DNA of 39,914 nucleotides, taken from positions 1 through 39,914 of the IMG/VR virus record IMGVR_UViG_3300017948_000109; one strand, 5' to 3'. This DNA is from a virus. The translations under genes were made by a program, and so were the position numbers. Below are positions 1-39,914 of the stretch, one piece after another (the stretch's first letter is position 1; the number at the start of each line of letters is the position of its first letter). The notes under the pieces were generated by a model that saw only the letters and a list, made by a program, of their open reading frames with translations, was not told the DNA's origin and did not search any database.

Positions 1-132
1 CGGGTGCTGCAAGAGTTGCCGTTGGGGCACCCGAGTCCTATTGTGCTTGGAAGTTTCGTGCCCTTCACGTTCCCTGTATATCAGTCATTGACCCAGGTTA
101 CGGGAGCATTCGGCGTGACGACTGTGAGGTAG
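1..132 (+). CDS. C-terminal end of an unrecognised gene (partial)
   Basis: A reading frame is open from the left edge for 43 residues and ends in TAG at 130-132, five bases before the next start codon. I recognise no family; the fragment is rich in Val, Phe, Pro and Thr and has no catalytic motif. Same-strand tight spacing with the virion-type gene at 137 suggests it belongs to the same late head or virion operon. The true start lies outside the window. Confidence 0.6.
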   Translation, partial: RVLQELPLGHPSPIVLGSFVPFTFPVYQSLTQVTGAFGVTTVR

Positions 133-136
133 GTAA

Positions 137-484
137 ATGCCAATTAGTTCACCGACTGGAGGCACGCAGGTAATATACAGGGGCACGACTGTTCAATTCA
201 GCACGACTTTTTATGATGTGAACGGGAATGTGGTGCAGCCTGCGGGGGCGGTGGTCAATATCACTTGTCTGGTGGCGGCGGGGAATGCACAGCAGGATGT
301 GGCAGTCACGATGGTGGCTCCGGTGGCGCCCTCCGTTGCGTGGACAGCTATGTGGGATACTAGGAACATTGGGGCAGGGCCGGTACAATGGAGCGTACAC
401 ACGACTAATCCCACAATTCCTGAGGTGGTTGAAGATGGAAGTTTCATTCTTAGTGCCAATAACGCAAATTTGACGACCTTCTAG
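137..484 (+). CDS. Small Ig-like virion protein
   Basis: A 115-residue protein made almost entirely of short alternating hydrophobic and Thr/Val/Gly segments, as in an all-beta immunoglobulin-like fold (for example the strands around residues 14-27 and 36-60). It has one Cys and no signal peptide. The start is preceded by a GAGGTAGGT ribosome site that overlaps the end of the upstream gene. Such small beta proteins are common next to head and tail-fibre genes as decoration or accessory virion proteins. Assignment as a virion protein is inference from composition and context; the exact role is unknown. Confidence 0.65.
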   Translation: MPISSPTGGTQVIYRGTTVQFSTTFYDVNGNVVQPAGAVVNITCLVAAGNAQQDVAVTMVAPVAPSVAWTAMWDTRNIGAGPVQWSVHTTNPTIPEVVEDGSFILSANNANLTTF

Positions 485-547
485 TGGTTGTATCTGGCAT
501 TTCAACATGCTACATGGCTGTTGTCTAAGACATCTGGTGGGGAGCAT

Positions 548-1006
548 ATGAAGACTCAAGTAACCGGTAGTCGGAAATATCTGCCAACACTTTCCGATCT
601 CATTGATCGACTTACTATCGTCCAGCAAAAACAAATCTTCATTCCAGATCGCCGTAAGGAATACGGTGAAGAACGGGATTTGTTGCTTCACGACATCGGC
701 CTTCTCATGGCAGAAAAGCCGATGACTGCGAAAGCCGTTTGGGCCATTACGGTTATCCAGCTTACAAATAGATGTATCTGGGAAAACGAAACGAAGATTC
801 GTGATGGATCTTCTGATGAGCCCCCTGATGTGCAGTTAAAGCGTCTCAAGCTTACGCACTCTATCAATGGCGTCAGAAATACTGCAAAGAACGTTCTAGC
901 GGAAGAATGCGGCGGTCGGCATGACTATAAGCTGGATGCATTAAGCGCTGATCTGCCTCCAGAGTTTGGTGCTTGGAACATCTTTAAAATAGAGAACGGG
1001 GACTAG
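548..1006 (+). CDS. Hypothetical protein leading the sugar-gene cassette
   Basis: A 152-residue, mostly helical soluble protein. I start it at ATG 548 because GGTGGGGAG lies just upstream; a longer frame from 488 has no comparable ribosome site. Residues 12-25 read LPTLSDLIDRLTIV, followed by a charged helix and a second helical half. From memory, small proteins with a similar opening occur beside glycan-biosynthesis genes in phages and bacteria, but no function is known to me. It lies four bases ahead of the E1-alpha-like gene and is probably translated with it. It is the first gene of the enzyme cargo. Confidence 0.7.
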   Translation: MKTQVTGSRKYLPTLSDLIDRLTIVQQKQIFIPDRRKEYGEERDLLLHDIGLLMAEKPMTAKAVWAITVIQLTNRCIWENETKIRDGSSDEPPDVQLKRLKLTHSINGVRNTAKNVLAEECGGRHDYKLDALSADLPPEFGAWNIFKIENGD

Positions 1007-1010
1007 GATC

Positions 1011-1622
1011 ATGAGTGCGGGGAACGGACTAACTGCTTCGAACCTGATAGAGTTTGAGGCAGAAGTAGCAGCTATCTTCAATGATGGCAAAATACGTGCG
1101 CCCGTACATCTTTCTGGAGGAAACGAAGATGTTTTGATCGACATCTTCAAGGACATCCAGCCAAACGATTTTGTGTTTAGCACATGGCGCAGCCACTATC
1201 ATGCGCTTCTTCACGGTATTCCTCGCGATAAATTGATGTCGGCCATTGTTGGCGGCAAATCTATTTCCCTGAACTTTCCTGAACATAATTTTTATTCTTC
1301 TGCAATTGTTGGTGGTATGCTGCCAATTGCAACCGGAGTCGCTTGGGCAGCAAAACGAAAAGAAACGTCTACCCGAGTTTATGTCTTTGTAGGTGACATG
1401 GCTTCTCGTGGGGGATTGTACCAGGAGTGCTATAATTATTCATTCGGGCACGATTTACCAATTGTCTTTGTTTCAGAAGAAAATAACCTGTCTGTATGCT
1501 CTCCGACTAAAGATGTCTGGGGAAAGAAAAACCCAAGAAAATCAGGCAAGTGCTTAGAGATGACTTATAGTTATTCTATACCGTGGCCCCACTCTGGCGC
1601 CGGCAAGCGCGTGGAGTTCTAG
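1011..1622 (+). CDS. Thiamine-diphosphate enzyme, E1-alpha/transketolase N-domain-like
   Basis: A 203-residue protein with the thiamine-diphosphate (ThDP) binding fold of dehydrogenase E1-alpha subunits. The metal/ThDP motif starts at GDM (residues 128-130) and closes at ENN (157-159), the expected spacing of about 30. HYHALLHGIP at 62-71 resembles the E1-alpha segment that contacts the cofactor. E1-alpha subunits are usually over 300 residues; this one lacks the long C-terminal part and ends in a PHSGAGKRVEF segment. I take it as a compact variant rather than a broken gene because the next gene supplies the partner domain. It probably forms an alpha2beta2-type enzyme with the product at 1625, acting on an alpha-keto or keto-sugar donor. 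Substrate unknown. Confidence 0.85.
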   Translation: MSAGNGLTASNLIEFEAEVAAIFNDGKIRAPVHLSGGNEDVLIDIFKDIQPNDFVFSTWRSHYHALLHGIPRDKLMSAIVGGKSISLNFPEHNFYSSAIVGGMLPIATGVAWAAKRKETSTRVYVFVGDMASRGGLYQECYNYSFGHDLPIVFVSEENNLSVCSPTKDVWGKKNPRKSGKCLEMTYSYSIPWPHSGAGKRVEF

Positions 1623-1624
1623 CC

Positions 1625-2146
1625 ATGGAAGGATATTTCGAGGCGATCCGCGATGCCATGACGGATCTCGCCAAAGATCCAAGAACTATCTTTGTGGGGC
1701 AAGCCGTAGCCTATCCCGGCACAGCTATGTCTCGCACGCTTGAATTTGTGCCGGAATCCCAGAAGCTGGAATTTCCAGTTGCGGAAAATTTTCAAATGGG
1801 TTTCTGCATTGGCCTTGCTTTACAGGGATATCTCCCTGTGTGCATTTATCCAAGATTTAATTTCCTGCTTTGTGCCATAGACCAGCTTGTCCTTCACTTG
1901 GATAAGTTTCCTGCTATGGGCGCAGGTGTTCCCAAAGTTATAATACGTACTGCAGTCGCGCATGATCAGCCAATGAATCCTGGCCCACAGCATTTAGGTG
2001 ATTTTACTGAAGCGGTGTCGGAGATGCTAACAACCGTGCATGTGCGCCGGGTCCGTTCACCAAATGGTGCAATCCGCATCTATAAGGAAGCCGTGCAGGA
2101 AACAGAGCGATCAACACTTGCTGTTGAGATGTTGAGCCACTACTAA
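1625..2146 (+). CDS. Thiamine-diphosphate enzyme, E1-beta/transketolase Pyr-domain-like
   Basis: A 173-residue protein matching the pyrimidine-binding domain of E1-beta subunits and transketolase. Glu54 in FPVAEN (50-55) occupies the place of the catalytic Glu that activates the ThDP ring, followed by a glycine-rich helix (GLALQGYLPV). The segment NFLLCAIDQLVLHLDKF (79-95) matches the E1-beta helix that normally reads FDQI. The usual C-terminal transketolase domain of E1-beta is absent. The start at 1625 follows GGAG within the last codons of the alpha-like gene, two bases after its stop. The two genes together rebuild one minimal ThDP active site at the subunit interface. Confidence 0.85.
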   Translation: MEGYFEAIRDAMTDLAKDPRTIFVGQAVAYPGTAMSRTLEFVPESQKLEFPVAENFQMGFCIGLALQGYLPVCIYPRFNFLLCAIDQLVLHLDKFPAMGAGVPKVIIRTAVAHDQPMNPGPQHLGDFTEAVSEMLTTVHVRRVRSPNGAIRIYKEAVQETERSTLAVEMLSHY

Positions 2147-2160
2147 GCGGGGCACGCCCA

Positions 2161-3321
2161 ATGACCAAACCACGGTACGACTACCCTACAGCTTTTTCGC
2201 TATGGGAGGACGAAGAGCACGCCGCCATAGATCGTGTAATTCGATCTAGCCAGCACACCATGGCTGACGAGGTTCGCGCCTTTGAGGCTGAGTTCGCCGC
2301 ATGGCACGGTGTTTCTCACGGGATCATGGTGAACTCGGGAAGCAGCGCAAATCTAATACTTGTGACTGCCCTCGTAGAAATGGGTCTGGCCGAGCGCGGC
2401 AGCTGTGACGTAGCCGTTCCTGCTATCGCGTGGTCTACAACCTATGCCCCTTTAGTACAAAACGCTCTCGAACTCCACTTGGTGGATGTAGACGCCACCT
2501 GGAATGCCGATTGGAAGAGCCACGAGTCGCTTCACAATATTGATTTGAAATATGTGGGCCTTCTTGTGAGTGTGCCGATCTTGGGCAATCCCACAGAACT
2601 TCCCACAATAAAAAGCGGGCAGGTTATCATCGAAGACAACTGCGAGAGCTTGGGAGCTGTCAGTCCTTCGGGTCGAAAAATGGGTACAGGAGTCCGTGCC
2701 AGTACGTTCTCCTTTTTCCACTCTCATCAAATTTCCGCGATCGAAGGCGGGATGATTCTGACCGACGATGGGGAACTCGCCAAAATGTGCCGCGTTTTGC
2801 GGGCGCATGGCTGGACCCGCGATGTGGAACCGCCCCTGTCTTTCGATACGGAGTACAACTTTGTGCGGCACGGCTACAATGTTCGTCCTCTTGAAATTTG
2901 CGCGGCTGTGGCCCGTGAGCAGCTAAAGAAGCTTCCACGATTTATCGCAGCGAGACGCCAAAACCAAGAATACTTCCTGGATAAAATTACCTCGTTGAAT
3001 GCCACATGGCCCTGTATCTGGCCTCAGAAAATACAGGGCCAGACGAGTCCTTTTGGTCTTTCCTTTTGTGTCGAAAGCGCGGAAGTAAGACAGAAGCTTG
3101 TCCTTGCTCTTCGAGCACATTCCATTGATTGTCGATTACCTACAGGCGGGTCTTTTACATTGCACCCTTATGGGTGGCTGTATCGGGAGCAAGAAGCACC
3201 TTGCGCTAATACTGTGCATCGTACAGGATTATTCTTGGGGAACGCACCCTATTTCATCAAGGACAAGATCGATCTCGCAGTAGAAATCATCGAAGACGTT
3301 GTAAGCAAGGCGGGAGCATAA
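2161..3321 (+). CDS. DegT-fold PLP enzyme, ColD-like sugar 3-dehydratase
   Basis: A 386-residue member of the DegT/DnrJ/EryC1 (type I PLP) family that acts on nucleotide-linked 4-keto sugars. Visible landmarks are SGSSANL (59-65, phosphate site), IIEDNCESLGA (156-166, Asp for the PLP nitrogen) and FSFFHSHQISAIEGG (183-197). At the position of the PLP-binding Lys there is His189. In this family that replacement marks dehydratases such as ColD and CDP-sugar E1 instead of aminotransferases. Length fits ColD (about 390) better than E1 (about 440), and no clustered Cys iron-sulfur site is seen. It lies between the ThDP pair and an SDR, consistent with 3-deoxy-sugar synthesis. Confidence 0.88.
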   Translation: MTKPRYDYPTAFSLWEDEEHAAIDRVIRSSQHTMADEVRAFEAEFAAWHGVSHGIMVNSGSSANLILVTALVEMGLAERGSCDVAVPAIAWSTTYAPLVQNALELHLVDVDATWNADWKSHESLHNIDLKYVGLLVSVPILGNPTELPTIKSGQVIIEDNCESLGAVSPSGRKMGTGVRASTFSFFHSHQISAIEGGMILTDDGELAKMCRVLRAHGWTRDVEPPLSFDTEYNFVRHGYNVRPLEICAAVAREQLKKLPRFIAARRQNQEYFLDKITSLNATWPCIWPQKIQGQTSPFGLSFCVESAEVRQKLVLALRAHSIDCRLPTGGSFTLHPYGWLYREQEAPCANTVHRTGLFLGNAPYFIKDKIDLAVEIIEDVVSKAGA

Positions 3322-3325
3322 AATC

Positions 3326-4276
3326 ATGAAAGTGTTATGTACTGGGGGCGCTGGTTACATTGGATCCACGTTGCTTCCAAGGCTGCTTTATATTGGTTCT
3401 GGAATCAATTTTACGGTAGAGAAACTTACTGTCGTGGATAATTTTATGTACCGGCAGGCCGAGGCACTTGCGCCTTTGTGCCGGGATCCGAGATTTGAAG
3501 TTGTGTGCGGGGATGCACGGGATGCGTCCACAATGCGGGAACTCGTGAAGAATCACGATGTTGTGATTCCGCTCGCAGCGATCGTGGGGGCACCCGCCTG
3601 TAAGCTGGACCGCGTAGGAGCTGTTACAACAAACCAAGAAGCTATTGCGTTGCTCACAACCATCATGAGCAAAGACCAATGGATGCTTATCCCCATCACA
3701 AACAGCGGCTACGGCAACGCTCAAGGTGAATGGTGCACCGAAGATACGCCAATGAATCCTATCTCTGCCTATGGCGAAACAAAAGTCATGGCAGAAAAGA
3801 TTGCTTTGAGCCGAGAAAATACTATCAGTTTTCGCTTGGCCACCGTATTTGGCATGTCCCCCAGAATGCGTCTTGACCTACTCGTCAATGACTTTGTTTA
3901 TCGTGCTGTGAAGGACAAGTTTATTGTCCTGTTTGAGTCTCACTTTAAGCGCAACTATATTCACGTTCGTGACGTGGCGCGTGCTTTCGAATTAGGATTA
4001 ACCAGATTTGATAAGATGCGCGGGCATGCCTATAACGTGGGCCTTTCTGACGCTAATCTTTCGAAGCTGGAACTTTGCGAAAAAATAAAGAAACATGTGG
4101 ACTTCACGATCCTTGAGGCCCCTGTCGGGGAGGACCCTGACAAACGTGACTACCTTGTGTCGAATGCAAAAATCGAGGCCTGTGGCTTCACAGCCGTTCA
4201 TTCGCTGGACATGGGCATACAGGAACTGGTAAAAGGCATTGGAATGATGCGCGGCGGGGCCTACACGAATGTGTGA
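3326..4276 (+). CDS. NAD-dependent sugar epimerase/dehydratase (SDR)
   Basis: A 316-residue extended short-chain dehydrogenase. The NAD-binding glycine motif is GGAGYIG at residues 7-13, an acidic residue after strand 2 (VVDN, 36-39) suits NAD, and the catalytic Tyr149 and Lys153 lie in SAYGETK (147-153). The NSGYG block at 126-130 supplies the Ser of the triad. Family members epimerise, dehydrate or reduce nucleotide sugars. Starting four bases after the dehydratase stop, it may act on the 4-keto product, as ColC does for ColD in GDP-colitose synthesis. It could equally be a 4-epimerase; the sequence does not decide. Confidence 0.88.
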   Translation: MKVLCTGGAGYIGSTLLPRLLYIGSGINFTVEKLTVVDNFMYRQAEALAPLCRDPRFEVVCGDARDASTMRELVKNHDVVIPLAAIVGAPACKLDRVGAVTTNQEAIALLTTIMSKDQWMLIPITNSGYGNAQGEWCTEDTPMNPISAYGETKVMAEKIALSRENTISFRLATVFGMSPRMRLDLLVNDFVYRAVKDKFIVLFESHFKRNYIHVRDVARAFELGLTRFDKMRGHAYNVGLSDANLSKLELCEKIKKHVDFTILEAPVGEDPDKRDYLVSNAKIEACGFTAVHSLDMGIQELVKGIGMMRGGAYTNV

Positions 4277-4288
4277 TGTGAGGAACAG

Positions 4289-5131
4289 ATGGCCCAGATT
4301 TACCTTTTTGACGTTAACATCGGACAGCGTGCTTTCTCGTTTCCCACACCATCGGGTGGCGGAACGATTCAGACAGTGGGCGTGTGGACGCTGACTGCGA
4401 CTACCGATCCCACAACGACCAACGACACGACTACAGGCATTTCTGTCGGGTCTATTTGGTTTAATTCTACTGCAGGCATGCTGCGTTGGTGGGAGTGTCG
4501 CGATAATACGGCTAGTGCAGCAAAGTGGGTATTCTCTGGTGCCGATTACACCAATGGTGGCTGTAATCCTGCCACAGAAGTTACGCAGGCTGGTTCGAGT
4601 ACGGCACTGATCGCTGCGGAAGGCAATATCAATCGTCAGGTTTTGCCCTCTGGCGTTACTTGTGGAGGCACTGGCGCAGACTATGTTCTGGCAGTCTATG
4701 CGTTGCCTGGAAATTTCTTCGATGGATTGGTGGGCACCAATCGCGGTATCACAATCACGGCACAGGGATCTTACTCCGCGAGCGGTAACGCCAAGCGCTG
4801 TAAGATCATTTATAACCCACAAGCGGCTGTTGTCGGCAGCAGTGTGAATCTTGGTTCTGGTTCAGTCATAGCGGATACCGGTTCCGGTTCGCCAAACGGA
4901 ACGGGTTGGTGCCTTGAGGCAAATGTCTTTAAGTACGGCGCTGTGGGTAGTAATACACAGCTAGGTATGCATGTGCTCGCGCAGTCGGGAGGTTCTGTTG
5001 TATCTTTGTTGGCGCCTGTGTTGCTTACGGCGACAGAAAGCGGTGCTATAACTATCGCCATAACAGGAAATCCGGCTACAGCAGCTGGCGACATTGCTTT
5101 GAATTTCCTGGCTATCAATGCCATGAACTAA
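4289..5131 (+). CDS. Virion surface/fibre-like structural protein
   Basis: A 280-residue protein dominated by Gly, Thr, Ser and Ala with no enzyme motif. An N-terminal SIWFNSTAGMLRWW segment (52-65) is typical of phage fibre or head-spike proteins. The C-terminal half (from about GTNRGITITAQG, and again ANVFKYGAVGSNTQ and the last residues INAMN) follows a beta-rich pattern I know from structural proteins of many unrelated tailed phages. It interrupts the run of sugar enzymes, making it a candidate target of their product. Assignment to the virion is well supported by composition; the exact site on the particle is not known. Confidence 0.75.
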   Translation: MAQIYLFDVNIGQRAFSFPTPSGGGTIQTVGVWTLTATTDPTTTNDTTTGISVGSIWFNSTAGMLRWWECRDNTASAAKWVFSGADYTNGGCNPATEVTQAGSSTALIAAEGNINRQVLPSGVTCGGTGADYVLAVYALPGNFFDGLVGTNRGITITAQGSYSASGNAKRCKIIYNPQAAVVGSSVNLGSGSVIADTGSGSPNGTGWCLEANVFKYGAVGSNTQLGMHVLAQSGGSVVSLLAPVLLTATESGAITIAITGNPATAAGDIALNFLAINAMN

Positions 5132-5153
5132 ACCAAAAGGCGGGGAATAAACT

Positions 5154-6626
5154 ATGGTTGATCTGGTCGTCATTCATCCGGGTGCTGCACACGGCATCTA
5201 TGGTGAACTTGGAAACCGACTTACGGCGCTTGAACCGCCGTTATGGTCAAGGCTGATTTCAGGCTACATCCGTAAGCGTGGGTGGGACGTGAAGATCATT
5301 GATGCGGAAGCGGAGGGATGGGGACCAAAGCAGGTGGCGCAAAAGGTTCAGGAACTGGATCCGAGCCTTGTCTGCATTGCTGTTTATGGGCACCAACCTT
5401 CAGCATCTACTCAGCAGATGGTGTCTGCGAGAGAGATCGCGTCGGCTTTAGGTAAGATCGGTTCAGCAATCATAATGGTTGGAGGCCATGTCGCCGCCCT
5501 TCCAGCGCGTACGCTTTGGGAAGAACCTGTTAGTTATGCTTGTAACGGCGAAGGTCCTGTTACGATAGAGGGGTTGTTACAATACTATAAGGGGCGTTTT
5601 GGTGCGAGTCTGCTTAAAATTCCAGGATTAGTTTATTGGGATGGGGCCGATAAGCCTATAAGCAATCCTCCCGCGCCCCTTATCGAAGACCTCTCTGAGT
5701 TTGGCGACGGCTCCTGGGACGATCTTCCTATGGAGAAGTACCGTGCTCATAATTGGCAATGTTTCGGGGACTTGGCACAAAGGCAGCCTTATGCGTCTAT
5801 TTACACTTCACTAGGTTGCCCGCATGCCTGCGTTTTTTGCTGTATCCACGCACCTTTCAATTCGCGCCGTTACCGCATGCGCGATCCCAAAGAAGTCATC
5901 ACTGAGATAAAGTACCTTTACGAAAAATACCAAGTACGCACATTCAAGATCATAGACGAGCTTTTCGTCCTCAATGAGAAGCACTACACCACGATCGCAC
6001 GGGGCATCGTTGATGCCGGGCTCGGGGATAAGATCAACATCTGGGCCTATGCCCGCGTCGATACCGTGCGCGAGGGGCACCTAGCCCTGCTTCGCGCGGC
6101 AGGAATCCAGTGGCTAGCGCTCGGGATCGAATCGGGCTCCAAGTACGTTCGCGACGGCGCGCAGAAGCGGCTCAAGAATGATGACATCGCGGCTGTCGTG
6201 AAGAGTGTGCAAGACGCAGGAATCAACGTCATCGGGAATTACATCTTCGGGCTGCCAGATGATAATCGTATCACAATGCAGGAGACTCTAGACCTCGCGT
6301 TAGAGTTGAACACAGAGTTTATGAACGCATACGTAGCCATGGCGTACCCCGGTAGTCCGTTATACAAAGAGGCTCTAGAGAAAGGCTGGATCCTCCCCGA
6401 GACTTGGCGCGGCTATTCCCAGCACAACGATGATTGTCGTCCCCTCGATACGCAACATATCTCCGGCGCAGAGGTACTGGCCTTCCGGGATCAAGCGTTC
6501 ATCACGTACTTCTCCAGCGATCGTTACCAGACCATGATTCGGGAGAAGTTTGGGGAAGAAACGCTTGTTCATGTTCAAGAGATGCTGCGCTATCGGCTTC
6601 CCCGGAAGCTTGTGGCAGCGGCCTAA
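5154..6626 (+). CDS. Cobalamin-binding-domain radical SAM enzyme
   Basis: A 490-residue two-domain protein. Residues 1-140 form a Rossmann-like B12-binding domain in the BchE/P-methylase style (VVIHPG at the start, IDAEAEGW at 50-57, MVGGHVAALP at 108-117). The radical SAM core has the cluster motif C222-x3-C226-x2-C229 in GCPHACVFC, and a later GIESGS block. The B12 domain lacks the classical DxHxxG, as in many members of this class. Such enzymes methylate unactivated carbon or phosphorus or rearrange carbon skeletons. Here it probably modifies a sugar or lipid-like intermediate. The start follows GGCGGGG. The substrate cannot be read from sequence. Confidence 0.88.
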   Translation: MVDLVVIHPGAAHGIYGELGNRLTALEPPLWSRLISGYIRKRGWDVKIIDAEAEGWGPKQVAQKVQELDPSLVCIAVYGHQPSASTQQMVSAREIASALGKIGSAIIMVGGHVAALPARTLWEEPVSYACNGEGPVTIEGLLQYYKGRFGASLLKIPGLVYWDGADKPISNPPAPLIEDLSEFGDGSWDDLPMEKYRAHNWQCFGDLAQRQPYASIYTSLGCPHACVFCCIHAPFNSRRYRMRDPKEVITEIKYLYEKYQVRTFKIIDELFVLNEKHYTTIARGIVDAGLGDKINIWAYARVDTVREGHLALLRAAGIQWLALGIESGSKYVRDGAQKRLKNDDIAAVVKSVQDAGINVIGNYIFGLPDDNRITMQETLDLALELNTEFMNAYVAMAYPGSPLYKEALEKGWILPETWRGYSQHNDDCRPLDTQHISGAEVLAFRDQAFITYFSSDRYQTMIREKFGEETLVHVQEMLRYRLPRKLVAAA

Positions 6627-6629
6627 GCA

Positions 6630-6995
6630 ATGACGCGCGTGTTCCAAGACAAATACGGCCCCAATCATGGAACATGCCTCCAAGCAGCTGTTGCCAGTGT
6701 CCTAAGCCTTCCGCTCCACGCCGTTCCCGACATCGCTCACGTGGATCCCGAAATCTGGCAGGCTTTCCTGCTGAGGATGAATCTGGTGGAACTGACCTTG
6801 CCCGCTTCGGCCAGACCCGATTGCTACTACATAGCATCGGGTGCCTCAGAGAAGACTGGCCGAGAACATGCATGTGTTTACCGTGCCGGAAAACTCGTGC
6901 ACGATCCCCATCCGGGGAGAAAGGGTCTATCTAGAATAGACTCCATCTATGTCCTTGTGCCCATGGAATTGGATTATTCGGAGGAAGCCGCTTGA
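6630..6995 (+). CDS. Papain-like (C39-type) small protein
   Basis: A 121-residue protein with a minimal papain-fold signature: Cys16 in HGTCLQAAVASVLSLP (13-28) at the start of the core helix, His80 in REHACVYRAGKLV, and Asp92 in HDPHP. These would form a Cys-His-Asp triad. Proteins of this size and layout occur in phages and bacteria as C39-like peptidases or acyl/amide transferases, without known substrates. It starts three bases after the radical SAM stop and its end overlaps the glycosyltransferase start, so the three are translationally coupled. A hydrolase, a transpeptidase-like transferase or a non-catalytic binder are all possible. Confidence 0.7.
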   Translation: MTRVFQDKYGPNHGTCLQAAVASVLSLPLHAVPDIAHVDPEIWQAFLLRMNLVELTLPASARPDCYYIASGASEKTGREHACVYRAGKLVHDPHPGRKGLSRIDSIYVLVPMELDYSEEAA

Positions 6996-7714
6996 AACTA
7001 ACCATTACATTACCATCAATCCATGGACATGCTCTCCAGCGTACTTTGGAGAATATCCGGGATACAACGGTCGGTGACCATGAAGTCATCGTGGTTTCCC
7101 CTAATGAACCACCGTTTATTGGAAACATCACAACGTTCGTAAAAGATGTAGTCCTGGAAGGTGCCAATGCGGGGCATGCGCAGGCCCTGCACTATGCTCG
7201 GGGGGATTTTATTTTCCCTTGGGTAGATGACCATCTCTTAGTGAAGGGCTGGGATGGCGTCTTACTCGAAGAGTTCCTTGAACGGGAGAAGGAACATCAA
7301 TTTTTTGTGATGGGTGCGCGTAACGCCCCGCACGTGGGTACGGTGTTTGGGATTTATTACCCGTATTTTCCCTTGATGCGTCGTGAGTGGGCCGTACAGA
7401 CGGGCTGGTTCGATGCCGCGTATCGGTGTGGGTTCGCGGACGCTGATCTTGCGCTGCGTGTGTGGCAAACAGGAGGGCATTGTGAGTGGTCCAATAAATG
7501 GGATGACCAGCGAATCATCAAAGGGCATTTGGATGATGGGCGAAAAGGTTCAGCGCCAAACACAACGGATCTGGATACGAACTTGTTTCTGACTCGGTGG
7601 TATCCCATCTTCGGTGCAGGTTGGCAGACTGCTGATTTAAGAGACTATAATCGGGATGTTATCCCGGAGCCAAGCCGTAAGTCTTACTCCCCGGACCGAA
7701 GAAGACTTTATTAA
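6992..7714 (+). CDS. GT-A fold (family 2-like) glycosyltransferase
   Basis: A 240-residue protein with the GT-A nucleotide-sugar domain: an N-terminal strand MKLTITLPSIHG, strand EVIVVSPN (31-38), helix NAGHAQALHYARGD (59-72) and an acidic metal-binding motif WVDDH (77-81) at the DxD position. A further acceptor-side segment GFADADLALRVWQTGG fits the catalytic ED/DD region. The start is TTG 6992, overlapping the previous stop (TTGA) with GGAGGAAG upstream; no better ATG exists nearby. It likely transfers a sugar made by the neighbouring enzymes to a protein or glycan acceptor. Donor and acceptor are unknown. Confidence 0.85.
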   Translation: MKLTITLPSIHGHALQRTLENIRDTTVGDHEVIVVSPNEPPFIGNITTFVKDVVLEGANAGHAQALHYARGDFIFPWVDDHLLVKGWDGVLLEEFLEREKEHQFFVMGARNAPHVGTVFGIYYPYFPLMRREWAVQTGWFDAAYRCGFADADLALRVWQTGGHCEWSNKWDDQRIIKGHLDDGRKGSAPNTTDLDTNLFLTRWYPIFGAGWQTADLRDYNRDVIPEPSRKSYSPDRRRLY

Positions 7715-7726
7715 GGGACGTTTCAC

Positions 7727-8680
7727 ATGAGCGGCAATCCTCAAACAAATGCGTCCTTGTACAACGAAATCACTGTAGAACTTGCCTCGTCGAATAATAT
7801 CACGGCAGCAGAGCTTCGTGGAGTTCTGAATGATATTGTTGCGTCCGGTAACATCGGAACTATTTCCAGTGGGCTGGTATTGGGTAATAATACCGGCAAC
7901 GTCGGCCCGCCTATTACGTTGACCCCGAGCAATGTGCTTGATCTTATCAGTACCGCTGAAGGCAGTATTCTTGCCCGTAGCGGCACTAGTTGGGTAGCGC
8001 TGGCCCCAGGTACGGCTGGGTATATATTAACAACGGAGGGCGGCGCTGCCCTTCCACAATGGACAGCACCTCCCAGTATCGCGACGATCGGCACACCAGG
8101 ACTTGTTTCTCCTGATGGCATTACGACTACTGTTAACGGCAGCGGAGTTATCTCTACCCTTAGCGGGTGGGCTCTGTTGGCGACAATTACGGTTAGCGGA
8201 ACCGCTACGGCAGCGATCTCCGACACAACACATTTGACTAACACTTATTCACAATATAAACTTGTATTGCTTAACATTATTCCACAAACGACACAAGAAA
8301 ATTTACAGCTTTTATTGCATAGCGGAGGTGCTTTTAAAAGTACAGGGTATTTGACGAATATTTATTATACCGTAGGTGGCGCCTTGACGCAAAGCGCTTC
8401 AACTACAACATACATACCATTGAACATTAATTCATCTAATTCTAACAATGGCGCAGCAGGAGAACCCGGCATATGCGGAGAAATAAACATTTTCAATCCC
8501 TCTTCAGGCAATATTTGCGTGGTAGATGGCAGGACTAACTGGTTAATTAGCTCAGGCACCTCTATTGCCATGAGCATGTTCGAGGGATGTTGGAACAGTG
8601 CTGCAGTCATTGATGGTTTTCAGCTAGCTTATGCTTCTGGAAACATTACCGGTACGGTCAAGATTTATGGTATAACCTGA
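7727..8680 (+). CDS. Tail-fibre-like virion protein
   Basis: A 317-residue fibre-type protein. The segment GSILARSGTSWVALAPGTAGYILTT (starting near residue 84) is a widespread phage fibre repeat linking stalk and head regions. The C-terminal domain runs from GWALLATITVSG to GTVKIYGIT and is a beta-rich tip of the kind found in receptor-binding or host-range proteins. There is no catalytic motif or signal peptide. It lies between the glycosyltransferase and methyltransferase genes and is far from the main fibre genes at 27269-29481, which suggests a second adsorption or decoration structure on the head or neck. Binding partner unknown. Confidence 0.78.
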   Translation: MSGNPQTNASLYNEITVELASSNNITAAELRGVLNDIVASGNIGTISSGLVLGNNTGNVGPPITLTPSNVLDLISTAEGSILARSGTSWVALAPGTAGYILTTEGGAALPQWTAPPSIATIGTPGLVSPDGITTTVNGSGVISTLSGWALLATITVSGTATAAISDTTHLTNTYSQYKLVLLNIIPQTTQENLQLLLHSGGAFKSTGYLTNIYYTVGGALTQSASTTTYIPLNINSSNSNNGAAGEPGICGEINIFNPSSGNICVVDGRTNWLISSGTSIAMSMFEGCWNSAAVIDGFQLAYASGNITGTVKIYGIT

Positions 8681-8694
8681 TAGGAGCGGGGACC

Positions 8695-9273
8695 TTGGGA
8701 TACGCACTCGATGATCACTTTTTGCTGTCGCGGATGCAGCAGATTTTTCTGGAAAATAATATAACTACCGTTGTGGAAACTGGTACGGCTGATGGAGATT
8801 CTGCGGTTAGATTTTGCCAGTGTGTTCAAAACTATATAGGCATAGAAATAGATCCTGTAAAAATAAAGCAAACCCAGACACTTTTGGATGCAAATAATTT
8901 AACCAACTATAGATTATTATTCGGGGATTCTTCAGAAATCTTGAAAGATGTTGTACCTACTGTGGACGCAGCGCATACATTTTTCTTTTTAGATGCTCAT
9001 AACTTTTCCGGAAATACGGCATGGCCGTTCTTTTCTGAAGTTCGTGCGCTCGTACCTGGTAAAGGTATTATTGGTCTTCATGATTTTAGAGTACCTGGAA
9101 AACCATTTGGTGTAGATGATTACACCCTAAACGACGGTGTTGTGAAAGAGTTTAACTATGATCTGATCAAGAATGTTCTGACTGAGTGGAGTCCTCTGCA
9201 CCGCATTGAGTACATGCAGGAATCAGACCCAGCATCCTCTTATCGGGGCGCTGCATTTGTTTATCCTAACTGA
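8695..9273 (+). CDS. Class I SAM-dependent methyltransferase
   Basis: A 192-residue Rossmann methyltransferase. Motif I is VVETGTADGDS (26-36), the acidic residue that binds the SAM ribose is Glu51 in GIEIDP, and a post-motif FFFLDAHN marks motif IV. The layout resembles FkbM- or TylF-like sugar/small-molecule methyltransferases more than DNA methylases; no target-recognition domain is present. I use TTG 8695 as the start because GGAGCGGGG precedes it and no in-frame ATG lies near the N-terminus. It follows a fibre gene and precedes a second methyltransferase. The region looks AT-richer than the tail genes. Confidence 0.82.
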   Translation: MGYALDDHFLLSRMQQIFLENNITTVVETGTADGDSAVRFCQCVQNYIGIEIDPVKIKQTQTLLDANNLTNYRLLFGDSSEILKDVVPTVDAAHTFFFLDAHNFSGNTAWPFFSEVRALVPGKGIIGLHDFRVPGKPFGVDDYTLNDGVVKEFNYDLIKNVLTEWSPLHRIEYMQESDPASSYRGAAFVYPN

Positions 9274-9286
9274 GGTGCAATTATCT

Positions 9287-10324
9287 ATGACTACTTACAC
9301 AAAAGCACGTCTTGTAGACAATACCCCCACCACAGAGTCCTGCTTCGCTAAAGCAGAAGCACTGACTCAACAAATTGTTGCCACAGTACGGAATCGCGAA
9401 ACCTACGTACAAAAAAACGATCTTGATCCTGACTTTTGTCTTCCTGCGTTTCAATGGGATCCCACTGACCTGCAGAACGGTTTTAATGCGGCGTTTGCGC
9501 TGATCGCAAATGACCTGCGAGCACAACTTCCCCACCTTCGTTTCCGTTGCCGAATGTTCACCGGCTACACGACTCTTCTCATGGGAACGATACCCAAGGG
9601 AGCGGACATTACTGCGCCAGTTCCTGCAGACTTTGATGAAAGTGTTCTCTCCAACGATCCTGGAATTATGGTATGTGGGCTACCGTTGGTAGAGCGCTGG
9701 GAAAGGCTCATACAGGATGTGCCGGCAAAATATAGATATTGTGCGCCACCTGTCTTGGGCGAAGTCGGTTGGAAATGGGGAGAGTATACAATTAATTCTG
9801 ATGTAGTTGGCTATCAGGAGCGGCTGACTCTTCTGCATCGCGCAGGCATTTTTGATAGGTTAGAAAAAATAAAACAACCGCGTATATTGGAAATAGGTGG
9901 CGGCTACGGAGCACTTGCCCACGTAATAACTGAGGCTCTCCCTGCCGCCGCGTATTATATTTGCGATTTACCGGAATGTTTGCTGTTCTCTGGTTTGTAT
10001 CTGACTTGTGCAGGCGACGGCTCCGATAGAAGTGTGGGATTGTTCCCCAATGATTTTGCGATACAACTTGTGCCAAATTACCAAGCGCAATTGATACCGG
10101 GAAATTTCGACTTGGTTATTAACACGTTGTCTCTTACGGAAATGTCGCCGCCACAACAGCATGTTTACGGTAATCTTATAAAACAGTGGATTGGTAATGA
10201 TGGACTGTTCTTTGAACAAAATCAAGGAATCAAGCCGTGGCGCTATATATTTAATAATAACCAAAAGCTTTCTCTTGGAGATATTGAAATACGACAAGGT
10301 GTAGTGGAACTCTGGTGGAATTGA
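9287..10324 (+). CDS. Putative sugar O-methyltransferase (NanM/TIGR04371-like)
   Basis: A 345-residue protein whose C-terminal half is a SAM-dependent methyltransferase: ILEIGGGYGALA at 200-211 is motif I, and YYICDLPECLLFSGLYL follows as the ribose-binding strand and helix. The N-terminal half (about 190 residues) is helical and carries the FxxW-type pattern seen in putative sugar O-methyltransferases of polysaccharide clusters. The start is ATG 9287 with GAGGTG upstream overlapping the previous stop; longer in-frame starts would run into the preceding gene. It probably methylates a hydroxyl on the sugar assembled by the cassette. The family assignment is from memory of motif and length. Confidence 0.8.
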   Translation: MTTYTKARLVDNTPTTESCFAKAEALTQQIVATVRNRETYVQKNDLDPDFCLPAFQWDPTDLQNGFNAAFALIANDLRAQLPHLRFRCRMFTGYTTLLMGTIPKGADITAPVPADFDESVLSNDPGIMVCGLPLVERWERLIQDVPAKYRYCAPPVLGEVGWKWGEYTINSDVVGYQERLTLLHRAGIFDRLEKIKQPRILEIGGGYGALAHVITEALPAAAYYICDLPECLLFSGLYLTCAGDGSDRSVGLFPNDFAIQLVPNYQAQLIPGNFDLVINTLSLTEMSPPQQHVYGNLIKQWIGNDGLFFEQNQGIKPWRYIFNNNQKLSLGDIEIRQGVVELWWN

Positions 10325-10329
10325 CATAG

Positions 10330-11076
10330 ATGATACAAGCAAAGCATCTTAGGCGCGATGGCATCGTTACAGACGATCCTATGCCTATACACGAGGTGGA
10401 TGCGATCGTGGCCCACTTTACTGGGGCTTGTGTTCATCGCTATCATGTTGCTAAGACAGATGTGGAGAACTGTTCCTACCAAGAAGCCCTAGATAAACAA
10501 TGGGCATATTTTGCGGCAAGTTTCAACGATGTCGTCATGGCACCACATTGGCTTGAACGGGCCATTAGTCATTATAACGATGCCAAGACCTATTTTTCTG
10601 GAAGGTCACCTTATCTTTATTCACTGAATGCTTTTTGGACATTTCCTTCTTCACAAATATATTCAGATACACAGGGCTGGCATCGGGACGATAGCGACGG
10701 TCCTGATCAATTTACGGTATTCATGTTCGGCACGGATGTGAATTTTTCAGGACGGCATCAGTACGCGCGAGGGTCGAATAATATGCCCTATCGTTCGCCA
10801 GATCCCTTCTATGGGGCAGAACCGCCCGAAGATATCGTAACATCTGTTTATGGACCCCGTGGAACAATTATTGTTGAAGATACACATGGCTTGCATCGGG
10901 CAGCTTCTACCCTAGATACGCCAAGATTGTTGCTGTGGGCACGATGGAATACTAGTTCGGTACCGTTTGAGTCTTATACGAAAGACGGCTTGTCTCCTTT
11001 TCCTAAAGAGATGCTGGGAGATCGCTACCCGAAAGATCCGGTTCTACAGGATGCTATCCAGCTGCTAGTGCGATGA
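10330..11076 (+). CDS. Phytanoyl-CoA dioxygenase-like Fe(II)/2-oxoglutarate enzyme
   Basis: A 248-residue double-stranded beta-helix oxygenase. The iron triad appears as His118 and Asp120 in WHRDD, with the distal His in EDTHGLHRA (His189, possibly His186). Arg199 in TPRLLLWARW sits where 2-oxoglutarate is bound. PhyH-family enzymes hydroxylate or halogenate lipid, amino-acid or sugar-containing small molecules, using Fe(II), O2 and 2-oxoglutarate. It starts five bases after the sugar methyltransferase, so hydroxylation of the same intermediate is plausible. A DNA-base or protein substrate cannot be excluded. Confidence 0.82.
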   Translation: MIQAKHLRRDGIVTDDPMPIHEVDAIVAHFTGACVHRYHVAKTDVENCSYQEALDKQWAYFAASFNDVVMAPHWLERAISHYNDAKTYFSGRSPYLYSLNAFWTFPSSQIYSDTQGWHRDDSDGPDQFTVFMFGTDVNFSGRHQYARGSNNMPYRSPDPFYGAEPPEDIVTSVYGPRGTIIVEDTHGLHRAASTLDTPRLLLWARWNTSSVPFESYTKDGLSPFPKEMLGDRYPKDPVLQDAIQLLVR

Positions 11077-11092
11077 TCTAGGGGTAGGACAT

Positions 11093-11296
11093 ATGTTGGG
11101 GAACTACATATATACGAATCTTGCTGGCACTTTAGAATGCAAAAACTGCCGTAAAGAAGGAAGATCCAAACCAGCGGCGGTAACCTCGCCGCATCCTATG
11201 TGTGCCAAATGTGCACTAGAGTGGCTTTTAAAAACAACCCAGAAGGGGGCAAAACATGAAGACCCTGTTCTTCACAACCGGAACACGCGATTGTGA
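11093..11296 (+). CDS. Small zinc-ribbon-like protein
   Basis: A 67-residue basic protein with two Cys pairs, CKNC at residues 16-19 and CAKC at 37-40, spaced as in a single zinc ribbon. The start follows GGGGTAGGA. Its last 41 bases overlap the glycosyltransferase gene at 11256 in another frame. The Cys spacing and ribosome site support a real gene; the C-terminal tail within the overlap has no recognisable pattern. It may be a nucleic-acid or protein-binding accessory factor. Function unknown. Confidence 0.55.
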   Translation: MLGNYIYTNLAGTLECKNCRKEGRSKPAAVTSPHPMCAKCALEWLLKTTQKGAKHEDPVLHNRNTRL

Positions 11297-12167
11297 GAAG
11301 CTTTGGCAGTCCTATATCAATCTGGGGCACGAGACGCATGTGATGCGCTATGATGTTCCTGGCATCAATATGGTGGAGGTCGCCAAAGCTTATGCGCCGG
11401 AAGTGATTATCTACATCGGTGCCATCGGTGATTTTCACTTTGGCCTTCCTGTGCCCTCGCCAGATGTGCTTGAGGCAGTTGGCCGGGTCGCGCCAATGGT
11501 ACACCTGTGCTCTGACGCAGCGGATCCTCCTTGGTGGGATCTCCTGAACGAGTATTTTTCGAGGCGGGTCTTTGCGGTCCAGGTCACAATCGATGGGTGT
11601 TCTGATTCGCCCATGGGCGGCCGTGCCACAGACGCATGCGTGGCGCTTACGCCAATTGATCCGGGGATGTTCCATCCGCGCCCCTGGCACAATCGCATCT
11701 ACGATTGTGGCTTCGTAGGAGGTGGGGGTGTTCGCATTCCCATGATTCGTGATCTGCAGTCCAAGGTGCCCCTGACGTGGTATTGTAATGGACAAGAGGT
11801 CCCGTATTCGGAGATGTGCGGGTTTTATTCTGACTGTCGCGTCGTCTGGAATGCCGCCAACACGGGATCGAACGCGAAGCGCCACGTGAAGGGGCGCGTC
11901 GTGGAGGCAGGTCTTGCCGGCGCAGTGCTGATCGAGCCCGATGATTCCCCTCTAAAGCAGTGGTTCGAAAGTGGTGTAGACTACTTGTCCTGGGGTGACT
12001 TGGATGAGGCGGCGGAATGGATCAAATACATCCTGAACAATCCCAGTATGGGGGAAGCTATGGCGGCGCGGTTTCATCAAAAGATGGTGAAATACCACGC
12101 TGCTGGAGTTTTTTGGGATAAAGTTTTGGGGATGGTGAAGGCGCGAGAACTATGCCAGTCAGCGTAA
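11256..12167 (+). CDS. GT-B glycosyltransferase-like protein (CgeB type)
   Basis: A 303-residue protein with two Rossmann-like halves. The first begins KTLFFTTGTRDCEKLWQSY and contains VIIYIGAIGDFHFG; the second starts near IYDCGFVGGGGVRIPM and contains NAKRHVKGRVVEAGLAGAVLI, the glycine- and Glu-containing segment that binds the donor nucleotide sugar in GT-B enzymes. This matches CgeB-like glycosyltransferases (C-terminal glycosyltransferase group 1 domain). GAAGGGGG precedes the ATG. Its 3' end overlaps the neck gene by 16 bases. It is the first of two such proteins in the cassette, the second being at 13156. Confidence 0.78.
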   Translation: MKTLFFTTGTRDCEKLWQSYINLGHETHVMRYDVPGINMVEVAKAYAPEVIIYIGAIGDFHFGLPVPSPDVLEAVGRVAPMVHLCSDAADPPWWDLLNEYFSRRVFAVQVTIDGCSDSPMGGRATDACVALTPIDPGMFHPRPWHNRIYDCGFVGGGGVRIPMIRDLQSKVPLTWYCNGQEVPYSEMCGFYSDCRVVWNAANTGSNAKRHVKGRVVEAGLAGAVLIEPDDSPLKQWFESGVDYLSWGDLDEAAEWIKYILNNPSMGEAMAARFHQKMVKYHAAGVFWDKVLGMVKARELCQSA

Positions 12168-12619
12168 CAGGCGGAAACAAAATCGGTCCCTACCTGACTA
12201 ACCTTGTTGCTCGGGCCAGTCGGGGCGGGACTTTGCGTGTGGGGTTTCTTCCGGGAGATACCTATCCAAATGGCGTCAGTGTGGCCAGCGTAGCAATTTC
12301 GAATAATTTTGGGGACCTTGCTAGGAACATTCCGGCGAGGCCCTTCTTTTCGAATCTGGCGCGGAGTCAGCGGGCTGCGTGGGCGAAGCGTCTCAAAAAG
12401 TTGATTAGCGAAAATAATATGAACGTGTACGATGCGCTGGAGGATTTGGGGGTGCAGATCGTTGGCGAGGTTCAGCAATCTATTATGACGTTCATAGGGA
12501 CTCCCTTGAGTCCCGTTACTATACGACGCAAAGGATTTGATAAGCAACTTATAGAAACTGCTAGATTATTAGAATCAGTATCTTTTAGCATCGGTGCGAG
12601 CAAGGAAACAGGAGAATAA
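12152..12619 (+). CDS. Head-tail connection / virion morphogenesis protein
   Basis: A 155-residue protein of the phage neck or tail-completion type. Key segments are NNFGDLARNIPARPFF (50-65), a central helix with regularly spaced basic residues, and SPVTIRRKGFDKQLIETARLLESV towards the end; this last pattern is characteristic of phage virion-morphogenesis proteins. It overlaps the upstream glycosyltransferase by 16 bases, so a typical virion gene is coupled directly to a sugar enzyme. It would act at the head-tail joint. The HNH gene starts three bases after its stop but does not split it. Confidence 0.78.
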   Translation: MPVSVTGGNKIGPYLTNLVARASRGGTLRVGFLPGDTYPNGVSVASVAISNNFGDLARNIPARPFFSNLARSQRAAWAKRLKKLISENNMNVYDALEDLGVQIVGEVQQSIMTFIGTPLSPVTIRRKGFDKQLIETARLLESVSFSIGASKETGE

Positions 12620-12621
12620 AA

Positions 12622-13137
12622 ATGAAGGCTAACAGGAACAAAGAGAGTTTGTTGACACAAGCGCAAGTGTGGAAGCTATTTAACTATGATCCACACACGG
12701 GTTTGCTTACTAGACTTACACGTGCAAGTACACGCGCTAGAATTGGTGACGTTGTTAGTAATGTAGATAATAGGGGATACCTTAGAGTTAAAATTAATGG
12801 TTTTTGCTACAGTGCACATCGTTTAATCTACTTCTACGTTAAAGGCATGTGGCCTGTAGACCAAATCGACCACGCTAATGGCGTGAAAACTGATAATCGA
12901 TGGTGCAATCTACGCGAGGCTACGCAATCCCAAAATAATGCAAATAGAGGTAGGGCTCGCAACAATTCTTCTGGATTTAAAGGAGTTGACTTACTTTATT
13001 CAAATTTTTGGCGAGCTATGATTAAAGCTAACAAGAAAAACAAGGTACTGGGCTACTTCGATTGTCCTGCTGCAGCACATTTCGCATATCTGATAGCAGC
13101 CGACAAAGCATTCGGCAAGTTCGCCAGAGCCGCATAA
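12622..13137 (+). CDS. HNH homing endonuclease with AP2 domain
   Basis: A 171-residue free-standing homing endonuclease. The HNH core is IDHANGVKTDNRWCNLREAT (about 87-106), with the usual DNR and N-R-A-T residues, followed by QNNANR. Residues 112-165 (SSGFKGVDLL to AYLIAADKAFG) form the AP2-like DNA-binding domain often paired with HNH in phages. The start has AGGAG upstream, from the tail of the previous gene. Such genes spread by cutting a cognate site in related phages and often sit between essential genes. Composition looks AT-richer than the surrounding genes, consistent with recent arrival. Confidence 0.9.
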   Translation: MKANRNKESLLTQAQVWKLFNYDPHTGLLTRLTRASTRARIGDVVSNVDNRGYLRVKINGFCYSAHRLIYFYVKGMWPVDQIDHANGVKTDNRWCNLREATQSQNNANRGRARNNSSGFKGVDLLYSNFWRAMIKANKKNKVLGYFDCPAAAHFAYLIAADKAFGKFARAA

Positions 13138-13155
13138 ACACTGGAGGTTGTAAAA

Positions 13156-14163
13156 ATGCAGTTCCTATACTGGACCGCGAATCATAATACTGCAGGACAA
13201 CGCTCGCTTGAAGACCCGATGGGAATCATGGGGAAACAGCTTCAGTCTCTCGGCCACAGCGTCGTGTGGGATCCCCGAAATGAAAAACTACTTCCTCAAC
13301 AGGAGGGTTTAAATATTATAGTCGAGGGCTTCATGCCCGCTGCTGTGCCCGTTATTGAAGACTATTATCGTCAAGGTGCCCGCTTCATTTGTCTTGCCAC
13401 GGAAGAGCCATCCGCACGCGGATTCAACCATGGACGCGATCCCTCTATGGTTATTCGCCAAGCAACATTCCCTGCTGCCGCTAAATTCTTTGAAGGGATC
13501 TTTCATCTAGTTCCCGGAGAACACGTCGGAGATTGGTACAAGCAATACGCCCCTACGTCCTATGTAGAGCTTGGCTACGCGCCTTCTCTGGTTCGGGGCG
13601 GAGATACTATCCCCCCAATTTACGACTTCGGCTTCTTCGGATCACTAACTCACCGACGCATGACAATCCTGAAGCGCCTTGCCAAGAAAACCTCCAACCC
13701 CAAAGCTATAAGAATAGAAGGCACGTTCGCAGCCCAGGACGAGCGGGACAAAATCATGCGCGAAGCCAAGGTTATTCTCCAAGTTAGAAAATTCAGTGAG
13801 ATGGGATTGGTGTCATCTACAAGATGTAACACAGCCCTCCACATCGGACGCCCTGTGATAGGCGAAGCCCACGAGCTATCCGATCCCTGGGATAAAATCG
13901 TAACCTTCTCGAAGGCCTGCAAAACCTGCACCGAAGGCGGGAACAACGGGCGAGGAAGAAACTTTCTTTGCGATGTTTGCGTCGATAACTTCATCGATCT
14001 CGCTCTGCTCACAAAATCAATGTGGAAGCCTGTCTATGCGAGACAGTTCGAGACGTTTCGGACCATGCTAACACCCGATTACTGTGTCGGTCGCGCGTTC
14101 CGTGAAATCGGCATGGACATCTCTGGAAAAACTTTCCGCAAGATAGACCCCATCGCAGCATAG
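13156..14163 (+). CDS. GT-B glycosyltransferase-like protein with Cys cluster
   Basis: A 335-residue protein related in layout to the gene at 11256. It opens MQFLYWTANHNTAGQRSLED, has a middle strand YDFGFFGSLTHRRM and a donor-binding-type segment GLVSSTRCNTALHIGRPVIGEAHELS. Two Cys pairs separated by a Gly/Asn/Arg-rich loop (CKTC and CDVC, about residues 255-275) could bind zinc and are unusual for GT-B enzymes. It probably transfers a sugar; whether it is catalytic is not certain. It lies behind the homing endonuclease and is the last recognised enzyme of the cassette. Confidence 0.7.
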   Translation: MQFLYWTANHNTAGQRSLEDPMGIMGKQLQSLGHSVVWDPRNEKLLPQQEGLNIIVEGFMPAAVPVIEDYYRQGARFICLATEEPSARGFNHGRDPSMVIRQATFPAAAKFFEGIFHLVPGEHVGDWYKQYAPTSYVELGYAPSLVRGGDTIPPIYDFGFFGSLTHRRMTILKRLAKKTSNPKAIRIEGTFAAQDERDKIMREAKVILQVRKFSEMGLVSSTRCNTALHIGRPVIGEAHELSDPWDKIVTFSKACKTCTEGGNNGRGRNFLCDVCVDNFIDLALLTKSMWKPVYARQFETFRTMLTPDYCVGRAFREIGMDISGKTFRKIDPIAA

Positions 14164-14173
14164 GATTTGCGTC

Positions 14174-14428
14174 ATGTTCACGACACTCCTCTACGGCTTC
14201 TGTGCCTACATCCACATCTTCTACGGCCAACCCCTCGTAGGCATTGGCTACGTCTTCCAGGGCGAATGCATCTCCCACGTGTCGATCGGAGACACAGGGA
14301 AAGACGATCTCACCTATGGGGAGCACTCCTTCAACGTGAAGATTCTGGATGAGAGTCGCAGCCCTGCTGCGGAAATCACTTTGGACGGGATGAGGAAGTT
14401 CGTGGTAACGCTGGATGAGCGGGCCTAG
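14174..14428 (+). CDS. Hypothetical small protein
   Basis: An 84-residue protein with a hydrophobic N-terminus (residues 2-28, rich in Leu, Phe, Tyr and Ile) and a polar, acidic C-terminal half ending DERA. No family is recognised. The ribosome site is weak (an AGGA from the end of the previous gene). It fills an otherwise empty gap between 14163 and 14431 in the same orientation and is followed two bases later by another short gene, which is the main reason to keep it. Confidence 0.5.
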   Translation: MFTTLLYGFCAYIHIFYGQPLVGIGYVFQGECISHVSIGDTGKDDLTYGEHSFNVKILDESRSPAAEITLDGMRKFVVTLDERA

Positions 14429-14430
14429 CC

Positions 14431-14571
14431 GTGTCCGATAAGACACTCTCAATTGTGGAGCTAGAAAGAATCTACCTCGTGGTAGACGAAGAAGAGGTCA
14501 TTCTGGCCGAAACAAAGACCCGAGAAGAGGCTGCTGCTTACATTGAGGAAAACTGGAGAAAGCTGCCTTGA
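14431..14571 (+). CDS. Short acidic hypothetical protein
   Basis: A 46-residue frame from GTG 14431 to TGA 14571. It encodes a strand-turn-strand-helix pattern with a run of acidic residues (VVDEEEV) and a final helix REEAAAYIEENWRKL. It starts two bases after the preceding stop, and its stop overlaps the TTG start of the head-tail gene (TTGA), so it fits the coupled gene order. The helical end resembles small AAAYIEENW-type phage proteins of unknown role. No function assigned. Confidence 0.6.
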   Translation: MSDKTLSIVELERIYLVVDEEEVILAETKTREEAAAYIEENWRKLP

Positions 14572-14942
14572 ATCTTCACAGCATCGCCGCAGGCGCCATC
14601 TCCGCTGTCAATCCCATGCAGAGCGCCGCTATTCAGATCAGCAACGGTTACCTGACCGGGGCACAGGGCCGGCGCGGGCCGTCCTATTTGCCGGCCGTCA
14701 CTGTATCCGCACAGGTCCAGGAACTCACCGCCAAGGACCTTCGGCACCTGGATCAATTGAACATCCAAGGATCGAAGAAAAAAATCTACATGAACGGCAT
14801 CGTCAGTGGTACAGTGCGCGTCAACAATCAGGGCGGGGATCTGGTAACGCTACAAGACGGCACGGTGTGGCTGACAACTGCCGTGCTGGAGCAGTGGCCC
14901 GATTGGGTGGCTGTTAGTGTGACGCTACAGGACGGGTCTTAG
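14568..14942 (+). CDS. Conserved head-tail connection protein
   Basis: A 124-residue virion protein. Recognisable segments are AGAISAVNP near the N-terminus, SNGYLTGAQGRRGPSY (25-40), ELTAKDLRHLDQLNIQGSKKKIYMNG (52-77) and VLEQWPDW (106-113); this set is conserved in head-tail joining proteins of several myovirus and siphovirus groups. The TTG start overlaps the preceding stop and no ATG is available before the conserved region. It lies just upstream of the tail genes and likely acts in the neck. The assignment is from remembered sequence pattern. Confidence 0.72.
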   Translation: MNLHSIAAGAISAVNPMQSAAIQISNGYLTGAQGRRGPSYLPAVTVSAQVQELTAKDLRHLDQLNIQGSKKKIYMNGIVSGTVRVNNQGGDLVTLQDGTVWLTTAVLEQWPDWVAVSVTLQDGS

Positions 14943-14960
14943 TCCATAAGGTGGATATTA

Positions 14961-15560
14961 ATGACCGTAGGTTATCACTGGCCCAATCTCCCAAACTCAA
15001 CGACTGCACCAAATTATTTGGGGCTTGTTGGCGGCGGCGCCGTCGTCTGGCAGCCGGCAGATACATCCCTTACACGCCCCAACAATGCTACAACCTATAC
15101 AGCAGGGGATGCTATAGGTTCTTCCAGTGCTATCTTATTTAGTTGGAGCAATACCCCATTTTTCCGTTCTCCAGGGTCTTCGGCGCTGATAACGGGTGCC
15201 CGTATCGTAATGAGCGCCGCAGGCATTACGACAGGTAGCGTGGGTTCTACTTTTTTGTATTTATATAATGCTCCGCCGACTATTGCCGGTTTATCAGATA
15301 ACTCTCCATTTCCATTGCTTTATTCTCCAGATGATCAGTACAGACAGGGCCTTCCACTGACGGCAACGACGTGGGTTCCTACGACACAGGCTGCCGGTTC
15401 AACTCTGGTTGAGGCCTTCGCACAACCTTCGGCAGCACAAGTCCCAATAATCGCACAACCAACCTCCCAAAACCTTTACGGGGTGCTTGTCGCAGGGGCG
15501 GCATGGACTCCCGTGGCGAACGCAGTTGTCCAGATTTATCTCAGCGCAGTCCTTGACTGA
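14961..15560 (+). CDS. Virion structural protein, beta-rich
   Basis: A 199-residue protein dominated by Gly, Ser, Thr, Ala and Pro in short strands. Motifs around GLVGGGAVVWQPADTSLTRPN (21-41) and a C-terminal AVVQIYLSAVLD are of the kind seen in phage decoration or fibre-associated proteins. No enzyme motif, coiled coil or signal peptide is seen. It is followed 12 bases later by a carbohydrate-binding-type virion protein and may be its partner. Specific role unknown. Confidence 0.65.
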   Translation: MTVGYHWPNLPNSTTAPNYLGLVGGGAVVWQPADTSLTRPNNATTYTAGDAIGSSSAILFSWSNTPFFRSPGSSALITGARIVMSAAGITTGSVGSTFLYLYNAPPTIAGLSDNSPFPLLYSPDDQYRQGLPLTATTWVPTTQAAGSTLVEAFAQPSAAQVPIIAQPTSQNLYGVLVAGAAWTPVANAVVQIYLSAVLD

Positions 15561-15572
15561 TAGGAGACGGAA

Positions 15573-16697
15573 ATGTCTGCTATAACACCAATCCAAAAGA
15601 CCTCGGTTATCTTGGGAGCGACTCCTGGGTGGGTTAATACACTTTCCCAGGGAGTTCCCGGAGCAACAGCCGCTTATAATTTCCAAACTGACCAGTATTG
15701 GTCGGCAGGAAACCCAAGCGGTGGGTTGGGTGTAATCTCTACGACACCTCAGTACGTAATTTGGTCGGATGGACATGTATCATTAGTTGCAGCAGGAAGC
15801 CTACCCGTATCTGATCTTGGACTTGCCATATGGGAAGCCTCCAGTAATCAGATCGTTAGCACAAACAACCTGTCTTCTTGGTCCGCTACCAATATGACGG
15901 TGGGCGTGACTACTGGTCCTGATTTAATCAATAGCTCCGCATCTACGATCATGGCCACAGCCAACAATGCTACGATTACAACGACTACTTTAGCAATATC
16001 TTCGAGCAATCAGCAAGCTTCTGCGTTCGTGCAACGGATAACTGGTAGCGGCGCCGTCAGCATGACAGTGGATGGGGGGACAACGTGGCATACTATTACG
16101 GTTACATCCAACTGGAATCAGGTCAGCATTCCTCAACAGACGTTATCGTCTCCGGTGTTTGGTCTAAAATTGGCCACCAGTGGTGATGAAATTGCCGTAT
16201 GGTGTGCCCAGGTTGAATCCGGGCTTTTGGGTCCAGGCCCCACAGCCCCAATGCCGTCAACTGCTTCGACACGTAATATTCCAAGTATTACGTTTGTGCC
16301 CTCTTCTTTGGAATCGTTCACTGTTCTGTTGGACACGAATAATGTGAGCTACGTGGGCAGCGTTGGACTTTATATCGGCGGATATAAAATGATCCAGTTC
16401 CCCAGCGGGACAACGGTTCAAGATTATGAATCGGTGATTCCACTCGTAGCTACACTTGGATCGGGAAATCTGACTACCGGACCATGCAGCACTGCCTATG
16501 CTAGCGACAGTAATAGTGCTTCGCTGGTAGCAAATCTTGGCACCGTGGCTGCTGGAGGCAATTCTTTCCCGCTGTCCTCACCCGGATTTTCTTTTTACAT
16601 TGGATCATCGGCGGGGAATGCTTTGGCACTTGATGGCTATGTCACATCTCTTGTTTTCTGGCCATCACGGGATGCAACGCTTCAGGCACTTACCTAA
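15573..16697 (+). CDS. Virion protein with carbohydrate-binding-type jelly roll
   Basis: A 374-residue structural protein. Residues about 100-230 have the pattern of a phage jelly-roll binding module: NLSSWSATNMTVGVTTGPD, then strands with Thr/Ile repeats, then CAQVESGLLGPGPTAPMPSTAS, equivalent to the AQLE-type end of this module in many virion proteins. The last 140 residues resemble a concanavalin/LamG-like domain (ITFVPSSLESFTVLLD onward). It may bind host or virion glycans. Its place next to neck genes suggests a collar or head fibre. No catalytic residues are evident. Confidence 0.68.
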   Translation: MSAITPIQKTSVILGATPGWVNTLSQGVPGATAAYNFQTDQYWSAGNPSGGLGVISTTPQYVIWSDGHVSLVAAGSLPVSDLGLAIWEASSNQIVSTNNLSSWSATNMTVGVTTGPDLINSSASTIMATANNATITTTTLAISSSNQQASAFVQRITGSGAVSMTVDGGTTWHTITVTSNWNQVSIPQQTLSSPVFGLKLATSGDEIAVWCAQVESGLLGPGPTAPMPSTASTRNIPSITFVPSSLESFTVLLDTNNVSYVGSVGLYIGGYKMIQFPSGTTVQDYESVIPLVATLGSGNLTTGPCSTAYASDSNSASLVANLGTVAAGGNSFPLSSPGFSFYIGSSAGNALALDGYVTSLVFWPSRDATLQALT

Positions 16698-16699
16698 AG

Positions 16700-17425
16700 A
16701 TGACTATCTCTGTCGTACCTTCTCAGGACGACATCCAGACGGTCCTCGTATCGTTTCTGGGAAGTATTTTACCAATAGGCACAGAGATCTTCGAAGGTCT
16801 AGACAATCGCGTCCCTGAGCCCGCTGTGACGAATTTCGTGGTGTTCTCGCCGGTCCAGCGAATCCGTCTGGCCACGAACATAGACTCCTACGCCGATACC
16901 GTATTTACGGGGTCCATAACCGGAAACATTCTGACGGTAGCCAGCATCTCCCAGGGGGCGCTCGCTCTGGGATCCACTGTGTTCGGAACAGGTGTTCAGC
17001 CCAGTACGACTGTAGCGGGGTTTGGTCCGGGCGTAAGCGGTGGCGCAGGTGTCTACACGGTTTCACCGCCCCAGAACACGCCCTCTCAGCCGATGGCTGC
17101 AGGTACGTTTACCCTACAACAAAATACCGAAGTGATCTTTCAACTTGACGTTCATAGCAGTGTCGTGGGCGTTGCCGCCGACATGGCGCAAGCAATCACG
17201 ACTGCTTTCAGAGATCCCTATGCGGTCGATCTTTTTTCTGGTATTAACCCGCTTGTGTCTCCGCTGTACGCGGATGATCCGAAGATGATCGCTTTTGTTT
17301 CAGGGGAAGAGCAATATGAGTCCAGGTGGGTGGTGGAGGTGCGGGTGCAGGCCAACCAGCAACTCACCGGGTTCCCGCAGCAGTTCGCGGATGTTCTGAA
17401 CATCAACCTTCAGGTACTACCATGA
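16700..17425 (+). CDS. Neck/tail terminator protein with inserted repeat domain
   Basis: A 241-residue protein. Residues 1-60 (VLVSFLGSILPIGTEIFEGLDNRVPEP) and 140-241 (VIFQLDVHSSVVGVAADMAQAITTAF, ending in a Phe-Ala-Asp-Val strand) match the LIC_12616-like neck terminator of contractile-tail phages, which caps the tail before head joining. Between them, residues 67-138 are a Gly/Thr/Val repeat domain (GSITGNILTV to GVYTVSPPQN) that also occurs in three other tail proteins here. It lies directly before the sheath gene, the usual place for a terminator. Confidence 0.78.
   Translation: MTISVVPSQDDIQTVLVSFLGSILPIGTEIFEGLDNRVPEPAVTNFVVFSPVQRIRLATNIDSYADTVFTGSITGNILTVASISQGALALGSTVFGTGVQPSTTVAGFGPGVSGGAGVYTVSPPQNTPSQPMAAGTFTLQQNTEVIFQLDVHSSVVGVAADMAQAITTAFRDPYAVDLFSGINPLVSPLYADDPKMIAFVSGEEQYESRWVVEVRVQANQQLTGFPQQFADVLNINLQVLP
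16898..17113 (+). repeat. Mobile GTG-repeat domain, copy 1 (in the terminator)
   Basis: This stretch encodes about 72 residues with the pattern TGSITGNxLTV, a GxxALG turn, a TGV loop and G-x-YTV. The same pattern recurs at 17920-18132, 25991-26395 and 28082-28267. It splits the terminator fold at a loop, as expected for an inserted surface domain. Confidence 0.65.
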
Positions 17426-17451
17426 AGGTAGTTACTTAAGGAACACCAAAT

Positions 17452-19194
17452 ATGTCCACTGTACCTGCATCACAGTTTGTTAATGTTACGCCCTCGGTCT
17501 TAGCAGCAGCTGGAACAGCGCTCAGTCTCAGCGGCTTGTTTCTGACACAGAATACCCGCGTGCCTATTGGGGCGATTCTTCAGTTTCCATCCGCATTATC
17601 GGTTGGGAACTATTTTGGTCTGTCTTCCTCTGAATATACTGCGTCGCAGGTTTATTTCAACGGGTTTAGTATCTCTACGACAAAGCCAGGAAATCTTGTT
17701 TTCACGCAATATCCTAGTTCTGCAGTAGCGGCGTATCTTCGTGGCGGCAGCGTTGCGTCTTTGACATTGGCGCAGTTGCAGGCCATCAGTGGATCATTGA
17801 CTATCGTATTTGACGGTTTTTCACGCACGGCGGCGTCGATCAATCTTTCTGGTGCGTCCTCGTTTTCGTCCGCAGCAAGCACTATCCAGACTGGTCTCAA
17901 CGGCAGTATCGCGGCGTCGGCAACAGTCACTGGCTCGGTGTCGGGCACGACATTGACCGTTACTGCAGTTTTGACCGGAACCATTGCGCTAGGCCTCACC
18001 GTCACTGGCGGCACAGGTATTGTCGCGGGCACTTACGTAGCTTCACAGCTTACTGGGACGGCGAATGGGACAGGTACTTATCAGCTGAATCAGGCAGGAT
18101 CTGCCTTGTCTCAAACTATTACGATGACCCCAACGAACGTGGCGGTGACTTATGATTCTACGTCGGGGGCCTTCGTCGTTACTTCAGGCATAGTTGGAGC
18201 AATCTCTACATCTGCTTATGCCACAGGAACGATCGCCAGTAGTCTTATGTTCACCCAAGGCTCGGGTGCCGTGCTTTCGCAGGGCGCAGCGGCGGCGATC
18301 CCTGGCACCTTCATGGCTACGCTTATCCAGTCGTTCCAGAACTGGGCCTCGTTTAAGACGTTGTTCGATCCAGATGGCGGTTCCGGTAACACACAGAAAC
18401 TGGCATTTGCCACATGGAACAACACGACGAACAACAGATACACTTATGTGTGTGCCGATACCGATGTCACACCAACACTGTCAGTGCCGGCAACAGCGAG
18501 TTTGGGTTATCTCCTTGCCCAGTCTAATATCAGCGGGACACAGCTTATTTACGAACCGGCAGGTGTCTCCGGGCTTCATGGCGCCGATTTTATCTGCGGC
18601 TGCATCGCGTCGCTCAACTTTAACCAGCTTAATGGTCGCGCCACGTTTGCTTATCTGACGCAATCTGGTCTGCAGGCAGGTGTAACAAATCAGGGGGTTC
18701 TGACGAACCTCATAGCTAATGGCTACAACTGTGTTGTCGCCACCGCAACAGCCGCCACCAATTTTGTTTATTACTATCCTGGGTCTGTGTCTGGGGCATT
18801 CACCTGGGCCGACACTTACGTCAACCAGATCTGGATGAATAACGCCTTCCAGCTTGATCTGATGGAACTGGTCACAAGTATCGGGTCGATCCCATACAAT
18901 ACCTATGGCGACACGCTGATCGAGACTTCGCTTTCCGGGACGATCCAGCAGGCACTTTCATTCGGCGCGATTCGTTCTGGGATCACCTTGTCGGCCACGC
19001 AGATCACGGCAATCAACAACGCGACCGGAAACACCACCGCTGCGAATACGATCGCAAATCGGGGCTGGTATATCCAGATTCTTCCCACACCTCCTGCTAC
19101 GCGGCAGGCGCGTGGCTCGCCGCCAATTACGTTCTGGTACACAGACGGTGAATCCGTGCAGACGATCAATCTCGCATCGGTCGTGCTCTTGTAA
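17452..19194 (+). CDS. DUF3383 tail sheath-type protein
   Basis: A 580-residue DUF3383 protein, the sheath-type protein of a large group of myoviruses. The N-terminus (VPASQFVNVTPSVLAAAGTA) and segments ASQVYFNGFSIST (64-76), AAYLRGGSVASLTLAQLQ (93-110) and INLSGASSFSSAAS (130-143) are typical. Residues about 157-227 are the repeat domain also found in neighbouring tail proteins, lying between the first and second sheath domains. The C-terminal part (ITFWYTDGESVQTINLASVVLL) ends in strands that would lock neighbouring subunits. It would form the contracting outer tail tube. Confidence 0.88.
   Translation: MSTVPASQFVNVTPSVLAAAGTALSLSGLFLTQNTRVPIGAILQFPSALSVGNYFGLSSSEYTASQVYFNGFSISTTKPGNLVFTQYPSSAVAAYLRGGSVASLTLAQLQAISGSLTIVFDGFSRTAASINLSGASSFSSAASTIQTGLNGSIAASATVTGSVSGTTLTVTAVLTGTIALGLTVTGGTGIVAGTYVASQLTGTANGTGTYQLNQAGSALSQTITMTPTNVAVTYDSTSGAFVVTSGIVGAISTSAYATGTIASSLMFTQGSGAVLSQGAAAAIPGTFMATLIQSFQNWASFKTLFDPDGGSGNTQKLAFATWNNTTNNRYTYVCADTDVTPTLSVPATASLGYLLAQSNISGTQLIYEPAGVSGLHGADFICGCIASLNFNQLNGRATFAYLTQSGLQAGVTNQGVLTNLIANGYNCVVATATAATNFVYYYPGSVSGAFTWADTYVNQIWMNNAFQLDLMELVTSIGSIPYNTYGDTLIETSLSGTIQQALSFGAIRSGITLSATQITAINNATGNTTAANTIANRGWYIQILPTPPATRQARGSPPITFWYTDGESVQTINLASVVLL
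17920..18132 (+). repeat. Mobile GTG-repeat domain, copy 2 (in the sheath protein)
   Basis: Encodes about 71 residues: TGSVSGTTLTVTAVLTGTI, a LTVTGGTGI turn, then NGTGTYQLNQ. It is the closest in this window to the copies in baseplate J. Present as an insert between beta-rich sheath domains. Confidence 0.65.
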
Positions 19195-19207
19195 GGGATA
19201 GATCGCC

Positions 19208-19636
19208 ATGTCGTTAACCGCTGCTAATGCAACGATCCTACTGTCCGTGCCCTTATTGTTTCCGATCCCTTTTCAACTAAAGGGGTTTGCGGCAGATGAT
19301 GTCGAAGACACTGACCCGATCGAAATGGTCGAAACGCTCATGGGAGTGGACGGCAATCTATCGGCGGGGTTCGTATTCGTGTCGGTCAAGCAGGCCTTTC
19401 ATCTACAGGCGGATTCGCCCTCCATTGCCTACTTCGACCAATTGGGCATGGCACAGCAAGCCATCACGGATGTGTACTCTATTAATGGCACTATCAGTCT
19501 TCCAGGCGTAGGGTTGAAATGGGCTATGACGAACGGATTTATGACGGGATATCCAATCGTCGGGTCCGTCAAGAAATTGATCCAGCCAAGAACGTTCACG
19601 ATAACTTGGAACCAAGCGACATCATCTAGTATCTAG
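19208..19636 (+). CDS. Tail tube protein
   Basis: A 142-residue protein lying directly after the sheath gene, in the place and at the length of the tail tube in DUF3383 phages. It is beta-rich, with strands at ANATILLSVPLLF (6-18), AGFVFVSVKQAFHLQADSP (53-71) and a C-terminal RTFTITWNQAT. The acidic turn DDVEDTDPIEM (29-39) and the central helix SIAYFDQLGMAQQAI fit the tube fold. It would stack as rings inside the sheath. Assigned from order and size rather than a unique motif. Confidence 0.72.
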   Translation: MSLTAANATILLSVPLLFPIPFQLKGFAADDVEDTDPIEMVETLMGVDGNLSAGFVFVSVKQAFHLQADSPSIAYFDQLGMAQQAITDVYSINGTISLPGVGLKWAMTNGFMTGYPIVGSVKKLIQPRTFTITWNQATSSSI

Positions 19637-19666
19637 ACTTAGAACTTGGGCGGGGAGACAGAATCA

Positions 19667-20131
19667 GTGCGTAATACAAGGCTTGTTCAGATTCAAACAG
19701 ACGATCCAAATAACAGGGATCGCGGCAAGACGTTTGTAATAACCGAAATGCCGGTATTCCAGGCAGAGAAATTTGCCGCTCGGGCTTGGTTAGCTATATC
19801 GAACGCCAACGTATCGCTCACGGAAGAAGAATCAGCCAATGTCGTCACGAACGCAGGCTGGGCAGGCCTTGCGTTTTTGAGTCTCCGGGCACTTGGCAAT
19901 GCCAAGTTTACAGACATCGAGCCTCTTCTGGACGAAATGATGACCTACATCAAGATCATCCGCGACATGAAGAATCCGGACATGAGTTATCCGGTGCTTG
20001 AATCCGATGTCGAAGAATTAACAACCATGATAACTCTTAGAAAAGAGTTCATTGATCTCCATACTGGTTTTTTTTCAAGAGGCGCCGGGTCGTTGGCCTC
20101 GGCCTGGGCGCCGAATCCAGCGGCTACTTGA
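19667..20131 (+). CDS. Tail assembly chaperone, short (unshifted) product
   Basis: A 154-residue protein in the tail chaperone position between tube and tape measure. I start at GTG 19667, about ten bases after GGGGAG; the longer frame from TTG 19646 begins inside that ribosome site. Segment RDRGKTFVITEMPVFQAEKFAARAWLAI matches the usual chaperone opening, followed by a helical body with EPLLDEMMTYIKIIRD. Near the end a run of eight T bases allows a -1 frameshift; without it translation ends at TGA 20129-20131. Chaperones of this type coat the tape measure before the tube polymerises. Confidence 0.8.
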   Translation: MRNTRLVQIQTDDPNNRDRGKTFVITEMPVFQAEKFAARAWLAISNANVSLTEEESANVVTNAGWAGLAFLSLRALGNAKFTDIEPLLDEMMTYIKIIRDMKNPDMSYPVLESDVEELTTMITLRKEFIDLHTGFFSRGAGSLASAWAPNPAAT

Positions 20132-20307
20132 AGTACACCAATGTCGAGCCGCTGACCGGCGCAGTTGTGTCTCTAAAGCTGGCTACCCTGCACGAGTGCC
20201 AGACTGTGTACGGGATGGAGGACGCCTACGATTTGTTGGAGATCGCCGCTGTGGATGCTAAGAACGCAGAGAAGCTGCGGAAGAAACAGAAGGCTGGCTC
20301 CTCTTGA
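19667..20307 (+). CDS. Tail assembly chaperone, long -1 frameshift product
   Basis: If the ribosome slips back one base in the T run, residues 1-136 continue into the -1 frame at 20074, which stays open for 77 codons to TGA 20305-20307, giving 213 residues. The added part contains NVEPLTGAVVSLKLATLHECQ and YGMEDAYDLLEIAAVDAKNAEKL, a helical pattern typical of the second tail-chaperone domain. No suitable start codon or ribosome site serves this downstream frame on its own. The stop overlaps the TTG start of the tape measure. The layout parallels lambda G/GT. The frameshift is inferred and its efficiency unknown. Confidence 0.75.
20068..20075 (+). promoter_or_regulatory. Slippery T run for -1 ribosomal frameshift
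   Basis: Eight consecutive T bases follow GG. In the zero frame they read GGT TTT TTT TCA, so the heptamer T TTT TTT has the X XXY YYZ form needed for simultaneous -1 slippage of both tRNAs. It lies 55 bases before the zero-frame stop and leads into an open frame of 77 codons. A GC-rich stretch follows (GGCGCCGGG at 20081-20089), which could slow the ribosome; I did not fold it. Confidence 0.75.
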
Positions 20308-21782
20308 CGCCCATCGATCAACTTATCGTTACTTTGGGACTCGACACGCGGCCCCTCATTGCTGGCGCTCGCCAGGCGATAAAGATTTTCAATCAGACTT
20401 CCGCCCAGATCCAGAAACAGACACAGGGCATCTCCGCATCTAGCAATACCGCAGCTGCGGGGATGAATGCGCTTCGGCTGGGCGTCGCCGGCCTCGCAGC
20501 AATCGTCGGCGTGGTCGGTACGCGCGAGCTTATCGAGTGGAACAAGCAGATGACAGAAGCGGGGTCGAAGACCTATCGCTTCGCCAACCGCATCGGTTCT
20601 ACTGTGCCCGTCGTCAATCAGTTACGAGGGGCTGTACGTATTGCGGGAGGCACGTTCGAGGACGCCGACGCGGGTCTGACAGGTATTACGGACGCGTTGC
20701 AAAAATGGCAGTTGCTGGGAGTAGCCACACCAGCACCGTTTTTGCGCCAATTCGGCGTCGATCTTGCTGCTTTTGATCCAAACAAAGCAGAAGATATGAT
20801 CCGCTTAGTTAACACATTAGCAAAGGGGGCTACAAACCTCAAGCCAGGTCAAGTTAATGCTTTATTAGGGGGGATATTCCCGCCTGGATTTATAGATTTA
20901 ATTCTTCAAGGTCCTGCCAAAGTTAAGGAGATTCTTGCGACTGCAGAAAAATACGCTAGAAATAGTGAAGAAGCTGCAAAAAATGCGCGTAAATTGGACG
21001 AGACTCTCGGAACCACAGCTTTAATTTCTAAAGCCATAGGCGAGTATATCTACAACTGGTTTTCTCCCTATAATCTTAGAGCTGCTGAAAAGTTCAAGAG
21101 CATTATGGAGGAAATTGCAGAGTATATGGGAGTTACAGGAGGCAAGGGATTCTGGTCTAATTTGGGAGAATCCCTTGCTAATGGCGCATATAATCTAGGT
21201 AACTTGTTTTTACCTATAGACAGAATTAAGCGATATCTTTTCGGAGGAGGTGCTTCCGAATCTCCAGGCGCGCATGGTCGTTGGGGCGTCTCCAACTCAC
21301 GCTGGCGTTCCGGATTGAACGTGGGCCAAGGCTACTCGGTCGGGCGTCCAGACATCGTGTCCTCTGCCACAGGACTTCCTGTGAAGGCAGGAGAGTTCAA
21401 TTCCGGGGGCAATGTCAACGCAACGACAGTGGCGCTTGCAGGAGACATCTACCGGGCAATGTCCGGGGACATCTCTCAGTTCACAGGCTTTAACGATCGT
21501 TTCCATCAGGGCATGGGATCTCGGCATGAGACGGGTGAGGCTTTTGATTTTACGCTTAAAGACCCTTCGCGTGCTGCCGAGGTTATAAGACAAATCCACG
21601 CAATGGCCCCGAAAGCGCGCGTGCTTAATGAATATACGAACCCTTCACCCGGCTCTAATGGTGGCCACATTCATGTTACTATAAATGTTAATGGCTACTC
21701 AGCCAAAGATGCCAATATCATGGCAGATACGACTGCTAAGAGATTACAGGACGCCCTTGGCTCGGCAAACGGGTCTAACTGA
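20304..21782 (+). CDS. Tape measure protein with C-terminal M15-like peptidase domain
   Basis: A 492-residue protein in the tape-measure position. The N-terminal part (about 1-75) starts DQLIVTLGLDTRPLIAGARQAIKIF and includes a hydrophobic segment LGVAGLAAIVGVVG (59-72); residues 75-310 are largely helical. Residues 395-460 have the SRHETGEAFDF pattern (His408, Asp415) and GHIHV (His455, His457), the zinc-site arrangement of M15-type (VanY-like) peptidases, with Glu443 as a possible base. It would set tail length and cut peptidoglycan at injection. A 492-residue tape implies a short tail. Composition shifts to AT-rich between about 20800 and 21260. Confidence 0.82.
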   Translation: MTPIDQLIVTLGLDTRPLIAGARQAIKIFNQTSAQIQKQTQGISASSNTAAAGMNALRLGVAGLAAIVGVVGTRELIEWNKQMTEAGSKTYRFANRIGSTVPVVNQLRGAVRIAGGTFEDADAGLTGITDALQKWQLLGVATPAPFLRQFGVDLAAFDPNKAEDMIRLVNTLAKGATNLKPGQVNALLGGIFPPGFIDLILQGPAKVKEILATAEKYARNSEEAAKNARKLDETLGTTALISKAIGEYIYNWFSPYNLRAAEKFKSIMEEIAEYMGVTGGKGFWSNLGESLANGAYNLGNLFLPIDRIKRYLFGGGASESPGAHGRWGVSNSRWRSGLNVGQGYSVGRPDIVSSATGLPVKAGEFNSGGNVNATTVALAGDIYRAMSGDISQFTGFNDRFHQGMGSRHETGEAFDFTLKDPSRAAEVIRQIHAMAPKARVLNEYTNPSPGSNGGHIHVTINVNGYSAKDANIMADTTAKRLQDALGSANGSN

Positions 21783-21795
21783 GGGATAGATCAGG

Positions 21796-22440
21796 ATGCC
21801 CAATGTTCCTTCTTTGCCCGGTGTGCCTCCGCTGCAGGGGACGCAGGTCTCTATCACCGCGCCGATTATTCTTGCCGCAGACGCAGTAAACTTTACCAAT
21901 AACTTGTTTGGAGTTACACAATGGGGAATCTACCAGAATGGTGTGTTAGTTATTAAACCAGATAGTATAGTGGATTTTGGCTACAATCACGCTTATAATG
22001 TTAGCAATTATCAAGTAGAAGAAGGCGGATTTCAAAGCTACGATAAGGTACAGCTTCCTTTCGAGGCCCGTATTCGCATGGCAATCGGCTCCGGTGGAGG
22101 ACTAAGCATTTTATCTACGGGCTACTTCAAGAAACAACAGTTCCTTACTATTTTGGAAAGTATCGCCGGTACGACAAATCTATATGATATTCATACGCCC
22201 GATGCGATATACTATAGTGCAAATATTACAAGGCTTGGTTACGACCGGTCTGCACAACGTGGCGCCACCTTGCTTGTTGTAGACGTGTTCTTTCTTGAAG
22301 TACGGGTCAGTGCAACGCAGCAGTTTTCCAACACGCAAACTCCTTCCGGAGCCAATCCAACAAATGGGGGGCAAGCTGCGCTAACTGCGCCGACATCGAC
22401 ACAAGCAGCGACAACTTCGACCATAACTGGAAATCAATGA
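21796..22440 (+). CDS. Dit-like baseplate protein
   Basis: A 214-residue protein following the tape measure. The pattern QWGIYQNGVLVIKPDSIVDFGYNH (about 42-65), YQVEEGGFQSYDKVQLPF (73-90), TGYFKKQQFLTILESIAGTTNLYDIHTP and NITRLGYDRSAQRGATLLVVDVFFLEVRV fits the Dit-like family of DUF3383 phages, which forms the ring at the tail tip that holds the hub. The last 45 residues are a Thr/Ser/Ala/Gln-rich flexible tail. It ends in an ATGA overlap with the next gene, which couples their translation. Confidence 0.78.
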   Translation: MPNVPSLPGVPPLQGTQVSITAPIILAADAVNFTNNLFGVTQWGIYQNGVLVIKPDSIVDFGYNHAYNVSNYQVEEGGFQSYDKVQLPFEARIRMAIGSGGGLSILSTGYFKKQQFLTILESIAGTTNLYDIHTPDAIYYSANITRLGYDRSAQRGATLLVVDVFFLEVRVSATQQFSNTQTPSGANPTNGGQAALTAPTSTQAATTSTITGNQ

Positions 22441-22772
22441 TGTTGATTATATCTATAAATCCTGTGCCATCGCAGTCCATACAGGTTAATTTATCTGGAC
22501 AGAACGTCCAACTTAACATTTACCAAAAGTCTACAGGATTATTTATGGATGTGTATCTTGGTGGTACGCTACTCGTGGGCGGCGTGATCTGCCAGAATGA
22601 AAACTTGATCGTCAGGGATACCTATCTGGGGTTCCCTGGAGACCTTGCGTTCATAGATAACGTGAGCGACACTGATCCTTACTACACTGGATTAGGTACG
22701 CAGTATTCCTTGGCTTGGCTACAGCCGAGTGATGTTGCTGCGGCCACCAACTTACCGGTCAATGTGAGCTAG
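22437..22772 (+). CDS. Small baseplate plug protein (DUF6983-like)
   Basis: A 111-residue beta-rich protein: ISINPVPSQSIQVNLSGQNVQLNIYQ opens it, followed by LGGTLLVGGVICQN and GFPGDLAFIDNVSDTDPYYTGLGTQYSLAWL. This is the pattern of the small baseplate plug proteins placed between the Dit-like and hub genes in this phage group. It would close the tube lumen or line the hub. The start is at the ATG overlapping the previous stop; a second ATG lies right after it. The family name is from memory and should be treated as likely, not certain. Confidence 0.72.
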   Translation: MMLIISINPVPSQSIQVNLSGQNVQLNIYQKSTGLFMDVYLGGTLLVGGVICQNENLIVRDTYLGFPGDLAFIDNVSDTDPYYTGLGTQYSLAWLQPSDVAAATNLPVNVS

Positions 22773-22774
22773 CA

Positions 22775-23767
22775 ATGGTCACGAATCTTGGAACCATCTA
22801 CGCTACCCCACAAAATCCAACGACATCTCCGTCGAATCCGTCACCGTTCATACAACGGCTGATCAATGTCACCTTTACGCTTGGCACAGGCACTTTTGCA
22901 AACACTGGTTCCAATTCCGTAACCTTGTCGGGTCTTCGCACTTCTGCTCGGATCGCAAATGCTGGAGGTTATTCTACTGCTCTTTTGGACATGGATATTT
23001 ACGGCATGCCCTTAAGTCTTATGAATCAACTGGCTCTTTTGGGTCAACGGATACAGTATCTACCAAGAAATCAGATTACGGTTGAAGCTGGAGATTCTTC
23101 TACGGGATTAGGTATTGTGTTCACCGGGGATGTCATGGAAGCAGCTTTTGACGGAGATCCGGCCCCTGATGTGCCCTTTCGCGTCGAGGCTAGAACAGGG
23201 GCAACTGCAGCAGTATTTTCTTATCCACCCCAATCTTTTACCGGATCAACAGACGTAGCAACCATTCTCGCAGGACTTGCTAGTGCTGCCGGATGGCGGT
23301 TCGAGAACAACGGCGTTTCCGTAAAAATTCCACGGCCCTACCTTTATGGTAGTGTCATGGATCAAATAACAAAGGTGATACAACAAGCCAATATTCAATC
23401 TAATCTCGGTGCGGAAGGCTGTCTTGCTATCTGGCCCAAGAACGGTAACCGAAGTGGTACGGCGCCAGTAATTAAAGCTGGGGCAAATATGATAGGATAC
23501 CCACGCTTTCATGCGGCGGGCATTACCGTTCGCGCCGTCTACAGTCCATCTGTCGGGCTCGGTCCCCCTGGACCCGTGGGAACCTCTGCTGGAGGTGGCG
23601 TGCAGCTTGGTGGTCTCATTCAGATACAAGGAAGTATTCTTACCCAAGCGAACGGCACTTGGAAAGTCTATGCTTTGGATCATGTGCTTGAATCGATGTT
23701 TCCTAACGGACAATGGTTTAGTACCATAAAAGCTGTCTACACGAACATGGTATCTCCTATATCATAA
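22775..23767 (+). CDS. Baseplate hub protein
   Basis: A 330-residue protein whose position and pattern match the hub of Mu/T4-like baseplates. Segments include RLINVTFTLGTGTFA, MDIYGMPLSLMNQLALLG, DVPFRVEARTGATAAVFSYPPQSF, and the NNGVSVKIPRPYLYGSVMDQITKVIQQANI region, then IKAGANMIGYPRF before a Gly/Pro-rich loop and a final strand region (GTWKVYALDHVL). Hub proteins form the trimer that links tube and spike. No lysozyme domain is present. It starts two bases after the plug gene and precedes the spike gene by 13 bases. Confidence 0.78.
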   Translation: MVTNLGTIYATPQNPTTSPSNPSPFIQRLINVTFTLGTGTFANTGSNSVTLSGLRTSARIANAGGYSTALLDMDIYGMPLSLMNQLALLGQRIQYLPRNQITVEAGDSSTGLGIVFTGDVMEAAFDGDPAPDVPFRVEARTGATAAVFSYPPQSFTGSTDVATILAGLASAAGWRFENNGVSVKIPRPYLYGSVMDQITKVIQQANIQSNLGAEGCLAIWPKNGNRSGTAPVIKAGANMIGYPRFHAAGITVRAVYSPSVGLGPPGPVGTSAGGGVQLGGLIQIQGSILTQANGTWKVYALDHVLESMFPNGQWFSTIKAVYTNMVSPIS

Positions 23768-23780
23768 GGGTGTAACCAAC

Positions 23781-24452
23781 GTGGTTGAATCGGCAACTTC
23801 CGGATCTTCCCAATTAGAACCAACCGATTTTACATCTAGGTGGAGCGTAACTGCGTTCATAGTCAAGCAAGCCATCGCCAAGATCGTCACAATGATGCCC
23901 GTCAAGGTCATCTCCGTTCAGGGGGGCGCTGGTGCGCTCGGAGCAGCCGGCACGGTAAGCGTCCAGCCGCTCGTGTCCCTGCTTGACGGCAACGGCAATG
24001 CGTCACCCCATGGCGTCATCAACGGGCTCCCTTACTTTCGGATGCAGGGGGGCACGACGGCGATCATCATGGACCCGGCAGTCGGAGATGTTGGGTACAT
24101 TCACGCCTGCATGCGGGACATGTCCTCTGTCGTAGCCAGTAATGGGCAAGTGTCTACGCCCGGTTCCTATCGAACCTATGATTTTTCTGACAGTATTTAT
24201 GTAGGGGGCATTCTCAACGCGACGCCGACACAGTACGTGCAATTCAATTCCTCGGGTGTTACCATCGCGGACGGCAATGGGAACATCATCACGATGAGCA
24301 GTTCAGGCATCGCCATCACGGGTAACCTGACCGTCACCGGAACGGTCATCGCGGGCTATGGCGGAGCTGATCAGGTAGGGCTCACGACGCACAAGCATGG
24401 TGGCGTCACGACAGGCAGTGGCACCTCGGCAGCACCGACAGCGGGGACGTAG
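23781..24452 (+). CDS. Baseplate central spike (gp138/gpV-like)
   Basis: A 223-residue spike protein. The N-terminal OB-like part contains AKIVTMMPVKVISVQGG and a Gly/Ala-rich loop with VSVQPLVSLLDGNGN, then PYFRMQGGTTAIIMDPAVGDVGYIHACM, the typical gp138/gpV domain that meets the hub. A triple-stranded beta-helix type stretch follows (VTIADGNGNIITMSSSGIAITGNLTVTGTV). The tip carries THKHGGV, the HxH motif that holds an iron atom at the apex of P2 gpV and phi92 gp138. The start is GTG 23781 after AAGGGTG. It would pierce the outer membrane. Confidence 0.87.
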   Translation: MVESATSGSSQLEPTDFTSRWSVTAFIVKQAIAKIVTMMPVKVISVQGGAGALGAAGTVSVQPLVSLLDGNGNASPHGVINGLPYFRMQGGTTAIIMDPAVGDVGYIHACMRDMSSVVASNGQVSTPGSYRTYDFSDSIYVGGILNATPTQYVQFNSSGVTIADGNGNIITMSSSGIAITGNLTVTGTVIAGYGGADQVGLTTHKHGGVTTGSGTSAAPTAGT

Positions 24453-24455
24453 GCC

Positions 24456-24833
24456 GTGTCGGCTACACTTTTGTTGGATCAACTGGCCTGGGATCTTCTC
24501 ATCGATATTGATGGGAACATCGCACTAGCTACGGATCCCTATTCAATCGCCCAGGACGCGGCGAGCGCGATCAAGCTTTACTTGGGCGAGCTTTGGTACG
24601 ATACGACACAAGGTGTACCGTATGACCAGATTTTGGGGCAATTCCCATCGTTAACTTATATCAAGAGTCAGCTTGTCAATGCAGCATTGACTGTTCCTGA
24701 AGTAGTCTCCGCTCAAGTATTCATATCCGGTTTTGCAGGCAGACAGCTTTCCGGGCAAGTGCAAATAACTACGACATCAGGCAGTACCTCTGCGGCGAGT
24801 TTTAATACGTTTGTAACGAACTTCAGTACCTGA
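24456..24833 (+). CDS. Baseplate wedge protein (gp25/gpW-like)
   Basis: A 125-residue protein of the gp25-like family that starts sheath assembly at the baseplate. The core pattern IDIDGNIALATDPYSIAQDAASAIKLYLGELWYDTTQGVPYDQIL (17-61) is characteristic: the Gly-Glu-x-x-x-Asp turn and a helix ending in the wedge contact. The start is GTG 24456, three bases after the spike stop. The product would join the end of the sheath to baseplate J. Confidence 0.83.
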   Translation: MSATLLLDQLAWDLLIDIDGNIALATDPYSIAQDAASAIKLYLGELWYDTTQGVPYDQILGQFPSLTYIKSQLVNAALTVPEVVSAQVFISGFAGRQLSGQVQITTTSGSTSAASFNTFVTNFST

Positions 24834-24841
24834 GATAACGC

Positions 24842-26485
24842 ATGGCTATAACCACCAATGTCCCTGTACCTACTTTCGGCCCTACCGGCTATGTCGTGCC
24901 GGCCGAAAGTGCGATTCTTACCGGTGTTTTGGCCGATATCAATACAGCGTTTGGGGGCAACTTAAATACGACCAACCTGTCCTCTCCGCAGGGGCAACTT
25001 GCTTCCAGTGAAGCTGCAATCATCGGCAATACCAACAATATCTTTTTGTTTCTTACGAATCAATTCGATCCTGCTTACGCGTCGGGAAGATACCAGGATG
25101 CTTTGGCAAGACTTTATTTCCTAAATCGCAACGGGGCGCAGCCTACTGTCGTTCAAGCTGTTTGCTCCGGCGGGTATAACGTTCCCATCCCCACAGGAGC
25201 CCAGGCACAAGCCGCTGATGGAAACATCTATACCTGCACGGCAGGGGGTACCATCCCGATTGGCGGGTCCATAACACTGCCCTTCGCCTGTAACGTCGTA
25301 GGCCCGATTTCATGCCCAGCTGGTACGCTTAATACGATTTACCAAGCTATTCCTGGATGGGATTCGATCACCAATCCCACGGCAGGCGTCGTGGGCCAAG
25401 CCACAGAATCAACGACGCAGTTCGAACAACGGCGCCAGGCTACTGTTGCAGCAAACTCTGTTAATGCAGTGGCTTCTATTCAAGGAGCACTCCTGAGTGT
25501 TCCCGGTATTCTTAGTGCCTATATTACTGAAAACGCCACCAGTTCTCCCGTAACGGTTGGGGGGACAACATTAGCCGCAAATAGCCTTTACGTGGCGGTC
25601 AGCGGTTCGGCCGCGCCCTCGGCAATTGCCAATGCGATCTGGAGCAAGAAACCTCCGGGTTGTGCATACAATGGAAATACTTCTTACGTTGTCAGCGATA
25701 CGTCCTATCCGGTACCTTATCCAACTTACACAGTAACCTGGATGACGCCCACCAATTTGCAAATAGCATTTGCCATTAATATTGTTTCTTCTGCGGCCGT
25801 GCCGTCCAACGCGGCAACGCTTATTCAGAACGCAATTGTGTCCGCGTTTGCCGGTGGCGACGGCGGCTCTATCGCAGGCATTGGAAATCTTATCCTGGCA
25901 TCGAGATATTATTCCACGCTCGCAGCGCTCGGTTCCTGGGCACAAATCCGTACTTTCTACGTTGGATCGGCCAACAGCGGATCTGCTTCGGTCTTGGGCA
26001 GGATTTCCGGAAACACCCTGACGATCCAGACTGTGACCTCGGGTACGGTTGCAGTCGGACAGACCGTGACGGGATCGCTGGGGGACATCACGATCGGAAC
26101 ACAGGTCACAGCACTGGGCTCGGGGGCAGGCGGTACAGGAACCTATGTCGTCTCCACAGCACAGTCCATCGGAGCAACCTTCACGGCCCAAGGAACAAGC
26201 ACAGTTATGACTGCCTCGGCCGTGTCCGGGACGATCAGCGCCGGTTATTATATGGCCAATGGCACGGGTATTTCTGCAAACACATACATAATAGGCCAGC
26301 TATCGGGCACGATCGGAGGTGCCGGGACTTATTCGGTAAATAACATACTCAACCTTCCTGTAGGCGTGTCGGCATCAGCTAACGAAGCCATGACGATGGT
26401 GTCGGCTACCCTGACATCTGTGCAGACAAATATAAACCAGCAGCCCGTCACCAGTGTGGGTAGTATTACTGTAACTGTAACATAG
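24842..26485 (+). CDS. Baseplate J-like protein with two inserted repeat domains
   Basis: A 547-residue baseplate J protein (Mu gp47/P2 gpJ family). Residues 1-380 hold the core: an opening FGPTGYVVPAESAILTGVLADINTAFGG, LSSPQGQLASSEAAIIGN (46-63), and STTQFEQRRQATVAANSVNAVASIQGALLSVPGI (190-223). Residues about 384-450 and 453-518 are two successive copies of the Gly/Thr repeat domain seen in the sheath, and the family pattern resumes in the last strands (QQPVTSVGSITVTVT). J forms the wedge ring around the hub. The repeat inserts likely project from the baseplate. Confidence 0.85.
   Translation: MAITTNVPVPTFGPTGYVVPAESAILTGVLADINTAFGGNLNTTNLSSPQGQLASSEAAIIGNTNNIFLFLTNQFDPAYASGRYQDALARLYFLNRNGAQPTVVQAVCSGGYNVPIPTGAQAQAADGNIYTCTAGGTIPIGGSITLPFACNVVGPISCPAGTLNTIYQAIPGWDSITNPTAGVVGQATESTTQFEQRRQATVAANSVNAVASIQGALLSVPGILSAYITENATSSPVTVGGTTLAANSLYVAVSGSAAPSAIANAIWSKKPPGCAYNGNTSYVVSDTSYPVPYPTYTVTWMTPTNLQIAFAINIVSSAAVPSNAATLIQNAIVSAFAGGDGGSIAGIGNLILASRYYSTLAALGSWAQIRTFYVGSANSGSASVLGRISGNTLTIQTVTSGTVAVGQTVTGSLGDITIGTQVTALGSGAGGTGTYVVSTAQSIGATFTAQGTSTVMTASAVSGTISAGYYMANGTGISANTYIIGQLSGTIGGAGTYSVNNILNLPVGVSASANEAMTMVSATLTSVQTNINQQPVTSVGSITVTVT
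25991..26395 (+). repeat. Mobile GTG-repeat domain, copies 3 and 4 (in baseplate J)
   Basis: Two tandem copies, about 67 and 66 residues. Copy 3 reads GRISGNTLTI with GTVAVGQTVTG and GGTGTYVVS; copy 4 reads ASAVSGTISAG with NGTGISANTYI and GGAGTYSVN. The two are less alike than copy 3 is to copy 2. Confidence 0.6.
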
Positions 26486-26503
26486 TGGGAGGAACGAACT
26501 CTC

Positions 26504-27256
26504 ATGGCTACAAATGATTTCAGTGCCTACGACTTCGTTGCTGCAGACTTTTTTGTCTCAGTGCTTGGTACTCCTACGGGGCCACCCTACCCGCCTGCGC
26601 CTGTCGGCGGATCCAATGCAATTGGCGCATTTACGATTGCTACCAGTCCGGTTGGTACTATTTCTGCGTTCAATTATTGGGAAACCGTAATCAGCCAATA
26701 CGCTAATTCGCCTATATTAACACAGCTTATTGCCAATTTTTTTCAATACATCGATCCCACACAGCTTATAGATAGTTTTTACGATAACATGTTTAACATC
26801 AACACTGCGCAAGGCTACGGCCTTGATGTGTGGGGAAGACGTGTGGGCATCCCGACACGTGTCATAAATGTTGCTGGTGGAAAAAACTTGGGCTTTGCCG
26901 AAGCCTTGTCGGTTCCTCCCGGACAAGTTGATACAAACATCGATCCGTTCAATCAGTCGCCTTTCTATTCGGGAGGAGGGTTGACCAGTAGCTATGCCTT
27001 GTCCGATACTAGCTTTCGTACTTTGATATTTGCCAAGGCGCTGTCCAACATATCCAATGGGTCTATTCCAGCAATAAACCAGTTATTACAAAATCTGTTT
27101 CCTAATCGTGGGCAATGCTACGTCATAGATAACCTAAATATGTCTATGACATATTACTTTACATTTGCGCTGACCGCTGTTGAGCAGGCTATTCTTGAGC
27201 AAACAACTGTGCTACCGACGCCTGCGGGCGTGTCATCAACCGTTGTCTTCTTGTAG
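26504..27256 (+). CDS. DUF2612 baseplate protein (tail protein I analog)
   Basis: A 250-residue DUF2612 protein, which follows baseplate J and links baseplate to fibres. Typical segments are SQYANSPILTQLIANFFQYIDPTQLIDSFYDNMFNINTAQGYGLDVWGRRVGI (65-117) and the later TLIFAKALSNISNGSIPAINQLLQNLF, which lead into a beta-strand end (TYYFTFALTAVEQAIL). A Gly/Pro-rich linker with FAEALSVPPGQVDTN lies between. The product would form the outer baseplate arm that carries the collar fibre encoded next. Confidence 0.83.
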   Translation: MATNDFSAYDFVAADFFVSVLGTPTGPPYPPAPVGGSNAIGAFTIATSPVGTISAFNYWETVISQYANSPILTQLIANFFQYIDPTQLIDSFYDNMFNINTAQGYGLDVWGRRVGIPTRVINVAGGKNLGFAEALSVPPGQVDTNIDPFNQSPFYSGGGLTSSYALSDTSFRTLIFAKALSNISNGSIPAINQLLQNLFPNRGQCYVIDNLNMSMTYYFTFALTAVEQAILEQTTVLPTPAGVSSTVVFL

Positions 27257-27268
27257 GGCCGCGATTCC

Positions 27269-28498
27269 ATGCAATATACCGCCATTCCTACAAAAATATC
27301 CACATATTGGGCGCAGAACGCGTCGGGTTCGTACGTACGTACGCCCCCAAACACCAGTCAAATCGGTGTCAATCCCGGATACGCGTCATGGCCTGACGGC
27401 TTCGTTCCGCTGAATCTGACTGCTGAAGCTGCGGGGGGCATCCCCCCGTATGGTCAGGACATGAACGGTGTCCTGCGAGCCATTTCACAGTGGTTGCAAT
27501 TTACCCAGGCGTTTGGCGGTCTCCCCTACGATTCGGCCTTCCAAACTGCGATCAGCGGCTACCCGCAAGGCGCGGTGGTACAGTCTATTTCTTACGTTGG
27601 CACCACTTGGTTTTCTCTTGTCGATAACAACACGACCAACCCTGATTCAGGGGGCGACAACTGGATCACCATAGGCGACGGTGCTCGCAATGATATGAAG
27701 TGGCGTCCCACATCGGAATCACTTCCTGGCTGGATCATTGCGAACGGAACCACGATCGGCAGCGCATCCTCGGGGGCCGCCCAGCTTGCTGCCGCGAAGT
27801 GCGCGGGTGTCTACGCCTGGCTCTGGAATAACTTCTCCAATGCCCTTTGCCCGGTCACAGGAGGCCGGGGCGCGACCGCTGCAGCGGACTTCGCGGCGAA
27901 CAAGACTATCGCTGTCCTGGACATGCGCGGCATCGCCCCTGTGGGCGCCGACACGATGGGAGGCTCAACGACCACGAAGCTGGCCGGCGTGCCTATCACG
28001 ACGGGAGGCCTCGCCGTCGCCACGGCATCAACTTGTACGATCGCGGCGGCCACGACGGCACAGATCGAGGCTGGAAACGTTCCTGCTGTCCTGACGGTTG
28101 GCGGCACGATCACGGGCACATGGGCTCCTGGCATGACCGTGAGCGGATCCGGTGTCACAGCAGGCACCGTGATCGTAAGTCAAGCCTCGGGCACGACCGG
28201 CGGAAATGGTACCTATAACCTGAATCAGTCGGTGTCTGTGGCCTCCAACACAGCGATGACCGGATACACTGCCCAGGCGCCGGGTACTGTGATCGGTGAG
28301 AACACCCACATTCTTACAGTCCAGGAAACGGCGGCGCATACCCACTTATACAACACGACGGGCGGTAACCTTGCGGTCGGCGGGGGCGGCAACTCTGCGG
28401 CGCAGTATGGCTCAACTTCTTCTGGCGTAACGGGTGGAGGTCTCGGACACAATAACGTATCTTTGGCCCTTACTGGGTACTGGTACGTGAAGCTGTAA
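27269..28498 (+). CDS. Tail-collar-type fibre with inserted repeat domain
   Basis: A 409-residue fibre. The N-terminal 135 residues (YGQDMNGVLRAISQWLQFTQAFGGLPYDSAFQTAISGYPQGAVV) match the baseplate-attachment part of short fibres, and SESLPGWIIANGTTIGSASSG (149-169) with VLDMRGIAPVGAD (216-228) is the tail-collar pattern. Residues about 272-333 are a copy of the window's repeat domain. The C-terminus (AAHTHLYNTTGGN, then GLGHNNVSLALTGYWYVKL) is the usual fibre tip with HTH and N-V-SLALTGYWYV, where receptor binding is expected. It starts 13 bases after the DUF2612 gene. Confidence 0.82.
   Translation: MQYTAIPTKISTYWAQNASGSYVRTPPNTSQIGVNPGYASWPDGFVPLNLTAEAAGGIPPYGQDMNGVLRAISQWLQFTQAFGGLPYDSAFQTAISGYPQGAVVQSISYVGTTWFSLVDNNTTNPDSGGDNWITIGDGARNDMKWRPTSESLPGWIIANGTTIGSASSGAAQLAAAKCAGVYAWLWNNFSNALCPVTGGRGATAAADFAANKTIAVLDMRGIAPVGADTMGGSTTTKLAGVPITTGGLAVATASTCTIAAATTAQIEAGNVPAVLTVGGTITGTWAPGMTVSGSGVTAGTVIVSQASGTTGGNGTYNLNQSVSVASNTAMTGYTAQAPGTVIGENTHILTVQETAAHTHLYNTTGGNLAVGGGGNSAAQYGSTSSGVTGGGLGHNNVSLALTGYWYVKL
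28082..28267 (+). repeat. Mobile GTG-repeat domain, copy 5 (in the collar fibre)
   Basis: Encodes about 62 residues: VPAVLTVGGTITGTWAPGMTVSGSGV, then GGNGTYNLNQSVSVAS. It interrupts the fibre between the collar domain and the tip. Confidence 0.6.
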
Positions 28499-28509
28499 GG
28501 ATATCTCAA

Positions 28510-29481
28510 ATGCGGTTAGTAACCAAACTTCTTGTATCTTTTGTTGGACTGGGCGTCCTCCTCGCTTCAGTTGTCTATGTTTCGGGCCAGTCCAGTCCGG
28601 GGCTTATCTTCGGGCAGATCCCGACTGCGGCACAATGGAATAGTTATTTTGCGAATAAGCTTGATTACAATGGCTACACACCCCTGAATCCGGCAGGCGG
28701 CACGATGACCGGGCCGCTTACGACGGCTCCGTCTACGACGGGGGCTGCGGGATTTAACATTCCAGCAGGTACTGCGCCGACCTCGCCCAATAATGGAGAC
28801 ATCTGGAACACGGGAACGCTGCTTGGGTCCCGTATCAACGGCACCACTGTTGGCTTATGGCCCTGGGAATGTTCTTGGGATAATACGCCTTTGCTGGCTT
28901 GCGTAACCGCCACAACGGCGCGGCCTCAAATCGTTTACGAGAACACCACGGCGGACGCGTCTAATCCAACTATTCTTCTTGCCAAGTCCAGGGCTGTGGG
29001 AAATACGCTCACAAGCGATTTGCTTGGCGCGATCACTGGATACGGCTATGCCAATTCAGCATATCAAGCGGCCACGAACATACAGTTCGCCCAAGCGGCA
29101 TCTTCATCGGGAAGCAACATCCCAACCAAAACTATACTCTATACGAGCAATGCTGCTGGATTACTAAATCAGTCTTTGACCTTTGATAATCTTGCCCATG
29201 TTGGTGTTACACCGTCTGCCGCGCCTACGGTACAGGGGGCGAGTTGTGGCACCACGCCCGGTAGCCCGGCAGGTGGGGATTTTTCTGGACGCGTCACGGA
29301 GGGCACCACTGCGACGGGCTGTATCATTAATTTTGCGGGGACGTATGCTAATGCGCCATACTGCATTGCACAATTAGGCACGGCGAATGCTGTAGGGGTT
29401 ACTACGTCCACGACGCAGCTGACTGTGGTGCACTCTTCTTTGTCGAGTCAGGTGCTGACTTGGATTTGTACGGGGAATTAA
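28510..29481 (+). CDS. Fibre-like protein with an N-terminal signal-like segment
   Basis: A 323-residue protein. Residues 1-5 are basic (MRLVTK), 7-23 are strongly hydrophobic and a cleavable-looking YVSG-QSS site follows near residue 26: a standard signal-peptide shape, with no lipobox. Then FGQIPTAAQWNSYFANKLDYNG (34-55) and GGTMTGPLTTAPSTTG follow, a fibre motif widespread in phages, then a beta-rich C-terminus. Signal peptides are not expected in cytoplasmically assembled fibres. It may be an N-terminal membrane-penetrating or anchoring segment. The last + gene of the tail block, it overlaps the convergent helicase by four bases. Confidence 0.75.
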   Translation: MRLVTKLLVSFVGLGVLLASVVYVSGQSSPGLIFGQIPTAAQWNSYFANKLDYNGYTPLNPAGGTMTGPLTTAPSTTGAAGFNIPAGTAPTSPNNGDIWNTGTLLGSRINGTTVGLWPWECSWDNTPLLACVTATTARPQIVYENTTADASNPTILLAKSRAVGNTLTSDLLGAITGYGYANSAYQAATNIQFAQAASSSGSNIPTKTILYTSNAAGLLNQSLTFDNLAHVGVTPSAAPTVQGASCGTTPGSPAGGDFSGRVTEGTTATGCIINFAGTYANAPYCIAQLGTANAVGVTTSTTQLTVVHSSLSSQVLTWICTGN

Positions 29482-31133
29482 ACCACCCAGGACCTCCAGC
29501 TATCGTTATCAATGACTGCGGCCATGTCGATCTTTTCGCGCATTGCCCATAAAAACTTTTCGTCTATGGTTCCGGGTATTACCAGATCAACATAGGCCAC
29601 TTGTCTAGTCTTTCCGACAGACTTGACACGTTCCTCACTCTGACTCCGGAAATCAAGATCATTCCGGCAAGAATAATAGACGCTGAGGTCTGCTATAGAC
29701 CACTCTCGGCCATAACGTCCAGCGCCCGTAGCAACCAAGAATCGGCAACGTGCATCATTCTTGAATCTTTTTTCCTCATCCTCACGTTCTTTTACATTAC
29801 CGCCATGGAACTCTGCGACAGCAGCCGCGCCATAAACTTTAGCCAATTCTCTGACTATAAGCGCGACACTGTGACGATAACTGGTCCACACAATCGCCTT
29901 GCCGTCGAAATCTTCTAAGAGCGAGAGTAATGCGGAAGTCTTTTTTTCAGGAACGTCGTGAATGATCCCATTCTCGTCCATAACATGGCCACACAATATT
30001 TGATGAAGGCGCAATAACCGCACAATCACATGCGTCGCGGTCACATGGTCCAATGATTCAAGTTCCGCTATGGCTGTCTTTCTCAAAGAATCATACACTC
30101 TCTTTTGTTCCGGATGCCAGGACACCTCTCGGATTGAATAATCACTGGGAGGAAGATCGTAACAGTCTTCTAGCTTGCAACGATACGAGTAGGGCTCTAT
30201 CTTTGGAGCAAGTTCGGCCTCGTTCTGGTAACCTTGAATCACTTCAATCGTCTGTAGCCGCTTATTGAAACGTCCCAACGCATCGATAACTTTATCTCGG
30301 GGTAACCAGTCACACACAGATTCAAGGTACCTTCGCATTTCGCTCGGGGGCATCTTGCCTAGAGTTGGGTCCACAGCAAGCATGCGCCATTGCAGAACGG
30401 CTGGTGTCGTAGCCGAACCAAGATCAATCGCGGATCGTAGCATACCGCGTAACTGGGCATCGGGCAGCATACATATCTTTTTTACGACGGCGTATCTTGC
30501 TTTGAATGTGGCGAATGTGGCGTGCCCGAGGATACGAATGTTCAGGAACCGAAACTGATTCCAAATATCCAATGGACTTCTGGGTGCGATCAGTCCTGTA
30601 AGTATTCTACGGTATTTAGACAAAGGGGCAAAATTCTCAGCCACAAACTTTCCGCATGCTGAATCAGCATTCTTAATTACCACTGATTCATCAATCGCAC
30701 AGACACTAGCACGCTGCTTTAAAAATTGCATGGCAAGGGTTCTTGCCCCCTGCACAGAGGACAGCGCTTCAATATTCATGACCAGCACCCGAGGGCCTTC
30801 CCGATATTCTAAAAAGTCTTCTAGGCGCTGAATAAAAGGCTTGAGCTTGGCTCGACTACTCTCCCAGAGTAGTACACGCGTCACCTTTAAAAGATCGTCT
30901 GGGAACTCTGCTTGGACGTGTGCTGGCCACGTGCGGTAGGCACCTCCTGGTGCCACTATAAGTATGTCTTGAGCCTCACCTATGCTATATAGGTATCCGA
31001 AATCGTCAATTAGTACCTTCGATTTTCCGACCCTTTGTGCCATACGTAACGCAAATACCCTCTGCCCTCGCATCTTAGCCAGCGCCTCCGCCTGCCGAAC
31101 ACGCGGAGGTCTCCGCGATACATATTCAGACAC
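29478..31133 (-). CDS. SNF2-type DNA helicase
   Basis: A 551-residue two-domain superfamily 2 helicase of the phage SNF2 type. Domain 1 has the Walker A-like MAQRVGKSKVL (31-41; a Val at the place usually held by Thr or Ser before GK), then IVAPGG (59-64), and the Walker B-like AIDESVVIKN (146-155) followed by RRILTG (175-180). Domain 2 has KAIVWTSYRHSV, a VATGAGRYGREWS motif V and EERVKSVGKTRQVAYVDL as motif VI. Such proteins act in phage replication or recombination. It is the last gene of the minus-strand block and its stop (TTA 29478-29480) overlaps the + gene's stop. Confidence 0.85.
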   Translation of the reverse strand: MSEYVSRRPPRVRQAEALAKMRGQRVFALRMAQRVGKSKVLIDDFGYLYSIGEAQDILIVAPGGAYRTWPAHVQAEFPDDLLKVTRVLLWESSRAKLKPFIQRLEDFLEYREGPRVLVMNIEALSSVQGARTLAMQFLKQRASVCAIDESVVIKNADSACGKFVAENFAPLSKYRRILTGLIAPRSPLDIWNQFRFLNIRILGHATFATFKARYAVVKKICMLPDAQLRGMLRSAIDLGSATTPAVLQWRMLAVDPTLGKMPPSEMRRYLESVCDWLPRDKVIDALGRFNKRLQTIEVIQGYQNEAELAPKIEPYSYRCKLEDCYDLPPSDYSIREVSWHPEQKRVYDSLRKTAIAELESLDHVTATHVIVRLLRLHQILCGHVMDENGIIHDVPEKKTSALLSLLEDFDGKAIVWTSYRHSVALIVRELAKVYGAAAVAEFHGGNVKEREDEEKRFKNDARCRFLVATGAGRYGREWSIADLSVYYSCRNDLDFRSQSEERVKSVGKTRQVAYVDLVIPGTIDEKFLWAMREKIDMAAVIDNDSWRSWVV

Positions 31134-31139
31134 TTCTGC

Positions 31140-31370
31140 TTATCTCCTGCCAATGATTACTGCCGGAACACTTTTATCGTAGTAATCATCAGATTCATCC
31201 ACAAGTCTGTGATAGCCAAAGAACCAGTTTTCCTCATCATATGTTCCAAGAACAACCCTATTACCCGTTCGGATAACAGGGTCTTCCTGGCCACCCTCAT
31301 AGCCATCAACAACCACCAGCATTTCCTGCGGTAGTTTCCTTAGTTCTTCTATAAGCTCGCCTACGGTCAT
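31140..31370 (-). CDS. Small hypothetical protein (MTVGELIEEL type)
   Basis: A 76-residue acidic protein: a helix MTVGELIEELRKLPQE (1-16), a strand MLVVVDGYEGGQED and a basic VPAVIIGRR end. The pattern with GELI-EL followed by a Gly-rich strand is a common small phage/bacterial family of unknown role. Its ATG overlaps the stop of the upstream gene (ATGA), so it is coupled. No catalytic residues seen. Confidence 0.7.
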   Translation of the reverse strand: MTVGELIEELRKLPQEMLVVVDGYEGGQEDPVIRTGNRVVLGTYDEENWFFGYHRLVDESDDYYDKSVPAVIIGRR

Positions 31371-31609
31371 CCCACACGCACCTGAGTCAGGACCAGTTCA
31401 TACTTAGGAGGTTCCGATAAAACCTCAAGATTCTCCGGCTTATAGATGTGGCAAAAGTAGCCACCCCCATCGGCCATGTGGCGCACAACCACGCGATTGT
31501 TCTTTTCTCTTGGGGGCTGCTCCTCCGGAAACATGTTGAAGAATCCGACTACCACACCATACGCGTGGTAATCTCCCGAGGACTTGAATACGTGGTCACC
31601 TATTCTCAT
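31367..31609 (-). CDS. Small hypothetical protein
   Basis: An 80-residue protein. I start it at ATG 31609, not at the longer frame from 31762, because GGAGGGTGAG lies just ahead of it, the ATG overlaps the previous gene's stop (ATGA), and the longer version would cover most of that gene. Visible segments are IGDHVFKSSGDYHAYGVVVGFF, a beta-barrel-like opening, and VVRHMADGGGYFCHIYKPENL. It resembles small SH3-like or nucleic-acid-binding phage proteins only in general shape. Function unknown. Confidence 0.65.
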   Translation of the reverse strand: MRIGDHVFKSSGDYHAYGVVVGFFNMFPEEQPPREKNNRVVVRHMADGGGYFCHIYKPENLEVLSEPPKYELVLTQVRVG

Positions 31610-31794
31610 CTCACCCTCCTCTTTCCCGCCAAAAACTCTTCCACACTTGTAGCCCTGTGTTCGCCGCCACTTGTTGGACGATACACGACCAACAAGTGAT
31701 CGTCCCTGATGTCCAGGGGAACCGAAACGACGAAGAGATATTCCCCTTCGTCGCTTCGCCAAACTTGGCCCGCTCGGATATCAGTTGTGGGCAT
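31606..31794 (-). CDS. Small hypothetical protein
   Basis: A 62-residue protein: DIRAGQVWRSDEGEYLFVVSV, then a strand LLVVYRPTSGG and a C-terminal ATSVEEFLAGKRR helix. It resembles short phage-encoded beta-barrel proteins with the GQVW opening and a VEEFL-type end; no function is known to me. The ribosome site is weak, and the start lies 13 bases before the stop of the upstream gene, so translation is probably coupled to it. Confidence 0.6.
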   Translation of the reverse strand: MPTTDIRAGQVWRSDEGEYLFVVSVPLDIRDDHLLVVYRPTSGGEHRATSVEEFLAGKRRVR

Positions 31795-32233
31795 CTACCA
31801 CAACGATCCACTTATCCTTGTACGCTTCTAGAGTCTGTTTATAACGCTCCTCCCAGTATGGGGTTTCCACCACACCCCCACATACTATCTCTCCTTCAAA
31901 TACGTGTAGCTTGCCGTCTTTCATACGCACGTCGTGCCGGTTGTAATAGGTTTTTGCAACGAAATACCGTTTGGTCACGAAGAAGTACGGTTCTTTTCCT
32001 TCAGGGAGATCAGCTACTCGCACGCAATTTCTACTTGGTTGATCATGGCGATCTCCGAAATTAAAGCCGTTGTTGGTTTCTCGCAGCCTTTGCTCCTCCT
32101 CTCCTTGCAGATAACCATCCCACCTCCCGCCACATCTATAATAATCCCACTCATCGTCCTTGTAAAAGACCATGACTTCTTCGACCTTTTCTTTGGTAGG
32201 CTCGTCCACGAACACAAAGCCCAGATAGTGCAT
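31781..32233 (-). CDS. Hypothetical protein
   Basis: A 150-residue soluble, aromatic-rich protein. I use ATG 32233 because GGAGGAGG precedes it at ideal spacing; the longer frame to 32302 has no ribosome site. It begins MHYLGFVFVDEPTKEKVEEVMVF and contains YYRCGGRWDGYL, GKEPYFFVTKRYFVAKTYYNRHDV and a C-terminal YWEERYKQTLEAYKDKWIVVVDAHN. The regular strand-helix alternation and many Tyr, Trp and Phe residues suggest a compact alpha-beta fold. The family is not recognised. Confidence 0.65.
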   Translation of the reverse strand: MHYLGFVFVDEPTKEKVEEVMVFYKDDEWDYYRCGGRWDGYLQGEEEQRLRETNNGFNFGDRHDQPSRNCVRVADLPEGKEPYFFVTKRYFVAKTYYNRHDVRMKDGKLHVFEGEIVCGGVVETPYWEERYKQTLEAYKDKWIVVVDAHN

Positions 32234-32250
32234 AGTGTACCTCCTCCTCG

Positions 32251-32394
32251 TTAGAACGTAACCATCGCAGTCAGCACCGCCGCAGCGATCCAGTAGACGC
32301 ATCTACGCCAGTCGCCATTGTACCCGTAAATGGCAGACGACAGCAGGTTTATGGTTATCAGCATCAGGGGCAGCATCCTTGTGTAGGTTATCAC
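32251..32394 (-). CDS. Small two-helix membrane protein
   Basis: A 47-residue frame from GTG 32394 to TAA 32253-32251. It opens with a hydrophobic stretch (about residues 7-22, with LPLMLITINLL), then a short loop with NGDWRR and a second hydrophobic helix (33-46, WIAAAVLTAMVTF). The GTG overlaps the preceding gene's stop (GTGA) and GAGGGAGG lies just upstream, which is strong evidence for coupled translation. It is probably an inner-membrane protein. Its role is unknown; it might be a holin-like or superinfection factor but no motif shows this. Confidence 0.62.
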   Translation of the reverse strand: MITYTRMLPLMLITINLLSSAIYGYNGDWRRCVYWIAAAVLTAMVTF

Positions 32395-33623
32395 GCCGCC
32401 TCCCTCTGATAACTCAACGCCTGTTGTGACGTTATTGCGCCAATCATCTTCACATAACGCCTGGGCACGACATGGAGCGTCAATGCGTCTATCCAGATTT
32501 TCCGGGTCTTGTTGAAGTAGGCCTTCGCCCGAGCCTGTTGCTGCTGGATATCAAAAAGCTGTGTATTCCCCAACAAAGTCTCAGCCCTAGCCTTACGCCC
32601 CTGCAGCATGGGATGACCGATACCAGCCTCGGTAATCCGGATCACATTCGCATGTTTATCCAGTATTTCCCTTTCGTGTCCCGCCATCACGGCGAGTGCC
32701 AGCCCCGCCAATTGATCCAGCGTCGGTGTATTGGGGATGTACGTACAGAGATCTGCAAGCCGCGTCCCATTGCGCTCTGCAATAGCCACAGATAGACAGC
32801 CTTCCCCCTTATTGGCAAGCCCCCTTCGCTTTCGTACCAGGACCATGGCATTATCACCAACAAGCTTTATCTCCTCGCCTCGAAGAAAGGCTTTTGTGCC
32901 TTCTTCGCCCACGATGGATAGGGCTACTTTCAGGGACTTTTTGATGATCTTCTGGTTTATCTTCGCGTCCTCTCGCGAGGTCCTACGTAGGAACTCGTTT
33001 GCAGAAGGGGGTAACGGTAAAAGATTGGTCGATATCTCAGGATTGCACTGAGTCATCAACTCCCGCACTTCTCTCTGGATCGACTCATCTCGTTGAGGGA
33101 GCCACTTATCCATCCGTGCCACAACAATGCTGGCAGCATCACGCAGTTGTGACCACTCATTCTCATAGTTTCTCACGCACTTGCGAATATGCTCCGGGGA
33201 TTCCAGCTTCCGTACCAAGTTAGGAAAGATCTTACCTTTCCTCATTCTAGGTTTCTTGCGGAAGTCTTTACAATAGCCCCCTTCCACCTCATCCCCAATG
33301 GCCCACGAGGCAAGGACCTCCGCTAGTTCGGTGATCCCCCAGGACATCCAAAGCAAGCCTTCAAAGATGATCCCCGAGCGACGCGTGTCTGACACGTTAA
33401 GTAATAAATTATCCGCGTATCGGGCCAGCTTTTCGCAGCGGCTCCTTCTATCTTGGAGTTTTAGGCGCCAAGGCAACGACGCATAGGCGTCGTTGCCCCT
33501 GACACAGGTGATATCAAGCATCTCCCGGTCACTACCGTAGAGCCGCAATGCCGTGGCAGTGCCTGTGTCCAGTTCCATGGACTCCACGGCATTATCGAGA
33601 AAATACTCTACGAAGTGATCCAT
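32391..33623 (-). CDS. Unrecognised 410-residue phage protein
   Basis: A 410-residue protein with no recognised domain. The N-terminal half is mostly helical with many Arg/Glu pairs; the middle contains the LPLPPSANEFLRRTSREDAKINQKIIKKSLKVALSIVGEEGTKAFLRGEEI stretch; the C-terminal third has QQQQARAKAYF, an Ala/Gln-rich helix, and a basic end. Seven Cys residues are scattered without a metal-binding arrangement. It starts right after the stop of its upstream neighbour, with AAGGGGGG ahead of the ATG, and is coupled to the small membrane protein downstream. Neighbours suggest an early or middle function. Confidence 0.7.
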   Translation of the reverse strand: MDHFVEYFLDNAVESMELDTGTATALRLYGSDREMLDITCVRGNDAYASLPWRLKLQDRRSRCEKLARYADNLLLNVSDTRRSGIIFEGLLWMSWGITELAEVLASWAIGDEVEGGYCKDFRKKPRMRKGKIFPNLVRKLESPEHIRKCVRNYENEWSQLRDAASIVVARMDKWLPQRDESIQREVRELMTQCNPEISTNLLPLPPSANEFLRRTSREDAKINQKIIKKSLKVALSIVGEEGTKAFLRGEEIKLVGDNAMVLVRKRRGLANKGEGCLSVAIAERNGTRLADLCTYIPNTPTLDQLAGLALAVMAGHEREILDKHANVIRITEAGIGHPMLQGRKARAETLLGNTQLFDIQQQQARAKAYFNKTRKIWIDALTLHVVPRRYVKMIGAITSQQALSYQREAA

Positions 33624-33980
33624 CTAGCCCCCCTTGCGTTGCTGCACACCTATGGATTCCGACTTAGCAATTTCTTTCGCGTCCTTGCTGACGCGCGACT
33701 TCTTGACTTTCTCTTTTGGAGCGGCGGTAACCTCCCCACCACCCGACTCGACAAACTTCAAGATATCCTCGTCAGGGATCGCCAGCTTGCGGAATTTCTT
33801 GGCGTCGGCAGGATTTGTGATAGAACAACTCATCCGCGAACCGCCTCGGTCCACGATGAAGAATGTCACTCCCGCCGCCATCTTCTTGCGGATAATCTCC
33901 TCCATTTCCGCGTCGCGATCTTCGGACCAGGCGATCGTGGTGTCGCCGGTATGGTTCAAAAGGGTTAGTCTTCGTGTCAT
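33624..33980 (-). CDS. Small hypothetical protein with Lys-rich tail
   Basis: A 118-residue protein: a beta-strand start MTRRLTLLNHTGDTTIAWSED, a helix DAEMEEIIRKKMAAGVTFFIVD (23-44), a central FRKLAIPDEDILKFVESGGGE and a basic tail rich in Lys, Ser and Arg. The N-terminal pattern occurs in many tailed phages without known role. GGAGG is upstream. Divergently transcribed from the nuclease at 34016, with only 35 bases between, so the two may share a control region. Confidence 0.65.
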   Translation of the reverse strand: MTRRLTLLNHTGDTTIAWSEDRDAEMEEIIRKKMAAGVTFFIVDRGGSRMSCSITNPADAKKFRKLAIPDEDILKFVESGGGEVTAAPKEKVKKSRVSKDAKEIAKSESIGVQQRKGG

Positions 33981-34015
33981 TTTTTATCTCCTCCACTTAA
34001 GGGATACGCCCCTAC

Positions 34016-34417
34016 ATGTCCAAACGCGACGGCGACTTACGTAGTATCTTCAAGAGAAACCTCAAAGACTTCATGTGGCTTGCTATCGAGTCAGGTATGA
34101 CGGGTCCCGGCATTCCTGACTCCTGGTACATCGCCCCCACAGGCGTTCCTGGCTGGATTGAACACAAGAAGCCCCCGCACAAAGTCACCATAGAGCAGGG
34201 CGCGATCCTATCGCGCATGGTCCGCATGGGGGGCCGCGCCTTCGTGGCGTTACGGCTCGAAGAAGAAGAGCTTCGCCTTTATCACGGCAGCGTAGCCCCG
34301 CAACTGGCGCAGCTTACGTACCAGCGTATCCGTGAAGGCGTGCCCTATCTGGGCGCTTGGACCGGGGTCCCCGCTCGGTGGGACTGGGTTCGTATCAGGC
34401 AGATCCTTGGGGAGTAG
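34016..34417 (+). CDS. VRR-NUC-like PD-(D/E)xK nuclease
   Basis: A 133-residue protein with the core of the VRR-NUC/Holliday-junction-like nuclease fold: GIPDSWYI (32-39, Asp35), WIEHKK (47-52, Glu49 and Lys51), then an EQG-type helix (60-62) and MGGRAFVALR. This is the PD-(D/E)xK arrangement. Such phage nucleases cut branched or flapped DNA during replication and recombination. It is the only + strand gene between 29482 and the right end. Its last 168 bases are also covered by a minus-strand gene. Confidence 0.78.
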   Translation: MSKRDGDLRSIFKRNLKDFMWLAIESGMTGPGIPDSWYIAPTGVPGWIEHKKPPHKVTIEQGAILSRMVRMGGRAFVALRLEEEELRLYHGSVAPQLAQLTYQRIREGVPYLGAWTGVPARWDWVRIRQILGE

Positions 34418-34717
34418 GCTTTTGAGGAAGGACAACTCCTCTTTCGCCGCAGCTTTTTGTTGTGTTGTCTTAGCCGAAAATGGAAGTACTACGGACCCAT
34501 AAGGGTCCACAGCCTGTGTCCATGCCGTTTTATAGGGTGTATTATTACAGGAAATATCATTACTTGACTCCGCTACAGGACAACCTGCGCAATTGTTTCG
34601 CCAAAATAATACACATAGTGGGCAATTATGGATACCATCATCCACCCCGGTGCCTGCGACAATCGCCTCCCACTTCTTAATACTGCCATGAAGTGCTTTG
34701 AGCGTTCTCTGGTCCAT
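34250..34717 (-). CDS. Cys-rich conserved phage protein
   Basis: A 155-residue protein. I start it at ATG 34717 (the sixth-codon Met of the longest frame) because GAAGGAGGG lies just ahead. The N-terminal 65 residues are conserved-looking: KKWEAIVAGTGVDDGIHNCPLCVLFW, then CAGCPV and a further Cys before TPY, a likely zinc site. From memory, this CPLC/CxxCPV pattern occurs in other phage proteins of unknown role. The last 50 residues are Pro/Lys-rich and lie antisense to the nuclease gene. The C-terminal tail may vary among relatives. Confidence 0.65.
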   Translation of the reverse strand: MDQRTLKALHGSIKKWEAIVAGTGVDDGIHNCPLCVLFWRNNCAGCPVAESSNDISCNNTPYKTAWTQAVDPYGSVVLPFSAKTTQQKAAAKEELSFLKSLLPKDLPDTNPVPPSGDPGPSAQIGHAFTDTLVRKLRQLRGYAAVIKAKLFFFEP

Positions 34718-34735
34718 GATTCCCTCCTTCACTTC

Positions 34736-34873
34736 CTAACGACTCGCCGCTGCTTCAAGAAGCATGCCCGTCTTCCACGCCCCCTTAAACCAATCTTCGC
34801 CAGATGCTTTCGATAGTCCTTGCAAAGGGGCCATGGTTTCTGAGCGCGGATCAAACGCCACATGTGCATTCAT
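34736..34873 (-). CDS. Short hypothetical protein
   Basis: A 45-residue frame from ATG 34873, which overlaps the upstream stop (ATGA), to TAG 34738-34736. The protein is polar in the first half and ends in an amphipathic helix (FKGAWKTGMLLEAAASR). No family known to me. The coupling with its neighbour and the otherwise empty gap support it. Confidence 0.5.
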   Translation of the reverse strand: MNAHVAFDPRSETMAPLQGLSKASGEDWFKGAWKTGMLLEAAASR

Positions 34874-35214
34874 CCTTTCCCGTGCCACGTGGCCCCGCCA
34901 TCGTGGCTATGCACACCCTGTGCGACGACTTGGCGGTTTACTTTTGTACCGGCCAATTCCTCCGCACGCATGATTTGCGTGCGGGTTAACATAGAGCCAC
35001 GTGTCAGCAACGTCCGATAAGCGCATGCATCGGTAACCCCATTGCGGATACGCTCCCATTCCGATCCGACAAAAGCAATGGCGCCCTGCTTACCCACTAC
35101 GACATTCACGCGCTTCTTCATGATGAGCAGATTTAGCTCATCGATGATTCGCTTTATCTCGGTGACCCTCTGGGCGAGGGTCTGGTTGGGTTGTCTGACG
35201 GATTCGCAGGGCAT
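34870..35214 (-). CDS. Conserved phage hypothetical protein (HSHDGGATWH type)
   Basis: A 114-residue, largely helical protein ending in a conserved tail: RAEELAGTKVNRQVVAQGV and HSHDGGATWHGKG. The segments VVVGKQGAIAFVGSEW (38-53) and NGVTDACAYRTLLTRGS (58-74) also look familiar from tailed-phage proteins of this size. His and Asp residues of the tail could bind metal, but no reaction is known. It starts three bases after the upstream gene and is coupled to the short gene at 34736. Confidence 0.68.
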   Translation of the reverse strand: MPCESVRQPNQTLAQRVTEIKRIIDELNLLIMKKRVNVVVGKQGAIAFVGSEWERIRNGVTDACAYRTLLTRGSMLTRTQIMRAEELAGTKVNRQVVAQGVHSHDGGATWHGKG

Positions 35215-35217
35215 GGG

Positions 35218-36036
35218 CTAGCCCTCTTCTGTCCAAGCACCTTCAATCATGGAAAGACGTGATCTGCTTTCCAAGCTCGGTTCGCCCAGGATCGGTTCGT
35301 CCAAGCTTACCTCCTCCAGATCAATCGCCCGCGCCTCCCCCTTCACTTCGCCCACAGTATCGTCCCCATCGAGGTCCAAGAATGCCGTCCGGGCCAACTC
35401 CAGCACGTGCAGAGATTGCTTATCCACTTCCTGTGCCGCTTGCTCGCCGGCCTTGACGATGCGCGTAGCGGCCTCGCGGGCGGCGTCTACGACGTTCCGC
35501 ACCTTCTCTGCTGCCTCTCCCGACATCATGCGCCCAAGGGCCTTGGCGCGCGTTGCCGCCACCCGGATCCTTGTCGGATCGACGTTCTCAATCCCGTCTT
35601 TCATTTCCGAGATCAGATCCTGAATCTCGTTCGAAATGGCCCGCACAGCTTCCACATCGTTGTCAGCGACAACACCACAAAGGATAAACACCTTGAGGCA
35701 GGTGAGCTTCGCTACCCCATTGAAGGCATCCACGGCGGCGCGGGACTCTTTCACGGCCGCGTCCAGGTCCTGCGCGAGGTCCTTGGGGCAGAGCATGCCG
35801 AAGGAAGTTTGCACACAGACTCGACGCAGGGGCGCCGCTGCGTCGGCGCGAGCGCGCTTGGCTAACTCGAACTCGGCCGGGTCCTTTACGACGCGCTTGG
35901 TTTCCCAGGAAGCCTCTTCGGTGCCCTCGTCAGTGAGGTGCTCCGACTGGATTATGGTTTTCTCATACGTCACGTTGTTGACGATGCTGGTACGCATGAC
36001 AACGAGAATGCCTGGGCGAAGTGTGGTTTTGTCCAT
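35218..36036 (-). CDS. Conserved phage hypothetical protein, helical C-terminal half
   Basis: A 272-residue protein. Residues 1-60 are beta-rich with KTTLRPGILVVMRTSIVNNVTYEK, followed by VKDPAEFELAKRARADAAAPLR and VCVQTSFGMLCP. Residues 90-215 are a long Ala/Glu/Lys/Arg-rich helical region (DAAVKESRAAVDAF, EVDKQSLHVLELA) that may form a coiled coil, and the tail is acidic. Its leader, GGGGAGACACAAACATGGA, is identical to that of the gene at 36388. Seen in phage genomes as a conserved unknown; the role is not established. Confidence 0.7.
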   Translation of the reverse strand: MDKTTLRPGILVVMRTSIVNNVTYEKTIIQSEHLTDEGTEEASWETKRVVKDPAEFELAKRARADAAAPLRRVCVQTSFGMLCPKDLAQDLDAAVKESRAAVDAFNGVAKLTCLKVFILCGVVADNDVEAVRAISNEIQDLISEMKDGIENVDPTRIRVAATRAKALGRMMSGEAAEKVRNVVDAAREAATRIVKAGEQAAQEVDKQSLHVLELARTAFLDLDGDDTVGEVKGEARAIDLEEVSLDEPILGEPSLESRSRLSMIEGAWTEEG

Positions 36037-36067
36037 GTTTGTGTCTCCCCTGTGTTAACTTGCGGGT

Positions 36068-36391
36068 TTAGATGCTGACGCTTATGTCGGCATCTGGATT
36101 TTCCTGACACGCCTGAAGCAGTTTTTCGAGCCACGGAACGAAGTCATCGTAGGTTCCCCAGCCGTTTGGCGCATCGAACGCTTTGTATCGAGCCGGATCT
36201 GCCTTCATTAGGGCAATGCCCTGTGATAGAGGCGCAATGAGATGCTGCGCGAGAGTGATGCCTTCTTCTTTTGGATGCCAGAGGTGTTCATAAAACCCCG
36301 CAGCATTTGCCATCCTGCCAAGATTATGGGTGATATTCGCATGAAAGACCTCGGTCGGTCTTATTGCGGTCAAGTAGATATCCAAGCTCAT
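36068..36391 (-). CDS. Conserved phage hypothetical protein (NITHNLGxMA type)
   Basis: A 107-residue protein. I start at ATG 36391, where GAGGCGGGAAT precedes it and the ATG overlaps the upstream stop (ATGA); the longer frame to 36532 has no such site and overlaps the membrane-protein gene. It contains FHANITHNLGRMANAAGFYEHLWHPKEEGIT and DAPNGWGTYDDFVPWLEKLLQAC, patterns I know from small phage and plasmid proteins of unknown function. The pairing of NITHNL with GWGxYDxFVPWLE is diagnostic. No catalytic site is assignable. Confidence 0.75.
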   Translation of the reverse strand: MSLDIYLTAIRPTEVFHANITHNLGRMANAAGFYEHLWHPKEEGITLAQHLIAPLSQGIALMKADPARYKAFDAPNGWGTYDDFVPWLEKLLQACQENPDADISVSI

Positions 36392-36582
36392 ATTCCCGCC
36401 TCTTTTTCCAGCTGCAAAAAAACATACACAAGAAAGGCACAGAGAAGCATGACAGCCCCTGCCAACCCGGCCCAACCGAGCAAGAGATAACAAAACACCA
36501 AAAAAGCCGCTATGGTAGCTATAGTTAGCCACCTTCGCACATTTTCAAGTGTTTTCCGGTCTTTAGAGATATCTTTTTCCAT
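36388..36582 (-). CDS. Small two-helix membrane protein
   Basis: A 64-residue protein with a charged N-terminus (MEKDISKDRKTLENVRRW) and two hydrophobic segments, about residues 20-34 (TIATIAAFLVFCYLL) and 38-57 (GLAGAVMLLCAFLVYVFLQL). It ends in KEAGI. It follows the shared leader GGGGAGACACAAACATGGA and is coupled downstream to 36068. Likely an inner-membrane protein; whether it is lysis- or entry-related is unknown. Confidence 0.7.
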   Translation of the reverse strand: MEKDISKDRKTLENVRRWLTIATIAAFLVFCYLLLGWAGLAGAVMLLCAFLVYVFLQLEKEAGI

Positions 36583-36601
36583 GTTTGTGTCTCCCCGTGC
36601 T
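36583..36601 (-). promoter_or_regulatory. Shared translation leader, copy B
   Basis: On the minus strand the bases just before ATG 36582 read GGGGAGACACAAAC. The same sequence, extended through ATGGA to 19 identical bases, precedes ATG 36036 (at about 36037-36052). A related GGGGAGATCACCAC precedes the AAA+ gene at 38286. A shared ribosome site or control element for early genes is likely. Confidence 0.55.
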
Positions 36602-36626
36602 GGTGTGACTTTTTATCCCACATGTT

Positions 36627-36656
36627 GGCCCCACTATCAATCAGAATAGTGGGACC
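36627..36656. other. Inverted repeat / possible stem-loop
   Basis: Arms 36627-36637 and 36646-36656 form an eleven-base-pair stem on the minus-strand transcript with one G-U pair and an eight-base loop; on the plus strand the same arms have one C-A mismatch. It lies in the gap after the AAA+ gene and before the leader of 36388. No U-rich run follows on the minus strand, so a simple intrinsic terminator is not supported. Confidence 0.6.
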
Positions 36657-36670
36657 GGCGATCACGAATT

Positions 36671-36696
36671 GTTACAGAGTAGGGTTACAGAGTAAG
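36671..36696. repeat. Tandem 13-base repeat at the end of the AAA+ gene
   Basis: GTTACAGAGTAGG at 36671-36683 is followed directly by GTTACAGAGTAAG at 36684-36696 (plus-strand reading), one base different, and a third GTTAC starts at 36696 across the AAA+ stop codon. The bases just ahead, GATCACGAATTGTTAC (36660-36675), recur at 38366-38381, on the other side of the same gene. Confidence 0.6.
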
Positions 36697-38286
36697 TTAC
36701 ACCTCAATCACCCGCAGCGCCGGAGCGCCCGCCGTTGGCGCAGTCTCCTCCGAAGAAGCCATGCGCGCCCTTCCCTTGGCCCAGGCCCGAAGCTTCTCGA
36801 TTTTCTCGGCGGCGAGCTTGCCGAGCGGGACTACGGTCTTGGCAGCTGCGATGAGGTCCTGGCTTGTCAGGGGACGAGCGCCGTCTGCGAAGGAAGCGAA
36901 CATGGCGTCGGGCACGATGGCCGCCAGTTCCGCACCCACAAAGCCCTCACAGGCCGCTGCGACAGCCGCAAGGCCTGGCAGAGCGTCGTTCTGGCCATTG
37001 GCACGAAGCGCCGCTTTGAGGATGCTCAGGCGCTCCTGTGATGTGGGCAGGTCCGTGAAGAAGACCTCGTTAAAGCGCCCCTTCCGAAGCAGTTCCGGGG
37101 GCAGCGATTCAACATTGTTTGCAGTCGCAACGACAAAGGCACTCCCCTGCCGATCCTGCATCCAGGACAAAATCGCCCCAAGCGCGTCCGCCGAGACCCC
37201 GCCGTCGCCGGCAGGCCCGGTTGCCCCGGCAAGAGCTTTTTCGATTTCATCCACCCAAACGACACAGCGTCCGATAGCCTCGATGATACGGAAAGCTTTT
37301 CGAAGATTTCCCTCAGAGTCCCCGACATACTTGGAGCGCAAGGCACCCATATCCAGGCGCAAAAGCGGGATACTCCAGGCCGTGGCGATAGCCTTCGCGG
37401 TGAGGGACTTTCCCGTGCCGGGGACTCCGGCTAATAACACCCCTCGCGGAGATTGGAGGCCATACGCACGCGCCTCAGGCGTGAAAGCTGCCCGACGTTG
37501 GACGAGCCAGCCCTTGAGAATATCCAAACCGCCTACGGCATCAAGGCCTCCGGGGATCGGATCAATCCATTCCAGAACTTTCTCCCGTGCGATCACGCGC
37601 TTTTTTTCGCGAGATACTTCGATCGGATCGATGCGACGCCATTGTACCAATGACTTGGAGAAGATCGCCTGACTCTCTTCTCCAGACAAACCGACAGCGG
37701 CGTCGATCGCGATATCCCGATCGCCTTCCAGCAAGGCCGTATCCCGCATTTTCTCGGGCAAAGACTCCAATGTCGTATCCAGAATCGAAGCGATCTCCGT
37801 GCGATCCGGCACGGCCCACTCTACTACCGTTGTATGGCCCGCCAGTTCCAGGGGGATCTCGCCGGATGGCGAAAGGATGATCACAGCCTGCGACTTCTCA
37901 CGAATCACTTGCGGCAGGGTACGTGTGAGATTCTTTAGAGCACGCTGGACCGACGCGAAATTCGGACCCGAAGACAGCCACACGTGCATGTCGCGGAGGA
38001 TCCAGACAGTCCGTCGCTCTGCGGCACCATCTGCCAGTGTTTGGATATAGGTCAGCATCTCATCGGGACTGCGCATGTCGGCATTGATTGCCTTCCCTGC
38101 GAGATCGCGCGTACCCCCTGCCAGATCCCACGTCGTTGTCGTGTACCCCGCAGACGCAGCAGCCTCGGCAAGGAAGCGCTCGACACGGGACTCCTCTTGG
38201 GTCACTACCCAAATAAGGGGCGTGCGCGAACGCAAAAGTGCAGCAATGTCGCTTGCGATCTGCTGAGATTTTGTCTTGGTGGTCAT
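36697..38286 (-). CDS. Ycf46-like AAA+ ATPase
   Basis: A 529-residue protein with the two-part Ycf46 layout. The N-terminal half (1-225) is a degenerate ATPase-like domain starting IAALLRSRTPLIWVVTQEESRVERF and containing VILSPSGEIPLELAGHTTVVEWAVPDRTE. The C-terminal half is a complete AAA+ module: Walker A GVPGTGKS (287-294), Walker B VVWVDEIEK (342-350), sensor 1 at ATANN (387-391) and arginine-finger region RKGRF (401-405). The start is ATG 38286 with GGGGAG upstream. Its role is not established, though phage copies occur; it may act in replication or protein remodelling. A promoter-like element lies upstream. Confidence 0.85.
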   Translation of the reverse strand: MTTKTKSQQIASDIAALLRSRTPLIWVVTQEESRVERFLAEAAASAGYTTTTWDLAGGTRDLAGKAINADMRSPDEMLTYIQTLADGAAERRTVWILRDMHVWLSSGPNFASVQRALKNLTRTLPQVIREKSQAVIILSPSGEIPLELAGHTTVVEWAVPDRTEIASILDTTLESLPEKMRDTALLEGDRDIAIDAAVGLSGEESQAIFSKSLVQWRRIDPIEVSREKKRVIAREKVLEWIDPIPGGLDAVGGLDILKGWLVQRRAAFTPEARAYGLQSPRGVLLAGVPGTGKSLTAKAIATAWSIPLLRLDMGALRSKYVGDSEGNLRKAFRIIEAIGRCVVWVDEIEKALAGATGPAGDGGVSADALGAILSWMQDRQGSAFVVATANNVESLPPELLRKGRFNEVFFTDLPTSQERLSILKAALRANGQNDALPGLAAVAAACEGFVGAELAAIVPDAMFASFADGARPLTSQDLIAAAKTVVPLGKLAAEKIEKLRAWAKGRARMASSEETAPTAGAPALRVIEV

Positions 38287-38326
38287 GTGGTGATCTCCCC
38301 TGCGATTAGTTGGGCCAACGACTGGA

Positions 38327-38362
38327 TGTGTACCCAACGCTTGGCTAAGTGTCAACGTTGGG
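38327..38362 (-). promoter_or_regulatory. Promoter-like element inside a palindrome
   Basis: On the minus strand TTGACA (38355-38350) is a perfect -35 box, followed by a 17-base spacer and TACACA (38332-38327), a poor match (3 of 6) to the -10 consensus. The spacer end and the bases before the -35 form an inverted repeat: CCCAACG and CGTTGGG (7-base arms, 38333-38339 and 38356-38362). This is the arrangement of a repressor site over a promoter, reading into the AAA+ gene at 38286. Confidence 0.45.
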
Positions 38363-38391
38363 GGTGATCACGAATTGTTACGAAGAAGCCC

Positions 38392-38484
38392 CTACACCGG
38401 TAGTAGTATCAGTGTGCCTCCCCCTATCCCCAAAAAAACAACACCTATCAACACAAATACCCAGACACAGATATCTTTTATCAT
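38392..38484 (-). CDS. Very short single-helix membrane protein
   Basis: A 30-residue frame from ATG 38484, overlapping the polymerase stop (ATGA), to TAG 38394-38392. Residues 5-29 are almost all hydrophobic (CVWVFVLIGVVFLGIGGG and LILL), so it is a probable transmembrane helix. The start is coupled to the polymerase gene. The ribosome site is only moderate (a run of G about nine bases upstream). No function can be assigned. Confidence 0.5.
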   Translation of the reverse strand: MIKDICVWVFVLIGVVFLGIGGGTLILLPV

Positions 38485-39914
38485 TCGCAAGACCCCCAAT
38501 CAGTCCCTGACGACATGCTGGCCACTACAGGAACTTCTAGCTTTACAGCATTTTCCATGATCGCCTTTATCTCCAGGGGGGTCTTTTCGTCGGCAGCGGA
38601 AGAATCCAGCTCGTCGTGGACTTGGAGCATCACGTATTTACCAAGTCCGGCTTTCCATACCTCCGACATACACTTCTTGGTCTGATCCGCCGCTGACGGC
38701 TGAATTAGGCTATTAAGAGCTTTATGTATCCTCGCCCGCGTCAATCGTGTCCCACCCCATCGTGCCCGCGCTTCCTCAATCGGAAGCATCGAACCATCGC
38801 GCATGTCCCAAGAGTGCGGCTCCCACAATGGAAATCTTTGGCGCCTGCCCAGAAGCGTCGTCAAGAATCCTCTCGCATTGACTCGATCCTTACAGGCCTC
38901 GGACATCTGCCGCGCAAAAGGCATCTTTCGCGCGTGTGTTGCGAAAAGTTCCTTTGCTTCTTCCTCAGATATTCCCAGTTCCTGCGCAGTTTCCTTAGTA
39001 CCGCGCCCATAGATAATCGCGAAGTTTAGGGCTTTCCCAAGACTTAACTCAAGCCCGGTTACTTCTGCAACGAAACGATGATAATTGAGTGTTGGGTCTT
39101 TCTGATAAAGCTGTGCTGCTTCTATAGCGCTTCTCATTCCAGAGCGCGCACCATAATGAACAAGAAGTCTCATCTCCTGTTGACTCATATCCTTCTTGTA
39201 CCAGCGCTCTCCTTCTTCTGGAAGAAACGCTTTTCTGATTAACTTGCCTTCTGCAGACCGCGAAGGTATATTCTGAAGGTTCGGTCGGGACATAGATAAT
39301 CTTCCCGAAATCGTGCCGTGTTTTCTTCCATCATCTGAAGTGGATCTGAGTGGATGAATTTCTCCGTGCACCCGTCCTTCGTGGATTTGCTCAAGCAACT
39401 GCCCCGTCAAAAACGTATTGCATAATTTCTCCTTCTGTCGAGCCTGAAGTATTAGGCCGCAGACAGGTATATTATTGTCCAATACCTCGTTCGTGATTTG
39501 CGGCTCGCGCGACCGAGGAGTCACTCCATAACACACACCTAAATCATCGAGTACCTTGGCAACACTACGTGCTTCCCATACACTTACCTCATAACCGACA
39601 ATACGCTTTATCTCCTGAGATAGTTCAGATACCTCCCGAAGCAGCCTTTCACGCATCTCCTCCACAAACGAGACATCAATTCTCACACCGCGCCGACGCA
39701 TGTCCAAGTACATGGGCAGCAGATCATGTTCGAGTTTCAAAACAACGCCAAGATTCTCCTCCTCAACGATTTCTTCCTGAACCCCCCAGATGCCCCGAGC
39801 AAGAGCCGCGTCCTCTTCCGCATAGGGTCCCGTATATCTCGGAGGTAGTTTGTAGATGTTAGATTTAATTTCCTGGATAGTATTGCCTACGCCATAAGCA
39901 CGCCCCGCTTCAAG
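38481..39914 (-). CDS. Family A DNA polymerase (N-terminus missing)
   Basis: A frame open at the right edge, giving 477 residues. The first part has GPYAEEDAALARGIW, the motif III region of a 3'-5' exonuclease (Asp35 of the fragment). The palm has motif A as KDMSQQE (Asp242), motif B as GKALNFAIIYG (Lys294, Phe298, Tyr302) and motif C as QVHDE (433-435). Two features are odd: the Tyr of the usual DYSQ is Met, and the O-helix position four before the motif B Lys is Leu where Arg is nearly always found. It replicates phage DNA. It ends in a short Ser/Gly/Glu tail coupled to the small gene at 38392. Confidence 0.9.
   Translation of the reverse strand, partial: LEAGRAYGVGNTIQEIKSNIYKLPPRYTGPYAEEDAALARGIWGVQEEIVEEENLGVVLKLEHDLLPMYLDMRRRGVRIDVSFVEEMRERLLREVSELSQEIKRIVGYEVSVWEARSVAKVLDDLGVCYGVTPRSREPQITNEVLDNNIPVCGLILQARQKEKLCNTFLTGQLLEQIHEGRVHGEIHPLRSTSDDGRKHGTISGRLSMSRPNLQNIPSRSAEGKLIRKAFLPEEGERWYKKDMSQQEMRLLVHYGARSGMRSAIEAAQLYQKDPTLNYHRFVAEVTGLELSLGKALNFAIIYGRGTKETAQELGISEEEAKELFATHARKMPFARQMSEACKDRVNARGFLTTLLGRRQRFPLWEPHSWDMRDGSMLPIEEARARWGGTRLTRARIHKALNSLIQPSAADQTKKCMSEVWKAGLGKYVMLQVHDELDSSAADEKTPLEIKAIMENAVKLEVPVVASMSSGTDWGSCE

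What the first reader, a model, noticed from the sequence alone, without database searches (positions are those of the whole stretch)
548..14163. A late-gene cargo of sugar and small-molecule enzymes threaded between virion proteins
Seen: about fifteen same-strand genes, including a ThDP pair, a DegT-fold dehydratase, an SDR, a B12 radical SAM enzyme, a papain-like protein, three glycosyltransferase-type proteins, two methyltransferases and a 2-oxoglutarate dioxygenase, interrupted by structural genes at 4289, 7727 and 12152. Established: each family is known separately in glycan or natural-product pathways. Inference: the product is made when particles assemble and decorates the virion or alters a host surface glycan. 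This is the strongest candidate for an undescribed system here.
Basis: partly seen in the sequence, partly recalled or inferred. Interest (0 to 1): 0.78.

Follow-up and report, generated by a model that had tools for sequence, protein, structure and literature searches.

The report
Phage branched-sugar cassette among virion genes
This virus of bacteria carries, in the same gene row as its tail and head proteins, a conserved set of enzymes that looks able to build an unusual branched sugar from a heptose and then attach it to something, most likely the virus particle itself; the chemistry is well supported by sequence, the target is not yet known.

Summary
From 548 to 14163 the window has an unbroken run of same-strand genes, median gap 12 bp, mixing sugar enzymes with virion genes of a contractile-tailed phage. 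It is not chance: the core set (small helical protein, minimal ThDP PP/PYR pair, DegT, SDR, B12 radical SAM) recurs in ten other phage contigs, in eight of them beside the same neck, head or tail genes, with varying accessory enzymes.

What it likely makes: the SDR is closest to Campylobacter Cj1427 (GDP-heptose C4-dehydrogenase). The DegT is closest to ColD and has the dehydratase histidine in place of lysine. The ThDP pair resembles pairs that add a two-carbon branch to keto-deoxysugars. One phage also carries heptose-supply enzymes beside the set. Best reading: a GDP-linked 3-deoxy-heptose with a C4 two-carbon branch. Nitrospira, Pelagibacter, Burkholderiales and Verrucomicrobia hold the same enzymes, in surface-polysaccharide clusters where examined.

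Where it goes is inferred. The phages lack two polysaccharide-export families and the genes sit in the late operon, which favours virion decoration; host-glycan alteration remains open. Nothing was tested at the bench. This is a new variant of known chemistry.

The parts
548..1006 (+). DUFp: 152-aa all-helical protein of unknown function, core gene of the phage cassette
   Evidence: Conserved in 11 phage loci, 54-66% identity; in 30 of 79 viral and 0 of 80 bacterial ThDP loci; AlphaFold pLDDT 79, weak matches (E 0.013-0.15, above 0.001) to domains of giant-virus proteins annotated as glycosyltransferase or acetyltransferase
1011..1622 (+). E1-alpha-like ThDP subunit (PP domain only, 203 aa)
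   Evidence: PF00676; D129 and N158 invariant, motif GDM; PDB pyruvate dehydrogenase E1-alpha 1.5e-10
1625..2146 (+). E1-beta-like ThDP subunit (PYR domain only, 173 aa; ORF may start at 1583)
   Evidence: PF02779; Glu54 invariant in 13 homologues
2161..3321 (+). ColD-like PLP sugar 3-dehydratase (DegT fold)
   Evidence: ColD 8.5e-69; His189 at the PLP-lysine position invariant in 11
3326..4276 (+). Cj1427-like GDP-sugar C4-dehydrogenase (SDR)
   Evidence: PDB 6vo6 1.5e-95 over full length, YxxxK present
4289..5131 (+). fibre-like protein, candidate acceptor
   Evidence: C-terminal part recurs beside or within the cassette in L069, L071, L176; low-confidence beta-rich model
5154..6626 (+). B12-binding radical SAM enzyme, step unknown
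   Evidence: PF02310, PF04055; AprD4 1.5e-21; HpnJ/BchE/AprD4 family relatives; CPHACVFC cluster motif
6630..6995 (+). small papain-like protein
   Evidence: phrog_5845 1.7e-18; homologue next to radical SAM in L069
6992..7714 (+). GT2-like protein (weak)
   Evidence: PF00535 E 0.038, below cut-off; homologues in L067, L061
7727..8680 (+). fibre-like virion protein
   Evidence: phrog_14820 1.8e-9 over residues 138-316; N-terminal match next to tail genes in L014
8695..9273 (+). methyltransferase
   Evidence: PF13578 3.8e-6; homologue in L059
9287..10324 (+). NanM-type sugar O-methyltransferase
   Evidence: TIGR04371 above cut-off; homologues in L069, L061
10330..11076 (+). 2OG/Fe(II) oxygenase-like
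   Evidence: HxD...H and R invariant in 6 homologues
11256..12167 (+). glycosyltransferase (PF13524 family)
   Evidence: 2.6e-14; one or two copies in most relatives
12152..12619 (+). neck / tail-completion protein
   Evidence: phrog_222 2.6e-35
13156..14163 (+). phage protein of unknown function, GT-B-like length but unassigned; usually near the neck gene
   Evidence: 54-58% identical in most relatives; no Pfam
14568..14942 (+). head protein flanking the cassette
   Evidence: phrog_1912 5.2e-36

Best explanation
The cassette makes an activated branched-chain deoxy sugar late in infection and hands it to phage glycosyltransferases. [quoted passage not shown] The ColD-like PLP enzyme removes the C3 hydroxyl. 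The minimal ThDP pair transfers a two-carbon unit, probably from pyruvate, onto the C4 ketone. The B12 radical SAM enzyme makes a further change of unknown type. Accessory methyltransferases, a 2OG oxygenase and one or more glycosyltransferases finish and attach the sugar. Because the genes are embedded in the virion operon and the phages lack the two polysaccharide-export families tested, the most likely acceptor is a virion protein. Shown by sequence: families, active-site residues, synteny, co-occurrence. Inferred: substrate, order of steps, branch, acceptor.
For: SDR to Cj1427 at 1.5e-95 and its reaction (PMC10680097). DegT to ColD at 8.5e-69 with the dehydratase His. His in 70/76 bacterial and 71/74 viral DegT neighbours of the ThDP gene, against 22 of 23 readable Lys-type among strong DegT hits in the same bacterial genomes. 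E1-type ThDP pairs add C2 branches to keto-deoxysugars (PMC4802897, PMC12247030). GmhA-, heptose-kinase- and guanylyltransferase-like genes beside the cassette in phage G040; GHMP kinase next to the core in Nitrospira and Pelagibacter. Sugar O-methyltransferase and GT in the window. Co-operonic spacing with virion genes and recurrence beside neck, head and tail genes in eight phages. No ABC-2 exporter or Wzx flippase in 20 phage records.
Against: No enzyme here was assayed. The ThDP pair lacks the usual C-terminal domain and has GDM instead of GDG. The radical SAM step is unexplained. GDP-heptose supply genes are absent from this window and nearly all relatives tested. The phage DegT and radical SAM are only about 30% and 37% identical to the bacterial ones. 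No acceptor is identified; contigs are fragments, so absences are soft. Bacterial clusters point to a surface polysaccharide.
Confidence: 0.45

Rival explanations
1. The same branched sugar is made but is put on a host surface glycan (LPS or capsule), to block superinfection or change receptors while particles assemble.
For: Bacteria hold the same core in surface-polysaccharide clusters with Wzm/Wzt and GTs. Cyanophages P-TIM68 and S-SM2 carry a fused ThDP relative in clusters with LPS-type sugar genes.
Against: Cassette sits in the virion operon rather than an early or lysogeny region. No exporter or flippase in the phages, though host machinery could serve.
Confidence: 0.3
2. The ThDP pair does not branch a sugar. 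It supplies another acyl-transfer or decarboxylation product, and the sugar made is a simple 3-deoxy-heptose or hexose.
For: Minimal subunits and the GDM motif differ from characterised pairs; no substrate was tested.
Against: Near-constant pairing with His-type dehydratases, the enzyme class that provides the acceptor in yersiniose-type chemistry (PMC12247030). No E2 or lipoyl partner among the window proteins scanned.
Confidence: 0.2
3. The glycan goes onto phage DNA rather than protein, as in phages with glycosylated bases.
For: Phage glycosyltransferases do modify DNA in other phages (cited in PMC12619734).
Against: Base-modifying thymidylate-synthase-type genes in only 2 of 13 cassette records and not in the window; genes sit with virion genes.
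Confidence: 0.05

Closest known systems
Campylobacter jejuni GDP-heptose modification (Cj1427 C4-dehydrogenase, HS:5 C3-dehydratase)
   Same: SDR closest to Cj1427; a PLP 3-dehydratase follows; the two were combined in vitro to give GDP-3-deoxy-4-keto-heptose (PMC10680097).
   Different: C. jejuni then epimerises and reduces C4; here a ThDP pair and a B12 radical SAM enzyme take their place, and the genes are in a phage virion operon.
Colitose pathway ColD (GDP-4-keto-6-deoxymannose 3-dehydratase)
   Same: Closest solved structure of the DegT, same catalytic His.
   Different: The 4-keto group would come from a C4-dehydrogenase, not a 4,6-dehydratase, so C6 keeps its hydroxyl.
Two-carbon branching E1-type pairs (AviB1/B2, Plm8/Plm9, KbDH; alpha-KADH2)
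   Same: Two-subunit E1 alpha/beta-like ThDP enzyme coded with deoxysugar genes; branch from pyruvate in known cases.
   Different: Here minimal subunits without a C-terminal domain, GDM motif, in surface-glycan and phage clusters rather than antibiotic clusters.
Yersiniose pathway (YerE with CDP-4-keto-3,6-dideoxyglucose)
   Same: Same logic: 3-dehydratase makes a 3-deoxy-4-keto sugar, a ThDP enzyme adds a C2 unit at C4.
   Different: YerE is a single-chain decarboxylase-family flavoprotein; the sugar is a CDP-hexose.
Cyanophage LPS-like sugar clusters (P-TIM68, S-SM2)
   Same: Phage-borne ThDP relative, 39-43% identical, with sugar kinase, nucleotidyltransferase and phosphoheptose isomerase genes.
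   Different: Fused PP-PYR protein; no virion genes annotated in the stretches viewed.
Mycobacteriophage virion glycosylation
   Same: Phage enzymes decorate virion proteins (cited in PMC12619734).
   Different: No phage-made dedicated sugar is described in the passage read; virion glycosylation is untested here.

Membership tests
ColD-type PLP sugar 3-dehydratase | His replaces the PLP-binding Lys | tested here: met
   His189 aligned with ColD His188, invariant in 11 phage homologues
ColD-type PLP sugar 3-dehydratase | 3-deoxygenation of a 4-keto nucleotide sugar | not testable with these tools
   needs assay
Cj1427-type GDP-heptose C4-dehydrogenase | Full-length similarity with catalytic YxxxK | tested here: met
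   6vo6 at 1.5e-95, residues 2-315; YGETK
Cj1427-type GDP-heptose C4-dehydrogenase | Acts on GDP-D-glycero-manno-heptose | not testable with these tools
   Indirect support only: heptose-supply genes beside the cassette in G040
alpha-KADH2-type branching ThDP pair | E1-alpha-like and E1-beta-like subunits coded side by side | tested here: met
   PF00676 and PF02779; E1b beside E1a in 80/80 bacterial and 78/79 viral loci
alpha-KADH2-type branching ThDP pair | Catalytic Glu (PYR) and ThDP/Mg-binding D...N (PP) | tested here: met
   Glu54, D129, N158 invariant in 13 homologues; third motif residue is M, not G
alpha-KADH2-type branching ThDP pair | Full-length E1 subunits with C-terminal domain, as in pyruvate dehydrogenase E1 | tested here: not met
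   203 and 173 aa; matches stop before the C-terminal parts
alpha-KADH2-type branching ThDP pair | Transfers C2 from pyruvate to a keto sugar | not testable with these tools
   needs assay
Phage virion-glycosylation system | Phage glycosyltransferase present | tested here: met
   PF13524 protein at 11256-12167
Phage virion-glycosylation system | Glycan found on virion proteins | not testable with these tools
   needs mass spectrometry
Host polysaccharide (LPS/capsule) biosynthesis cluster | Export machinery (ABC-2 transporter or Wzx flippase) with the sugar genes | tested here: not met
   0 of 20 phage records for PF01061 and PF01943, controls ring; records may be fragments
DNA hypermodification pathway | Base-modifying thymidylate-synthase-type enzyme | tested here: inconclusive
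   PF00303 in 2 of 13 records, not in this window

The most novel reading that the evidence does not exclude
Phages of this lineage run their own pathway to a C4-branched 3-deoxy sugar made from GDP-heptose by a minimal split ThDP carboligase, and coat their fibres or neck with it. That would be a phage-made glycan coat built on a monosaccharide I found described nowhere, sharing core chemistry with surface glycans of Nitrospira, Pelagibacter and Verrucomicrobia.
Probability: 0.28. Interest if true: 0.82.

Novelty: new variant of a known kind. Interest (0 to 1): 0.62.

Why it matters
If right, it predicts the structure of an undescribed branched sugar used by aquatic and soil bacteria and their phages, gives a short enzyme set that can be assayed directly on GDP-heptose, and offers a concrete test of whether phages decorate their own particles with phage-made sugars. 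It would extend two-subunit E1-type carboligases, which a 2025 review (PMC12247030) places mainly in antibiotic pathways, to cell-surface and phage glycans. The partner protein at 548-1006, seen in viral but not in the bacterial loci examined, is a handle on what sets phage sugar cassettes apart.

Tried and rejected
DNA search of the first 20 kb against annotated phages: no match. DUFp has no hit in annotated phages and no clear PDB fold (top Z 6.6, usual for helical bundles). The 13156-14163 protein: no viral hit from a single-sequence search, no Pfam match, no relation to the PF13524 family, so its GT label was dropped. The 4289 protein: single-sequence viral search found nothing; its AlphaFold model is low confidence (pLDDT 46), so fold matches are not used beyond 'beta-rich, phage-structural-like'. 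Considered that an inserted ~65-aa domain shared by sheath, a tail protein, baseplate and fibre might be the glycan acceptor; it is as common in cargo-free relatives, so not linked. DNA hypermodification: little support. Literature searches for a described phage system with this gene set found none in the held library, which lacks most subscription papers. The avilamycin branching paper (PMC544256) was not held.
Full report
WHAT THE WINDOW IS. The window is a whole virus record of 39,914 bases. It is a contractile-tailed phage fragment: sheath (phrog_205), tape measure, baseplate and fibre genes on the + strand, helicase and DNA polymerase on the - strand. Sheath relatives are found in IMG/VR (47 loci) and, more distantly, in phages such as Pantoea PA-1 and a Helicobacter prophage.

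OBSERVATION. From 548 to 14163 sugar-type enzymes and virion genes form one tight row: median gap 12 bp, several overlaps, no excess of promoter-like sites. Families are confirmed for the ThDP pair, DegT, SDR, B12 radical SAM, two methyltransferases and one GT. The second methyltransferase is a NanM-type sugar O-methyltransferase above its curated cut-off. The 2OG oxygenase is supported by invariant H-x-D, H and R. The GT2-like protein is weak, and the protein at 13156 cannot be called a GT. The protein at 12152 is a neck/tail-completion protein and 14568 a head protein; 4289 and 7727 look fibre-like but are not firmly assigned.

IT IS CONSERVED. Searches with the ThDP, radical SAM and sheath proteins and mapping of all window proteins show DUFp, E1-alpha, E1-beta, DegT, SDR, radical SAM in this order in ten other phage contigs: G002, G009, L064, L066, L067, L069, L078, L164, L173 and L176. 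Insertions between them occur, and L078 has the two ThDP genes swapped. In eight of these (all but L164 and L173) neck, head or tail homologues lie in or next to the set. Accessory genes differ from phage to phage: PF13524 GTs, 2OG oxygenase, methyltransferases, the papain-like protein. Most sheath relatives lack the cargo: among 29 records searched, two of which were chosen for their ThDP gene, only G002 and G009 carry the DegT. Active-site residues are invariant. On a tree of E1-alpha, E1-beta and SDR the window falls in a group of 10 phage sequences with no bacterial member, support only 0.59. This looks like a maintained phage cassette rather than a recent pick-up.

THE CHEMISTRY. (a) The SDR matches Campylobacter Cj1427 over its whole length at 1.5e-95; Cj1427 oxidises C4 of GDP-D-glycero-manno-heptose (PMC10680097). 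(b) The DegT matches ColD at 8.5e-69 and keeps the histidine that replaces the PLP lysine, the mark of a 3-dehydratase rather than an aminotransferase. The same paper combined Cj1427 with a C3-dehydratase in vitro and obtained GDP-3-deoxy-4-keto-heptose. (c) The ThDP pair is E1-type but minimal: 203 and 173 aa, no C-terminal domain, GDM for GDG. E1-type pairs are held to install C2 branches from pyruvate on keto-deoxysugars in paulomycin and related pathways (PMC4802897; PMC4753412; PMC12247030), and the unrelated YerE does so in yersiniose. (d) The pairing with a His-type dehydratase is strong. Around the ThDP gene, 70 of 76 bacterial and 71 of 74 viral DegT hits carry His. In 12 of the same bacterial genomes the best-scoring DegT proteins are almost all Lys-type, 22 of the 23 whose motif could be read (five of the 22 were read by eye where the script's pattern stopped one residue late, and the sample is biased toward strong Pfam scores). 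(e) In one phage (G040, locus L228) a phosphoheptose isomerase (5.4e-44), a heptose kinase (3.4e-25) and a guanylyltransferase (5.1e-8 to a heptose-pathway protein) lie beside the cassette. Bacterial clusters have a GHMP kinase next to the core and, in Nitrospira, an NTP-transferase. GDP-heptose is therefore the best-supported starting sugar. (f) The radical SAM step is unknown; relatives include AprD4, HpnJ and BchE types.

BACTERIAL COUNTERPARTS. Of the 80 best bacterial loci for the ThDP protein, all have the partner subunit, 72 a DegT, 66 a radical SAM homologue and 62 the SDR within 10 kb. Hosts include Pelagibacteraceae, Nitrospira, Burkholderiales, Verrucomicrobia and cyanobacteria. The Nitrospira cluster has Wzm/Wzt exporters and GTs, so the pathway probably serves a surface polysaccharide there. 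The phage cassette differs by DUFp (0 of 80 bacterial loci, 30 of 79 viral) and by the 13156-type protein (1 of 80 bacterial loci, at 28% identity).

WHERE THE SUGAR GOES. This is inference. For the virion: interleaving with neck, head, tail and fibre-like genes in several phages; a fibre-like protein whose C-terminal part recurs beside or inside the cassette in L069, L071 and L176; no ABC-2 exporter or Wzx flippase in any of 20 phage records. For a host glycan: the bacterial clusters themselves and the cyanophage LPS-like clusters. DNA modification is least likely. The records may be fragments, so absences are soft.

NOVELTY. Every step has a close precedent. The combination (heptose C4-oxidation, C3-deoxygenation, split minimal ThDP carboligase, B12 radical SAM), its spread in bacteria and its placement in a phage virion operon were not found described in the papers searched. 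That library omits most subscription papers, so prior description cannot be excluded. I rate it a new variant of a known kind: C-branched sugar biosynthesis carried as phage glycan cargo.

Noticed in passing
window 16901, 17923, 25988, 26177, 28064 (start of each copy, + strand): A ~65-aa beta-type domain (consensus near SGxxLTVxxVxxGTxxxGxTVxGxGVxxGTxVxxxxxGTxGxGTYxVxxxQ) is inserted in the sheath, a tail protein, the baseplate protein (twice) and a fibre; also common in sheath relatives with and without the cargo.
   Followed up: partly
window 12622-13137: HNH endonuclease (PF13392) sits between the neck gene and the 13156 protein, a likely homing-type insertion.
   Followed up: no
window 6630-6995: Papain-like small protein (phrog_5845) keeps its place right after the radical SAM gene in L069.
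   Followed up: no
L083:5039-9996: A Pelagibacteraceae cluster holds a YerE-like ThDP decarboxylase plus a second E1-type pair beside the minimal pair: several ThDP carboligase candidates in one sugar locus.
   Followed up: no
window 13156-14163, residues 253-275: The 13156 protein has a CxxC...CxxC insertion (KACKTC...FLCDVC) shared only with its L069 homologue among ten aligned, a possible zinc knuckle.
   Followed up: no
window 548-1006: The predicted fold of DUFp resembles, weakly (E 0.013-0.15), helical domains in giant-virus proteins annotated as glycosyltransferase or acetyltransferase.
   Followed up: partly
window 11093-11296: A 67-aa Cys-rich, zinc-finger-like ORF overlaps the start of the GT gene by 41 bp.
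   Followed up: no
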